This document shows, one piece after another, positions 1 through 41,876 of a DNA stretch of 41,876 bases. The number at the start of each line of letters is the position of its first letter. Position 1 is the stretch's first letter. Origin of the DNA: a virus; IMG/VR virus record IMGVR_UViG_3300036831_000025, positions 1 to 41,876 of that record; one strand, 5' to 3'. The notes beneath the pieces were generated by a model. That model did no database searches and was not told where the DNA came from. It was given only the letters and a program-made list of their open reading frames with translations. Made by a program: the position numbers and the translations under genes.

Positions 1-163
1 TCACGAAGATTGGCTTGCGCAGATGTACGAAGAGCAACCCGAGTTAGCCGGGCTAATTGACTTCCCGGAATACCTCGGATTGAACGAGCGCGGTTGGGTC
101 GTGAAGCCCCAAGGCGGTAGCTTCAAGAAAGGGCACCTTAAATTTATCCACGGCGACGTACTC
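1..163. repeat. Terminal redundancy, left copy
   Basis: The first 163 bases are repeated at 41714-41876. The two copies differ only at position 127 (g here, c at 41840) and position 131 (g here, t at 41844). The repeat lies inside an open reading frame that becomes full length when the ends are joined. This points to a circular or circularly permuted assembly rather than a genuine direct terminal repeat. The unique unit is 41713 bases. Confidence 0.95.
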
Positions 164-466
164 TCGGGCAACCACGTTAGCAAAGCCCTTAATACTTACG
201 TCGAATGTGTCGTCTATGGGCACTTCCACACCGGCGCGAGTGGCACCAAGATACTGCCGCACACGACTAAGCACAAGTGGCAAGCGTGGGCCCAGGGCTG
301 CGTAGGCCGTCTCGATAGCTCGTACCTAAAGAATCGGGCGACGGGATGGCTTAACCAGTTCGGTATTACGGAGTTTCGGCAGCGTGGGATGTTCTGCCAC
401 TACCCCGTAACGGTGTTTAACGGACAGTTTAGCTACGGCGGGAAGCTGTACGGAGGCACGCGTTAG
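2..466 (+). CDS. Calcineurin-like metallophosphoesterase, C-terminal part (continues from 41421)
   Basis: This is the C-terminal part of a 252-residue protein whose first 98 residues are encoded at 41421-41713. The full protein carries the metallophosphoesterase motifs in order: D-x-H (FDIHFP), GGDN, GNHE, then in this fragment HGD (codons around 161-169) and GHFH (around 218). These residues bind the two catalytic metal ions in this family. Phage members hydrolyse phosphoesters in nucleic acids or nucleotides; the substrate here is unknown. It is followed without a gap by the Dam methyltransferase and lies in the replication module. Two codons differ between the two copies of the terminal overlap (K/N and G/W), next to the conserved HGD motif. 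Confidence 0.85.
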   Translation, partial: HEDWLAQMYEEQPELAGLIDFPEYLGLNERGWVVKPQGGSFKKGHLKFIHGDVLSGNHVSKALNTYVECVVYGHFHTGASGTKILPHTTKHKWQAWAQGCVGRLDSSYLKNRATGWLNQFGITEFRQRGMFCHYPVTVFNGQFSYGGKLYGGTR

Positions 467-904
467 ATGGGCTTCGTATCACACTATACCGGGACGCGGG
501 ATCAATGCTGGCAAACGCCGCCCGCTTTCTTCAGAACGTTGCACGAGCGTTTCCAGTTCACACTAGACGGGGCGGCGTTACCGCATACCGCGTTACTGCC
601 GCGTTATTCCACAAAGGACGCGCCGTTGTCGTGGGAGGGCGAGCGCGTCTTCTGTAACCCGCCTTGGTCGGACATGAAGCCCTTCGTGGAATTGGCGGCC
701 CGCGCCGTATTAGCGGTCCTCTTGGTTCCGGCCCGGTGTAATAGCCGTTGGTTTAATCGGGCGCTGGAACTAGGCGCGAGGGCTGAATTTTTCCAGGGCC
801 GCCCGCATTTTCATAAGGACGGTATAGCACCTAAAAGCGGCTGCCCGTTTGACTGTGTACTTCTGATATTCAAGGGAGGCGTTAGTGAGCAAGTCGAAAG
901 TTAG
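467..904 (+). CDS. Phage Dam-type DNA N6-adenine methyltransferase
   Basis: The 145-residue product has the pattern of the phage DNA N-6-adenine methyltransferase family: an N-terminal substrate/SAM region (DQCWQTP, then LDGAA, resembling the usual T-P and D-x-A-A elements) and NPPW near residue 65, the motif IV equivalent of DPPY/NPPY. A later segment with GRPHFH is also typical. The enzyme would transfer a methyl group from SAM to adenine in DNA, perhaps to protect phage DNA from restriction. ATG directly follows the metallophosphoesterase stop. The 3' end overlaps the next gene by 20 bases, suggesting co-translation. The target sequence cannot be inferred. Confidence 0.85.
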   Translation: MGFVSHYTGTRDQCWQTPPAFFRTLHERFQFTLDGAALPHTALLPRYSTKDAPLSWEGERVFCNPPWSDMKPFVELAARAVLAVLLVPARCNSRWFNRALELGARAEFFQGRPHFHKDGIAPKSGCPFDCVLLIFKGGVSEQVES

Positions 905-1244
905 GAAGTACGGGCACCCGCTTTTCTACAAGCTGGTTAACGAGATCGCGGACTTACACGAGCGGAAAAACTATCAATACGCTTCGCAGTCCGACCCTTT
1001 GGGTAACTTCCGCCGAACCGGGCAGATTATCCGCAAGATGCTAAAGCCGGGAATCGACCCTGCCCTCGCCTCTTGCCTTGCCTTTATGAGCAAACAGGTG
1101 GATGGGGTTTACGACATCGTGGGCGAAAGCAAGACCGGCACTATTGATTCCCTGGAAGACAAACTCCAGGACATCGCGGTCTATTCCATCATCGGGCTAA
1201 TTCTCGTCCGGGAAACGAAAGCGGGCAAACGTGGCAAAGCCTAA
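885..1244 (+). CDS. Nmad1/DUF1599-like protein (nucleotide modification associated)
   Basis: The 119-residue product starts at GTG 885 inside the Dam gene. It shows the pattern I associate with DUF1599/Nmad1: KNYQYA near residue 29, an Arg-rich central segment, and near residues 88-100 SLEDKLQDIAVYSI, which matches the family D-x-L-x-D-x-A-x-Y signature. This alpha-helical family was named for its association with phage nucleotide or DNA base modification and resembles MazG-like folds. The biochemical activity is not established. Its overlap with the Dam gene supports a shared DNA-modification theme. The family call is by eye and moderately certain. Confidence 0.6.
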   Translation: MSKSKVRKYGHPLFYKLVNEIADLHERKNYQYASQSDPLGNFRRTGQIIRKMLKPGIDPALASCLAFMSKQVDGVYDIVGESKTGTIDSLEDKLQDIAVYSIIGLILVRETKAGKRGKA

Positions 1245-1380
1245 GCCGTTAACGGCTGTACAACGCGCTCGGAAGTATGCGGCCCTCCAGGACGAACGCG
1301 CAAAGCTAGTTCGTACTTGGGAAGACATCGGGCTAGAGATTCAGGACTTGGACGACCAACTAAAGCGCATGGAGCGTTAA
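1231..1380 (+). CDS. Small charged helical protein, 49 aa
   Basis: The frame opens at GTG 1231 (MAKPKP), overlaps the end of the Nmad1-like gene by 14 bases and ends with TAA, whose last base is the A of the polymerase ATG (TAATG). The 49-residue product is rich in Lys, Arg, Glu and Asp and ends in a helix likely to form a coiled coil (DLDDQLKRMER). No family is recognised. Tight coupling on both sides is the main reason to believe it is translated. It might simply couple polymerase translation to the upstream genes. Confidence 0.6.
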   Translation: MAKPKPLTAVQRARKYAALQDERAKLVRTWEDIGLEIQDLDDQLKRMER

Positions 1381-3419
1381 TGCTTTTCCTAGACCTAGAG
1401 ACGTTTAGTAACTTGGATCTTCGCCACGTCGCGCTAGACCGTTACGCCTCGCACCCGAGTACCCGCATTCTCATGTGCGCGTACTGCCTGGACGACGGCG
1501 AAATGCAGTTTTGGCAAGAGAGCGACGACAAGGCGGAACTCGTCCATTTAATTGAGTCGAATACCTGCGTTGCCTGGAACAAAGGATTCGAGGAAAGGTT
1601 ACTCGCCGCCGTATGGAAGGTCAAAGCTAAGGCGTGGACCGACGCGATGGTATCCGCACGCTACGCCGGGCTGCCCGCGGGGCTGAAAGATTGTAACAAG
1701 GTGCCGTTCTTTGCCGGGCAGTCCGTAACCACGAAAGAAACGCTTCTCATTAACAAATTCTGCAAGCCGGGGAAAAATGGAACCGTTAGAAACCGCGAGA
1801 CCGACCCGGAAGACTGGGCTTTCTTCTGCGATTATTGCCGACGCGATGTACTGGACACACGCCTTATATTCAATTGGCTATCCACTCGCTTTCCATTTCC
1901 TGCACGCGTCTTTAATGCTTGGCTCTTGGATCAAAAGATCAACCGCCGCGGGATGCCGATTGATCTGCCGATGTGCTACAACGCGGACGCAGAGGCAACC
2001 CGTTTACAGGCGCTTGCGGTTGAGCAATTGGCCGCGCTAACTGGACTCGCTAACCCGAACTCGGTAGCGCAGCTCTTGAAATGGGTTGCGGAGCGTGGCT
2101 ACGTTTATAACTCGCTCGGAAAAGAGCTAGTCAAGAAAGCAATCGAGGAGCTGCCGGACGGCGAGTGTAAACAAGCCTTAGAGCTGCGTCTCTCGGGCAC
2201 CAAGTCCAGCGTAAAGAAGTTCAAGAAAATTCTTGAGCAGATTTCGCCAGACAACCGCCTCCGAGATCAATATGCGTATTACAAGGCGCATACCGGGAGA
2301 TGGGCGGGCCGCGGCGCACAGTTGCAGAACTTGAAAGCCGCCCGCACGAAAGAAGAGAAAGCCCTAGTTGCTTCGGTCGTCGCTGCGCTAGTCGAAGGCC
2401 GCGAGGTTGCGAACCTGGACGCCTTGACTCTCGCCGGTCGGCCTTTGATTAAGGCGCCGAAAGGTAAAAAGGTCGTACTCGCGGATTTTAAATCCGTTGA
2501 GAATCGCGTCTTGGCATGGGTTGCCGGTTGCGAAGCAATGATGCAGGTCTACCGCGAGGGTAAAGACCCGTATATCGACTTCGCTAGCCGTATGGAAAAT
2601 ATCCCCTACGACGAAGTTTCAGCGGAAATGCGGCAGATTGCCAAGCCCGGTACGTTAGGGTGCGGCTTCGGACTTGGAGGCGGAAAACTCGTCCGCGTTG
2701 CGAAGTGCAAAGCCTGTAAAGAAAGCTGGAACGTCGGATTAGACGCGGATACTTCCGAGTGCCCGAAGTGCAAGGCCGTCGTAGTGACTAACCAAGTCCA
2801 GAAAACCGGCCTTTGGCGCTACGCGGAAATGATGGGTGTCGTCATTGACCAAAAGGAAGCGGCTAAACAAGTCGAAGAGTTCCGCATGTCGTTTACGGAG
2901 GTTTGCTCGTTTTGGTACTACCTCGAAGAGGCTTTTTACGCTTGCGTAATGACCAAGAGGAACCAAACCTTAACGAGTTCGCTAGGCGCAAAGATTGTAC
3001 TTCGCTACCAAGATCCGGCGCTAAGGATAACGTTACCGTCCGGTCGTGAACTGCATTACTTAAATCCGACGGCCTTCGAGACGCGGGACGAACGCGGCTT
3101 TAAGAAACAAACGATTGGATTCGAGGGCGTACGCGGTCACTCTTGGGGTACGCAGTATACCTACGGCGGTCGCCTCGCAGAAAACATAGTACAGGCCATA
3201 GCCGCAGACCTTCTAGTAGACGCGCTTCTTAAAACCGAAGAGGACGGGAAGCTAGAGTTAATCGGCCATTGCCACGACGAAATAATCTGCCTCGCGGATA
3301 CCTCAGACAAGACCGCCGCCGAACGTTTAGAAGGCTATATGAGTACCTGCGAGCCGTGGGCAGTCGGTCTGCTTATGGCCGCGGATAGCTATGAAGGTGA
3401 GCGATATGCGAAAGGGTAA
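1380..3419 (+). CDS. Family A DNA polymerase with 3'-5' exonuclease domain
   Basis: The 679-residue replicative polymerase starts at ATG 1380, chosen because it overlaps the preceding stop as TAATG. The N-terminus has the exonuclease DxE motif (FLDLETF, residues 3-9). The palm has motif A (VLADFKSVENR, Asp about 369), motif B (KPGTLGCGFGLGG, Lys about 422) and motif C (CHDEI, Asp about 633). There is no 5'-3' exonuclease domain, as expected for phage enzymes. Between motifs B and C is an inserted four-cysteine element, C443-x2-C446-x14-C461-x2-C464, a probable zinc ribbon. It copies phage DNA together with the divergent primase-helicase. Downstream it overlaps an HNH-type gene. Confidence 0.93.
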   Translation: MLFLDLETFSNLDLRHVALDRYASHPSTRILMCAYCLDDGEMQFWQESDDKAELVHLIESNTCVAWNKGFEERLLAAVWKVKAKAWTDAMVSARYAGLPAGLKDCNKVPFFAGQSVTTKETLLINKFCKPGKNGTVRNRETDPEDWAFFCDYCRRDVLDTRLIFNWLSTRFPFPARVFNAWLLDQKINRRGMPIDLPMCYNADAEATRLQALAVEQLAALTGLANPNSVAQLLKWVAERGYVYNSLGKELVKKAIEELPDGECKQALELRLSGTKSSVKKFKKILEQISPDNRLRDQYAYYKAHTGRWAGRGAQLQNLKAARTKEEKALVASVVAALVEGREVANLDALTLAGRPLIKAPKGKKVVLADFKSVENRVLAWVAGCEAMMQVYREGKDPYIDFASRMENIPYDEVSAEMRQIAKPGTLGCGFGLGGGKLVRVAKCKACKESWNVGLDADTSECPKCKAVVVTNQVQKTGLWRYAEMMGVVIDQKEAAKQVEEFRMSFTEVCSFWYYLEEAFYACVMTKRNQTLTSSLGAKIVLRYQDPALRITLPSGRELHYLNPTAFETRDERGFKKQTIGFEGVRGHSWGTQYTYGGRLAENIVQAIAADLLVDALLKTEEDGKLELIGHCHDEIICLADTSDKTAAERLEGYMSTCEPWAVGLLMAADSYEGERYAKG

Positions 3420-3747
3420 CCGCGGCAGTGATAAGTGTGTCGCCGGTTGCCGCTGCGATAGGCACCGGGCACGAAACCCGCGCTATGGAACGAGGGAATA
3501 TAAGTCTTACCATATGGCGCGGCAGCGGGCTACAAACCCGAATAACCAACGCTGGAAAGATTATGGAGGACGCGGAATTGAATTTCGTTTTGCATCCTTC
3601 GCGCATTTCTTTTCTGTGTTAGGCGAAAGACCGGAGGGCACAACACTAGACCGGATTAACGTAGACGGTCACTACGAACCGGGTAACGTGCGCTGGGCGA
3701 CACCTAGTCAGCAGCAATTTAACCGGAGGAATTGTCGTGCAAAATAG
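3406..3747 (+). CDS. HNH-type homing endonuclease-like protein, copy 1
   Basis: The 113-residue product contains the blocks YGGRGIEF, LDRINVDGHYEPGNVRWAT and a closing NRR. This is the signature of a widespread family of free-standing HNH/AP2-related putative homing endonucleases. ATG 3406 was chosen because GGTGA lies a few bases upstream; ATG 3391 is an alternative. The N-terminus has a Cys/His cluster (CVAGCRCDRH) that may bind zinc. It overlaps the polymerase 3' end by 14 bases. A paralog lies at about 41.1-41.4 kb, after the PD-(D/E)XK nuclease gene. Insertion beside replication genes is typical of mobile endonuclease genes. Confidence 0.7.
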   Translation: MRKGNRGSDKCVAGCRCDRHRARNPRYGTREYKSYHMARQRATNPNNQRWKDYGGRGIEFRFASFAHFFSVLGERPEGTTLDRINVDGHYEPGNVRWATPSQQQFNRRNCRAK

Positions 3748-4066
3748 TTTTATTGTTCGCTTCCCCGTCTTCTCGGACTACGACGTTACCGTAATTTTTA
3801 CGGACGACATCGTTAAGACGGCGAAATCCCACAAGGCGCGGGCGAATAAGAACACGGCGGCGTGCTTTATCACGAAGCGAAGTGCGCCGCTATCGGGTTG
3901 GCTAATCTTCAATCGTAGCCCGAGCGTGGAAGATGTAGCGCACGAAAGTTTCCATTGCGTTTATCACTTAATGAAAACCGTAGGCGCCGCGCTCGAAGAC
4001 GAAGTAGTCGCTTACCATCTCGGGTACTTGGTTCGGAAAATTCATGCGTTTAAGGGGACACTTTGA
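3737..4066 (+). CDS. Mini zincin-like HExxH protein, 109 aa
   Basis: GTG 3737 is preceded by a good GGAGGA and overlaps the HNH gene by 11 bases. The product has VAHESFHC near residues 62-69, a HExxH zinc metalloprotease-like motif, followed about 20 residues later by an acidic helix and AYHLGYLV, where the third zinc ligand (Glu) usually lies. Small phage proteins with HExxH and a downstream E-x-x-AY segment are common and uncharacterised. It could be a protease or anti-host factor, or only a structural zincin fold. No signal peptide is seen, so cytoplasmic action is likely. Confidence 0.65.
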   Translation: MQNSFIVRFPVFSDYDVTVIFTDDIVKTAKSHKARANKNTAACFITKRSAPLSGWLIFNRSPSVEDVAHESFHCVYHLMKTVGAALEDEVVAYHLGYLVRKIHAFKGTL

Positions 4067-4623
4067 TTAAAGAAATTATCGCGTACTTGAAAACGTCGGC
4101 AGCGAAGCACGTTTTAGGCATTGCCGTTGCCGTCTTCGTCGTGATCGCGTTCCGGTCGTATATGTCCGAACACGACGCCCGCATCCAGGCCGAAGCCACG
4201 ATTAAGCAATCGCAGACGGCTATAGCGGACTTGCAGAAACAAAAGCAGGAAGTCCAGGACGCCAAAGACGAAACCATAGCCGCGCTTGAAAAGCAGAAGG
4301 CCGAAGTTAAGACTGTGCCGCAAGCTATCGCCGCGCTGCCTTCTGTGTCTACCGTGCCCTTAAACGCGGCGCCGTTGCCGGACGCGCCTAGCAAGGTCGC
4401 CGTGGACGCCGTGCCTTTGTTTCAAGAGCTAAACCAGTGCCGCCAATGCGACGCTTCCCTTTCCGCGGACGATAAGCAGCTCGCCCTTGATAAGGAAATT
4501 AGCGCCGAGAAGGATACCGAGATTCAGGCGCTTAAAAAGAAGCCCGCCTTTTGGTCGCGGGTAAAAAAGACCGGCGAGGTTTTAGCGATTGGAGCCGCCA
4601 TTGGTTACGTATCTCACAGATGA
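4063..4623 (+). CDS. Membrane-anchored coiled-coil protein, 186 aa
   Basis: TTG 4063 overlaps the preceding stop (TTGA). Residues about 17-32 form one transmembrane helix (HVLGIAVAVFVVIAF). A long Gln/Lys/Glu-rich helix (about 35-85) would be a coiled coil. Then come a Pro/Ala-rich stretch with a CRQC pair and a second short coiled coil. The C-terminus has another weakly hydrophobic segment (VLAIGAAIGY). Topology and coiled coil resemble an inner-membrane spanin, but it lies in the replication module rather than beside the endolysin and no outer spanin is seen. The function is therefore open. Confidence 0.6.
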   Translation: MIKEIIAYLKTSAAKHVLGIAVAVFVVIAFRSYMSEHDARIQAEATIKQSQTAIADLQKQKQEVQDAKDETIAALEKQKAEVKTVPQAIAALPSVSTVPLNAAPLPDAPSKVAVDAVPLFQELNQCRQCDASLSADDKQLALDKEISAEKDTEIQALKKKPAFWSRVKKTGEVLAIGAAIGYVSHR

Positions 4624-4801
4624 GGCGAAGGTGTACACCGTCCAGGAAGTCGCCGCGTTAATGGGCTTTACTCGCTGGACGGTAACAAAACTCTTCGAGA
4701 AAGAGCGCGGCGTCTTGATTCTCGAAACCAGCGGGCGCCGGACAATGCGAATCCCGCACGCGGTTTATGCGAGGGTCTTGCGAAGGATAACCGTACAGTG
4801 A
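4601..4801 (+). CDS. Small helix-turn-helix DNA-binding protein
   Basis: The 66-residue product contains a MerR/excisionase-type helix-turn-helix: VYTVQEVAALMGFTRWTV followed by a basic wing-like segment (SGRRTMRIP). TTG 4601 was chosen because GGAG sits six bases upstream; TTG 4589 and GTG 4631 are alternatives. Such proteins act as excisionases, transcription regulators or replication initiators. It overlaps the coiled-coil gene and is followed by the LigA-like gene. In a temperate phage without an obvious Xis or Cro it is a candidate for either role, but it is well separated from the integrase. Confidence 0.65.
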   Translation: MVTYLTDEAKVYTVQEVAALMGFTRWTVTKLFEKERGVLILETSGRRTMRIPHAVYARVLRRITVQ

Positions 4802-5082
4802 AAACGATAATAAAGGACATTGCGAAATATCGGGCGCTCTGCCTCATCCATCGTTATCTCTATTACGTCAAAGCCGAGCCGATTCTCTCGGACTTCGATT
4901 ACGACATGATAGAGCGGAAGCTTAAAAGGCTAGTTGCTGCCTATCCAGAACTCGCGGGTAGAGCGGATTACGCAATGGACTGCCCGGTTACTAACGTTGG
5001 ATCTAGCAACGCAGAGGATTACCCGCGCCGGATAGAACAAATAGCGGAATCGTTGCTCGCGTACAAGAAAGGCCGGACATGA
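4798..5082 (+). CDS. Orphan LigA domain Ia-like protein, 94 aa
   Basis: GTG 4798 overlaps the HTH stop (GTGA). The sequence RYLYYVKAEPILSDFDYDMI, a Lys/Leu-rich helix, YPEL, then DCPVTNVGSS matches the order YYV-x-SD-x-YD-x-L-x-HPEL-x-SPTxxVGG of domain Ia of bacterial NAD-dependent DNA ligase. In LigA this domain closes over the nicotinamide half of NAD+. No nucleotidyltransferase domain with a KxDG lysine follows, so this protein cannot be a ligase alone. It may bind NAD or NMN, or interact with host ligase. Small LigA-related phage proteins exist, but their role is not established. Confidence 0.6.
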   Translation: MKTIIKDIAKYRALCLIHRYLYYVKAEPILSDFDYDMIERKLKRLVAAYPELAGRADYAMDCPVTNVGSSNAEDYPRRIEQIAESLLAYKKGRT

Positions 5083-5252
5083 AAGAAACACCGACCGCGT
5101 ACTTAAAACGTAAAGGATGGAAGCGGACCGAGACGGGCAACGCCTGGGAGTGGAACTTACCGCCGACGCCCGGACGTTTCCGTATTGCCGACGCCGTAGC
5201 CGTCCAGGAAAGCATGGATAAAGAAAAGAGCAAAAGATGCAAGCCGAGATAG
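5079..5252 (+). CDS. Small hypothetical protein, 57 aa
   Basis: ATG 5079 overlaps the LigA-like stop (ATGA) and the frame closes at TAG 5250-5252, overlapping the next gene by 16 bases. The product (MKETPTAYLKRKGW at the start) is basic, with several tryptophans (KGWKRTE, AWEWNLPP). No family is recognised. The overlaps on both sides and a Lys/Arg-rich composition like its neighbours argue for a real gene at the end of the plus-strand replication operon. Confidence 0.55.
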   Translation: MKETPTAYLKRKGWKRTETGNAWEWNLPPTPGRFRIADAVAVQESMDKEKSKRCKPR

Positions 5253-5500
5253 GGCAGCGAGTGAGCTATTACCGGGACGGTTGGCGCATGGGCACCGTCC
5301 AGGCGTTCGGTAAGCGCGGCGTCCTTATTCGTAACCCGGTAACTGGCGACGCCTGGATTCCGGCGCACGATGTTAACGCGCTCGGGGACACAACGTATCA
5401 CGGCCCGAAAGCCCTCGACGTAGCGCAAGAGCGGACCGAGCAAAAGCGGGCAGAGCAAGCTAAAGCGGATAAATTAAAGGTGCGCCGGTTCCATCGGTAA
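5237..5500 (+). CDS. Hypothetical protein with beta-rich (SH3-like) N-terminus
   Basis: The 87-residue product starts at ATG 5237. Its first half (GQRVSYYRDGWRMGTVQAF then GVLIRNPVTGDAWIP) looks like a small beta barrel of the SH3/KOW kind, with a regular alternation of hydrophobic residues. The second half is a charged Arg/Lys/Glu/Gln/Ala helix (AQERTEQKRAEQAKADKLK). Such a fold could bind nucleic acid or protein, but no specific family is recognised. It is the last gene of the compact plus-strand run before a gap of almost 200 bases. Confidence 0.55.
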   Translation: MQAEIGQRVSYYRDGWRMGTVQAFGKRGVLIRNPVTGDAWIPAHDVNALGDTTYHGPKALDVAQERTEQKRAEQAKADKLKVRRFHR

Positions 5501-5696
5501 AGCCAAAAGCCCGGCCAAGGGAAACGCCTCGCCGCCCCATTCCGGCCAAGGGACAGGACGCAAGACGCTCCCAAGGCCGGACATCCTTAGCCTAAAGGTG
5601 TTACGCCCTCCGGGGTATTGGCAAAAGGGATTCTCCTGTATTACCCTTAGTGTCGATGCGGGGCGAACCGCTTATTTCCGGCCATAGGAGTTTCGC
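5501..5696. repeat. Non-coding gap with three 12-bp repeats; candidate integrase arm sites
   Basis: No ORF is supported here. CCGGCCAAGGGA occurs at 5511-5522 and 5542-5553 as a direct repeat. An inverted near-copy, TCCCAAGGCCGG, lies at 5569-5580 and differs only at the two central bases. The segment is the largest gap near the integrase gene, on its 3' side, so it is a possible attP region with arm-type sites. No core can be identified without the host attB sequence. Confidence 0.4.
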
Positions 5697-5888
5697 TTGT
5701 CTGTACAATCGCCTTTTCTTCCAGTGTGTCCCGTTCCTGAAAATACGTCCGCAATGCGGACCGATACCATCCACGAAATAAGACAGCATCTACAAATAAT
5801 GATGTCGCTACAGTACGTAAACCCGGCTACAAAAGAGGAAGTTTTGAAGCGGGTACGTAGGATCTCGGCACTATTGATTAGCGGCTAA
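5697..5888 (+). CDS. Small hypothetical protein, 63 aa
   Basis: TTG 5697 has a good AGGAG six bases upstream (5686-5690), which decides the start. The product ends in an alpha-helical half (IHEIRQHLQIMMSLQYV, then KEEVLKRVRRISALLI) with amphipathic character. No family is recognised. It converges with, and overlaps by 11 bases, the minus-strand gene at 5878. It may be the last gene of the plus-strand operon or an independent small regulator. Confidence 0.5.
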   Translation: MSVQSPFLPVCPVPENTSAMRTDTIHEIRQHLQIMMSLQYVNPATKEEVLKRVRRISALLISG

Positions 5889-6048
5889 CGGCTCGCTTCG
5901 GGTACACGTCTAGCAACGTATTGTTTAGATAAATGACTTCGTTAGCAGTTAAGCGTACGACGACGGTGCCGTTATCGCTGCCCGCCTCATGGTGCAGGAC
6001 AAACCGCAGAGCGTTTTCCAGTTCGGTGATACGGTCGGTTTCTTTCAT
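5878..6048 (-). CDS. Small hypothetical protein after integrase, 56 aa
   Basis: ATG 6048 was chosen over the longer frame because GGGAGG lies at the right distance upstream and because it overlaps the integrase stop. The product (MKETDRITELENALRF...) begins with an amphipathic helix and then has a short beta-like segment with NEVIYLNNTLLDV. No family is recognised. As the last gene of the integration operon it is a positional candidate for an integration accessory factor, but no HTH is visible. Confidence 0.5.
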   Translation of the reverse strand: MKETDRITELENALRFVLHHEAGSDNGTVVVRLTANEVIYLNNTLLDVYPKRAVSR

Positions 6049-7157
6049 TGTGTAGCCTCCCAAGTCGCCGTTACGATATTGGTTAAGCGGTCTTGCCGCC
6101 CCTTTACCCATTGGGCGTAATGCTTCTCGGTCGTCGTAACGCTAGAGTGTCCGAGCAGCTTTGATACGTCTTCGAGAGGTACGCCCTTCGTTAGAAGATC
6201 GACGGCGAAGGTATCGCGTAACCGATGCGAGACCATATGCCCTTCCGATGAGATCCCCGCGGCGTCGAAGACCCGGCTAATATAAACCGAGAATTTCTGA
6301 GCTCGGGCCGTAGCGCTAGCAGTTCGCGGCGTCCAGAAGAAATAGCCTTCGTCGTTTCGGAAAGCTTTTATTAGCTCGCCAATGTGCCGCGGTATGGGCA
6401 CGGATACGAAGACGCCCGTCTTTTGCCTCTTCTTTTGCACGACGTAAACCCCGTTATGCTCGTGCAATTGCTTTGCGGAAAGGGTCACAGCGTCGCGCAC
6501 GGCTAATCCACTCCAGCGCATTAGCTGCATTACCGCGATGACTTGGTTACGGTTTTCGTCATTGTCAAACGTAGCGAAAGCGAAGTCCAAGAGCTTGTTA
6601 AACTCGGCATCCGTTAGCGGCATCGTCTGAGGCTCGTCTATGCGTATTGGATCTAGCCGAGGCACCCTATCGAGGTACCCCGCCTCCTTAGCAAAGCGTA
6701 GGAACATTCCTAGCCGCTTCTGTACGAACGCCCGCGTATAAGATGACCCGTAATGCTTGGTCCAGGTGTCCCGATAGCCAATTAGCAGGGCAAGCGTAAT
6801 TCCTGAGAACGTAAAGACGTTCCGGCCTTCGCAGTAGTCAGCAAACCGCGGCAGCTCTACCCGGAATTTATCGACGGTTACGCCCGAGGATTCCTTCGCC
6901 TGTATAAACAGTTTCGCGGCGTCCCGGATAGTCGGAATAGCGGCTTCGGGTGCCTTAGTCCCGGCGAGACTGTCCTCAAGTTCCCGCTTTGCCCTCTCCG
7001 CTTCGGCCCATACCTTCGTACCCGCACTACGCCGGTACTGTTTGCCGTTCATACTCCAGCGGAAATGCTTAGGGCACTGACAGCGTTTACATTGATCGTC
7101 ACCAAGGTACTTGCAGCTCGGGGCGTGACGGACGAAGATCGTTATAACGGGCGTCAT
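6045..7157 (-). CDS. int: Tyrosine recombinase/integrase
   Basis: The 370-residue protein has the tyrosine recombinase catalytic set: Arg in RWSGLAVRDA (about 221), a beta-hairpin Lys in QKTGV (about 246), HRLR (311-314), LGHSS (His 337) and the nucleophile in KHYAQW (Tyr 347). The middle region (about 70-165) is the SAM-like core-binding domain. The N-terminus holds a Cys/His cluster (H11, C15, C23, C26, C28) likely to bind zinc; from memory this is frequent in Acidobacteriota integrases. It would integrate the phage genome at a host attB and mediates lysogeny. It overlaps both neighbours (ATGA upstream), placing it in the operon that begins at 8557. Confidence 0.93.
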   Translation of the reverse strand: MTPVITIFVRHAPSCKYLGDDQCKRCQCPKHFRWSMNGKQYRRSAGTKVWAEAERAKRELEDSLAGTKAPEAAIPTIRDAAKLFIQAKESSGVTVDKFRVELPRFADYCEGRNVFTFSGITLALLIGYRDTWTKHYGSSYTRAFVQKRLGMFLRFAKEAGYLDRVPRLDPIRIDEPQTMPLTDAEFNKLLDFAFATFDNDENRNQVIAVMQLMRWSGLAVRDAVTLSAKQLHEHNGVYVVQKKRQKTGVFVSVPIPRHIGELIKAFRNDEGYFFWTPRTASATARAQKFSVYISRVFDAAGISSEGHMVSHRLRDTFAVDLLTKGVPLEDVSKLLGHSSVTTTEKHYAQWVKGRQDRLTNIVTATWEATQ

Positions 7158-7309
7158 TGGATTTTATCCGTCTCGGGTTTAGCAAAGGCTACAGATAATT
7201 TAGGCGCTATTTTCGGCAGCTCTCGCGCTATGTATTCGCGGACGGACGGCGGAAGCGGCTTTCCGACAATCTTCTTTAGCGCACGCTTTACCTTTGCCTT
7301 TTGCGTCAT
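7154..7309 (-). CDS. Small basic protein upstream of integrase, 51 aa
   Basis: ATG 7309 follows GGTGAGAGA and the stop overlaps the integrase start (ATGA). The 51-residue product (MTQKAKVKRALKKIVGKPLP at the start) is strongly basic, then contains YIARELPKIAPKLSVAF. Size, charge and position directly before the integrase resemble a recombination directionality factor or other DNA-binding accessory protein, but there is no clear HTH, so this is inference only. Confidence 0.6.
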   Translation of the reverse strand: MTQKAKVKRALKKIVGKPLPPSVREYIARELPKIAPKLSVAFAKPETDKIQ

Positions 7310-7533
7310 TCTCTCACCATGCGCAACCCGGCACAGTCTCGCGCTTCGGCTAGAGACATAAACTTACCGCACTCGTTTACCGGCCCGGCGCACTTTATAC
7401 CGCGTACGGTGCCTCCGAGAGAAGCCGGGTACGCCTTATACTTTTCGCAATGAGGACAGCAAAGCGCGTAGCCTTTCGGTAAACGGCCGTTAAACGGTTC
7501 TGTGAGTTCTACGTATGCGTCGGTATATGTCAT
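7306..7533 (-). CDS. Zinc-ribbon-like small protein, 75 aa
   Basis: The product contains CCPHC (about residues 25-29) and a later pair of cysteines in IKCAGPVNECGKF, which together form a plausible zinc ribbon. No other domain is visible. It overlaps the 51-residue gene by 4 bases and its own start overlaps the next upstream gene. It lies within the minus-strand integration operon. Function unknown; nucleic-acid binding is a possible role of such ribbons. Confidence 0.6.
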   Translation of the reverse strand: MTYTDAYVELTEPFNGRLPKGYALCCPHCEKYKAYPASLGGTVRGIKCAGPVNECGKFMSLAEARDCAGLRMVRE

Positions 7534-7721
7534 TCAATCCCCGCTATCTCGCACGCCTGTTTTTCTCGTGCGTTTTCAAACTCGGGAGAAATGAAACCGT
7601 GGGCGGCCATCCGTGCCCGCGCTTCGGAGTGGCATACTTCCGCGTAGTATTGCTGCCGTCCTACGCTGAAGATTACCAAGCCGAGCACGACCGCGCCTAC
7701 TGTGATTAGAAAAGTTTTCAT
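7530..7721 (-). CDS. Small single-pass membrane protein
   Basis: ATG 7721 is the likely start; TTG 7727 is an alternative. Residues about 2-21 form a transmembrane helix (TFLITVGAVVLGLVIF), followed by about 40 mostly polar residues with two cysteines (CHSEARAR and QACEIAG). It has the overall form of a small inner-membrane protein with a periplasmic tail. No family is recognised. It overlaps both neighbours in the integration operon. Confidence 0.55.
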   Translation of the reverse strand: MKTFLITVGAVVLGLVIFSVGRQQYYAEVCHSEARARMAAHGFISPEFENAREKQACEIAGIE

Positions 7722-8017
7722 TGGCAACCGCCCGCGATGGCATGGTCCAGCGTGCTTACATAGTTCCGTACCTGCCGTAATTGCTTGGCGCTCTGGATGT
7801 CCGGGGCATCGCAGAAGTTTTCCCCGCCGAGGTAATTGTCTATCTCGGTTATGGCTAGGACGCGAAGGTCTTCGAGAGTCTTTACTAGGTGCGGGTCATC
7901 CCCGCCCAAGCAACTCGGCATATTGAAGTGCGCTAACTCGAAGTCCCAAATTATCCGACCGCAAGAGCACTTCTTTAACCCAATTTCCAGTAATCGCAAT
8001 TGACGTGTCCGGTTCAT
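7718..8017 (-). CDS. Hypothetical protein with Cys motif, 99 aa
   Basis: The product has CSCGRIIWD near the N-terminus and further cysteines at CLGG, NFCD and the terminal GGCQ. The middle is helical and acidic (VKTLEDLRVLAITEIDNYL). No family is recognised. ATG 8017 directly abuts the stop of the next upstream gene, consistent with operonic translation. The CxC/C spacing suggests metal binding, but the ligands are not clearly paired. Confidence 0.5.
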   Translation of the reverse strand: MNRTRQLRLLEIGLKKCSCGRIIWDFELAHFNMPSCLGGDDPHLVKTLEDLRVLAITEIDNYLGGENFCDAPDIQSAKQLRQVRNYVSTLDHAIAGGCQ

Positions 8018-8557
8018 TTAGAAAGTCCTCCAATCGGGGCACTGTACGAACTCTTCGCACTCTTGGACATGCTGTACGGCCATGCACTCGGTAAAGGCCG
8101 CCTTCTCTGCGTTGGCGTCGGTCGGTATGTCCCTGCCTTCAAGCTGTCCGAGTAACGCGCTTCCGCCGAGTACACGCTGGTAAGTCGTCGCCGCTTCGTG
8201 ATTGCATTGCACGGTCTGCCGGGCTACGCGAATCGCCGTTAACCGAAGCTGATTATTAGCGTCGGTCTTCGCTGCCGATGCTGGACGAAACGAGAACACG
8301 GCCAACGCGAGTACGGCGGCTATCAGAAGGGTCACGAGCGGACGGCTAAACCCGGCTTCCCGTCCGGCTTCTGCCGCTTCCCGAACGTGCGCCGGGTATG
8401 CGCGGTACTCGCGCTCTTCCATCTTGGCGATTTGAAACACACGGCCAAACACGCTGCGTTCGTAGTCTTGGCGCTTGGCTGCGTCTTCCGCCGTCTCGTG
8501 CCACGAAAAGAAACTGTCCGCTTCGTTGTACAGCTTGTAACCGTATGAGTTATCCAT
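8018..8557 (-). CDS. Single-pass membrane protein, first gene of integration operon
   Basis: ATG 8557 was chosen because a promoter -10 (TATCCT) ends exactly six bases before it, which makes the mRNA start at the ATG. The 179-residue product has a cytoplasmic N-terminus of about 80 residues, one transmembrane helix (LVTLLIAAVLALAVFSF) and a C-terminal domain with four cysteines (QCNHEA, ECMAVQ, ECEEF, QCPDW) likely to form disulfides outside the membrane. No family is recognised. Because it is controlled by the operator-bearing promoter it could be expressed in the lysogen, for example as an exclusion protein; this is speculation. Confidence 0.6.
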   Translation of the reverse strand: MDNSYGYKLYNEADSFFSWHETAEDAAKRQDYERSVFGRVFQIAKMEEREYRAYPAHVREAAEAGREAGFSRPLVTLLIAAVLALAVFSFRPASAAKTDANNQLRLTAIRVARQTVQCNHEAATTYQRVLGGSALLGQLEGRDIPTDANAEKAAFTECMAVQHVQECEEFVQCPDWRTF

Positions 8558-8563
8558 GTACAA

Positions 8564-8591
8564 AGGATAGCACAGAATTAGCACAGGTCAA
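8564..8591 (-). promoter_or_regulatory. Leaderless sigma70-type promoter of the integration operon
   Basis: Read on the minus strand: TTGACC (8591-8586), a 16-base spacer, then TATCCT (8569-8564), then six bases and ATG 8557. With normal promoter geometry transcription would begin at the A of the start codon. The spacer is largely filled by an operator-like repeat (see 8568-8584), so a bound repressor would block RNA polymerase. Confidence 0.65.
8568..8584. promoter_or_regulatory. Operator-like 17-bp repeat, copy 1
   Basis: tagcacagaattagcac is present here and again, identically, at 8727-8743. It contains two direct AGCAC units 11 bases apart, i.e. one helical turn. It lies between the -35 and -10 elements of the 8557 promoter, the classic position for a repressor site. 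Confidence 0.6.
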
Positions 8592-8726
8592 GCGAAAAAT
8601 GCGAAAAATGGGCATAAACAGACACTTTAAACAGTAACTTTGGTACTAGCCCTTGTGTTGAAAACAGGCAAGTTACAGATTCTTATAGGTGCTTGAAGTG
8701 ACCAAGGTGACCAAGGTAAGCTGTGC

Positions 8727-8743
8727 TAGCACAGAATTAGCAC
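8727..8743. promoter_or_regulatory. Operator-like 17-bp repeat, copy 2
   Basis: Identical to 8568-8584, about 159 bases away. It overlaps the perfect palindrome TGTGCTAGCACA (8722-8733). No good promoter is seen over this copy, so it may be an auxiliary site for looping or cooperative binding. Confidence 0.55.
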
Positions 8744-8764
8744 GGTATTTTATATTCGTTGGGA

Positions 8765-8818
8765 AGAAAAACCGGCCCGCTGCATTCAAGAGGCGAATCG
8801 AGAAGCGCAACGGGCCGG
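8765..8818 (-). terminator. Rho-independent terminator of the 10340-9027 operon
   Basis: The arms CCGGCCCGCTGC (8772-8783) and GCAACGGGCCGG (8807-8818) pair over 12 positions with one mismatch. Read on the minus strand the stem is followed by TTTTTC (8771-8766). It lies downstream of the minus-strand gene ending at 9027 and would insulate the 8557 promoter. Confidence 0.75.
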
Positions 8819-9026
8819 ACGTTGCTTACACAATGGGCGGCTAAACTGCCCTGTGGGATATCGCTCACAGTGGCGGATAGCGGGAGTCGCCCATAGCTGG
8901 TTAACCGAGACAATTATAAGGGAGGACGGGGAGGGCCGTTGTAAAACTTTTTTTTTCGGTCGGTATCCCGACTGTACGATAAAAACGGAGGCGCACTGCT
9001 GGAAGAGATACAATGCGCCGCCCAAG

Positions 9027-9362
9027 TTAACCTAACAACTCTCTTCGTGCCTTCTGCCGTTTGCTCGTATGTTTGCGCAGCTCGGCCTGGAGTGCCATTT
9101 CCTCCCGCTGTAAAACTTGGTCTTCGCGCTTTAGCATCTGATCTACGCCTTTGAAATATACGGCACAGTCGGTGTGATTTATCTTGCCCGAGGCGTAGTC
9201 CAGCATAACGGCAGAGCATACGGCGTCCGTGTCTGATGCCGATACGCCTTTCGCTATGACCGCGAAAGACCGGGTTGACTTTCGGTAATCCGAGACTGAT
9301 AGGTCTTGAGAAGCTGCTTTCGCAAGTGCTGTGCTTTTCGGTGTTGCTGAAGTTTTGTCCAT
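9027..9362 (-). CDS. Hypothetical protein with C-terminal coiled coil, 111 aa
   Basis: The product has an Ala/Ser-rich N-terminus (STALAKAASQDL) and a strongly charged helical C-terminus (MLKREDQVLQREEMALQ...) that should form a coiled coil. ATG 9362 has an AGGAG-like sequence somewhat far upstream. The gene overlaps the preceding gene by 109 bases in another frame, which is long for this genome; a later start may be used. No family is recognised. It is the last gene before the terminator at 8765-8818. Confidence 0.5.
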   Translation of the reverse strand: MDKTSATPKSTALAKAASQDLSVSDYRKSTRSFAVIAKGVSASDTDAVCSAVMLDYASGKINHTDCAVYFKGVDQMLKREDQVLQREEMALQAELRKHTSKRQKARRELLG

Positions 9363-9781
9363 TGGTCTATGTGCTCCTTTGTGGTTTTAGATCTCACTGA
9401 AATTACTTTTGCAATCGGCACTTTGCTGCCGCCATATACAAACCGGGTTAAAGACTGACAATTGCGGCATATTCGCCCTCGAAAAATGCGATGACCACAA
9501 GCACGACAGCTCACTTTCTTTTCACGTTGCCGGTCTTCGTACGTTCGGCTTCTAGGGTGCGTTTTTTCATATTCGCGTGTACGCAGTATGCATTCGGCTT
9601 TGTGCGCATAGTAGAAGGTACGGCTTCTCTCGCGTCTTTTAACAGCGTGATTTTTATAATCTGCTTTACTCCTTCGCTTCTTAGCTGTGTGCTTGCAATC
9701 TTCCGAGCACAAGCAACCGTTGTGGCATTCGGCCATAAAACCAGCGCCGCAAACAACGCAAGTTTTAGGGAATAGCGGCAT
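9254..9781 (-). CDS. Cys-rich zinc-finger protein, 175 aa
   Basis: The N-terminus has CVVCGAGF and CLCSEDC followed by a basic KKRR stretch, and the middle has a second ribbon, CRACGHRI then CRNC. The protein is very rich in Lys and Arg throughout. Two zinc sites plus high positive charge suggest nucleic-acid binding; the first motif resembles the zinc finger found next to HNH cores in homing proteins, but no HNH core is seen. It begins two bases after the upstream stop and its last 36 codons overlap the next gene. Confidence 0.6.
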   Translation of the reverse strand: MPLFPKTCVVCGAGFMAECHNGCLCSEDCKHTAKKRRSKADYKNHAVKRRERSRTFYYAHKAECILRTREYEKTHPRSRTYEDRQREKKVSCRACGHRIFRGRICRNCQSLTRFVYGGSKVPIAKVISVRSKTTKEHIDQWTKLQQHRKAQHLRKQLLKTYQSRITESQPGLSRS

Positions 9782-9783
9782 AA

Positions 9784-10173
9784 TTAGCGGCCTTGCCGCA
9801 TCCCAACCGTCCGGCCAAGTTCAACGGGTTTCATTGCCGCGGTTATCGGAGTAGGAACGTGCATAGTTATGTCGCCATGCTTTGACAAGTCCACGCCGGA
9901 AAACACGAGCCGGGTATGCTGCCCGCATTCGCATTTATGCCGGGTCTTGATCTGATTAGCCGAGCACGACGACTTAGCTACGCGAGCGAGGCGCTTCCCC
10001 TTTAGGGCCGGCCCGCCCGTCCGCATTAAGCTAAAGCGGACAATACGCCGTACCTTCGGTTGCTCATCGGCGACGTTAAGGATACGTCGGACGTTTCGGC
10101 GGGATTGCTGCCGGTCCAGGTAATCGTTAAAGCGGTTGGCTACCCCGGCGATTAGTGCGGTTAATGCTTTCAT
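9784..10173 (-). CDS. Basic Cys-containing protein, 129 aa
   Basis: ATG 10173 was chosen over a longer frame because AAGGA lies seven bases upstream and because it overlaps the preceding stop (ATGA). The N-terminus (MKALTALIAGVANRFNDYL) is a short amphipathic helix. The centre is very basic, followed by KCECGQHTRLVFSG, a compact Cys motif. No family is recognised. It belongs to the minus-strand operon starting at 10340. Confidence 0.55.
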   Translation of the reverse strand: MKALTALIAGVANRFNDYLDRQQSRRNVRRILNVADEQPKVRRIVRFSLMRTGGPALKGKRLARVAKSSCSANQIKTRHKCECGQHTRLVFSGVDLSKHGDITMHVPTPITAAMKPVELGRTVGMRQGR

Positions 10174-10340
10174 TCGTAGTCCTTCCGTAGCTCGTGGGCT
10201 CTCTGCATAACTTCGGACTGGATCTTCCACGGCTGCGAGCCTAGCTGCCGGGTAAGGGCTATACCGTGCTTCTGGTAAACCTCTTCCCGCGCCGCCTTGA
10301 GCGCCGCGTTATCCCTGTCCGTCTTTACTAGCTCGCCCAT
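10170..10340 (-). CDS. Small hypothetical protein, 56 aa, leaderless
   Basis: The frame runs from ATG 10340 to a TGA that overlaps the next ATG. The product (MGELVKTDRDNAALKAAREE at the start) is a mostly helical, charged protein with QPWKIQSEVMQRAHELRKDY at the end. No Shine-Dalgarno is present, but a promoter -10 (TAGAAT) ends exactly six bases upstream, so the mRNA likely starts at the ATG. No family is recognised. Confidence 0.6.
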   Translation of the reverse strand: MGELVKTDRDNAALKAAREEVYQKHGIALTRQLGSQPWKIQSEVMQRAHELRKDYE

Positions 10341-10346
10341 GTGGAC

Positions 10347-10374
10347 ATTCTAACAAAGCCACTTAAGAAGGCAA
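10347..10374 (-). promoter_or_regulatory. Leaderless sigma70-type promoter for 10340-9027
   Basis: Minus strand: TTGCCT (10374-10369), a 16-base spacer, TAGAAT (10352-10347), six bases, then ATG 10340. The geometry matches the 8557 promoter exactly (16-base spacer, six bases to the start codon). Confidence 0.65.
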
Positions 10375-10401
10375 GCTATCTTCGGTAACTACCTTGGTAC
10401 A

Positions 10402-10650
10402 CTAAATAACTCGTTTGCACCGAGCACTATACGGGTGATTCGGATTAACCGTGCTAAAGCAGTCCGGCACCGGGTCGTGTTGGCACTGCACGATTAGCGG
10501 CGTTGCACCGTCCGGGTAGACGTAGTCCTCGTTACAGAAGTGGTTAGCCCGTTTCAGCGCTTCGGCGGTGATCTGCGCGGGCGCCGGGCCGGGCTTTACC
10601 GTTGGGACAATCCCGAGAAAACAAATTAAAAGGGCTATGTGCGCGGTCAT
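10402..10650 (-). CDS. Small secreted Cys-containing protein, 82 aa
   Basis: ATG 10650 overlaps the stop of the FkbM-like gene (ATGA). The first 20 residues (MTAHIALLICFLGIVPTVKP) form a signal-peptide-like hydrophobic stretch, followed by four cysteines (HFCNED, VQCQHD, DCFST, ARCKRV) that could form two disulfides in the periplasm. No family is recognised. It is the last gene of the accessory cassette. Confidence 0.55.
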   Translation of the reverse strand: MTAHIALLICFLGIVPTVKPGPAPAQITAEALKRANHFCNEDYVYPDGATPLIVQCQHDPVPDCFSTVNPNHPYSARCKRVI

Positions 10651-11174
10651 TGTATCCACCAATCCTCGAAAGGCTTCCCGTTGCCCTTCCGAATTTCAAC
10701 GTCGGCGTACGCGAGCCTATACCCCTGTGATCGGAGAAACTCGCGGATTGGCGCCCGGACTTTATCGCCATGCCTGTAAGCGTCGTGCTCTACGGTCATA
10801 CAACGGAACCGAAGCCCGGCACCTACGAGGCGCTGCAAGATTGTTAGCGCCAACGTCCCGGTTTCGTTTTCGTCTATGTCCAGGGAAAGGTAATCAATTA
10901 CGTCCCAGCGTTTGCTAACAATCCGCCAATCCAGTTTTGAGGCGTCGGCTAGGACAAAAGGGCTACGACGGCGTTGCTTCCACATTGGAGCGTACGCCGG
11001 TTCGATGTCGAAGCCGAAGCCGTGCCAGCCTAAGCCCTCCAGGGCATAGGTGTTATTCCAGCGGATAGGTTCATTGCATCCGATATCTAAGAACGTCCCG
11101 GTAAGGCGTTCGCCGCAAGCCTCGAAAGCGAAGATATCCTGCCTGGATTCGCCGCGCCAGTTCACGTTTACCAC
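10647..11174 (-). CDS. FkbM-like SAM-dependent methyltransferase
   Basis: The 175-residue product starts at GTG 11174, overlapping the upstream gene by 7 bases. It has a SAM-binding motif I (GTFLDIGCNEP, about residues 26-36), a motif II-like GFGFDIEP, and the motif YLSLDIDENE typical of FkbM-type methyltransferases, which methylate hydroxyls of small molecules or sugars. It is shorter than typical FkbM proteins. In this cassette, with glycosyltransferases and a deacetylase, O-methylation of a glycan is the most natural role. The substrate is unknown. Confidence 0.75.
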   Translation of the reverse strand: MVNVNWRGESRQDIFAFEACGERLTGTFLDIGCNEPIRWNNTYALEGLGWHGFGFDIEPAYAPMWKQRRRSPFVLADASKLDWRIVSKRWDVIDYLSLDIDENETGTLALTILQRLVGAGLRFRCMTVEHDAYRHGDKVRAPIREFLRSQGYRLAYADVEIRKGNGKPFEDWWIQ

Positions 11175-11725
11175 GATTCACCAACCCATATAGAGCCGGG
11201 CCCGCGGCCAATCTGCGTAAACAATTCGCGTACGGCCTTGACTACGCCGGGCCGCCCGCCGTCGAAGTCGTGCCCACAAATTAACCCGCCAAGATTCAAG
11301 AGCGGACGCCAAGCCAAAATATCGGCTTTAACGTTGTCGTAGTCGTGGGCAGCGTCTATAAAGATCATGTCGAAAGGGCCGTCACCGCGTAGGAAGGAAG
11401 ACGCGTTCATCGAAGGCATTTCCACGAGGGCGATATTAAACGGTGTTATATCACGGACGTTTCTAAAAAACTCCATGAAAAGCCAATCTTCCGGTTTGCC
11501 TTTCAGCTCGGTATAATGCCCGTCTTCCTTCGTTCCTTTCCAGGTATCCACGGCGTAGACGAAGCCCTTCGTATTGTCCGCGAGTGCCCGAGTGCTTCGG
11601 CCTTTCCAGCATCCAATTTCCACGATACGGTTACGGCTTTGGGCTTGCTCGGCTAGCCAAAGCAATTCTTTTTCCGATGTCCAGCCCTGGATAGCGAGCG
11701 CCTTAGTAATGTCCGGCTTTACCAT
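11168..11725 (-). CDS. Class I SAM-dependent methyltransferase (Methyltransf_24-like)
   Basis: The 185-residue product has the full class I pattern: motif I IVEIGCWKGRST (about 34-45), motif II VYAVDTWKG (about 56-64), then FDMIFIDAAHDYDNVKAD and GGLICGHDF. The IDAxHxY segment is typical of Methyltransf_24/CmcI-like enzymes that modify sugars or small molecules. It overlaps the FkbM-like gene and the tiny membrane protein gene upstream. With its neighbours it likely decorates a glycan; the acceptor is not known. Confidence 0.82.
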   Translation of the reverse strand: MVKPDITKALAIQGWTSEKELLWLAEQAQSRNRIVEIGCWKGRSTRALADNTKGFVYAVDTWKGTKEDGHYTELKGKPEDWLFMEFFRNVRDITPFNIALVEMPSMNASSFLRGDGPFDMIFIDAAHDYDNVKADILAWRPLLNLGGLICGHDFDGGRPGVVKAVRELFTQIGRGPGSIWVGESW

Positions 11726-11841
11726 GAATGCACCATAAAGAGCGCGACTCGAACGACGACGGCCCGGTAAAATGTGTAATCAATCGCCGCCCCTAACACG
11801 AGCGCGGCTACGAAGTACCAATTAAAACCTTTGAGCGACAT
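11719..11841 (-). CDS. Tiny membrane protein, 40 aa
   Basis: ATG 11841 to TAA 11719. One hydrophobic helix spans most of it (WYFVAALVLGAAIDYTFY) and a second hydrophobic patch follows (VVVRVALFMV). The start overlaps the GT-A gene by 20 bases and the stop overlaps the next start by 7 bases. It is typical of the very small membrane proteins scattered through this cassette. Function unknown. Confidence 0.5.
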   Translation of the reverse strand: MSLKGFNWYFVAALVLGAAIDYTFYRAVVVRVALFMVHSW

Positions 11842-12685
11842 ACAAGCCCTCCGGGGTCCACGGCTTGAACTCGGGCAAACCGTTAATGTCATCGAACGAG
11901 TGCGACGCCTCTTGTACTAGCGTGCCGCTGGCTAATCCGTTGCGTAGCTCTTTTGTCGTAAACGTGGGCCCGCTCATCCTGTGGTAGCCCTTTACGCCGA
12001 CGTGGGCGCACCTTGGCCGCCCGGCCCAGGCTACGACTCGCTTGCCGGGACGCTCTAACAAGAGCCGCATAATAAGCCCGGCTTGCTCTACCCAACGGTT
12101 GCACGGTATCGGGCTATCGGGAAACTCCCTGGCGAGGTAAACCGTGGGGTTTGTGTAATAGTCCGGGGTTGCATGGCGAACGACCGCGGCGAGGTTGTGC
12201 CGTTTCCAACACACGCCGATACTGCTAAAGTCCTCTTTACTCTCAACGATGGCGTTAGGATCTGGCGAATCCCGGATAGCTAAGGGGTTGCGGATACAGT
12301 GCCAACCGACCGAGCAAAAGTAATCCGCTCGGGCTTGGACGGCTTCGTGCCAATCGAAGAAATCCTCTCCGATGAACACGTCGTCCTCGATAAGATAGAC
12401 GTAGCGTGCGTCCCGGTCCTCGAAGGCGTTACCGTACGCCTCCAGGAAGTTAAGCGTATTGCCGATGGCGTTATGAGGCGGTCGCATAACGAAGTACCCG
12501 TTAAGCCCGGCTTCGGCGACGACCGTACGCGACGCCGGTACGTCAACGTGCAACGTTCGGCGCGGGTTGTCGTGGTAGACGCGCACTTCTATGTTTCGAT
12601 TGCCCTTCGCCGCCTTGATATGTTCAAGGCACAGGGTAAGGTATTCAGGCCGTAAGAACGTCGGTACGATGACAATATCTTTCAC
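11822..12685 (-). CDS. GT-A fold glycosyltransferase
   Basis: GTG 12685 was chosen because it overlaps the deacetylase stop (GTGA) and the glycosyltransferase homology begins there. The 287-residue product starts with DIVIVPTFLRPEYL, the usual opening of GT-A/GT2-like enzymes. It has VRVYHDN and, near residue 107, YVYLIEDDVFIGEDFF, in which EDD is the probable metal- and nucleotide-sugar-binding acidic motif. The enzyme would transfer a sugar from an activated donor. It is translationally coupled to the polysaccharide deacetylase. Donor and acceptor are unknown. Confidence 0.75.
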   Translation of the reverse strand: MKDIVIVPTFLRPEYLTLCLEHIKAAKGNRNIEVRVYHDNPRRTLHVDVPASRTVVAEAGLNGYFVMRPPHNAIGNTLNFLEAYGNAFEDRDARYVYLIEDDVFIGEDFFDWHEAVQARADYFCSVGWHCIRNPLAIRDSPDPNAIVESKEDFSSIGVCWKRHNLAAVVRHATPDYYTNPTVYLAREFPDSPIPCNRWVEQAGLIMRLLLERPGKRVVAWAGRPRCAHVGVKGYHRMSGPTFTTKELRNGLASGTLVQEASHSFDDINGLPEFKPWTPEGLYVAQRF

Positions 12686-13395
12686 AGTTTGCCCCTTAGA
12701 TAATTCGCTACGGTGCCGAAAGGCGCGGTCCATACTTCCCCGAGCCGTGAGTATGCGAGCAACGTTGAGAGCAACCCCTGGAATTGCGGCACGCCGACGT
12801 TGTCCCATGTGCCCTCTTGCCCTACGCCGTGAAACATGAGGACTATCCAGGCGCCGCGTTCTACCGCTTCCTCGATTCGGGCGTAGAGGTAGTCTTCCTC
12901 CGCTCCCGGCTCGTTTAAGAAACTCTTCCAACTGATGTGGTACGAAGGGACGTTAAAGAGGTTTACGCCGTCGCCGGGCACAATGTTTTTATCCGCTCTG
13001 GCGCCGCGCCCGCCTCGTGCCTGGAGATAATATTTCTTTACCGGATCTTGAAGATGCTTAGGGGCGTCTGTGTATGGGTAGCAGAAGGAAGTTACGTGCG
13101 TGCCTAGCGTAGCTTCTAGGCTCTTGCGGGACTGCCACGCCTCCCATAACGCGCCGGTGTCGGTTAGTTCGGCGGCCTTCGTGTGCGTAACGGAGTGGCT
13201 TCCTATTTCGTGCCCGTTCGCGGCGACGGCCCGCCACGCCTTAGCGTCGTAGGGATATTCCGGGCACCGGCTCGGAAGGAAGAACGCCCCCTTAATGCCT
13301 ACGCGGTCCATAGCCGGGATAGCGTGCTTCAATTGGCACGGCAACCCGTCATCGAAGGTTAGTGATACAGCGGCTTTGTGTCCGTTCCAAGTCAT
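12682..13395 (-). CDS. NodB-domain polysaccharide deacetylase
   Basis: ATG 13395 overlaps the previous stop (ATGA). The 237-residue protein has the NodB motifs in order: SLTFDDG (about 11-17) with the catalytic and metal Asp, HEIGSHSVTH with two metal His, FCYPY, and a C-terminal LMFHGVG with the catalytic His. These carbohydrate esterase 4 enzymes remove acetyl groups from N-acetylglucosamine in peptidoglycan or exopolysaccharide. There is no signal peptide, so it likely acts on a cytoplasmic glycan precursor or on a non-polymeric substrate. Confidence 0.88.
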   Translation of the reverse strand: MTWNGHKAAVSLTFDDGLPCQLKHAIPAMDRVGIKGAFFLPSRCPEYPYDAKAWRAVAANGHEIGSHSVTHTKAAELTDTGALWEAWQSRKSLEATLGTHVTSFCYPYTDAPKHLQDPVKKYYLQARGGRGARADKNIVPGDGVNLFNVPSYHISWKSFLNEPGAEEDYLYARIEEAVERGAWIVLMFHGVGQEGTWDNVGVPQFQGLLSTLLAYSRLGEVWTAPFGTVANYLRGKL

Positions 13396-13658
13396 AGCAC
13401 CGGGTCCAATCCGCAATGTTCTTTCCTGCATTGGCTTCGTTTATGGTTAGTCGCGTTGCCTTCGTCGTGATATTCCGCGCGTGCCCGTTGCTTCTCTTCC
13501 GCTTCCTCTTGCGCCTTGTTTAGCTTTTCGCATTTCTCAAAGGCTTTCTTCTGCAACGTAATCGCACGCTCTATAGCCTTGTCCGGGTCGCCTCCGGTTT
13601 GCTGCCAAAGAAAGGCCGCCAGCATTGCTATGTGCTCGGTATTGAGATATCGACTCAT
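13392..13658 (-). CDS. Hypothetical charged helical protein, 88 aa
   Basis: The product starts MSRYLNTEHIAMLAAFLWQQ and continues with a highly charged helix (KAFEKCEKLNKAQEEAEEKQ). ATG 13658 has an AAGGA about eight bases upstream. The helix probably forms a coiled coil; there are a few Cys/His residues at the C-terminus (SQCRKEHCG). No family is recognised. It overlaps the deacetylase start and the tiny membrane protein gene. Confidence 0.5.
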   Translation of the reverse strand: MSRYLNTEHIAMLAAFLWQQTGGDPDKAIERAITLQKKAFEKCEKLNKAQEEAEEKQRARAEYHDEGNATNHKRSQCRKEHCGLDPVL

Positions 13659-13753
13659 CGCGTAATCCTTTCCTTAATGGCGTAAACCATCGCCATAGTC
13701 ACGGCAAGACCGAGTATCCAGAAATAAGCGAGTACCCAACCGAGCCGTTTCAT
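13655..13753 (-). CDS. Tiny single-pass membrane protein, 32 aa
   Basis: ATG 13753 to a TGA overlapping the next ATG. The product (MKRLGWVLAYFWILGLAVTM at the start) is almost entirely one transmembrane helix with a positive N-terminus and a KERITR tail. It overlaps the GT17 gene by 4 bases. Coupling on both sides argues that it is translated. Confidence 0.5.
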   Translation of the reverse strand: MKRLGWVLAYFWILGLAVTMAMVYAIKERITR

Positions 13754-14565
13754 GCTGCTACCGTCTTTCTAAAGAAGTGCGAGAATCTCTCCCGGTTCAT
13801 TTCGAGATATTCCGGTAGATGTGTCTGCACGTCCGCGAATATCGCGGGCATTTCGCAACGCCGATGATGCAAGTCCCGCCGCGCCTCGATATCGCGGGCT
13901 AATTCATCGTCTCCGAAAAGTTTGTACTCGGAAAGGAACGGCGACAACGCGGCTACTTTGGTCTTGATCTTCTCCGGGCCGCCAAAGTAACTGAAATGCC
14001 AACCGCCGTTTTCGATGGCCGGGCAAGTATCCTTTTCGTGCATCCGAAAGTCGTACATGCACCCGCACCCTAAAAGGTCTCTCGCTGTGCCGATGCGTGC
14101 CCGGCTTGCGAAGTCGTGCCCGTAGTCCACGAGGGTCTGTACGTTGTAATAGAAAGAGTGCTGCTTAAACCGGCGTATCCCGGCCCGGTCGGTATCGAGA
14201 TAGTATTGGACGGCGTCGGCGCTAGGTATCTCGTCGCAGTCCGAGAAAATTACTACGTCTTCCGGGTGCAGCTTGTGGCTAAACAACGGCACCCATAATA
14301 AATCCCGTTGAAAAGCCTCCCTACGGCGTCCCGTTACGCGGTCCGTACAGTTGGGATAAAGCCTTCCTATCGTCCGGTAATCAATCTGCGCATGAAAGTC
14401 CTTAAAGCGGTTCCAATTGTCCCGGAGGTTAAAGGGCTTCGGCTGCCCGCCGTATGTCTCGGCTGCCTCGATAATGACGAACTTGTCCACGACGGGAGCG
14501 AGTTCGTTAAGCCGGATCTCTAAAACGTCCAGCTCGTTAAAGAAGGGAAAGCAATCATAAACCAT
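13750..14565 (-). CDS. Family 17-like glycosyltransferase (GT17)
   Basis: The 271-residue product begins MVYDCFPFFNELDVLEIRL, the typical opening of glycosyltransferase family 17. It continues with VDKFVIIEAAETYGG and has FSDCDEIPS near residue 107, the conserved acidic motif of this family. GT17 includes beta-1,4-N-acetylglucosaminyltransferases, and bacterial members occur in polysaccharide loci. It would add a sugar, possibly GlcNAc, to a glycan. It starts 11 bases inside the end of the upstream GT-B gene. Confidence 0.82.
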   Translation of the reverse strand: MVYDCFPFFNELDVLEIRLNELAPVVDKFVIIEAAETYGGQPKPFNLRDNWNRFKDFHAQIDYRTIGRLYPNCTDRVTGRRREAFQRDLLWVPLFSHKLHPEDVVIFSDCDEIPSADAVQYYLDTDRAGIRRFKQHSFYYNVQTLVDYGHDFASRARIGTARDLLGCGCMYDFRMHEKDTCPAIENGGWHFSYFGGPEKIKTKVAALSPFLSEYKLFGDDELARDIEARRDLHHRRCEMPAIFADVQTHLPEYLEMNRERFSHFFRKTVAA

Positions 14566-15469
14566 TTAAGACGCCTCGTATGGTCTGGAAAAAGTATGCG
14601 TTGTCCTTTAGAAAGCCCGCCCGCGCTTCGTTGCCGAGCCGGTCCAGGGTTTCTAGGGGCAGCGCTACCGCTTTTCTAACCGTGTTAGCTAACGCCGATA
14701 TTGATACAAGGGACGCCGTCGCTTCCGCCATCCCGGATTCTTGTACCGTTTGCACCAAGAGCGCCCGCGGTATACCCGAGAAGGACCGCATGGGCTCGCC
14801 GTTGGTCGTAATGACGACGGCCCGGCATCCAAGGGCTTCGTGTATCGAGTGTCCGTATCCTTCGTACTTACTCGGCATAATAAAAAACCGTGCGCTATTT
14901 ATCTGGTCTTGCAATTCGGTTTCCGTAAAGCGGTTTACTAAGTGGACGTTGTCAATTCCTTTGCAGGACCGCGCAATCTCGGGCTTGAAGGCTACGACGG
15001 TAAGGGGATAGGGGAGATGGAACCGACGCCACGCCTCCGCTACCGCGGTCGTGTTCTTCGTTTGACTCTTCCCGGCAGTGTGCAGGAATTTTGCTTCCTT
15101 GGGAATATCTTTCCACAAGTCCCGCGCCGCCCAGCCGGTAAAGACGCATTGCTTGTGCTTCTTTTTCCATATCCTTAAGCAGTCCTGCGTTTTGCAGAGG
15201 ACGCGCTCGATACGCCCTAGATGCACGTTCCAGTGCCCGCCCCACCATTCCGAGTTAGGCACAAGCCAGTTGCGCGGCGCCATGTCCAAAAGGGACGGGA
15301 CGAGGACTTCCAGGAAGACGTTGAGATCCGCCCGGACTGCCTCGCTCGGCCTATGGATATGCGCGGTTAAGACTTCGTGCCCGGCTTCCCGGCAGAGATC
15401 CGCCAAGAGCGCGTAGTCTTGCTGTAGACCCGCCCCGTTGTCCAGGTTCGTTATTATCTGGATGCGCAC
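14555..15469 (-). CDS. GT-B fold glycosyltransferase
   Basis: GTG 15469 was chosen because the Rossmann-like N-terminus (VRIQIITNLDNGAGLQQDY) begins there. The 304-residue protein has a GT-B organisation. The C-terminal half contains SKYEGYGHSIHEALGC (residues about 222-237), the E-x7-E type donor-binding motif of GT1/GT4 enzymes, followed by VITTNGEPM. It would use a nucleotide sugar to extend a glycan. It overlaps the 67-residue gene upstream by 16 bases and GT17 downstream by 11 bases. Confidence 0.78.
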   Translation of the reverse strand: MRIQIITNLDNGAGLQQDYALLADLCREAGHEVLTAHIHRPSEAVRADLNVFLEVLVPSLLDMAPRNWLVPNSEWWGGHWNVHLGRIERVLCKTQDCLRIWKKKHKQCVFTGWAARDLWKDIPKEAKFLHTAGKSQTKNTTAVAEAWRRFHLPYPLTVVAFKPEIARSCKGIDNVHLVNRFTETELQDQINSARFFIMPSKYEGYGHSIHEALGCRAVVITTNGEPMRSFSGIPRALLVQTVQESGMAEATASLVSISALANTVRKAVALPLETLDRLGNEARAGFLKDNAYFFQTIRGVLNGL

Positions 15470-15657
15470 GCGGCTGCACCGATGCCGGAAACCATAAAGA
15501 GCCGAATGCTGCTTAGGTCTTCTGCACAGAAATGTTGCAGGGTTTGAGTTAAAAAGATGGACGTGCCGTTTTCCTTGGTAACGCTTCCCACGATTGCCCC
15601 ATCGCGGGTAACGTTCCATTTTGTAGCCGTTGTCGGTTCAAATTTGAGATAAGACAT
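15454..15657 (-). CDS. Small hypothetical protein, 67 aa; first gene of glycan cassette
   Basis: ATG 15657 follows GGGAGG at 10 bases. The product starts MSYLKFEPTTATKWNVTRDG and looks beta-rich in its first half (GAIVGSVTKENGTSIFL). No signal peptide, Cys motif or family is recognised. It is coupled to the GT-B gene by overlap. Similar small beta proteins accompany tail genes in other phages, so a virion-linked role is possible. Confidence 0.5.
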   Translation of the reverse strand: MSYLKFEPTTATKWNVTRDGAIVGSVTKENGTSIFLTQTLQHFCAEDLSSIRLFMVSGIGAAACASR

Positions 15658-15808
15658 TTAATGTACTGCCTCCCAAACGCGATTACCGAAGCCGTTTAAG
15701 CAGCTCGGTTGTAGGACTCAAATACTAGACCCGCGTGCGATAGCGCACAAGGGCACCTTGGGAATACGGTCACGGTTACCGATGAGGGTACATGCCCTTT
15801 TGACTGTA

Positions 15809-15837
15809 TTGACATAAAAAGCGCCTAATGACATACT
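15809..15837 (+). promoter_or_regulatory. Plus-strand sigma70 promoter for 15912-16229
   Basis: A perfect TTGACA (15809-15814) is followed by a 17-base spacer and CATACT (15832-15837). Transcription would begin near 15845, leaving a 5' leader of about 67 bases. It is the best consensus promoter in the window and it opposes the surrounding minus-strand transcription. Confidence 0.7.
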
Positions 15838-15879
15838 CCCTAGCAGTCCAGATACCAACGGACTGTAAGGAAACCTACA

Positions 15880-15896
15880 GGGGAGGCGAAATCCCC
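15880..15896 (+). promoter_or_regulatory. Leader hairpin enclosing a decoy ribosome-binding site
   Basis: GGGGA (15880-15884) pairs with TCCCC (15892-15896) around a GGCGAAA loop. GAGGCGAAA-like sequence occurs both in this hairpin and again just before ATG 15912, so the true ribosome-binding site is duplicated within the leader. Confidence 0.4.
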
Positions 15897-15911
15897 TCAA
15901 CAGAGGCGAAA

Positions 15912-16229
15912 ATGTACAAGAAGATAAAAAGAGACGAAATGCCCCATAAGAAGCGCCGCTCTGTAAGCCGCCTGGAATTGACAAAAGAGTGGCAGCTTAT
16001 GAAAGCGGACATCGACAAGGGCATTAAACCTAACGAGGCGTTGCAGATTTGTCTAAGCGACGACGATAAAGAAAAGTACCGCATTAAGGACCGGCGAGCC
16101 GCGGCTAGATACATTAAGAAATACCTAAGCGCACACAAGCTGCCGTATGCCGTAAAGAGCATGTCCCGGCCCGGCGAGGGTGATTTTTTCATCGTTCACT
16201 ACTCCCCGGTTCTGAAAAGGACCGCTTAA
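15912..16229 (+). CDS. Isolated plus-strand basic protein, 105 aa
   Basis: ATG 15912 was chosen over ATG 15828 because the latter lies before the predicted transcription start and only the former has an SD (GAGGCGAAA). The product is rich in Lys and Arg (MYKKIKRDEMPHKKRR...), then has a helix (LELTKEWQLMKADIDKG), IKDRRAAARYIKKYLSAHK and a beta hairpin-like end (GDFFIVHYSP). The layout suggests a small winged-helix or other nucleic-acid-binding protein, but no family is recognised. Its own strong promoter inside an opposing region is typical of a lysogeny-expressed moron or regulator. Confidence 0.6.
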   Translation: MYKKIKRDEMPHKKRRSVSRLELTKEWQLMKADIDKGIKPNEALQICLSDDDKEKYRIKDRRAAARYIKKYLSAHKLPYAVKSMSRPGEGDFFIVHYSPVLKRTA

Positions 16230-16431
16230 CCGCCGCGTCTAGGAAGGCCGTAATCTCGCGTCGTTCGGCTACTAACTCGTCGAAGTCGAGTTGTAGCCGG
16301 ATGCAGACATCTAGCGAGACTTCCGGCTTCGGCCTTTTTCCTAGTTCCCTGCTCGGGCTCATGCTTCGAGTCATGCTCGGGCCGTTAGGGGAGCAATCGG
16401 TGCAGTAGCAATCGCAAAGTCCGCCCGGCAT
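16189..16431 (-). CDS. Hypothetical Cys-rich N-terminus protein, 80 aa
   Basis: ATG 16431 lies just after the tail tip stop. The product begins MPGGLCDCYCTDCSPNG, a cluster of four cysteines, and ends with a helix (LDFDELVAERREITAFLDAA). It overlaps the convergent plus-strand gene by 41 bases. No family is recognised, and it could be a fortuitous frame, although the position immediately behind the tail tip gene is usual for a small tail-associated gene. Confidence 0.4.
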   Translation of the reverse strand: MPGGLCDCYCTDCSPNGPSMTRSMSPSRELGKRPKPEVSLDVCIRLQLDFDELVAERREITAFLDAAVKRSFSEPGSSER

Positions 16432-16434
16432 AAA

Positions 16435-19400
16435 TTAGTGTCCTATAAGGATGTTTCGGAAGTACGCGCCGGTGCCCACGCTGCCGCCGCCTATTGCAAT
16501 TCCAGTACCCGCGAAAGACGCTAACGGCGCTTTGTGCCACATCTGCCCGTTGACGAAAATCGTTACCGTTGCAGCCGTGGCGTCGATGACCGCCCGCACG
16601 TTTATCCATTGCCGAGTAAGTTTATCCAATAGCATAGGGTCATTACTGTCGGTGTCTACGTACGCGTCCGCCGCGAAAGCGGTAAAGTGCGCTAGAACGC
16701 CTCCGGGGTTAGGCGTTCCGCTCACGATTCCGCGAAAGTCCATAAAGATTCCTTGGCCGGTCCCTGTGGATGTAATGCCGAATATCAAGTATCCGATACT
16801 CGTGTTATCCAGCACCAAGATGTCAAATTCTATAGTTTTCCCCGCGAGTGCTACCGCTGGATCTTTAAAGGCTCGGCCATGCGAGGACGCGTCAACGGGG
16901 CAGAAAATAGCCGAAGGGGATAAGCGCGGGTTAGACGAACTAGTCTTTACTAATGGCGTCGCCGCTCCAAGCGTCCAACCGGATAAGCTAGACCCGTCCG
17001 CGCTAAAGTCCGTAGTGGCAAACGATCCGCCCGCCGTTGGTGGCCCGTTAACCCATTCCGACCCGTTCCACTTTAAGACATCGTTAGTCGCCGGGCTGGT
17101 AACGACGACATCCGAAGCCCTGGTAATGCTGTCCAAAGATCCGGTAAAGGTTGCGCTCGTCGCCGTTGCGGTAAAGTCGTCCACTTCGTCGGCGGCGCTG
17201 CTCGCCCCGTAGCTATTCACTGCAATAACTCGAACGTCGTAATGCACGGCGTCCACTACGCCGGGAATATAGAAAACCGTATCCGCGCCGTTCGCCTGTC
17301 CTACGAGGCGCCAATTAGATTGTCCGCCCTGGACCTTGACAATAAACGAGCCGGTATTCGGGCCGTCAGGAGGCACGCCGCTTCCCGGACCGAAGAAGGT
17401 ATCATTTAACCCTAGAAGGATCTGCTTTGCGCCCGATGGTGCCGTAAGCGTACGCGGGCCGTTTCCTATGTTATGCACGCCGCCCGCAATAATGTTTCCT
17501 AGTTCGTCCGCGAATGTCCCGATTAACCCGAGCACGCCAATGTCCGGGCCGTCCGATGCAAAGTCTTCGGGGAAGGGCCGCGTAACTCCGCTTTCGCCGC
17601 CCTCGTCGCCGTCGAGATCCGATGCCGTACCCGCCGCCGAATATAAGCCCGAGCCCGAGACGTATTCAATCGTTATGCTTTCCCCGGCTTCGATAGGAAT
17701 TGCGATAGGGTCGGTCCCTATATTGTCCCAATTCCAAACGAAAGAAGCGTTAATACCCAAAGTGGACCACGGAATACTTGTCGCCGGGATAGTAAAATTT
17801 TGGTCCCGCTCGCGCATCCATATTTCAATTTTTCCGCCGTTAAGGACGTGCGTATCGGCGGGCGGCGTCCAGGTCGCTTTAATCTGCAACGCCTTAATAC
17901 CGTCTGCCCTTGTGACTTCTACGTTAGAGAGCGCAAGCCCTGAAGGTGCGCCGACCGTCCCGATATTCGGCAGCGTTGTGCTTGCCGGCCCGGTAAAAGC
18001 GCCCTCGTCGGTCGTCTCGTCCCAGGCGTACACGTCGGTATCAATCGGGACGCAGGTAAGATTCGTCCCTATTATTACTTGGTCCGCGTTCTGCGTTGCT
18101 TCGAGGGACGTATTAGTAACGAGGAAGGTTTTATTTGTCCAGCCGAAGCGGGAATGCGAAACCTCGATTACATCGCCGGGCTCGCAAGGGAAAGCCGCGA
18201 GACTGCACGGAAGCACTAATTGATTCTGCCGCCGATTCTGCTCAAGATGGATCTTTGCGAGGCGTTGGCATCGTATATGGTTTGTCGTAAAATCTAGCGT
18301 TATATCCGTGGGAATGTAATCGCTGCCGTCTTCAGATAAAAAGGTCGCGCTTTCGTACGGCGGAAAATCGGTTGGCTGCCAATTGTTTTCCGGCCCGGTA
18401 AACGTGCCTGTAACGGCGTTGGCGAGGTTACGCCGGGATACGCGGGTGTCGTACTTAATCGGTCCCCGGAAGTCCGAGTCGGAAAGGCTAAGGACCGGGT
18501 CGGTGTACGCGCCCGCGAAGATTTTCCACGCGTCGCCGGGAGGGTTTACCCATCCGGCCATTGCCGTTAGCATGGCGTTAAGTGCGTCGCCGCGAGCTAC
18601 CGAAGCGTCGAAGGTGCCGTCGCAGGTATAGCGTTGCTGCGTCCCGCCCGCCTTAAGGTTTACTGTCTCTTCGCAGATATTCGCCGCCGCGGTTACGGTG
18701 TCGTCGTCTATCGTCGCCGGGTCCGCACCAAGCCCGAACTCTGTATCCGTTATGAAATCTCTAGCGCACAACGCCGGGTTATTGCTGTACCCTGTCGTGC
18801 TCGTACGCGGGTCGTAGACTTCTTTACCTAGGACATCGAACGCAATCGAGGACGGGATACCGGACGGGAACAAGGTAGCGTCCCATACAATCCGAAGATG
18901 GACTTTCGCGCAACCCCGCTGTAAGTGGCTACTCGTCCAATGCGAAGGCGCGTCGCTGTGGAAACTCGGGAAGGGCTGCGATGATACCGTAGGGTCGCCG
19001 TTGTCAAACTCGATACACATATGAGCACGAAACGGGCTACCGGAGGACGGATGCCAGCACAAAGGGTTACCGTATTGGTCCGGCCCTTGCGTCAACGGGA
19101 CTGCTGTACCGTCTAAATAAATTTGCGTTTTGCTTATGGCGTGGACCTTGTGCCCGGCGAGTGTAATGATTAAGTGCAAGTATTCATTGTTTGCGCCGGT
19201 TAGTCCCATGTCGGTAATGATTCCACCAACCCGGCGAGATCCGTAGATAATCCGCCGATAGCTAATAGGTTCGCGTACTGCTAACTGACTGCCCGAATCG
19301 CCGGTTACGCTCGCAGCGTGGCGGAATAGCTTTGTAACCGCACCTATGGCAAGGTTAGCGCCTAGCTCAATTAACGACGTAATCAAGCCCACGGACAACG

Positions 19401-19467
19401 CCGTAGCGGTAGCAGCGGAAGCACCGAGAGCTATAAAGACGGGAGCGAGGACGGCGAGAAACGGCAT
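16435..19467 (-). CDS. Tail tip/central attachment (J-like) protein
   Basis: ATG 19467 overlaps the preceding stop (TAATG). The 1010-residue protein starts with a hydrophobic Ala-rich region, followed near residue 65-120 by the J-like segment REPISYRRIIYGSRRVGG and LIITLAGHKVHAISK. The middle contains fibronectin-type III-like beta repeats. The last 180 residues resemble a LamG/concanavalin jelly roll (KTIEFDILVLDN, WINVRAVIDATAATVTIF). The N-terminal part would anchor to the distal tail, and the C-terminal lectin-like domain probably recognises a host surface glycan. It is encoded directly beside the glycan-modifying cassette. Confidence 0.85.
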   Translation of the reverse strand: MPFLAVLAPVFIALGASAATATALSVGLITSLIELGANLAIGAVTKLFRHAASVTGDSGSQLAVREPISYRRIIYGSRRVGGIITDMGLTGANNEYLHLIITLAGHKVHAISKTQIYLDGTAVPLTQGPDQYGNPLCWHPSSGSPFRAHMCIEFDNGDPTVSSQPFPSFHSDAPSHWTSSHLQRGCAKVHLRIVWDATLFPSGIPSSIAFDVLGKEVYDPRTSTTGYSNNPALCARDFITDTEFGLGADPATIDDDTVTAAANICEETVNLKAGGTQQRYTCDGTFDASVARGDALNAMLTAMAGWVNPPGDAWKIFAGAYTDPVLSLSDSDFRGPIKYDTRVSRRNLANAVTGTFTGPENNWQPTDFPPYESATFLSEDGSDYIPTDITLDFTTNHIRCQRLAKIHLEQNRRQNQLVLPCSLAAFPCEPGDVIEVSHSRFGWTNKTFLVTNTSLEATQNADQVIIGTNLTCVPIDTDVYAWDETTDEGAFTGPASTTLPNIGTVGAPSGLALSNVEVTRADGIKALQIKATWTPPADTHVLNGGKIEIWMRERDQNFTIPATSIPWSTLGINASFVWNWDNIGTDPIAIPIEAGESITIEYVSGSGLYSAAGTASDLDGDEGGESGVTRPFPEDFASDGPDIGVLGLIGTFADELGNIIAGGVHNIGNGPRTLTAPSGAKQILLGLNDTFFGPGSGVPPDGPNTGSFIVKVQGGQSNWRLVGQANGADTVFYIPGVVDAVHYDVRVIAVNSYGASSAADEVDDFTATATSATFTGSLDSITRASDVVVTSPATNDVLKWNGSEWVNGPPTAGGSFATTDFSADGSSLSGWTLGAATPLVKTSSSNPRLSPSAIFCPVDASSHGRAFKDPAVALAGKTIEFDILVLDNTSIGYLIFGITSTGTGQGIFMDFRGIVSGTPNPGGVLAHFTAFAADAYVDTDSNDPMLLDKLTRQWINVRAVIDATAATVTIFVNGQMWHKAPLASFAGTGIAIGGGSVGTGAYFRNILIGH

Positions 19468-19898
19468 TAAGCTACCCTCCAAGCGCGAGACCAATACTTA
19501 ATAGGTAACTTTTGATACCCGACTTCTGCGACGGTATAAGCGCTGCGACCGTCTAAGGCGACGATACCGAGCGCGGTTTCTTGATCCGTTGCCAATAGCA
19601 CGATGTCCCCGCGCTGCGCCGCACGCGGTCCGACTTCCGTTAGCCCTTTTTCGCCGCCGCGTTTCTCCGCAAGGTCGGATAACTGCCCACTCGGGACGAA
19701 CTCGCGGATTACTTTAGCGGCGCCTAGCTTCGTCGTGTATCTTCCCCGGAAGTCGGCGGCTATGTCCGTACCCGTCATTGCTAACACTGCGTCGCAAGCG
19801 AAGAGCGAGCAATCGTGCTTTCCCCAAGCAAAGGGCGTAAAGGCGCGAGACATAATGAACTCAAGTAAACGGCTTTCCCAATCGCTGTAACGTTTCAT
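19467..19898 (-). CDS. NlpC/P60-like tail peptidase (DUF6950-like)
   Basis: The 143-residue protein has FAWGKHDCSLFACDAVLAMT near residues 23-42, with the putative catalytic Cys in DCSL, and AQRGDIVLL near residue 93 where the second catalytic region of NlpC/P60 proteins lies. This is the pattern of DUF6950, a family frequent just before the J-like protein. It probably corresponds to the tail-tip peptidoglycan hydrolase of lambda K and would cut the cell wall during DNA entry. The active-site His is not clearly placed. Confidence 0.75.
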   Translation of the reverse strand: MKRYSDWESRLLEFIMSRAFTPFAWGKHDCSLFACDAVLAMTGTDIAADFRGRYTTKLGAAKVIREFVPSGQLSDLAEKRGGEKGLTEVGPRAAQRGDIVLLATDQETALGIVALDGRSAYTVAEVGYQKLPIKYWSRAWRVA

Positions 19899-20542
19899 AG
19901 CCCGAATAACCTCTGCGGACCTTTCGCCGCGCTGCTACTAAGGATTGGCTTCGTGCCCGACTTGTTAGCGCCAAGTCCGCCCGGCCCGGCCTTGCCCCAT
20001 ACCCCGGACCATTCCTGTATACTCGGGACATAGTTAAAGCCGAGATCGGTTGAAAAGTCGATAGTTTGGTCCGCGTGCGTATACCTCCGGTTGCTCGCCC
20101 GCTGTAGCGCGATTAAGAGATTTTCGGCGGTAAGTGATATCGTGCAGGTATCGCCGCCGTCCTGCACGGTTGGAACGTCCATCTGTCCGCTAAACCGTCG
20201 AATCGGGTCCGCGATAAGTGCGCCTGTATCATCCAGCAACCCGAAGTACACCGATACGGCGAAGTTTTGGCGGCACTCGGTGAGGGCTTTGCTTATGAGA
20301 TCCGAAGGGATGCCGTTAACCGAAAGCGTAATGTTATTGGCTTGGACGGCGTTGTCTTGCTGGATAGCCGAGACGCCGACGAGATCGCCCATTCCAACCC
20401 ATGTCTGCCCGCCCCAACTAATTGAACCAATACCCGTCCAAAAGTAGCCGGTGCCCGAAGAGAACTCGATAGCCGCAAGGAAAATCGGGAAGATTCTCTT
20501 GCTCGCTATTGCGTCCCCGAAATCTGTGCTTACTGTTATCAC
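19895..20542 (-). CDS. Distal tail/hub protein
   Basis: The 215-residue product starts at GTG 20542 (GTGA overlap). It contains YFWTGIGSISWGGQTWVGMG, then IRRFSGQMDVPTV and LTAENLLIALQRASNRRYTH. These blocks are common in tail proteins encoded between the tape measure and the NlpC-like protein. The DP-x-R-F-x-G-x-M-D and E-N-x-L elements suggest a beta-rich hub domain. It probably links the tail tube to the J-like tip. It is coupled to both neighbours. Confidence 0.7.
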   Translation of the reverse strand: MITVSTDFGDAIASKRIFPIFLAAIEFSSGTGYFWTGIGSISWGGQTWVGMGDLVGVSAIQQDNAVQANNITLSVNGIPSDLISKALTECRQNFAVSVYFGLLDDTGALIADPIRRFSGQMDVPTVQDGGDTCTISLTAENLLIALQRASNRRYTHADQTIDFSTDLGFNYVPSIQEWSGVWGKAGPGGLGANKSGTKPILSSSAAKGPQRLFGL

Positions 20543-21165
20543 AAAGCCTCGATTGCTTTAAAGGTTAGTCCGTAGTGCTTCGCCGTGCTAATGCTCCATT
20601 CCCGCGCATTCACGGCGAGACGGAAGACGCCGCGGCAGTTACTCGTAGTAATCGCGTCGCCGTCCGCGAGGGCTTCCCGGAGGCGCGGGAAAATATCAAT
20701 CGTTGCGTCGCCCGAGCCGTCGCTATCTACGTCCGCGTAGACGACTTTATAAAGCCGCTGCGACGTGCCCGAGCCTATCTGAAGGTAATCGCCCTTCTTA
20801 AGTATGCCGGCAATCGAATGCGTCCAGCCCTTCGTAACCAATGTCTTACTTCCGGCAGCGTTCGCGCCGTTGACTAAGGGCGTGCCGGTCGCTACGCCGC
20901 GAGGCGCCGATACACTAGGGTCGCCGTAATAGAACGTTCCCGAGCTGCCACGGAGGGCAATAAGGAACGATAACCACTCTTCGGCGTCGGCCCGCGCCAT
21001 CGGCGGAAGCGTGCCGTCTATCTGCCACATTTCACCGGGCCACTCTTGCGCCTGTGTTTCTCCGGTAAAGGGCGAGACGGAAAGGCCGACAATGTTAATC
21101 GCGCGCATAACCGCGCTTACCACGGTTGGTGACGACGGAGGCGTTAAGGGGTAACTTATGCTCAT
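20539..21165 (-). CDS. Minor tail/tail tip protein
   Basis: The 208-residue protein shares the blocks TFYYGDPSVSAPRGVATG, GWTHSIAGILKKGDYLQIG and a C-terminal GVFRLAVNAREWS with a large set of siphovirus tail proteins found right after the tape measure. The fold is probably beta-rich and forms part of the distal tail. ATG 21165 overlaps the tape measure stop (TAATG). Its precise position in the tip cannot be told from sequence. Confidence 0.7.
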   Translation of the reverse strand: MSISYPLTPPSSPTVVSAVMRAINIVGLSVSPFTGETQAQEWPGEMWQIDGTLPPMARADAEEWLSFLIALRGSSGTFYYGDPSVSAPRGVATGTPLVNGANAAGSKTLVTKGWTHSIAGILKKGDYLQIGSGTSQRLYKVVYADVDSDGSGDATIDIFPRLREALADGDAITTSNCRGVFRLAVNAREWSISTAKHYGLTFKAIEAL

Positions 21166-23096
21166 TACGAAGACCTCCGCAATCCAATTTCCCGCGTCGT
21201 AACTACGGCCCGAGCGACGGCGCGGTCTTCCGTTTTCTTTAGGGCTTGCTGCACTTCGTCGGATACCCCGGCTTGTGCGCCTCTAGCGTCAATTTGATAC
21301 ACGACGGTAGCGCCGCCGCCCGCGCCGCCGTTGGGAGTAATCCTGCCGGACGCGCCGGGCGTGAACAATTCCGGCCCGTTTTCTCCCACGAGGTACGTTT
21401 GATCCGAATAGACCGGGCCGCCCGCCGCTTTCCCGCCGCCGAAGAGCCCACTAACAAGCGAGCCGAGAAATCCGCCGCCGCCGCCGACCGCCGATAACGC
21501 TTTCATTACTTCAAGCTGAAGGATGACTTTAAGGATGTCTTCGAGGATCGACGTTAAAGCCTGTCCCCAAGACTCTTTTAGCTCTGCGACGGCTAGAATG
21601 TTCTGCCCTATTTCTTCTCCGAGTTTCTGCCAAACGTGGTTCCCTTTGTCAGCGGCGGCCGTCGCTACGGCTATTGCCCGCGTGTACTCGTCTTCGGTTA
21701 ATTTCCCTTGCGCTCGTAGCTCGTCCAGAATCGCTTTTTGCCGCTCAAATTTCTGATTCTGCGTTTCTATACTGTCCTCTACCTTTTGCGTCTCTACTGC
21801 CGCCGCTGCTGAATCTGTTTTGATCTTTTCTAGGTTCAACTGATCCGTAGTGCCGCCGAAGGACGGGGTAGCCTCGCCGCCCGATAAATTCGGCGCCTTC
21901 GCGGTAGTGCCGGGCACGATACCCGCGGCAAGTAGCTTCGCTTGTGCGGCGTTGTGCTCTTCGAGTAACTGCTTGGCTTGGGTTAGCTTCGCTATGTAGC
22001 CGTCGAAGAACGTCGTAATGCCGGGATACTCGGCCTTAAGCTGGGCGTCGTGATCTTGCCACTTCTTAATTAAGTCGTCTATCTTTTGGATAGTCTTGTC
22101 CGTCTCGCTTTGCTGTACCCCGGCTAACGCGCTGGTAGCGTCTCGAAGTTTGTTTACCTCTTCAGTCTCTTTATTTCGGTCGTCAACGTAGGCAAGATCC
22201 GCTTGCTTCTGCTGAATCGCTGCTTGATCTTCCGCGAGCTGCTTACTTTTGGCGGCGTTGGCGTTAATATCTTTGTATTTATCGACTTGGTCTTCGAGGT
22301 ACGTCTTTTCTATTTGAAGCGCCTGGACGACGTTCTTAGCAAGGTCGGCACTGCCGCGTAATTGAATGTTGACACGCTCCAAGGCCGCCGCGAGGACGGC
22401 GCCTATCTCGGTATTATTGCCAGCCTTGTTTAGCTCGTTGACGCTCTCTACCGTTTGCTTAATGTCCTTTTGTATGCCTTCGATTTGCTTGTCGTTTCCT
22501 AGTCCAACTAGGGACTGTGCCCAGCCTACTTTAATAGCGTCCAAGTCTTTAAGTATGTCTGCACTCATACTGCGGAATTGGTCGGTAATGTGCGTCAAAG
22601 TCTGCGAGTCGATTAACTTCAATTGGTCCGCGAGGGCGCCTAGGTAGTTCTGACTTAGAATCTGGATTTGTGCGTCAAGGCTAAGCGTCTCTTCGTTAAT
22701 CTTGCGCATAGCGTCCGCGCCGAGTACGCCGGTCGCTTCCAATTTGTCGCGGACCGCTTCGGCGTGCTTCTGAAACTCGTCCAGCTTGTCCGCGAGTTTA
22801 ACTACTAACTCCAAGAGCGCGAGCACGGCGACGCTGCTAAAGGCGGCATTAAGCGCAGTGCCAACGCCCGGAATCTGCGCTATAAACGTCTGTAAGTGCC
22901 GGGGTATTGTTACTCCTATTTCTTCCCCGAGAAGTGACAACGTTCCCCGCGCTTCGGTGACGTTGGCGCCAATGGTGCGGCTCATGTCTTGCGTTGCCGA
23001 CCCTGCCGCCGCGGTCCCGTCCTTAACGTCTTGCTTGAACTGCGCAAGGGACATGCGGAGATTGATATTAACTTCGCCTATCGTTGTTCCGGCCAT
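21165..23096 (-). CDS. Tail length tape measure protein
   Basis: The 643-residue protein is mostly alpha-helical and Ala/Lys/Gln/Asp-rich, with a hydrophobic stretch near residues 70-105 (IPGVGTALNAAFSSVAVLALL) and long coiled-coil regions. The C-terminus is Gly-rich (SAVGGGGGFLGSLVSGLFGG) and ends with VYSDQTYLVGENGPELFTPG, a signature of tape measure C-termini. It sets tail length and is probably ejected with the DNA. The modest length suggests a short siphovirus tail, roughly 95-100 nm if the usual 0.15 nm per residue applies. Confidence 0.88.
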   Translation of the reverse strand: MAGTTIGEVNINLRMSLAQFKQDVKDGTAAAGSATQDMSRTIGANVTEARGTLSLLGEEIGVTIPRHLQTFIAQIPGVGTALNAAFSSVAVLALLELVVKLADKLDEFQKHAEAVRDKLEATGVLGADAMRKINEETLSLDAQIQILSQNYLGALADQLKLIDSQTLTHITDQFRSMSADILKDLDAIKVGWAQSLVGLGNDKQIEGIQKDIKQTVESVNELNKAGNNTEIGAVLAAALERVNIQLRGSADLAKNVVQALQIEKTYLEDQVDKYKDINANAAKSKQLAEDQAAIQQKQADLAYVDDRNKETEEVNKLRDATSALAGVQQSETDKTIQKIDDLIKKWQDHDAQLKAEYPGITTFFDGYIAKLTQAKQLLEEHNAAQAKLLAAGIVPGTTAKAPNLSGGEATPSFGGTTDQLNLEKIKTDSAAAAVETQKVEDSIETQNQKFERQKAILDELRAQGKLTEDEYTRAIAVATAAADKGNHVWQKLGEEIGQNILAVAELKESWGQALTSILEDILKVILQLEVMKALSAVGGGGGFLGSLVSGLFGGGKAAGGPVYSDQTYLVGENGPELFTPGASGRITPNGGAGGGATVVYQIDARGAQAGVSDEVQQALKKTEDRAVARAVVTTREIGLRRSS

Positions 23097-23518
23097 TATT
23101 TCCCCAATTCCCCTACGATAGCTTTAAGCACGTCGGTTGCTGCTTTAACCGCTGCGTTCTTTCCAATGTCAAACGCCCGGCGCATAAAAAACGTCGGATG
23201 CATTTTCCGCGTACCGAACTCCAGGAACTTAACCCGGACGCCTGGATCTGTGCTCGGCGGCTTGTGCCCGCCTACGTACCGCGGGCCCACTAATACGCTA
23301 AGGTCGCTAAGGTTCGCGCTAACGTGTACCTTGTCCGCCATCGCGCCCTTTAGCTCCCCGGTTCGGACCGGGACGGTGCTATCTATCGCCGCCTCGAAGA
23401 CCTTACCGGCAGCGTTCAAAGCTGGACGGGCAGCGGACGCGGCGACCTTCGGCGAAAGGGCGTCCATTGCCGCCGCCAACTCCGCTAATCCGTCAACCGA
23501 TACCGTTACGTCGTTCAC
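23096..23518 (-). CDS. HK97 gp10-like head-tail/tail completion protein
   Basis: GTG 23518 was chosen because it overlaps the previous stop and the conserved domain starts at once (VDGLAELAAAMDALSPKVA). The 140-residue protein has PVRTGELKGAMADKVHV and a C-terminal FLEFGTRKMHPTFFMRRAF, the hallmarks of the HK97 gp10 family (head-tail connection or tail completion). It sits between the tail chaperone pair and the tape measure instead of before the tail tube gene, which is unusual. Confidence 0.82.
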   Translation of the reverse strand: MNDVTVSVDGLAELAAAMDALSPKVAASAARPALNAAGKVFEAAIDSTVPVRTGELKGAMADKVHVSANLSDLSVLVGPRYVGGHKPPSTDPGVRVKFLEFGTRKMHPTFFMRRAFDIGKNAAVKAATDVLKAIVGELGK

Positions 23519-23826
23519 TTTCCCTCCGGTGTAACTGCGTCCAGCGCCCCGAGAAATGCTGCCGCTTGCGCTTCCTCTTCCGCAGCTATTTCTTCCGGCG
23601 TCTTGATCCGTTCCCATCCTGGTATAAAGTCGAAAGCCTCAACCGCTTCGCTTTTCTCCGGGTCACGGTTGATATTCACTAAGACCGCTTGAATCGCCGC
23701 CGAAGGATAGTAATACCGTATATCCAATCCTTCTAGTTCGCGGCACAGTAATAAGTAAAACCCTAGCGACATCCTGCCGAACGCTTCGGGCTGCACGCCT
23801 AACCGGGCCAAAACTAGCGCCGCCAT
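23515..23826 (-). CDS. Tail assembly chaperone, T-like part
   Basis: The 103-residue frame begins at ATG 23826, five bases after the stop of the upstream chaperone, and has a weak AGCGGAA ahead of it. The sequence (ALVLARLGVQPEAFGRMSLGFYLLL) followed by an acidic region matches the gpT-like second half of lambda-type chaperones. The frame stays open upstream into the end of the G-like gene, so it may be made partly as a -1 frameshift fusion. It would help assemble tail tube around the tape measure. Confidence 0.65.
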   Translation of the reverse strand: MAALVLARLGVQPEAFGRMSLGFYLLLCRELEGLDIRYYYPSAAIQAVLVNINRDPEKSEAVEAFDFIPGWERIKTPEEIAAEEEAQAAAFLGALDAVTPEGK

Positions 23827-23831
23827 TTCCG

Positions 23832-24188
23832 CTATGCTGCGAGGACGGCTGCGCTCTTTTGTTCTGACCCGTTGATAGGGCGGGCGTCTTCCTCCGCTAT
23901 CTCGTTCGCTGCTTTCCAGGCGTTACGACACGCCTCGATAATCGCTCTAATGTGCTTGTATCCGAGAGAGCGCACGGCGCCGAGTGTTAGCTTAGTGTCC
24001 GTCTGGACGGCGCACGCCCAAAAGAGAGCCGTTGCCGTGGTTACGTCCATCTTCTGCCATAGATCCGGGTCCAGGAAATTCTTTCCGGTCGTCTTCTCGG
24101 CCAATGCCAGCGCGTTAAAGTCCATGCGTAACACGAACTCGTGCCCGGCGATTTTCACGGCAACTGTGGGACAAGTAAATTCAGTCAT
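23832..24188 (-). CDS. Tail assembly chaperone, G-like part
   Basis: ATG 24188 is favoured by GGAAG six bases upstream; ATG 24272 is an alternative that adds 28 residues. The 118-residue product (MTEFTCPTVAVKIAGHEFVL) contains FNALALAEKTTGKNFLD and a run of helices ending with ACRNAWKAANEIAEED, the pattern of gpG-type chaperones. It lies between the tail tube and tape measure genes as expected. Near its end CAA AAG could serve as a weak -1 slippery site. Confidence 0.7.
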   Translation of the reverse strand: MTEFTCPTVAVKIAGHEFVLRMDFNALALAEKTTGKNFLDPDLWQKMDVTTATALFWACAVQTDTKLTLGAVRSLGYKHIRAIIEACRNAWKAANEIAEEDARPINGSEQKSAAVLAA

Positions 24189-24352
24189 AGGAATCTTCCA
24201 ACCCTTGAAACGGTTATCTCCCGAATCTTCTATTTCGTTCTGTAACTGCCGGACTTTGTCTCGGTCGTACATAAGGTATAAGTGCTGCCTTTTATAAGTG
24301 AGATACCGGGAGAGTGCGCACCCGCCCGGCCATCTCTACCGCGCTCGTCTTC

Positions 24353-24368
24353 TCGGGGTTTGCCCCGA
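24353..24368 (-). terminator. Short hairpin behind the tail tube gene
   Basis: TCGGGG (24353-24358) and CCCCGA (24363-24368) form a perfect 6-bp stem with a 4-base loop, 18 bases past the tail tube stop on the minus strand. No T-run follows, so it is more likely an attenuator or mRNA-stabilising hairpin that helps express the tail tube gene more than its followers. Confidence 0.45.
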
Positions 24369-24386
24369 AACTAAGCGCGGGTATCG

Positions 24387-24821
24387 TTACGAAGCGAACG
24401 CGTCCACGTACGGGCCGGTAACCTGAATGCTGATTGAGGACGTTGCTTTCTTGTCCACTGGCAGAGTCAAGTTTCCGAAGTCCGAAATAAATCCCGCAAA
24501 CGAGCGCGTACCGCGAGCGTTCGGGAGCGTGATCTTGAAGTTAACGGTATCACCGCTCTCGAAGAGGGTTGCGGCGTAAGCCTGTCCGGGGTATCCGGGA
24601 GCGAAGTTAACGTCCAACTGGACTACGCCGCCGACCTTGATAGTGGGTAGAAACTCGCGGTATTGCGAGGTTGAGTCCATATCGGTAATGTCGTCGGTTT
24701 CTCGCTTCTGTCCAGTAACGGAAATTTTCGTTACTCCCTCGAACGGCGTAAACGTGGCTGGATCTCCGATGCTGGCAGCGCCAACGGTTGACCCTGCCGG
24801 GCAAAACGCTTTTCTTGGCAT
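24387..24821 (-). CDS. Major tail (tube) protein
   Basis: The 144-residue protein contains GVTKISVTGQKRETDDITDM, then STSQYREFLPTIKVGGVVQLD and a later LPNARGTRSFAGFISDF, all typical of lambda V-like tail tube subunits. It would polymerise around the tape measure to form the tube. It is flanked by an intergenic hairpin and by the tail terminator gene, the expected order. High expression is suggested by the spacing and the hairpin behind it. Confidence 0.85.
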   Translation of the reverse strand: MPRKAFCPAGSTVGAASIGDPATFTPFEGVTKISVTGQKRETDDITDMDSTSQYREFLPTIKVGGVVQLDVNFAPGYPGQAYAATLFESGDTVNFKITLPNARGTRSFAGFISDFGNLTLPVDKKATSSISIQVTGPYVDAFAS

Positions 24822-24857
24822 AATGTTTCCTTATTTAGGTGCAGGGCACCGATTTAA

Positions 24858-25292
24858 CTACACTGCATAAAGCCGTATCATTACTTCAAACACTGTTTGG
24901 TACACCTTCTCGTCGTTGTCGTATTGGTCGTAATCTTGACTGTGGACAGTGACGTTATAAATGTGGCTGCCGTCTGTAAGATCCCCTATCATCGGGGAGA
25001 GCGTATCCGGCGCACCTTCTAATGCGTAGTGCAGGGCTTTACTCGCGTTCTTTACGTCTTGTGGGTCCGGCGAGAAGATAGAGAATTGAATTACTCTTCC
25101 CTCTTCGCCCGCTACGCCGTCGTGTGCGCTTTCGCGGTCGCCGCCCGGCGCGTAGAAAAGAGCTACGTCTTTGACGCCACTTACCGGCGCACCTTGCGGA
25201 AGACGCGACCACGCGAGCACGATAGACGCATCGCTAAGGAGCGCGGTTAGCCGAGCCAAGAAAGCCGCTTCAAAAGTAGACGTAACGCTCAT
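24858..25292 (-). CDS. Tail terminator-like protein (DUF3168-like)
   Basis: ATG 25292 overlaps the upstream stop (ATGA), which fixes the start and gives 144 residues. The product (MSVTSTFEAAFLARLTALL) has the size and layout of tail terminator or completion proteins, with FSPDPQDVKNASKALHYAL in the middle and a beta-rich C-terminus (VYQTVFEVMIRLYAV). Such proteins cap the tail tube and join it to the head. The position between stopper and tail tube supports this. Confidence 0.75.
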   Translation of the reverse strand: MSVTSTFEAAFLARLTALLSDASIVLAWSRLPQGAPVSGVKDVALFYAPGGDRESAHDGVAGEEGRVIQFSIFSPDPQDVKNASKALHYALEGAPDTLSPMIGDLTDGSHIYNVTVHSQDYDQYDNDEKVYQTVFEVMIRLYAV

Positions 25293-25630
25293 GCGGTCAT
25301 TAACTCCCTTGCGACAATTAAGAGATATCGAAGCGTGCCCTCGTCCTGTACGACGACGTGTGTAACGTGGAAGATCCTCATGTCCATCGTTACCCGCATC
25401 TTTGCCGAGACGCCGGGAAGATAGCGCAAGGTAAAGATGTGCGTAATCTCCGAGCCGCCCAGCGCCGGGAGGTTTAGCTCGTGTCCAGCAGACCAAGGCG
25501 AAGTTCTAGCATCTGCGAGCTGCGCACGAAGACCGGAGGCGAACGTCTGCCAAGTCGGTTGTCCCAACGTGCCCGGCGTGCCCGGCTCTTCGAGGGTAAT
25601 TACCTCGCGGAATTTTCCAGGGCTAATCAT
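25289..25630 (-). CDS. Head-tail joining (stopper) protein
   Basis: The 113-residue product (MISPGKFREVITLEEPGTPG) follows the SPP1 gp16/HK97 gp9-like pattern: an early R-x-x-I-T-L-E strand, a central WQTFASGLRAQLADA and a beta-rich second half with HIFTLRYLPGVSAKMRV. These proteins plug the connector after packaging. It begins one base after the connector stop. Confidence 0.8.
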   Translation of the reverse strand: MISPGKFREVITLEEPGTPGTLGQPTWQTFASGLRAQLADARTSPWSAGHELNLPALGGSEITHIFTLRYLPGVSAKMRVTMDMRIFHVTHVVVQDEGTLRYLLIVARELMTA

Positions 25631-25631
25631 A

Positions 25632-26225
25632 TTAAAAGACCCTATGCGCCCGGAAGATACTAAGATAGCCTTCCGGTACTTCGTTCTGCGCTTCTGTGCT
25701 AGTCGATTCCGGGTGATCGTAGAAATGCGCCGCGAGGCGCCGAATCGCTAACCGGATTTGTTCGGGTATGGTTACGGTATCGTCGCCGTAGCCGCCATAT
25801 GCGTAACCGGCGTGAAAATGAACCTCAACCGCGCCCGCGATGTGTCCCGCGGTTACGACCGGGTAGATATTCGGCGCCTTCTCTTGCACGACGCCCGGCC
25901 AATTGTGCAGACCTACGATGTACTCGGACGCGTCCCAGGTCTGCTGATTACCGCCTGAATCGAGGTAAAGAATCGTATCCACGGCTATAAGTGGCGGCGC
26001 CGGTACAATAAGCGGCTTACCGGGACTTGGGAAAGAGTCATAGTACGCGGCGTAACCCTTATAAATGAGGCTCTGCCGGGTAATACGCTCGCCTATCTCG
26101 CGGGCCGCCACAATGTACCCGGCGATATCCGCGTCGTCCGCGCTGCTAGTTAGCCGCAAGACGCTCTTGACTTCGTCTACTGTCACAGGTTCAAGGCTTG
26201 GTTGACTTTCAACGCGTAGTAACAT
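25632..26225 (-). CDS. Head-tail connector (gp6/gp15-like adaptor)
   Basis: The 197-residue protein starts PSLEPVTVDEVKSVLRL after a short lead and has DDADIAGYIVAAREIGERIT, the helical N-terminus of the phage gp6-like head-tail connector family. The later region VTIPEQIRLAIRRLAAHFY with ENR/STSTEAQNEVPEGY is typical of its C-terminus. It forms a ring below the portal. The start overlaps the inserted glycosyltransferase gene by 17 bases. Confidence 0.85.
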   Translation of the reverse strand: MLLRVESQPSLEPVTVDEVKSVLRLTSSADDADIAGYIVAAREIGERITRQSLIYKGYAAYYDSFPSPGKPLIVPAPPLIAVDTILYLDSGGNQQTWDASEYIVGLHNWPGVVQEKAPNIYPVVTAGHIAGAVEVHFHAGYAYGGYGDDTVTIPEQIRLAIRRLAAHFYDHPESTSTEAQNEVPEGYLSIFRAHRVF

Positions 26226-27168
26226 GATCGCCCTTTCTTAGTGCTGTTTGCCACGCTAACGCAGCCTTGCCGCCGTATTCCCGCAACCGCTTAAGGTTCT
26301 GACTCGCTATCCAAGCCGGGTCTTCGATGGCGCGGACAATGGCGCCGGTTAATGACGCGGTATCCGTCGCGCAGCCTTCCGCCCAGGGAATGTGACTTGT
26401 CATAACGGACGGGACGCCCGCCGCTACGAAGTCCGCCGCGGTAAGACAGAAACTTTCCGCGAACGAGCCAAAGATGCCGAGATCCATAGACGGGATGACT
26501 TCGGACTTGAAATGCTCGGTTTCTAACCAATCGTGTTTAACGAGGGTTATATCTAGCTCTCGGGCTAAGGCGTCCAGCTCGGTTAAAATGTGCCCCGTTC
26601 CCTCTATCCGCGTCGAATTGATGTGAAAGAAAACGTTAGGCTGCTTAATGTGTCCGCGGGCCGCGCCGAGCGCAAGCAAGCTGCCGACGTGGTTCTTTAA
26701 TGGGCGGATACTTCCGAAACATCCAACGTCGAAATTCTTAGGGCCGCCCGCATACGTATAACCCGGTTGGCCTAGCGGGTAGTTAATCGGTAAGAACGTC
26801 GCGCCGAGTATCCAAGCCAGTTCTTCGGATACGCAAGCGATTTCCGCGCCTAGTTCGCGGGCTTCGCGTATGTACTTGGTCGTGCAGGTTCCGGGCCGCT
26901 CGAAGTACAGGAACTCGGGCGCCGCGTGCAACCGGATAATAACCCGCCGTGCGTTGTGCTTCAGCATTCGCACTAGCTCAAGATCCGCCCAGCCGCCGCC
27001 CTCGATAACTACGACTTCGGCTAGGTCGTAGGAGGTATGCGGCGCGATGTCTTTCTCGCTTTTCAGCGTTAGGACGTTGGCTTTTAAGTGCCGGGCGTCG
27101 TATCCCGCCGCGTTATGCACTGCCGACCCTTTAAGCGCCCGGTCCCGAATTAGAAACGTTACTCGCAT
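26209..27168 (-). CDS. GT-B glycosyltransferase-like protein inside the head module
   Basis: The 319-residue protein has an N-terminal Rossmann-like region (MRVTFLIRDRALKGSAVHNA) and a C-terminal donor-binding region. There, NFDVGCFGSIRPLKNH resembles the start of the GT4 C-terminal domain, and FGSFAESFCLTAADFVAAG has the spaced Glu/Asp motif used for nucleotide-sugar binding, followed by VPSVMTSHIPW. It lies between the capsid region and the connector, where phages normally carry structural genes. It may glycosylate virion proteins or be a moron. It overlaps the connector start, so it is co-translated with morphogenesis genes. Confidence 0.72.
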   Translation of the reverse strand: MRVTFLIRDRALKGSAVHNAAGYDARHLKANVLTLKSEKDIAPHTSYDLAEVVVIEGGGWADLELVRMLKHNARRVIIRLHAAPEFLYFERPGTCTTKYIREARELGAEIACVSEELAWILGATFLPINYPLGQPGYTYAGGPKNFDVGCFGSIRPLKNHVGSLLALGAARGHIKQPNVFFHINSTRIEGTGHILTELDALARELDITLVKHDWLETEHFKSEVIPSMDLGIFGSFAESFCLTAADFVAAGVPSVMTSHIPWAEGCATDTASLTGAIVRAIEDPAWIASQNLKRLREYGGKAALAWQTALRKGDHVTTR

Positions 27169-27180
27169 AATCCCTTCGTG

Positions 27181-27399
27181 TCACTTCTGTAACGGAAACA
27201 TCGGAGTTGAAGGCGTAATACAGATGACATTTTCGATTAGCACCTGATTAGCCCGCCCGCTGCATACGAACTGTATAATGTCCTTACCTTCGGCGTTGAC
27301 GCACCGAGCAATGCTGTTAACGCAGACGTAGCCTACCGAATCAATCTCGCCTGTTGTCGTCTGTACCTTCTGCCTTACCGTAAGAATCAAGTAGTCCAT
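27181..27399 (-). CDS. Small hypothetical protein behind capsid, 72 aa
   Basis: ATG 27399 has a strong SD (GGAGATGAT) just upstream. The product (MDYLILTVRQKVQTTTGEID) appears to be all-beta, with two cysteines (VCVNSIARCVN) and a C-terminal VLIENVICITPSTPMF. Its position directly downstream of the major capsid gene and the strong SD fit a capsid decoration or minor head protein, but there is no recognised homology. Confidence 0.6.
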   Translation of the reverse strand: MDYLILTVRQKVQTTTGEIDSVGYVCVNSIARCVNAEGKDIIQFVCSGRANQVLIENVICITPSTPMFPLQK

Positions 27400-27427
27400 A
27401 TCATCTCCTTTATCGTGTTTTGAAGTA

Positions 27428-27461
27428 AGCCGGGCTTGTCCTGGGAGGTACTAGCCCGGCT
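27428..27461 (-). terminator. Hairpin behind the major capsid gene
   Basis: AGCCGGGCT (27428-27436) and AGCCCGGCT (27453-27461) form a perfect 9-bp stem with a 16-base loop. It lies between the capsid stop and the SD of the 72-residue gene. No T-run follows on the minus strand, so partial termination or mRNA stabilisation is more likely than full termination. Confidence 0.55.
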
Positions 27462-27491
27462 CACTGTCAAGCAATACAGTGCAAGAGCTGG

Positions 27492-28715
27492 TTAGCTCGC
27501 TGCACCCATCGCCAAGTAGACGACCGCTTCCGAGTTGGTAAGCAGCCCGTCCGTACGTTCTACGCCGCGGAAACCGACCTGCCCGTTTCCGATGTACAGC
27601 TCATTAAGCCGCACAAAGGTACGAGGCGCCCGGTCGCCAATGGAGTAATACTTGAAGTCCCCGAAAAGAATTGCTTTGTTGCCGGCATTGTCCGCCGTTG
27701 GCATCGCATCGGAGATGTAAACCGGCTTACCGAGCAAGGTTGCCGGTTGGCCGTTCTGTAATCCGTCCTGGTAGATGTAACGTCCCTGCCCGTCTTTCTT
27801 CTTACGCAGAAGCAAGAGGGTAGAGTCGTTCATAAGGAAGGAACCATTAGCGCGGTATGCACGTTTCAAGCTATGGAAGAAATCGAAAATTTCGTCCGTA
27901 GCAATGTCATTGTGCAAGTGCGAAACGGTTCCGGCGCTAGCGCTGCGAACGACGCCCAAAGGCTGCCCGCTGCCGGTGCCGTTGACGAAAGCCGACTCTT
28001 CGGTAATGCCGAAAGCATTGCCGAACTTACGAGCCAACCAGCCTTCGAGATCGAAAAAGTTATCCAAGAGCAACTCTTCCGAAACCTTCTCGATACGGGT
28101 TAACTTGTTCGACTTCAGCGTCTTTTGTACGAAGCTGTCGTCGTCCGAGCCGTCGTCGTTATGCGCGACTGCCGCTTCTGCTGTCCAGCTTGCCGAGCCA
28201 ATCGCGTTTTCAACCAGGATGTTGCGGTCCGACGTGGTTTGGAATACGTCGGCAATTTGACGCATTACGTTTACGTTAACCAGTTTCTCAACGATCTTGG
28301 TATCGAACTCAACCGCAACGCCGTAACCGCCCTGTCCCGGCGTTGTGATATTCAACGCGGCAAACATCTTACGGCCCGCCTCTTCGCCTCTGCGCATTGC
28401 TGCCCAAAAGCCTTTTCGGTATTCTTTGGTTGCCAAGATCGCAAGCGGTCCGGCTTCCACTTCTTCAGACCCTTCGCCGCGGGCGCGGACGATTGGTGCA
28501 TCGTGGTTATTGGTGTCGTCCGATACGAACTGTGCAAGATCGGCGTGACGTTGCAGGGCGTTGGTAATGCGGGTACACTCTGCGACGTGCCCGTCGTACT
28601 CGGTCGTCTCGGGCGCTGTCATCTCACGGCCCGCATCAACCGCGGCTTTGATAATCTTTTCCGCCGCTGCTTTGCGCTCCGCTTTCTGCTTTTTCAACTC
28701 GTTGGTATTAAGCAT
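27492..28715 (-). CDS. HK97-fold major capsid protein
   Basis: The 407-residue protein has an N-terminal helical delta domain (about 1-100, starting MLNTNELKKQKAERKAAAEK), followed by the HK97-fold core with FVNGTGSGQPLGVVRS and LLGKPVYISDAMP, both standard in this family. The delta domain would be removed by the S49 protease encoded upstream, probably around residue 85-110. It forms the icosahedral shell. SD AAGGA precedes the start. Confidence 0.93.
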   Translation of the reverse strand: MLNTNELKKQKAERKAAAEKIIKAAVDAGREMTAPETTEYDGHVAECTRITNALQRHADLAQFVSDDTNNHDAPIVRARGEGSEEVEAGPLAILATKEYRKGFWAAMRRGEEAGRKMFAALNITTPGQGGYGVAVEFDTKIVEKLVNVNVMRQIADVFQTTSDRNILVENAIGSASWTAEAAVAHNDDGSDDDSFVQKTLKSNKLTRIEKVSEELLLDNFFDLEGWLARKFGNAFGITEESAFVNGTGSGQPLGVVRSASAGTVSHLHNDIATDEIFDFFHSLKRAYRANGSFLMNDSTLLLLRKKKDGQGRYIYQDGLQNGQPATLLGKPVYISDAMPTADNAGNKAILFGDFKYYSIGDRAPRTFVRLNELYIGNGQVGFRGVERTDGLLTNSEAVVYLAMGAAS

Positions 28716-28813
28716 TGTTACGGTTTCCTTTTCGTGGGCTATCGCCCTGATTTGTGCTGCGTCCTAGTCACGACCAAAGCGTAGGGTCGGACGCAACCGA
28801 GCACCCACTAAAC

Positions 28814-29716
28814 CTAGATAAGATCCAAGCCTTTCAACTGCGAAGTTAGCCGCGCCTTCGTCGTGCGCTGCTTGAACAAGTCCCGGACGGATGCAATCTT
28901 GTCCACTAACCCGCCGTTTATAGCGTCCGACGCGCTAAACATCCTTCCCTCGCCGTAGTTATTGGCTTTCATGTCCGCCGTTACCCGCGAGCCTCTACCG
29001 CGGGCAATAGTTGATAAGAATTGACCGTATATAAGGTCTACGTCGGCTTGCGCGGTCTGTATCGCGTCTTCTGTGAGCGGGGTAAAAGGTGCAAACTCGG
29101 CCTTATACTTTCCAGCCGTAATCGGCGTGATCTTAACGCCCGCCTTGTCCAGCATCTTTGTAATATCGGCATGGATCATAATTACGCCGACGCTTCCGAC
29201 TTCCCCGGACGGAGTAAGTACGACGCTAGTAGCTTGGCTCGCCAACCAATATGCCGCCGAAGCCGCCATACCGGAGATCACGGCGGTAACGGTCTTTTTC
29301 TTCGTAGCTGCGTTAATTACGTCGGCAGTTTCAGGAAGGCCGGTAACTTCGCCGCCCGGCGAGTCAACCAAGAGAATAATTTCGCCTATCTGCGGGTCGT
29401 TCGCTGCCTTCTCTACCGCGTCTTGGACAAACGCATACGTTGTATCGCTCCAAAAGGCGTCATTTCCTAACGAGCCCTGCACCGGGATAACGGCGATTTT
29501 CGTGCCGGTTGGCGCCGTCGAAATGAAACGGTCGGAAACGGCGGCGATAACCGCTTTTTTCTGCTCGTTTTGGGTGCACAGTTCGTTGACCCGCTGTATG
29601 TCGCCGTCGATTAGGTCTATTGAAAGGCGGGTATATAGCTGCTCAACCCGCGAGCGCAGCATGGCCCAATAAGGCCGGTTAGCGCGAAACGTTAAGAAAT
29701 CCACTTGACTAGACAC
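28814..29716 (-). CDS. S49-family head maturation protease
   Basis: GTG 29716 overlaps the portal stop. The 300-residue protein has the SppA/S49 signature: ILLVDSPGGEV (about 115-125), VISGMAASAAYWLAS with the nucleophile Ser, EVGSVGVIM and a later GKYKAEFAP region holding the candidate catalytic Lys. In phages of this type the S49 or ClpP-like enzyme cuts scaffold or delta domains during capsid maturation. No signal peptide or membrane anchor is seen, as expected for the viral version. Confidence 0.9.
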   Translation of the reverse strand: MSSQVDFLTFRANRPYWAMLRSRVEQLYTRLSIDLIDGDIQRVNELCTQNEQKKAVIAAVSDRFISTAPTGTKIAVIPVQGSLGNDAFWSDTTYAFVQDAVEKAANDPQIGEIILLVDSPGGEVTGLPETADVINAATKKKTVTAVISGMAASAAYWLASQATSVVLTPSGEVGSVGVIMIHADITKMLDKAGVKITPITAGKYKAEFAPFTPLTEDAIQTAQADVDLIYGQFLSTIARGRGSRVTADMKANNYGEGRMFSASDAINGGLVDKIASVRDLFKQRTTKARLTSQLKGLDLI

Positions 29717-31412
29717 AATTAGCCTCCAAGCACAACTTGATTAGCCTTTCGCGGGCTTCGGTAATGGTTTTTCCGTTCAGCGGGTCGTTCTGCGCATCGT
29801 TGCGCCATTCGCAGTAAGCTAAGGCGGCTTCATAGGTGCAGCCGGTAAGATCCATTACCCGGCTAGCTTGCCAAGCCCTGTTTTTAATGCTGCCTTGCTT
29901 TAGAAATTCTTTGTTTTCGCCCTTAAGGACAAAATCCGCGGTCCGACCGGCTAACTTCTGCTCGTTATTCGCGGCGAAGAACGAGGCGACGCGTTTTTCT
30001 ACGTCCGAAAAATCCATAGTTACGAGTTTCCCGGCGTACCTAGCGCCGAACCGTTCGGCCTTAGTTCCCTTTTTACGTGCCTTTATACGCGCCGCCGTAT
30101 CTTCGTCGTCGTCCGTATTGTCCGGGTTGGTAATCGGCTCGTCGCCGTCCGGCTCGGGCTCGGCGGGCGTCGGAATCTCCGGGCCGGTGCCGTCGTCGTT
30201 AAGGATCTGCGTATTTAGCGGGATTAAGAAGCGGTCCAAGCCTTCGACTTCGTCCCAATCTTCCCCGATTCGCGCCTCTTGCCGACTCATAAAGCCCGCG
30301 TTGATGCCGACTGCGTAGGTATCGAAGCGCGTCTTTTGATCGGCACGGAGTAGAGCGGAGAAATTGTGCTTTACAAAAAACTTCCCGACTTCGGAAGGCA
30401 ATAAGATGTCCCGCTCTATCGTCTGCTCGAAGCGGACAGACCAAGGTTGTATGACGTTCTTTAGATACGCCTGGAAAAACTCGCTCGCCGCGGCGAACGT
30501 GCTACTTTTCCCGCCCGAGATCCCGAGCATGACTTCGGGAATACGGAAGATGCGGGCCACGTCTGACAATTGGTAGTTTCTGGACTCGATATACTGCGAT
30601 TCTTGCGCTGTTAAGCCAATCGGGACCGCGTCCAGCCCGTTTTCGAGTAACAACGGGTTAAAGGAGTTACTACTCCCCGTATTGGTGCGGTTAAGCGAGT
30701 TTAAGAGGTTGGTTCGTTGGTTGTCGTCCAGGTCACCGGCGACTTTCAGGGCTAAATTGGTCTGAATCCCGTTGCTAAAGAGCCGGGCGCCTTGCTCTTC
30801 GGCGGCCATCGCTAGCCCGATTGCTTCCCGAGCGAGCAAAATTAGGGCTCGTCCGTCAACGATGTAGCGCGACATTATGTTAGTGCGCCATAAATCGTTC
30901 TGCGTAAAAGTCCGGTTTAGCTCGATAGAAGCGTAATTCCATTGGATATCGCCGTTGTTTAACTGCCCTTGGAAGTGCAAACGCTCGCTATGGAGCGGCC
31001 AAAGATTGATAAGGTCGCCTTTCCCGTTCCGTTGCGCCCAGGCAACGCCCTTTCCGCTAAGAAGGCAGTCCATAACGAGATGCTCGCGGACTTCTACGCT
31101 CGTCTGGAAAGGATTCGGAGAAATTTTCAGGACGCGGTAAGCTGGATGGTCTACGGCGTCGGTCGCGCCTTGCGGGGTTTTCTTTTTCAGGATAAGCGGG
31201 AGGGTTGCAATATCTTCCATCAGAATGCGGACGCAAGCCAAGACCGCGCCGCACCGCATCGCTGTCTCGCGGGTAACGAGTTTACCGGCTGCCGTCTTAA
31301 GTCCGGTGAAAATATCTGCGAATTGATCCGGGCTGCTAAGGCTTAGTGATCGCTCGCCCGCACTCGCCAGTTTCGTTTTAGCTTCGGACAGGTCCAGCAG
31401 TGTAAATGCCAT
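29709..31412 (-). CDS. HK97-type portal protein with long C-terminal extension
   Basis: Residues about 1-400 are a classical HK97 portal: CVRILMEDIATLPLILKKK near 60-78, LWPLHSERL, NIMSRYIVDGRALI and later FRIPEVMLGISGGKSSTF. The remaining about 160 residues are extra: an acidic Pro/Asp-rich linker, then a basic helical domain (RIKARKKGTKAERFGARYAG) with two cysteines near the end. The portal forms the dodecameric DNA channel. The extension could bind another head protein or internal factor; its function is not known. Confidence 0.9.
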   Translation of the reverse strand: MAFTLLDLSEAKTKLASAGERSLSLSSPDQFADIFTGLKTAAGKLVTRETAMRCGAVLACVRILMEDIATLPLILKKKTPQGATDAVDHPAYRVLKISPNPFQTSVEVREHLVMDCLLSGKGVAWAQRNGKGDLINLWPLHSERLHFQGQLNNGDIQWNYASIELNRTFTQNDLWRTNIMSRYIVDGRALILLAREAIGLAMAAEEQGARLFSNGIQTNLALKVAGDLDDNQRTNLLNSLNRTNTGSSNSFNPLLLENGLDAVPIGLTAQESQYIESRNYQLSDVARIFRIPEVMLGISGGKSSTFAAASEFFQAYLKNVIQPWSVRFEQTIERDILLPSEVGKFFVKHNFSALLRADQKTRFDTYAVGINAGFMSRQEARIGEDWDEVEGLDRFLIPLNTQILNDDGTGPEIPTPAEPEPDGDEPITNPDNTDDDEDTAARIKARKKGTKAERFGARYAGKLVTMDFSDVEKRVASFFAANNEQKLAGRTADFVLKGENKEFLKQGSIKNRAWQASRVMDLTGCTYEAALAYCEWRNDAQNDPLNGKTITEARERLIKLCLEANCV

Positions 31413-31430
31413 AAAGATCGTTGCCCCGTT

Positions 31431-33194
31431 CTACAAAACTGTAAGTTTGGGTTTCTGTAATAGCTTGGCGTTATCCGGGTGATTCGCTCGCCCGTACGCC
31501 ATGATTCCAGCGACCGGGCCGTCTATCTTTTCGATACTTTTCAATTTGTCCGGCATGATTAAGCCTGTATGACCCTTAATCCATCTAAGGTTTGTAATCT
31601 GCCACGTAAGCACCGGGTCTGCGTCATGTTCAATTTCTTTTCGGATAATGCTGCGGGTAAAGTCCCCGCACGGTGCCGCGTAATTTAGAAACGTTTGTGC
31701 GAACTTCACGACCTTACTCTTATCGAATCCACTTGTCAAGAGCTGTTTAAGTAATCCACTTGCCAAAGCCGGGTCGTATATCATTTCCCGAAGGTCCACG
31801 GTTTTCTTCAGCTCGATAATCTTCGCCGCTATCCATTTGTGATCGGTTGTTTTCCCCGGCGTCGTCGTTAAGAAGCCTTGGTCGCGCCATAAGTCATAAG
31901 GGACGCGGTCTTTTTCTACGCGGCGCTTAATGTTTTCTTCGGGAATCCAAAAGAAAGGAACGAGCCGCCACTTCTCTAGCTCGGACATGGGCGGGACCAT
32001 GAGGACGAAGGCGCTCGTATCGTCGGTAAGAGCGAGATCCAGGGCGCCAAAGCAAATTCTTTTCTTGATGTACTCAAGGGATTGGGCCCGTAACTCTCTC
32101 GGGTCGCCTATTCGTGCGCAGTCTTTCCAGTCTTTAGTAGCGATAGCTTGGTCCACGGCGTCAACGCGCATATTCAAGCTATACCGCTGGAAAGCTAAGA
32201 GGCTTTCGGGTTGCTGCGCGGCTTCAAGGGCCATTTGACGCATACCCGAGACCTTTACCGTAACCCCGAGATTCGGGCACGCCTTAATCCATTTCGTCTC
32301 GTCGTCCCATTGGTCTGCCGGTTCGATAACTTCGCCTTCGGAGTTTTTTAGCTCTGCGTCCAGCGACGTAACCCATGCGAAGAAAGCGTCGTCCTGCAAT
32401 GCCCCTTCCAAGACCTTAATAGCGTGATTTAACTGTGTATTGCAGATGCTCGAAGTATCGTCGGCGCTCGGTGCGGTCGTGATAGCGATTAAAAGAGGCT
32501 GTGACCGGGCTTCCATTCCGTAGCGCACGTCGTCCCATACGCCGCGGCCTACCCATACGTGCAGCTCATCTGCGCACGCGAACGAGGGGTTTGTGCCCTG
32601 GACAGAATCTTTATCGCGGGTAAGTGGACTCATTACGCTTCCCGTAGCCGGGTGACGGATAGCCCGGCAAGGTTGGTCACCTACTTTGGTTATGTGCTCG
32701 CGTATTTGCGGCGTCTTCTCTACCATCCATACCGCTTCGTCGAAGACGCGCCGGGCTTGTTTCTCTACGAGGGCCGCGCTATAGACTTCCGCGGACCGTT
32801 CGTCGTCCGCAATGAGGGCGTTAACTGAATAACCCGAAAGTAAAAAGGACTTCCCGGTCTTTCTCGGCAGCATAATAAAACCGATGCGGAAGCGCCGGGT
32901 ATTGTCCTCGCGCCGCTTCCAACCGTAAAGAAGCAACGTCATACAGACTTGCCACGGTTGCAGCTCTATAGGGTTACGAAGTTTGGAGGGTTGCAAAATT
33001 GCCAAGAGGCGGCAGACCTTCGCCCCGGCTTCAGGGTCAAAGTAGAAAGGGTAATCCGGCTCGGTCTGTGATCGTTCAAGGTCGCGCAAGTGCCGGTCGA
33101 TTGCTTGCCGTACGGTACGACAAACGAGCTGCGAGCCGTCCAGGACAGACCGGATGTACTGCTCGCTAATCTCGGCGTAGTTTTTAGCGGCCAT
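31431..33194 (-). CDS. terL: Large terminase subunit (TerL)
   Basis: The 587-residue protein has an ATPase domain with a Walker A-like MLPRKTGKSFL (about residue 107-117) and Walker B FACADELHVW, plus a C-terminal nuclease domain with FGALDLALTDDTSAFVLM as the first acidic motif. This is the HK97-type (Terminase_1) enzyme that powers DNA packaging and cuts concatemers. Circular permutation of the assembly would fit headful packaging, although HK97-type terminases usually make cos ends, so the cut type stays open. Confidence 0.92.
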   Translation of the reverse strand: MAAKNYAEISEQYIRSVLDGSQLVCRTVRQAIDRHLRDLERSQTEPDYPFYFDPEAGAKVCRLLAILQPSKLRNPIELQPWQVCMTLLLYGWKRREDNTRRFRIGFIMLPRKTGKSFLLSGYSVNALIADDERSAEVYSAALVEKQARRVFDEAVWMVEKTPQIREHITKVGDQPCRAIRHPATGSVMSPLTRDKDSVQGTNPSFACADELHVWVGRGVWDDVRYGMEARSQPLLIAITTAPSADDTSSICNTQLNHAIKVLEGALQDDAFFAWVTSLDAELKNSEGEVIEPADQWDDETKWIKACPNLGVTVKVSGMRQMALEAAQQPESLLAFQRYSLNMRVDAVDQAIATKDWKDCARIGDPRELRAQSLEYIKKRICFGALDLALTDDTSAFVLMVPPMSELEKWRLVPFFWIPEENIKRRVEKDRVPYDLWRDQGFLTTTPGKTTDHKWIAAKIIELKKTVDLREMIYDPALASGLLKQLLTSGFDKSKVVKFAQTFLNYAAPCGDFTRSIIRKEIEHDADPVLTWQITNLRWIKGHTGLIMPDKLKSIEKIDGPVAGIMAYGRANHPDNAKLLQKPKLTVL

Positions 33195-33405
33195 GCTCGA
33201 CCCGTGGGCACGTTGGGCCGTGCTCTATCCAGCAGTTAGGGCTTGGGCCGTTCGGTCCGTCGTTCGAGAGGTAGCAGCCGTGCGGGTTGCCGGTGCCGTC
33301 CGCATATTCACATTCCAGGACGGGCGCCGGTGCTTTGCCTACGGCGCGGTCGTACTCTTCGTCTGTGAGTTTCTTACTGAAGGGACGTTGCTTGTAGTCA
33401 AACAT
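33184..33405 (-). CDS. Small hypothetical protein before TerL, 73 aa
   Basis: ATG 33405 to 33184, overlapping TerL by 11 bases. The product (MFDYKQRPFSKKLTDEEYDR) is Pro- and Gly-rich in its second half with three cysteines (ECEYADG, HGCYLSN, CWIEHGPTC). No family is recognised. It is the first gene after the promoter at 33517-33546 and is coupled to TerL. Confidence 0.5.
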   Translation of the reverse strand: MFDYKQRPFSKKLTDEEYDRAVGKAPAPVLECEYADGTGNPHGCYLSNDGPNGPSPNCWIEHGPTCPRVEHGR

Positions 33406-33493
33406 AGCCCGCCTTATGAGGAAGGCCGGGCAGTTTGGGGCGGCCCGACCCTTTACGTCGCTACCCCGAGCCGTAACCGCCTCAGCGGTAGTT

Positions 33494-33536
33494 GGCCGGT
33501 TAGCTTTAGCAAATTAACTATGCCACGTAACCGGCC
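33494..33536. promoter_or_regulatory. Inverted repeat around the structural promoter
   Basis: GGCCGGTTA (33494-33502) and TAACCGGCC (33528-33536) form a perfect 9-bp inverted repeat separated by 25 bases. The arms bracket the -10 of the terminase/structural promoter, so this could be an operator or a hairpin at the start of the transcript. Confidence 0.5.
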
Positions 33537-33546
33537 CACTTGTCAA
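33517..33546 (-). promoter_or_regulatory. Promoter of the structural operon
   Basis: Minus strand: a perfect TTGACA (33546-33541), 18-base spacer, CATAGT (33522-33517). The transcript would start near 33510 and read the 73-residue gene, TerL, portal and all following virion genes. The leader is about 105 bases. Confidence 0.65.
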
Positions 33547-33566
33547 GACCACTTTACGAGACAGCT

Positions 33567-33992
33567 TTAGGAAGCAAACTCGGCAGCCTCAGCTTGACGG
33601 CGCCGTAACAATCCGGCGACGACTTTCCCGCCCGCATGATCCCATTTCTCAAACTCTTTGGCCGCGGCCGTGAATTGCCGTTGGTTGACGAGCTGCAAAA
33701 GGGTACTATGCTCGAAAGATCCGACGCCAAGGTTAAAGGTAAAGTCTACGAGGGCGTCAAACTCGCCTTGCGTTAGTTCCGTCGTGACGTGCGCGTTTAC
33801 GTACTTCGCAGCCCATGCAATATCGCCTTGTAACCATTTCTCGGCTTCCTCTTGCGTGCATGTCTGCCCTTTGAATACGCAGAACGTATGCCCGTATCCA
33901 ATGGTCCAGCGGCCTACTTGGTCTTGATACGACTGCAACCGGACGCCCTCGAATCCCTCCGTAAGCGCCAAGCCTTTACGTGAATACTCCAT
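33567..33992 (-). CDS. Endolysin, GH24 (T4-type) lysozyme
   Basis: ATG 33992 is chosen because GGAGG lies seven bases upstream; the longer frame has no SD and crosses a terminator. The 141-residue protein has the GH24 signature GLALTEGFEGVRL with the catalytic Glu about residue 11, then YQDQVGRWTIGYGHT with the catalytic Asp/Thr. It hydrolyses the glycan strands of peptidoglycan. No signal-arrest or signal peptide is seen, so a holin is required. It is encoded between the two terminase subunits, which is unusual. Confidence 0.9.
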   Translation of the reverse strand: MEYSRKGLALTEGFEGVRLQSYQDQVGRWTIGYGHTFCVFKGQTCTQEEAEKWLQGDIAWAAKYVNAHVTTELTQGEFDALVDFTFNLGVGSFEHSTLLQLVNQRQFTAAAKEFEKWDHAGGKVVAGLLRRRQAEAAEFAS

Positions 33993-34008
33993 CTTGTTAC
34001 CTCCAAAA

Positions 34009-34034
34009 GAAAAAGCCCGGCGCAATGGCCGGGC
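34009..34034 (-). terminator. Rho-independent terminator abutting the endolysin RBS
   Basis: GCCCGGC (34015-34021) pairs with GCCGGGC (34028-34034) around a 6-base loop. On the minus strand it is followed by TTTTTCTTTT and then directly by the endolysin SD GGAGG. It lies 17 bases upstream of the endolysin ATG, leaving no room for another promoter. Confidence 0.85.
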
Positions 34035-34053
34035 GTAATGGCGAGCGGTTGGG

Positions 34054-34446
34054 CTAGCCTTTAAGGATGTCGTCCAGGGTTTCGGTTTTCGTCTTGCCCT
34101 CACCGGCGACCGCGGCGCGTAGACCTAACATGACTAGCCATTTCTGAAGGTCGCGCTTTAGTGCGTCGTGCTGTTTGCTCGCCGGGTGCGACGTAACCGC
34201 GCCCGTCTTGGCGTTGGTGAGGTAGGCGCCTTCGGTCTGCACGACTTCCCACGCCCGCGCCATGTCTGCCGCGATAGTGGCGGCCGCGGCGAGTATGATT
34301 CGATGGGCCGTTGTTACCTGGATCTTAGCGTCCGCGAGCTCGCCTAAGAGTCTGTCCCACTCTTGACTTGCTCGATCCGAGAGGTTAGCGGGCTTCAGGG
34401 GCTTGCCCGGCTGGAGGTTGGCGTCTTCTTTAACGGTACGTGGCAT
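34054..34446 (-). CDS. terS: Small terminase subunit, P27 family
   Basis: The 130-residue protein (MPRTVKEDANLQPGKPLKPA) is of the P27 small terminase type: LSDRASQEWDRLLGELADA, then a helical core with AATIAADMARAWEVVQTEGAYL and a C-terminal KRDLQKWLVMLGL. It binds packaging-initiation DNA and recruits TerL. SD AGGAG lies seven bases upstream of ATG. The 130 bases before it are AT-rich, unlike the rest of the genome. Confidence 0.85.
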   Translation of the reverse strand: MPRTVKEDANLQPGKPLKPANLSDRASQEWDRLLGELADAKIQVTTAHRIILAAAATIAADMARAWEVVQTEGAYLTNAKTGAVTSHPASKQHDALKRDLQKWLVMLGLRAAVAGEGKTKTETLDDILKG

Positions 34447-34520
34447 TAACTAACTCCTAACTGTTTACTTTATAGTTATTACTGAAATGAAAACTATTAT
34501 TGTCTATGTAAAGTTATGAA

Positions 34521-34568
34521 ACTACGGGCTCTAGGCCGATACCGTCCAGACATTTTAACCCCCGTAGT
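34521..34568 (-). terminator. Long-loop hairpin behind the HNH gene
   Basis: ACTACGGG (34521-34528) and CCCGTAGT (34561-34568) form a perfect 8-bp stem around a 32-base loop, just downstream of the HNH gene stop. No strong T-run follows, so termination is uncertain. Confidence 0.35.
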
Positions 34569-34577
34569 ATCAATCGC

Positions 34578-35081
34578 TTAGCGGGCATAGGCGCTAATGA
34601 TCTTCGCCCTTCGTTCGCCCGCATCCTTTACACTGCTTAGATATGTTGACACAGTAGTAACTAATGCCTCTGTCCAATCGCACTTGTCTTCTACTAACGT
34701 CTTGCGGTTATGACACGCGTGACACAGTCCTACTATGTTGCTCGCTACGTAGAAGCCGGGAAAGCGCGACATTGGGAATAGACCAAGCGCCCGGCACACT
34801 GGCACGATAGTACGCGCCGGGATGTTATGGTCTCCTACTACTGATAGCGCTTGGCACGTCATGCGCCAGCCAATGCAGTAGGGCTGCTTAAGCAGCGCTA
34901 TGCGTCGCACGGTCTGCCACCGCTTAGTACCGTACTCTAGCATCATAGGGTCGGTACGTCCGCGCTCTACGCGTGTGCGCGGCGCGTGCGGCGTAACGTT
35001 GTGCTCTACTCGGCACTCATCGCAGAAGCGCACGTCATCAGGTACAGCACGCAAGCAACCAGGGCCGCTACAGATGCGCAT
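34578..35081 (-). CDS. HNH endonuclease
   Basis: ATG 35081 is chosen because GGGAG sits seven bases upstream. The 167-residue protein has an N-terminal zinc knuckle (MRICSGPGC then FCDEC) and a C-terminal HNH core: VVGDHNIPAR, then NIVGLCHACHNRKT with the second metal-binding CxxC and the final H-N-R-K. Phage HNH proteins beside terminase genes often act as packaging-associated nicking enzymes in HK97-like systems. It overlaps the kinase-like gene and lies just upstream of TerS, which fits that role. Confidence 0.85.
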   Translation of the reverse strand: MRICSGPGCLRAVPDDVRFCDECRVEHNVTPHAPRTRVERGRTDPMMLEYGTKRWQTVRRIALLKQPYCIGWRMTCQALSVVGDHNIPARTIVPVCRALGLFPMSRFPGFYVASNIVGLCHACHNRKTLVEDKCDWTEALVTTVSTYLSSVKDAGERRAKIISAYAR

Positions 35082-35454
35082 TGAATTGCTCCCTAATGAA
35101 CGCCGCACCAACCGGATTTGAGCGCACGAGATCACGCGCGATGCAAACCGTCATCGGCGTCTTTAACCGTTCAAACTTGAATACGGCGCCGGTTATCCAA
35201 GCAACCGTTTCCCAACGGATGTAGTCGTGCTCGTGCAGGTTACAGGCGTCTACTACAACGTAAGAAAACTTTCCGCATAAAAGCGCCTTAGCAACTCGGA
35301 CAGTTAAAAGTCCCGTCGTATCGTAAGGCGGCTCGTCGCCTCGAACCTCATCAAAGGCGTAGCAAACCACGCTAGTACGGCTCGCGTTGGATATTTCCGC
35401 CGCTCGCGTGCTCTTACCCGAGCCGCACGGACCGCTTAGGACATGCAAGACCAT
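35068..35454 (-). CDS. P-loop kinase-like protein (polynucleotide kinase-like)
   Basis: The 128-residue protein has a Walker A motif LSGPCGSGKST (about 6-16) at its N-terminus and a Walker B-like YVVVDACNLHEHD (about residue 65-77). The later CIARDLVRSNPVG resembles the lid region of PseT/Zeta-type kinases, in which an Arg contacts the phosphates. It would phosphorylate a nucleic acid 5' end, a nucleotide or another small substrate. There is no separate phosphatase domain. It overlaps the HNH gene by 14 bases. Confidence 0.75.
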   Translation of the reverse strand: MVLHVLSGPCGSGKSTRAAEISNASRTSVVCYAFDEVRGDEPPYDTTGLLTVRVAKALLCGKFSYVVVDACNLHEHDYIRWETVAWITGAVFKFERLKTPMTVCIARDLVRSNPVGAAFIREQFNAHL

Positions 35455-35619
35455 TTAGCGCCAACCGTATTTAATGATGTAGTAAACGACGTACCACCAA
35501 CCGCAAAGCGCGTGCCCAACGGTTAGCCAAAAGCCGCCGAACTTGACCGCGGAAAGAATGCCAGCCACAAACGGCCCGCACTGTAGAAACCACTGAAACG
35601 GCGAAACCTGTTTGCTCAT
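35455..35619 (-). CDS. Small hydrophobic membrane protein, 54 aa
   Basis: ATG 35619 overlaps the previous stop (ATGA) and TAA abuts the kinase start. The product (MSKQVSPFQWFLQCGPFVAG at the start) has one or two transmembrane helices (PFVAGILSAVKFGGFWLTVG and CGWWYVVYYIIKYG) and a high aromatic content. It is one of three consecutive small membrane proteins near the lysis and packaging genes, hence a holin candidate, but no holin family is recognised. Confidence 0.5.
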   Translation of the reverse strand: MSKQVSPFQWFLQCGPFVAGILSAVKFGGFWLTVGHALCGWWYVVYYIIKYGWR

Positions 35620-35846
35620 CGAAACCTCGCAAGGATGACTTCTAGCTTGGTCTTAATCTCGTCTAGCGCCTTGTGGATATGTGGCATGTGGCGTTCGATG
35701 AGATCCGACATGTTTTTCTCAGCTTTGAGGACGCGACCTTCTAACTTCGTGATCGTGCGACCGAGATAGAACGCCGCTAAAACGACGACGGGCCATTGCA
35801 TCGCTGCAATGTAGTTAATTACCGTCTGGCTTGGATTGTTTTGCAA
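35616..35846 (-). CDS. Membrane protein with C-terminal coiled coil, 76 aa
   Basis: The product has one transmembrane helix (WPVVVLAAFYLGRTI, about residues 18-32) followed by an amphipathic coiled-coil tail (LEGRVLKAEKNMSDLIE then LDEIKTKLEVILARF). This layout is shared by some holin/antiholin and small tail or DNA-injection membrane proteins. It overlaps its neighbours on both sides. Holin candidate by context only. Confidence 0.55.
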   Translation of the reverse strand: MQNNPSQTVINYIAAMQWPVVVLAAFYLGRTITKLEGRVLKAEKNMSDLIERHMPHIHKALDEIKTKLEVILARFR

Positions 35847-36015
35847 AATAGTCCTCTTTTACTGAATGCCCGACAACGAAGCCGAGCAATGTGCCCATAA
35901 AGGTTATGTACGTGCCATCAAGCCGGTGCAGGTAGTGCATAACGTTTCCAGTTACGAAAAACCCGGCACAAAACGTTGTAGATCGGCCCATAAGCCAACC
36001 CGTTATTCTTTTCAT
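35815..36015 (-). CDS. Small membrane protein, 66 aa
   Basis: The product (MKRITGWLMGRSTTFCAGFF at the start) has two hydrophobic segments (TTFCAGFFVTGNVMHYL and TYITFMGTLLGFVVGHS), with a short positively charged N-terminus, consistent with a class II holin topology. The start lies at ATG 36015, coupled to a possible 20-codon leader ORF. With the next two genes it forms a block of small membrane proteins. No specific family is recognised. Confidence 0.55.
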   Translation of the reverse strand: MKRITGWLMGRSTTFCAGFFVTGNVMHYLHRLDGTYITFMGTLLGFVVGHSVKEDYFAKQSKPDGN

Positions 36016-36074
36016 CTACAATGCCTCGTAATCGCGTCCGGTTGCCTTCTAACGCGTCCACTTACCAAAACCAT
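36012..36074 (-). CDS. Possible leader peptide, 20 aa
   Basis: ATG 36074 opens a 20-codon frame (MVLVSGRVRRQPDAITRHCR) whose TGA overlaps the next ATG (ATGA). No SD is present and a promoter -10 (TATCCT) ends three bases upstream, so the transcript would start inside or at the very beginning of this ORF. It may be a coupling leader or fortuitous. Confidence 0.3.
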   Translation of the reverse strand: MVLVSGRVRRQPDAITRHCR

Positions 36075-36075
36075 G

Positions 36076-36105
36076 CTAGGATACCGCCTAATTGTCCTAG
36101 GGCAA
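36076..36105 (-). promoter_or_regulatory. Promoter with overlapping palindrome for the 36015-34578 genes
   Basis: Minus strand: TTGCCC (36105-36100), 16-base spacer, TATCCT (36083-36078). The -10 and spacer matches those at 8557. An inverted repeat CTAGGA (36076-36081) / TCCTAG (36095-36100) spans the -10 and spacer, a likely regulator binding site. Confidence 0.55.
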
Positions 36106-36202
36106 CGTCGCGGGTTCACGGCAGCGGTATTACCGGCGTCCGCTACCGTGTGCTTACGTCTTACCGCGTTGTGCGCCTCTGGCGCGGTAAACCTTAAAAA
36201 TT

Positions 36203-36242
36203 AAAACGGATGCGCGGCCGGTTAGCCCTCCGCACCCGTTTT
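36203..36242. terminator. Strong bidirectional terminator
   Basis: AAAACGGATGCG (36203-36214) and CGCACCCGTTTT (36231-36242) pair over 12 positions with one mismatch. The stem has A-rich flanks on one side and T-rich on the other, so it can terminate in both directions. It separates the 36673-36300 genes from the membrane/packaging gene block. Confidence 0.8.
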
Positions 36243-36299
36243 GCAGCCTGTCTGCGCTAGTTAGCGACTCGTGAGAACTGGCTGCTGAATCCTTTAAAG

Positions 36300-36479
36300 C
36301 TAAACCTTTACGTCTTTCGGCTCGGTATCGCTTTTGTATACCGCTTTAATCTCGTCGCTCATCGTGTTCATGTTGCAACGGTGCAATTGGTCATAGTTCA
36401 AGAAACACGCCCCACAAACCCCGCAATGCTCGTGCTTACACTTCCAACGCCCCGAAACCTCTCCTATTGGCTTGACCAC
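36300..36479 (-). CDS. Small Cys/His zinc-binding protein, 59 aa
   Basis: GTG 36479, inside the end of the upstream gene, is preceded by AAGGGA at about eight bases. The product has KCKHEHCGVCGACFL then LHRC, a dense C-x1-C-x4... cluster that should bind zinc as a treble-clef or rubredoxin-like knuckle. The C-terminus is polar and charged. No family is recognised, and the gene was too short for common ORF cut-offs. It is the last gene before the bidirectional terminator. Confidence 0.55.
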   Translation of the reverse strand: MVKPIGEVSGRWKCKHEHCGVCGACFLNYDQLHRCNMNTMSDEIKAVYKSDTEPKDVKV

Positions 36480-36673
36480 TCGGACAATCCCTTGCTCTCC
36501 CTGGACTCATCTACCGTGAACGTTTTACGGCCATCCGTATCCAGCTCGGTCACGGAGTGTCCATAGGAAAGCCAATTAGGGTTATAGCCCGCGTTCATGC
36601 ACAAACCCATCCGTTTTAATCGCGCTTCCCAATAGGCCGGGGAATCGCGCTTTTTATCCGACGCCATACACAT
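36464..36673 (-). CDS. Small hypothetical protein (MGLxMNxG...SYGH type), 69 aa
   Basis: ATG 36673 (or ATG 36667) starts a product with SPAYWEARLKRMGLCMNAGY followed by WLSYGHSVTELD. From memory this MGL-x-M-N-x-G / SYGH pattern recurs in small phage and prophage proteins next to primase-helicase genes, especially in Acidobacteriota, without known function. There is no SD. It overlaps the zinc-binding gene by 16 bases. Confidence 0.55.
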   Translation of the reverse strand: MCMASDKKRDSPAYWEARLKRMGLCMNAGYNPNWLSYGHSVTELDTDGRKTFTVDESRESKGLSEWSSQ

Positions 36674-36867
36674 ATATAGTTTTCCCGCCTAACCTATTGA
36701 TTATGTGTACTTTAGCACCGTATTGCTGAAAACAAAGCACTTAGTCCCGGTTAGGTGTTCGTCTCCTAAGGAAACCGTACATCGAACACCCACACAAGAT
36801 ACTTACCTCATCGTGCGCATACCCCCTCGCGGGGGATATGCTCGCAATTCGGTTTGAGCGGCGAACG
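36674..36867. promoter_or_regulatory. Intergenic region with two hairpins and an operator-like motif
   Basis: The region has no gene. One hairpin has arms GGTGTTCG (36754-36761) and CGAACACC (36783-36790). Another at 36817-36841 has CCCCC/GGGGG around TCGC, extended by GCATA/TATGC with one bulge, and may end primase-helicase transcription. TTAGCAC (36712-36718) followed by a GTATT-like sequence matches 12 of 13 bases of 8738-8750, part of the operator repeat. Confidence 0.5.
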
Positions 36868-38754
36868 CTAAGACAGGGTTACGCCTGTTCCCTTGATTCG
36901 CGCTTTGGCTTTGTGTATCCATTCCACGCCCCGCGAAAACCCGCTTTCTTTTATCAGCTCTTGGAGTTTTCGGATTGAAAGGTCCGGGTTAGCTTTAATC
37001 AAAGCGTCCGCGACCTCGTCCTTCCCATCCTTGTTAGCCTTAAACCCGCCACGAGGTTTTAACGACGCCGTGTTAATCGCCGGGTCGCCAATCATCGTAA
37101 GTTTGCCGTTGGCGTCGCACGATACCTCGAAAGGCTTACTCTCGAAGTCGCGTTGTTTAAGGTTTTCAAGATAGCTCGCGCTCTTGTACGGGTCGGTTGG
37201 ATCTTGGAGCTTCGTGCCCCAGCAGCAAGCCAAGAACGCGCCCATGTCGCCCGAGCCACGCATCGCGTTTTCGAGCGTCATATAATCGCCGCTGTCTTTT
37301 GGGGAATGATGCAAAAGGACAACCGACGCGGCGCCATGCTTCAAGAGAGCGAAGATATCATCAGCGAAGACGCGAACGTCGCCCGAGTCGTTTTCTTTGC
37401 CTTCGAGAAACCGAATCGCAGTATCGAGAATAACGACGCTGCCCGGCAACGCTGGAATTAGTGCCGGTTCTTTTAACTTAACCCGTCCGTCCGAACTCAA
37501 GGTTCGATAAAAGAACGTCTCGCCTACGTAGTCAATTAGCCCGAGTTTCTTAATCCTGTCGGTAAAAGGCCCTAATGAAACTTCAGGGCAAAGGTACAAG
37601 ATCCTTGTAGGCAGCTTTACTACATCGAAATGCCCGAAGAGTTTCTCCCCGGTTAAGAGCGAGCGTGCAATGTTGAGCGCTACGAACGTTTTACGCTCCC
37701 GGACCGGCGCGGCGATAGCGGTTACACCTTCGCACTGTAAAAAACCGGCAATGAGGAAGCTAGTATCCGGCGCCGTGATTGCTTCGTCTTTCGTGTGAAA
37801 GAGGCTTCGCCAATCCGAAACCGGCTCGGGCTCGGGTGCTTCGGGCGGTTTGCCGAGTTTGTCCCAAGCCTCGTCTATCTCGTTAACGACGACTTCGGGC
37901 GTATCGCTAAAGCGAAACTTCGGTTTATCGGGAAACTTGGAGCGCAGATAGTCCCGGAAGTCCGGCCAACCCTTGTCGGCGCATCGGTGCTTACAATCGA
38001 AGCCGTAACCGCTGCCCTCTGTGTAAACAATGCAGGTACTCGTCGGCCCGCTATCGTTTTCGTGCTCATCGGCCCAGGGGCAAACGACGGGACGATACCA
38101 ACTCTTCGACTTTTTAAACCATTCGCCGTTAGTTGCGACTTCGTAGTATTCGAGGAAGTCGTCTAACCGTGCGGTCTCGCGCTTCGTTTCGTCGCCCATC
38201 TCGGCGGATTGTTCTTTCGGCGCCCCGATTAGCTCGCAAAGCCTATCGAGTAAAACCGCGGGCATTGGAATAATGGTTTTCCATTCCACGGTATAAGGCT
38301 GCTTAGTATCTGGATGGATGCTGCCGGGCCCGGTAACCAAAGTCCGATAGCTCTTAAACTCGAAGAGGTTGTCTTGCCCCTTGCGGGTCATCATTTTGTC
38401 TTTAATGGGCGTCGTCCGTGTCCGCTGCGTATGCCGGAAGATGTAATAGCAACGGTCTTTCCGTCCGCTCGTGACTCTCGCCGTTTCCCATATCTCGGGC
38501 GGAAGGTCTGCGCACGCGGCTTTTAGCTCGTTTTCGCAATCCGTTTCTAAAAACATATGGTACTCGTCCGGGGAAATGCCAACGTTAGCCGTTGGCTCTT
38601 GGTCGCTCCATTCTTGGAGCTGTACAAGGTCGGTCGTAGCGTAATCGAAGTGATCGCCGCTAGCCAGCTTAACCGGGCGCTTTAGTCCAGGGATCAACGG
38701 GAAGACGCGAAACCCTCGCGCCGCGAGCGGCTCGGCAATCTCAAAGAACGTCAC
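36868..38754 (-). CDS. Primase-polymerase/RepA-like helicase fusion
   Basis: GTG 38754 overlaps the upstream stop. Residues about 1-190 are a bifunctional primase-polymerase domain (GFRVFPLIPGLKRPVK, FLETDCENE with the acidic motif, RCYYIFRH). Residues about 220-285 hold a Cys/His zinc element (VCPWADEHEND then FDCKHRC). The C-terminal part is a RecA-type ATPase of RepA/AAA_25 kind, with a highly degenerate Walker A (APVRERKTFVAL), ILYLCPEVSLGPF, Walker B VVILDTAIRFLEG and VVLLHHSPKD. It would prime and unwind at the phage origin. The fusion is similar, from memory, to Acidobacteriota phage proteins. Confidence 0.82.
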   Translation of the reverse strand: MTFFEIAEPLAARGFRVFPLIPGLKRPVKLASGDHFDYATTDLVQLQEWSDQEPTANVGISPDEYHMFLETDCENELKAACADLPPEIWETARVTSGRKDRCYYIFRHTQRTRTTPIKDKMMTRKGQDNLFEFKSYRTLVTGPGSIHPDTKQPYTVEWKTIIPMPAVLLDRLCELIGAPKEQSAEMGDETKRETARLDDFLEYYEVATNGEWFKKSKSWYRPVVCPWADEHENDSGPTSTCIVYTEGSGYGFDCKHRCADKGWPDFRDYLRSKFPDKPKFRFSDTPEVVVNEIDEAWDKLGKPPEAPEPEPVSDWRSLFHTKDEAITAPDTSFLIAGFLQCEGVTAIAAPVRERKTFVALNIARSLLTGEKLFGHFDVVKLPTRILYLCPEVSLGPFTDRIKKLGLIDYVGETFFYRTLSSDGRVKLKEPALIPALPGSVVILDTAIRFLEGKENDSGDVRVFADDIFALLKHGAASVVLLHHSPKDSGDYMTLENAMRGSGDMGAFLACCWGTKLQDPTDPYKSASYLENLKQRDFESKPFEVSCDANGKLTMIGDPAINTASLKPRGGFKANKDGKDEVADALIKANPDLSIRKLQELIKESGFSRGVEWIHKAKARIKGTGVTLS

Positions 38755-38879
38755 CGGCGCCCCGTTCCGGCGTGCCCGGTGAAGCGGTCCCGAGCATCGC
38801 AGACCTTCTCAAGACCCGCCGCCATAAACGCCAAGCACAGAACAACGAAAAGCCAAAAGTCTTCCGCAAGAGTTCTCAT
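38751..38879 (-). CDS. Tiny membrane protein before primase, 42 aa
   Basis: ATG 38879 to a TGA overlapping the primase GTG. The product (MRTLAEDFWLFVVLCLAFMA at the start) has one transmembrane helix and a basic tail (ARDRFTGHAGTGRR). The start lies seven bases after a promoter -10 (TAAAGT), so it is probably translated from a leaderless mRNA. It could anchor or couple translation of the primase-helicase. Confidence 0.5.
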   Translation of the reverse strand: MRTLAEDFWLFVVLCLAFMAAGLEKVCDARDRFTGHAGTGRR

Positions 38880-38886
38880 GGAAGAC

Positions 38887-38915
38887 ACTTTACCACGTCC
38901 CGTTACTCAACTCAA
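38887..38915 (-). promoter_or_regulatory. Leaderless promoter of the primase-helicase operon
   Basis: Minus strand: TTGAGT (38915-38910), 17-base spacer, TAAAGT (38892-38887), seven bases, ATG 38879. The arrangement parallels the promoters at 8557 and 10340. Confidence 0.55.
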
Positions 38916-39022
38916 GTAAGAAACGCGCTTAACCTGTGGAAAATCAAAAGACTACGCCCCAAAACTATATAGGTGGAAGGCAGCACAGCACTAACGCGAA
39001 CCACGAAGGGGATAAGGGATAC

Positions 39023-39478
39023 ATGATTAAACGAAGTTTAACCGTTGAGATTAGCAAGCCGCGTAAGACGTTCGAGGCTATTGCCGAAATGATTCAGAAC
39101 GCAGTAATCGCGGACGTAGTCGATAAGGGCGATGTCCCGAATAAGTACAAGCCGGGGACTACGCAGCACAAGGCGTATTTTACCTGGATCCTCGAAGAGC
39201 TGGACAGCGAAGGCCGTAACAAACGCACGTTCCAGAGTTTTACCGTCTCGCTGCACGAAAAAGCCACTCTCTCGAAACTGCTTAAAGAGTTTGGCGTCGT
39301 CGTGTCGAAGGATGCGCCCTTTAACCTCGAAAGCCTCATCGGGACGCAGCGCCTCTTGATTCTTTCGCAGGAAGACGGCGACGACGGCGAGCCCTATACG
39401 AAGATTCTTGCGACCAAGAAATCTACCGGCGAAGTCAAGATCCCGGCAGACTTTCAGCGCAAGAAAGACCGCGCCTAG
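39023..39478 (+). CDS. ssDNA-binding-like OB-fold replication protein
   Basis: ATG 39023 is the likely start, though the AAGGG upstream is at an odd spacing. The 151-residue product has a helical N-terminus, then a segment FQSFTVSLHEKATLSKLL, GVVVSKDAPFNLESLIGTQ and YTKILATKK. These blocks match, from memory, phage gp2.5/ssDNA-binding-like proteins in which SLHEKA and a G-x-x-C/L loop recur. It would coat single-stranded DNA or support recombination. It opens the plus-strand replication module and is followed by a terminator. Confidence 0.6.
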   Translation: MIKRSLTVEISKPRKTFEAIAEMIQNAVIADVVDKGDVPNKYKPGTTQHKAYFTWILEELDSEGRNKRTFQSFTVSLHEKATLSKLLKEFGVVVSKDAPFNLESLIGTQRLLILSQEDGDDGEPYTKILATKKSTGEVKIPADFQRKKDRA

Positions 39479-39498
39479 ACACGGTCATTAGGCAGAGT

Positions 39499-39530
39499 GG
39501 GCCGTCTTCGGGCGGCCCCTTTTCTTTTCC
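39499..39530 (+). terminator. Rho-independent terminator before endonuclease VII
   Basis: GGGCCG (39499-39504) pairs with CGGCCC (39513-39518) with an 8-base loop, followed by CTTTTCTTTTCC. The SD GGAGG of the endonuclease VII gene (39534-39538) starts directly after the T-rich tract, as at the endolysin. Confidence 0.8.
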
Positions 39531-39542
39531 CTCGGAGGTTGT

Positions 39543-39917
39543 TTGACCGCACGCGAAAGAAATTTATGGGTCTGTTACCGCTTGTCGGTCGCAGAGTACG
39601 AAAAGATTCTCAAGTTTCAACGCGGCGTCTGCGCGGGATGCAGTCGTCCGCCAACGAAGACCCGGTTAGCAGTGGACCACGACCACAAGACCGGCAGAAT
39701 CCGCGGCCTTCTGTGCTGGTTATGCAATCGGGCAATCGGAATCCTGCGAGATCGGGCAGCAACCGCGACGAAGTTAGGCGCGTACTTATCGGCACCAACG
39801 GCGCCGCTCGCCCTGGGAAAGGAAACTTACGGACTCATCGGGAAAGCCAAGGCAAGTAAAAAGGTAAAACTCTACGGCCCGTTAGCGGTCGCAGCGTTCA
39901 TTAAAGCAGTGGAATAG
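39543..39917 (+). CDS. Endonuclease VII (recombination endonuclease)
   Basis: TTG 39543 follows GGAGG at four bases. The 124-residue protein has CAGCS near residue 30, the HNH-type core LAVDHDHKTGRIRGLLC, and CNRAIGIL, the full T4 endonuclease VII-type signature with a zinc knuckle around the His-Asp-His. It would cut Holliday junctions and branched DNA before packaging. A terminator immediately upstream implies read-through control. Confidence 0.9.
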   Translation: MTARERNLWVCYRLSVAEYEKILKFQRGVCAGCSRPPTKTRLAVDHDHKTGRIRGLLCWLCNRAIGILRDRAATATKLGAYLSAPTAPLALGKETYGLIGKAKASKKVKLYGPLAVAAFIKAVE

Positions 39918-39930
39918 GAGAAATACAAAT

Positions 39931-40101
39931 ATGTTTACGGTAATCGTATCGGCGTTGACGCGCCGGTTAAACGCGTTCGTTGCTGAAGTCCGGCAGTTGG
40001 TTAACGAAGTCAAAGCAGAGACGAAGCGGATTGAAGACTCTGCTAAGGCCGAAGTCGCAAAACTGAAAGACGAATTGATCGGGAAAATCGCGGGCCTTTA
40101 A
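39931..40101 (+). CDS. Small coiled-coil protein, 56 aa
   Basis: ATG 39931 has a good TAGGAGAAATACAA upstream, and the stop overlaps the next ATG (TAATG). The product (MFTVIVSALTRRLNAFVAEV at the start) is one amphipathic helix with a Lys/Glu/Ala-rich second half (KAETKRIEDSAKAEVAKLK). It probably forms a coiled coil. No family is recognised. Confidence 0.6.
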   Translation: MFTVIVSALTRRLNAFVAEVRQLVNEVKAETKRIEDSAKAEVAKLKDELIGKIAGL

Positions 40102-40301
40102 TGCGCGACGATCTTAAACAATATCGCCTATTGACGGCGGGTAATTCCGTGATCTGCGACGGCTTTTATATCAAGTGCTATTGCGGCGCCTGGAATACGA
40201 CCGGGTTAACGCCCGAGCGGACAGATTGCTATATGTGCCGCCGTCCGTTATTCCGGTTGCCAAAAGCATTAGAGCAAGCCGCCGCATTGGAGAAACTTTG
40301 A
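40101..40301 (+). CDS. Zinc-ribbon protein, 66 aa
   Basis: The product (MRDDLKQYRLLTAGNSVICD) has CYCGAW and DCYMCRRPL, two CxC/CxxC knuckles separated by about 15 residues that form a probable zinc ribbon. The C-terminus is helical (LPKALEQAAALEKL). It is coupled to the nuclease gene through TTGA and to the coiled-coil gene through TAATG. Function unknown; it may assist the adjacent nuclease. Confidence 0.6.
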   Translation: MRDDLKQYRLLTAGNSVICDGFYIKCYCGAWNTTGLTPERTDCYMCRRPLFRLPKALEQAAALEKL

Positions 40302-41089
40302 AAATTAGCTTTAGCAAGTATTCGGCCTTCCTGCAAAATCCCGAGCGGTTTCGACTCTACTACATGCTCGGGCTTAGTCCTGAAGGCGCGGACACGCCGA
40401 GTAACTTTAACTATGGGCGTCGCCGCGGCAGTTGTTTTCACGCCATACAGGAAGCGCGAGCTAAGGGCGTTCGGGACTCGGTCATTACCGAGCATAAGTT
40501 CGATCAAGCCCTTTACGAGCGCTGCGTAAAGCTAGTCGAAGCCGTGCCGGGATTCGGCAACGTCCTCGTCTCGGAAAAGGAGTTTGAACTCCCGATTGGC
40601 GACGGGAAGCACTCGATTACCGGGCGAATAGATCACATCGTAGACGACGCGGGTGTTATTCGGGTTGGCGACTTCAAGACGACTAAGAAGCGCACCAAGT
40701 TTGAGATGCAGCAATACTTCGGGGACTTGGTCACTAGCTCACAGAGTCACTTCTACGTTTTCGCCGCCGCTGCCCTTGGCTATGAGACGGATCAATTTCT
40801 TTATCACGTCTGCATTGACGAAAAGGACAAACCGAAGCACATACCTTTGGACGTAAGGGTTACCAAGCTAGAAGTAACCCGGACTATGCGGCACGTATAC
40901 GCCGCGTGCGAAGCAATCGAAGGGCTAATTGAGCGCGTCGGTATTGACAACCCTTGGCCGCATTCAAACCATTTTCCTTGTGCCGGTGATCGCTTCTTTT
41001 GTGGCTACTCGGCTATATGCGGAAGAACGCTGCCGAAGGGCGCGGCCCCGCAAGGTTTCATAACGAAGTACCCGGAGGAAAACAAATAA
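40298..41089 (+). CDS. PD-(D/E)XK nuclease (RecB/Cas4-like)
   Basis: TTG 40298 is favoured by GGAGAAAC and by overlap with the ribbon stop. The 263-residue protein begins KISFSKYSAFLQNPERFRLY, typical of RecB-family nucleases, has ITGRIDHIV, VGDFKTTKK (the D-x-K catalytic motif) and SQSHFYVFAAAALGY with the conserved Gln. Near the C-terminus a cluster of cysteines (PCAGDRFFCGYSAICGR) resembles part of a Cas4/AddB iron-sulfur site. It probably processes DNA ends for replication or recombination with the OB protein. Confidence 0.85.
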   Translation: MKISFSKYSAFLQNPERFRLYYMLGLSPEGADTPSNFNYGRRRGSCFHAIQEARAKGVRDSVITEHKFDQALYERCVKLVEAVPGFGNVLVSEKEFELPIGDGKHSITGRIDHIVDDAGVIRVGDFKTTKKRTKFEMQQYFGDLVTSSQSHFYVFAAAALGYETDQFLYHVCIDEKDKPKHIPLDVRVTKLEVTRTMRHVYAACEAIEGLIERVGIDNPWPHSNHFPCAGDRFFCGYSAICGRTLPKGAAPQGFITKYPEENK

Positions 41090-41166
41090 CGTCACACATT
41101 AGTTTAGCCGGGCGCCGGGCTATCTCTCGGGCGAACCGCACGCATGGGCACTTTGTTAACGGACGC

Positions 41167-41424
41167 ATGAGTCCTACTTACGTCAGCTATACGCAAGCCC
41201 GGCAGCGATGCACCAACAAGAAAAACGAGCATTGGAAAGGTTACGGCGGACGTGGCATTGAATTTCGTTTTAGCTCTTTCTTCGAGTTTCTAGCGGTTGT
41301 CGGCTTGCGGCCTAAAGGCAAGACGTTGGACCGTATCAATGTAAACGGAAACGGCCACTACGAGCCGGGTAATATTCGTTGGGCTACGCCTTTAGAGCAA
41401 AGGCACAATCGGAGGGATTCTTGA
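41167..41424 (+). CDS. HNH-type homing endonuclease-like protein, copy 2
   Basis: The product shares YGGRGIEFRF, LDRINVNGNGHYEPGNIRWAT and NRR with the protein at 3406-3747, clearly a paralog. The start given (ATG 41167) is the first standard one after the nuclease stop, but homology extends about 10 residues further upstream with no ATG/GTG/TTG. A good GGAGG ends about eight bases before ATA 41085, suggesting a rare start or a start inside the nuclease gene. The last bases overlap the metallophosphoesterase TTG. Confidence 0.6.
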   Translation: MSPTYVSYTQARQRCTNKKNEHWKGYGGRGIEFRFSSFFEFLAVVGLRPKGKTLDRINVNGNGHYEPGNIRWATPLEQRHNRRDS

Positions 41425-41876
41425 GTAACAAGGTGTTAACGGCGGTTAGTGCGTTCGATATACATTTCCCGGAAACGGACTTCCCAACGTGGAAGGCGAT
41501 TCTTAACTTCGTCGCCCGTAACCGCGTCGGCTTGTTTGTACTCGGCGGCGATAACCTGCACTGCGAAAGCATTAGCAGACACACGAAGGGCAAGCCGAAG
41601 TTTAAGACCTACGGGCAGATGAAACGCGAGCTGGACGGGTTTAGAAAATTCATCCTGGATCCGATTGAAAAACTTCTGCCCGCGTCGTGCGAAAAGGTTT
41701 GGTTAACCGGCAATCACGAAGATTGGCTTGCGCAGATGTACGAAGAGCAACCCGAGTTAGCCGGGCTAATTGACTTCCCGGAATACCTCGGATTGAACGA
41801 GCGCGGTTGGGTCGTGAAGCCCCAAGGCGGTAGCTTCAACAAATGGCACCTTAAATTTATCCACGGCGACGTACTC
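41421..41876 (+). CDS. Calcineurin-like metallophosphoesterase, N-terminal part (continues at 1)
   Basis: TTG 41421 lies five bases after GGAGG and overlaps the HNH stop. The frame runs off the window end and continues at 1-466, giving 252 residues in all. The part here holds the first metal-binding motifs: AFDIHFP (residues about 11-17), VLGGDNLHCES (about 40-50) and LTGNHEDW (about 94-101). Phosphodiester or phosphomonoester hydrolysis is the family role. From 41714 the sequence duplicates the window start with two mismatches, both changing the protein. Confidence 0.85.
   Translation, partial: MSNKVLTAVSAFDIHFPETDFPTWKAILNFVARNRVGLFVLGGDNLHCESISRHTKGKPKFKTYGQMKRELDGFRKFILDPIEKLLPASCEKVWLTGNHEDWLAQMYEEQPELAGLIDFPEYLGLNERGWVVKPQGGSFNKWHLKFIHGDVL
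41714..41876. repeat. Terminal redundancy, right copy
   Basis: Copy of positions 1-163 with two substitutions (41840 c for g, 41844 t for g). The first 126 bases are identical and both mismatches fall in the last 37 bases. This pattern could reflect a low-coverage contig end or true population variation. Confidence 0.95.

Follow-up and report, generated by a model that had tools for sequence, protein, structure and literature searches.

A six-enzyme glycan cassette in a 42-kb phage and its probable role in decorating the phage's own virion proteins

To our knowledge, few phages, mostly mycobacteriophages, have been proven to glycosylate their virions with enzymes of their own. Such glycosylation is established for Che8, Corndog and Myrna, and in Che8 the glycans are reported on the capsid and the tail tube (as cited in PMC12363180 and PMC12619734). 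The capsid glycan enzymes of PBCV-1 are mostly soluble virus-encoded glycosyltransferases accompanied by two glycan-capping methyltransferases (PMC9614988). The locus described here displays the Che8-type trait of adjacent soluble phage-encoded glycosyltransferases. It belongs to IMGVR_UViG_3300036831_000025, the 41,876 nucleotides of which form the window (the whole stretch of DNA that was analysed), and constitutes a single, translationally coupled minus-strand run, 15657-10402, of a GT-B glycosyltransferase (GTB), a GT17-family enzyme, a CE4/NodB-fold deacetylase, a GT-A glycosyltransferase (GTA), a Methyltransf_24 enzyme (MT24) and an FkbM-like methyltransferase, together with small ORFs (Table 1).

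The picture of a tightly overlapping six-enzyme minus-strand cassette, drawn in an earlier note made by a model from the DNA letters, was borne out: all six are open frames, four exceed their Pfam cut-offs while the FkbM-like enzyme and GTA are recognised by fold model, and the gene junctions are overlaps of 4-40 bases with the exception of one 91-base gap. The catalytic motifs are intact at the sequence level, so that the damaged active sites which that note had named as grounds for abandoning its reading are not seen, and hydropathy reveals a transmembrane or signal segment in none of the six enzymes. The cassette has the tail tip on one side and the gene for a tyrosine integrase on the other, a slot that is a frequent location of morons. 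It follows the tail-tip side and shares its strand, with a small divergent gene intervening whose product has no family match and at which a sigma-70-like site (TTGACA-17-CATACT, extended -10) is found at 15809-15837. Since this gene and its promoter-like site split the cassette from the tail operon, co-expression with the late genes may be absent. The closest terminase to the phage backbone is 39% identical, and none of the backbone relatives carries the cassette.

Table 1. Coordinates of the cassette genes and of other features in the window
Feature	Position	Strand	Basis or remark
s67, small ORF	15454..15657	-	Operon head; 16-base overlap with GTB
GTB, GT-B (GT4-like) glycosyltransferase	14555..15469	-	Pfam PF13692 (Glyco_trans_1_4) E=3e-9, over cut-off
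GT17-family glycosyltransferase	13750..14565	-	Pfam PF04724 E=1e-25; SDCDEIP motif
s88, small charged protein	13392..13658	-	Weak Rz-like match, PHROG 89 E=1.4e-3
NodB-fold (CE4) N-deacetylase	12682..13431	-	Pfam PF01522 (Polysacc_deac_1) E=5e-19
GTA, GT-A glycosyltransferase	11822..12685	-	IEDD motif; fold model
tm57, small hydrophobic ORF	11719..11841	-	May span the membrane once; a longer start lies at 11892
MT24, SAM methyltransferase	11168..11725	-	Pfam PF13578 (Methyltransf_24) E=3e-18
FkbM-like SAM methyltransferase	10647..11174	-	Methyltransferase fold in model
sec86, small protein	10402..10650	-	N-terminal hydrophobic segment, hydropathy 2.07
Divergent small charged protein	15912..16229	+	Between cassette and tail-tip side; start set by eye
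Tail-tip protein J	16435..19494	-	PHROG 5616 E=1e-82, PHROG 31 E=5e-58; structural neighbour upstream, same strand as cassette
Probable further GT-B glycosyltransferase (tentative)	26209..27168	-	Flanked by the genes for the major capsid protein and the head-tail adaptor

Assignment of the three glycosyltransferases draws on different kinds of evidence. GTB probably starts at GTG 15469 and not at ATG 15619, as its homologues begin at the former codon, and in an alignment its EG.GH...E (EX7E) motif is invariant across eight phage relatives. The GT17 enzyme scores 90.8 bits against a curated PF04724 cut-off of 26, and a PDB sequence search with it returned only chance matches. GTA, which starts at GTG 12685 and not at TTG 12931, has no Pfam match, and its predicted model adopts a GT-A fold nearest to the GT13/GT16 GlcNAc-transferases (best Z 17.1, with other GT-A folds reaching 14.6). 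Elsewhere in the window, a probable GT-B enzyme beside the capsid gene had been overlooked in the earlier note; its match to PF13692 is weak and below cut-off (E=0.003), a profile comparison with GTB gave no support, and no relative was found in phages or viral contigs.

The tailoring enzymes are of two kinds. The deacetylase scores 69 bits against a PF01522 cut-off of 23.1 and retains metal and catalytic motifs (TFDDG, HSVTH and MFHG). The FkbM-like protein falls short of PF05050 (Methyltransf_21; 12.7 bits, cut-off 22.7), and its predicted structure, at a mean pLDDT of 83, is a methyltransferase of Rossmann type (Z up to 15.3); relatives of it adjoin GT17 genes in other viral contigs. MT24 has a weak PADLOC match to mads_2, the sole pointer towards an anti-phage defence reading of the cassette, which was rejected. 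As to the small membrane, charged and secreted proteins that had been described, sec86 upholds that description by its hydrophobic N-terminus: it is the sole small ORF above the simple hydropathy cut-off, and its sequence suggests that it is probably secreted or anchored. The others are mostly unrecognisable, tm57 reaching a maximum 19-residue hydropathy of 1.53, under the usual cut-off, and s67 peaking at 1.41 with no Pfam or PHROG match.

A second phage of 46 kb (L002, IMGVR_UViG_3300015195_000009) carries GTB, GT17, NodB, GTA and MT24 in the same order and orientation, at identities of 45-56% (GTB 46%, GT17 53%, MT24 56%). The SDCDEIP motif of GT17, as well as the TFDDG aspartate and both histidines of HSVTH in the deacetylase, are invariant between the two, and L002 was the sole match when viral contigs were searched with NodB patterns. 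This recurrence answers the gene-order search that the earlier note had proposed, and it overturns the assertion there that no such set was known in a phage of this size. The second methyltransferase differs, being in L002 a Methyltransf_24 domain fused to NodB in place of the FkbM-like enzyme found here. The L002 cassette also holds an extra GIY-YIG-like ORF and a 165-residue ORF, and lacks a counterpart of s88. Small ORFs come after this cassette, and the portal gene after these. Since the two backbones are unrelated save for small HNH-like ORFs, the recurrence of five of the six enzymes in one order indicates that the cassette is more than a chance assembly. The view that it builds an oligosaccharide is well supported.

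Wider distribution of the glycosyltransferase pair points to the structural genes. A GTB query built from two sequences picked up no more than 7 viral loci, and a broader query yielded 127 confirmed ones. After removal of redundancy, 42 of 63 loci with GTB also encode GTA in the same orientation, as do 38 of 59 when the loci behind the GTA profile are excluded. In many lineages, genes adjoining GTB/GTA loci encode the portal (L214, L227, L229, L240), the major capsid protein (L079, L175, L189, L216), TerL (L072, L217, L240) and the major tail protein (L188, L196), and in one locus (L226) the family instead sits beside a DNA polymerase. In a rough comparison, in which neighbours were chosen by size, head or tail families were matched by 13 of 20 large neighbouring ORFs versus 2 of 10 distant ORFs. 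The Streptomyces phages Quantum and Frankenweenie have an adjacent GTB-GTA pair immediately ahead of the gene for the major tail protein, while GT17, s88 and NodB lie between the two here. Capsid and tail proteins of these Streptomyces phages were also seen, without a control, to carry C-terminal Ser/Gly tails, an observation to which no weight is attached. Searching 84,980 genomes of bacteria and archaea with GTA and GTB patterns returned no confirmed relatives; given the low yield of the two-sequence GTB query, this is weak evidence of absence.

We consider the cassette to be, with fair probability, a phage-encoded cytosolic assembly line for a glycan carried by virion proteins of the phage itself. 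This reading is favoured by the structural-gene company of the pair, the soluble nature of the enzymes, and the lack of a flippase or initiating transferase. We infer the sugars, the order of the steps, the acceptor and the benefit as follows. The GTB-GTA core pair would begin or lengthen a short chain attached to an acceptor protein, and GT17 would add another sugar to this chain, probably GlcNAc; the NodB-fold enzyme would strip an N-acetyl group and leave a free amine, and MT24 and the FkbM-like enzyme would supply the methyl groups. The outcome would be tail or head proteins bearing a short amino-sugar glycan, methylated and partly de-N-acetylated, a chemistry we do not know from any phage; such a glycan may change the surface charge of the particle and what binds or degrades it. 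More tentatively, and at somewhat short of an even chance, GTB-GTA may be the core of an unrecognised virion-glycosylation system that is spread over many tailed phages of unrelated descent and whose tailoring enzymes are exchangeable, extended here and in L002 to a methylated, partly de-N-acetylated, positively charged particle glycan. A portable and compact cassette with a core that turns up close to structural genes in dozens of viral contigs would suggest that virion glycosylation is much commoner than assumed, and it offers a small gene set for testing the roles of glycans on phage particles.

The earlier note had offered lysogenic conversion, receptor masking and virion decoration side by side, and decoration fits best of the three. 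Lysogenic conversion is weaker and in our judgement unlikely; here, enzymes expressed from the prophage would modify host LPS, capsule or exopolysaccharide, thereby blocking superinfection or altering the surface. The integrase and the divergent gene with its promoter-like site at the cassette border keep this reading under consideration, surface polysaccharides are frequently deacetylated and methylated, and Vibrio exopolysaccharide loci hold distant relatives of GTB (28%). Against it stand the repeated placement of the GTB-GTA pair beside structural genes in other phages, the deacetylase without a signal peptide by hydropathy, and the absence from the phage of a GtrA-type flippase (PF04138, control positive in 7 of 14) and of initiating sugar transferase and Wzx-type flippase families (controls positive). 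Still less weight falls on some other function, such as a soluble or cell-directed glycoconjugate made during infection, or small lysis ORFs interleaved with unrelated glycan morons: none of the proteins scanned was recognisable as an endolysin, holin or spanin and s88 is weakly Rz-like, but L002 keeps its five enzymes in order without s88.

Two further explanations fare worse. Phage glycosyltransferases frequently glycosylate DNA (literature cited in PMC12619734), and hypermodified bases bearing sugars could be the product; this is very improbable, as the phage has no thymidylate-synthase (PF00303) or hydroxymethylase homologue (controls positive; a Tet/JBP search had no working control) and a deacetylase, a GT17 enzyme and small-molecule-type methyltransferases are an unusual set for DNA. 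That the run is a host polysaccharide locus picked up where a prophage ends, or joined to a phage contig by misassembly, is barely credible even though the enzyme types resemble those of host glycan loci. The ends of the record overlap by 163 bases (161/163 identical), and a phosphoesterase-like frame continues across the junction with phage genes on both sides; the genome is thus closed and has no host flank, so that the enzyme run is not a host locus with the phage boundary inside it. Moreover, GC and GC3 match those of the structural genes, and the unrelated L002 has the cassette as well.

Among described systems, the rhizobial Nod-factor genes (nodABC, nodS) share with the cassette a NodB-fold deacetylase and methyltransferases, and the earlier note had drawn this comparison from NodB, GT17 and the two methyltransferases. 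The deacetylase scores 18.2 bits against the NodB equivalog cut-off of 240 and the phage has no match to NodS (PF05401, control positive), so that the parallel is not supported beyond the deacetylase fold and was rejected; a NodA search matched neither the phage nor any control genome. GTA is, besides, a small soluble GT13/16-like enzyme, in contrast to the membrane chitin synthase of that system. PBCV-1 (A064R, A061L), a eukaryotic virus, is likened to the cassette by description, and the excerpt used mentions no deacetylase (PMC9614988). The pair of Quantum, Satis and Frankenweenie is homologous (GTB about 31-34%, GTA about 28%) and amounts to the two-glycosyltransferase core only, with no GT17, deacetylase or methyltransferase annotated alongside. 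Che8 gp108-gp110 are likewise several adjacent phage-encoded glycosyltransferases, one fused to an apparent C-terminal methyltransferase domain and gp110 with an EDD motif. Neither profile nor BLAST comparison gave a significant match to the cassette enzymes; hence there is no GT17 or deacetylase among those three genes, and the cassette is an analogue of Che8-type virion glycosylation rather than a member of it.

The six glycan enzymes are encoded, together with small ORFs, in a minus-strand cassette whose adjacent frames overlap by 4–40 bases with the single exception of a 91-base gap, as they would in a translationally coupled operon. Four score above the Pfam cut-off, namely a GT-B glycosyltransferase (GTB), GT17, a NodB-fold (CE4) deacetylase (NodB) and a Methyltransf_24-type SAM methyltransferase (MT24), while an FkbM-like methyltransferase falls below it and a GT-A glycosyltransferase (GTA) has no Pfam match. 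Predicted structures settle the latter two as folds: the FkbM-like protein is modelled as a Rossmann methyltransferase (Z 15), and GTA (mean pLDDT 74) as a GT-A fold nearest to POMGnT1 (Z 17.1) and GnT-I (Z 16.4), whereas GT-A enzymes of other families reach at most Z 14.6. Alignments of relatives reveal that catalytic motifs are retained: IEDD in GTA (six sequences), EG.GH...E in GTB (eight), SDCDEIP in GT17 and, in NodB, the Asp and His of TFDDG, HSVTH and MFHG. A divergent gene bordering the cassette is possibly a regulator.

Features of the window and of the compared 46-kb viral contig L002 (IMGVR_UViG_3300015195_000009)
Feature	Record	Position	Strand	Remark
Cassette	window	15657-10402	minus	s67, GTB, GT17, s88, NodB, GTA, tm57, MT24, FkbM-like, sec86 (transcription order)
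Small charged gene	window	15809-16229	plus	extended -10 promoter-like site; head-to-head with cassette
Tentative extra GT-B glycosyltransferase	window	26209-27168		between major capsid protein and head-tail adaptor; weak Pfam match
HNH-like ORF	window	3391-3747		small; counterpart in L002 (about 52-54% identity for the two)
HNH-like ORF	window	40999-41424		small; counterpart in L002
Terminal repeat	window	1-163 and 41714-41876		161/163 bases identical (two differences)
GIY-YIG-like ORF	L002	9147-10004		inside cassette, between GTB and GT17

The carrier is an HK97-type siphophage encoding an integrase, DNA polymerase, portal, capsid protease, major capsid, tail tube, tape measure and J-like tail tip. 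Its terminal repeat, and a phosphoesterase-like frame continuous across the joined ends, show that the genome is closed, at about 41.7 kb, with phage genes on either side of the cassette, although IMG/VR lists no end repeat. The alternative raised in the earlier note, a host locus with the phage boundary inside it, is thereby excluded. GC and third-position GC of the cassette match those of the structural genes. Scanning the proteins of a subset of ORFs revealed no endolysin, holin or clear spanin, s88 giving a weak Rz-like match only.

GTB, GT17, NodB, GTA and MT24 recur in L002, where their order and orientation are those of the window and identities are 45-56%, and among ten records tested the Pfam deacetylase model detected the enzyme in these two only. 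The second methyltransferase differs: in L002 NodB is preceded by a fused Methyltransf_24 domain, in place of the FkbM-like protein of the window. Since a six-frame comparison found only the small HNH endonuclease-like ORFs in common beyond the cassette, the latter has either been transferred between unrelated phages or been retained as a unit; such mobile endonucleases may assist DNA transfer between phages such as these.

A core pair, GTB-GTA, is more widespread. Profile searches placed both in 42 of 63 non-redundant viral GTB loci (38/59 without the four loci behind the GTA profile), on one strand and with GTA usually downstream. Many of these loci are flanked by virion genes (portal, major capsid, terminase, Ig-domain major tail protein), as in L216, where a portal-like gene, GTB, MT24, one ORF, GTA and the major capsid protein follow one another. 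In Streptomyces phages an adjacent pair lies two genes ahead of the major tail protein, its second gene matching the GTA profile despite being absent from the profile's input. Head or tail families were matched by 13/20 large ORFs near the pair versus 2/10 ORFs >5 kb away, a supportive comparison only, as the near ORFs were chosen by hand. Separately, in 24/68 viral GT17 loci (L002-L069, some contigs redundant) a methyltransferase resembling MT24 or FkbM lies within 10 kb, versus 0/80 terminase loci, whose average length is shorter.

Hydropathy shows neither membrane spans nor signal peptides in the six enzymes, and flippases of the GtrA or Wzx type and an initiating sugar transferase are likewise undetected in the genome. 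Together this points to sugars being added one after another to protein in the cytosol rather than to assembly of a lipid-linked surface polymer. N-acetylglucosamine chemistry is suggested by GT17 together with the GT13/16-like GTA and would supply a substrate for the deacetylase, and the methyltransferases would cap the chain; the Nod-factor-like chemistry envisaged earlier gained no support. The sugars, the order of steps and the acceptor, likely a structural protein, are inferred. For the tentative additional GT-B protein, no relative was found in phages or viral contigs. As a side observation that carries no weight in this reading, the major tail proteins of two Streptomyces phages (L085, L086) have GSTAS or GSTGS at the C-terminus and the Frankenweenie capsid protein has GGGSVSGPSGS, compared with AAS for the window's capsid and FAS for its tail tube.

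Because the phage encodes an integrase and the divergent gene with its promoter-like site adjoins the cassette, lysogenic conversion by these enzymes keeps some probability, if a low one. A role in DNA modification is highly improbable, no thymidylate-synthase-like base-modifying enzyme having been found in this phage.

Phage-encoded virion glycosylation is described, in PMC12363180 and PMC12619734, for the mycobacteriophages Che8, Corndog and Myrna, and PMC9614988 reports soluble glycosyltransferases with capping methyltransferases in the Chlorella virus PBCV-1. Between Che8 gp108-110 and the cassette enzymes no homology was detected; what is new here is an enzyme set that includes a deacetylase, along with how widely the GTB-GTA pair occurs.
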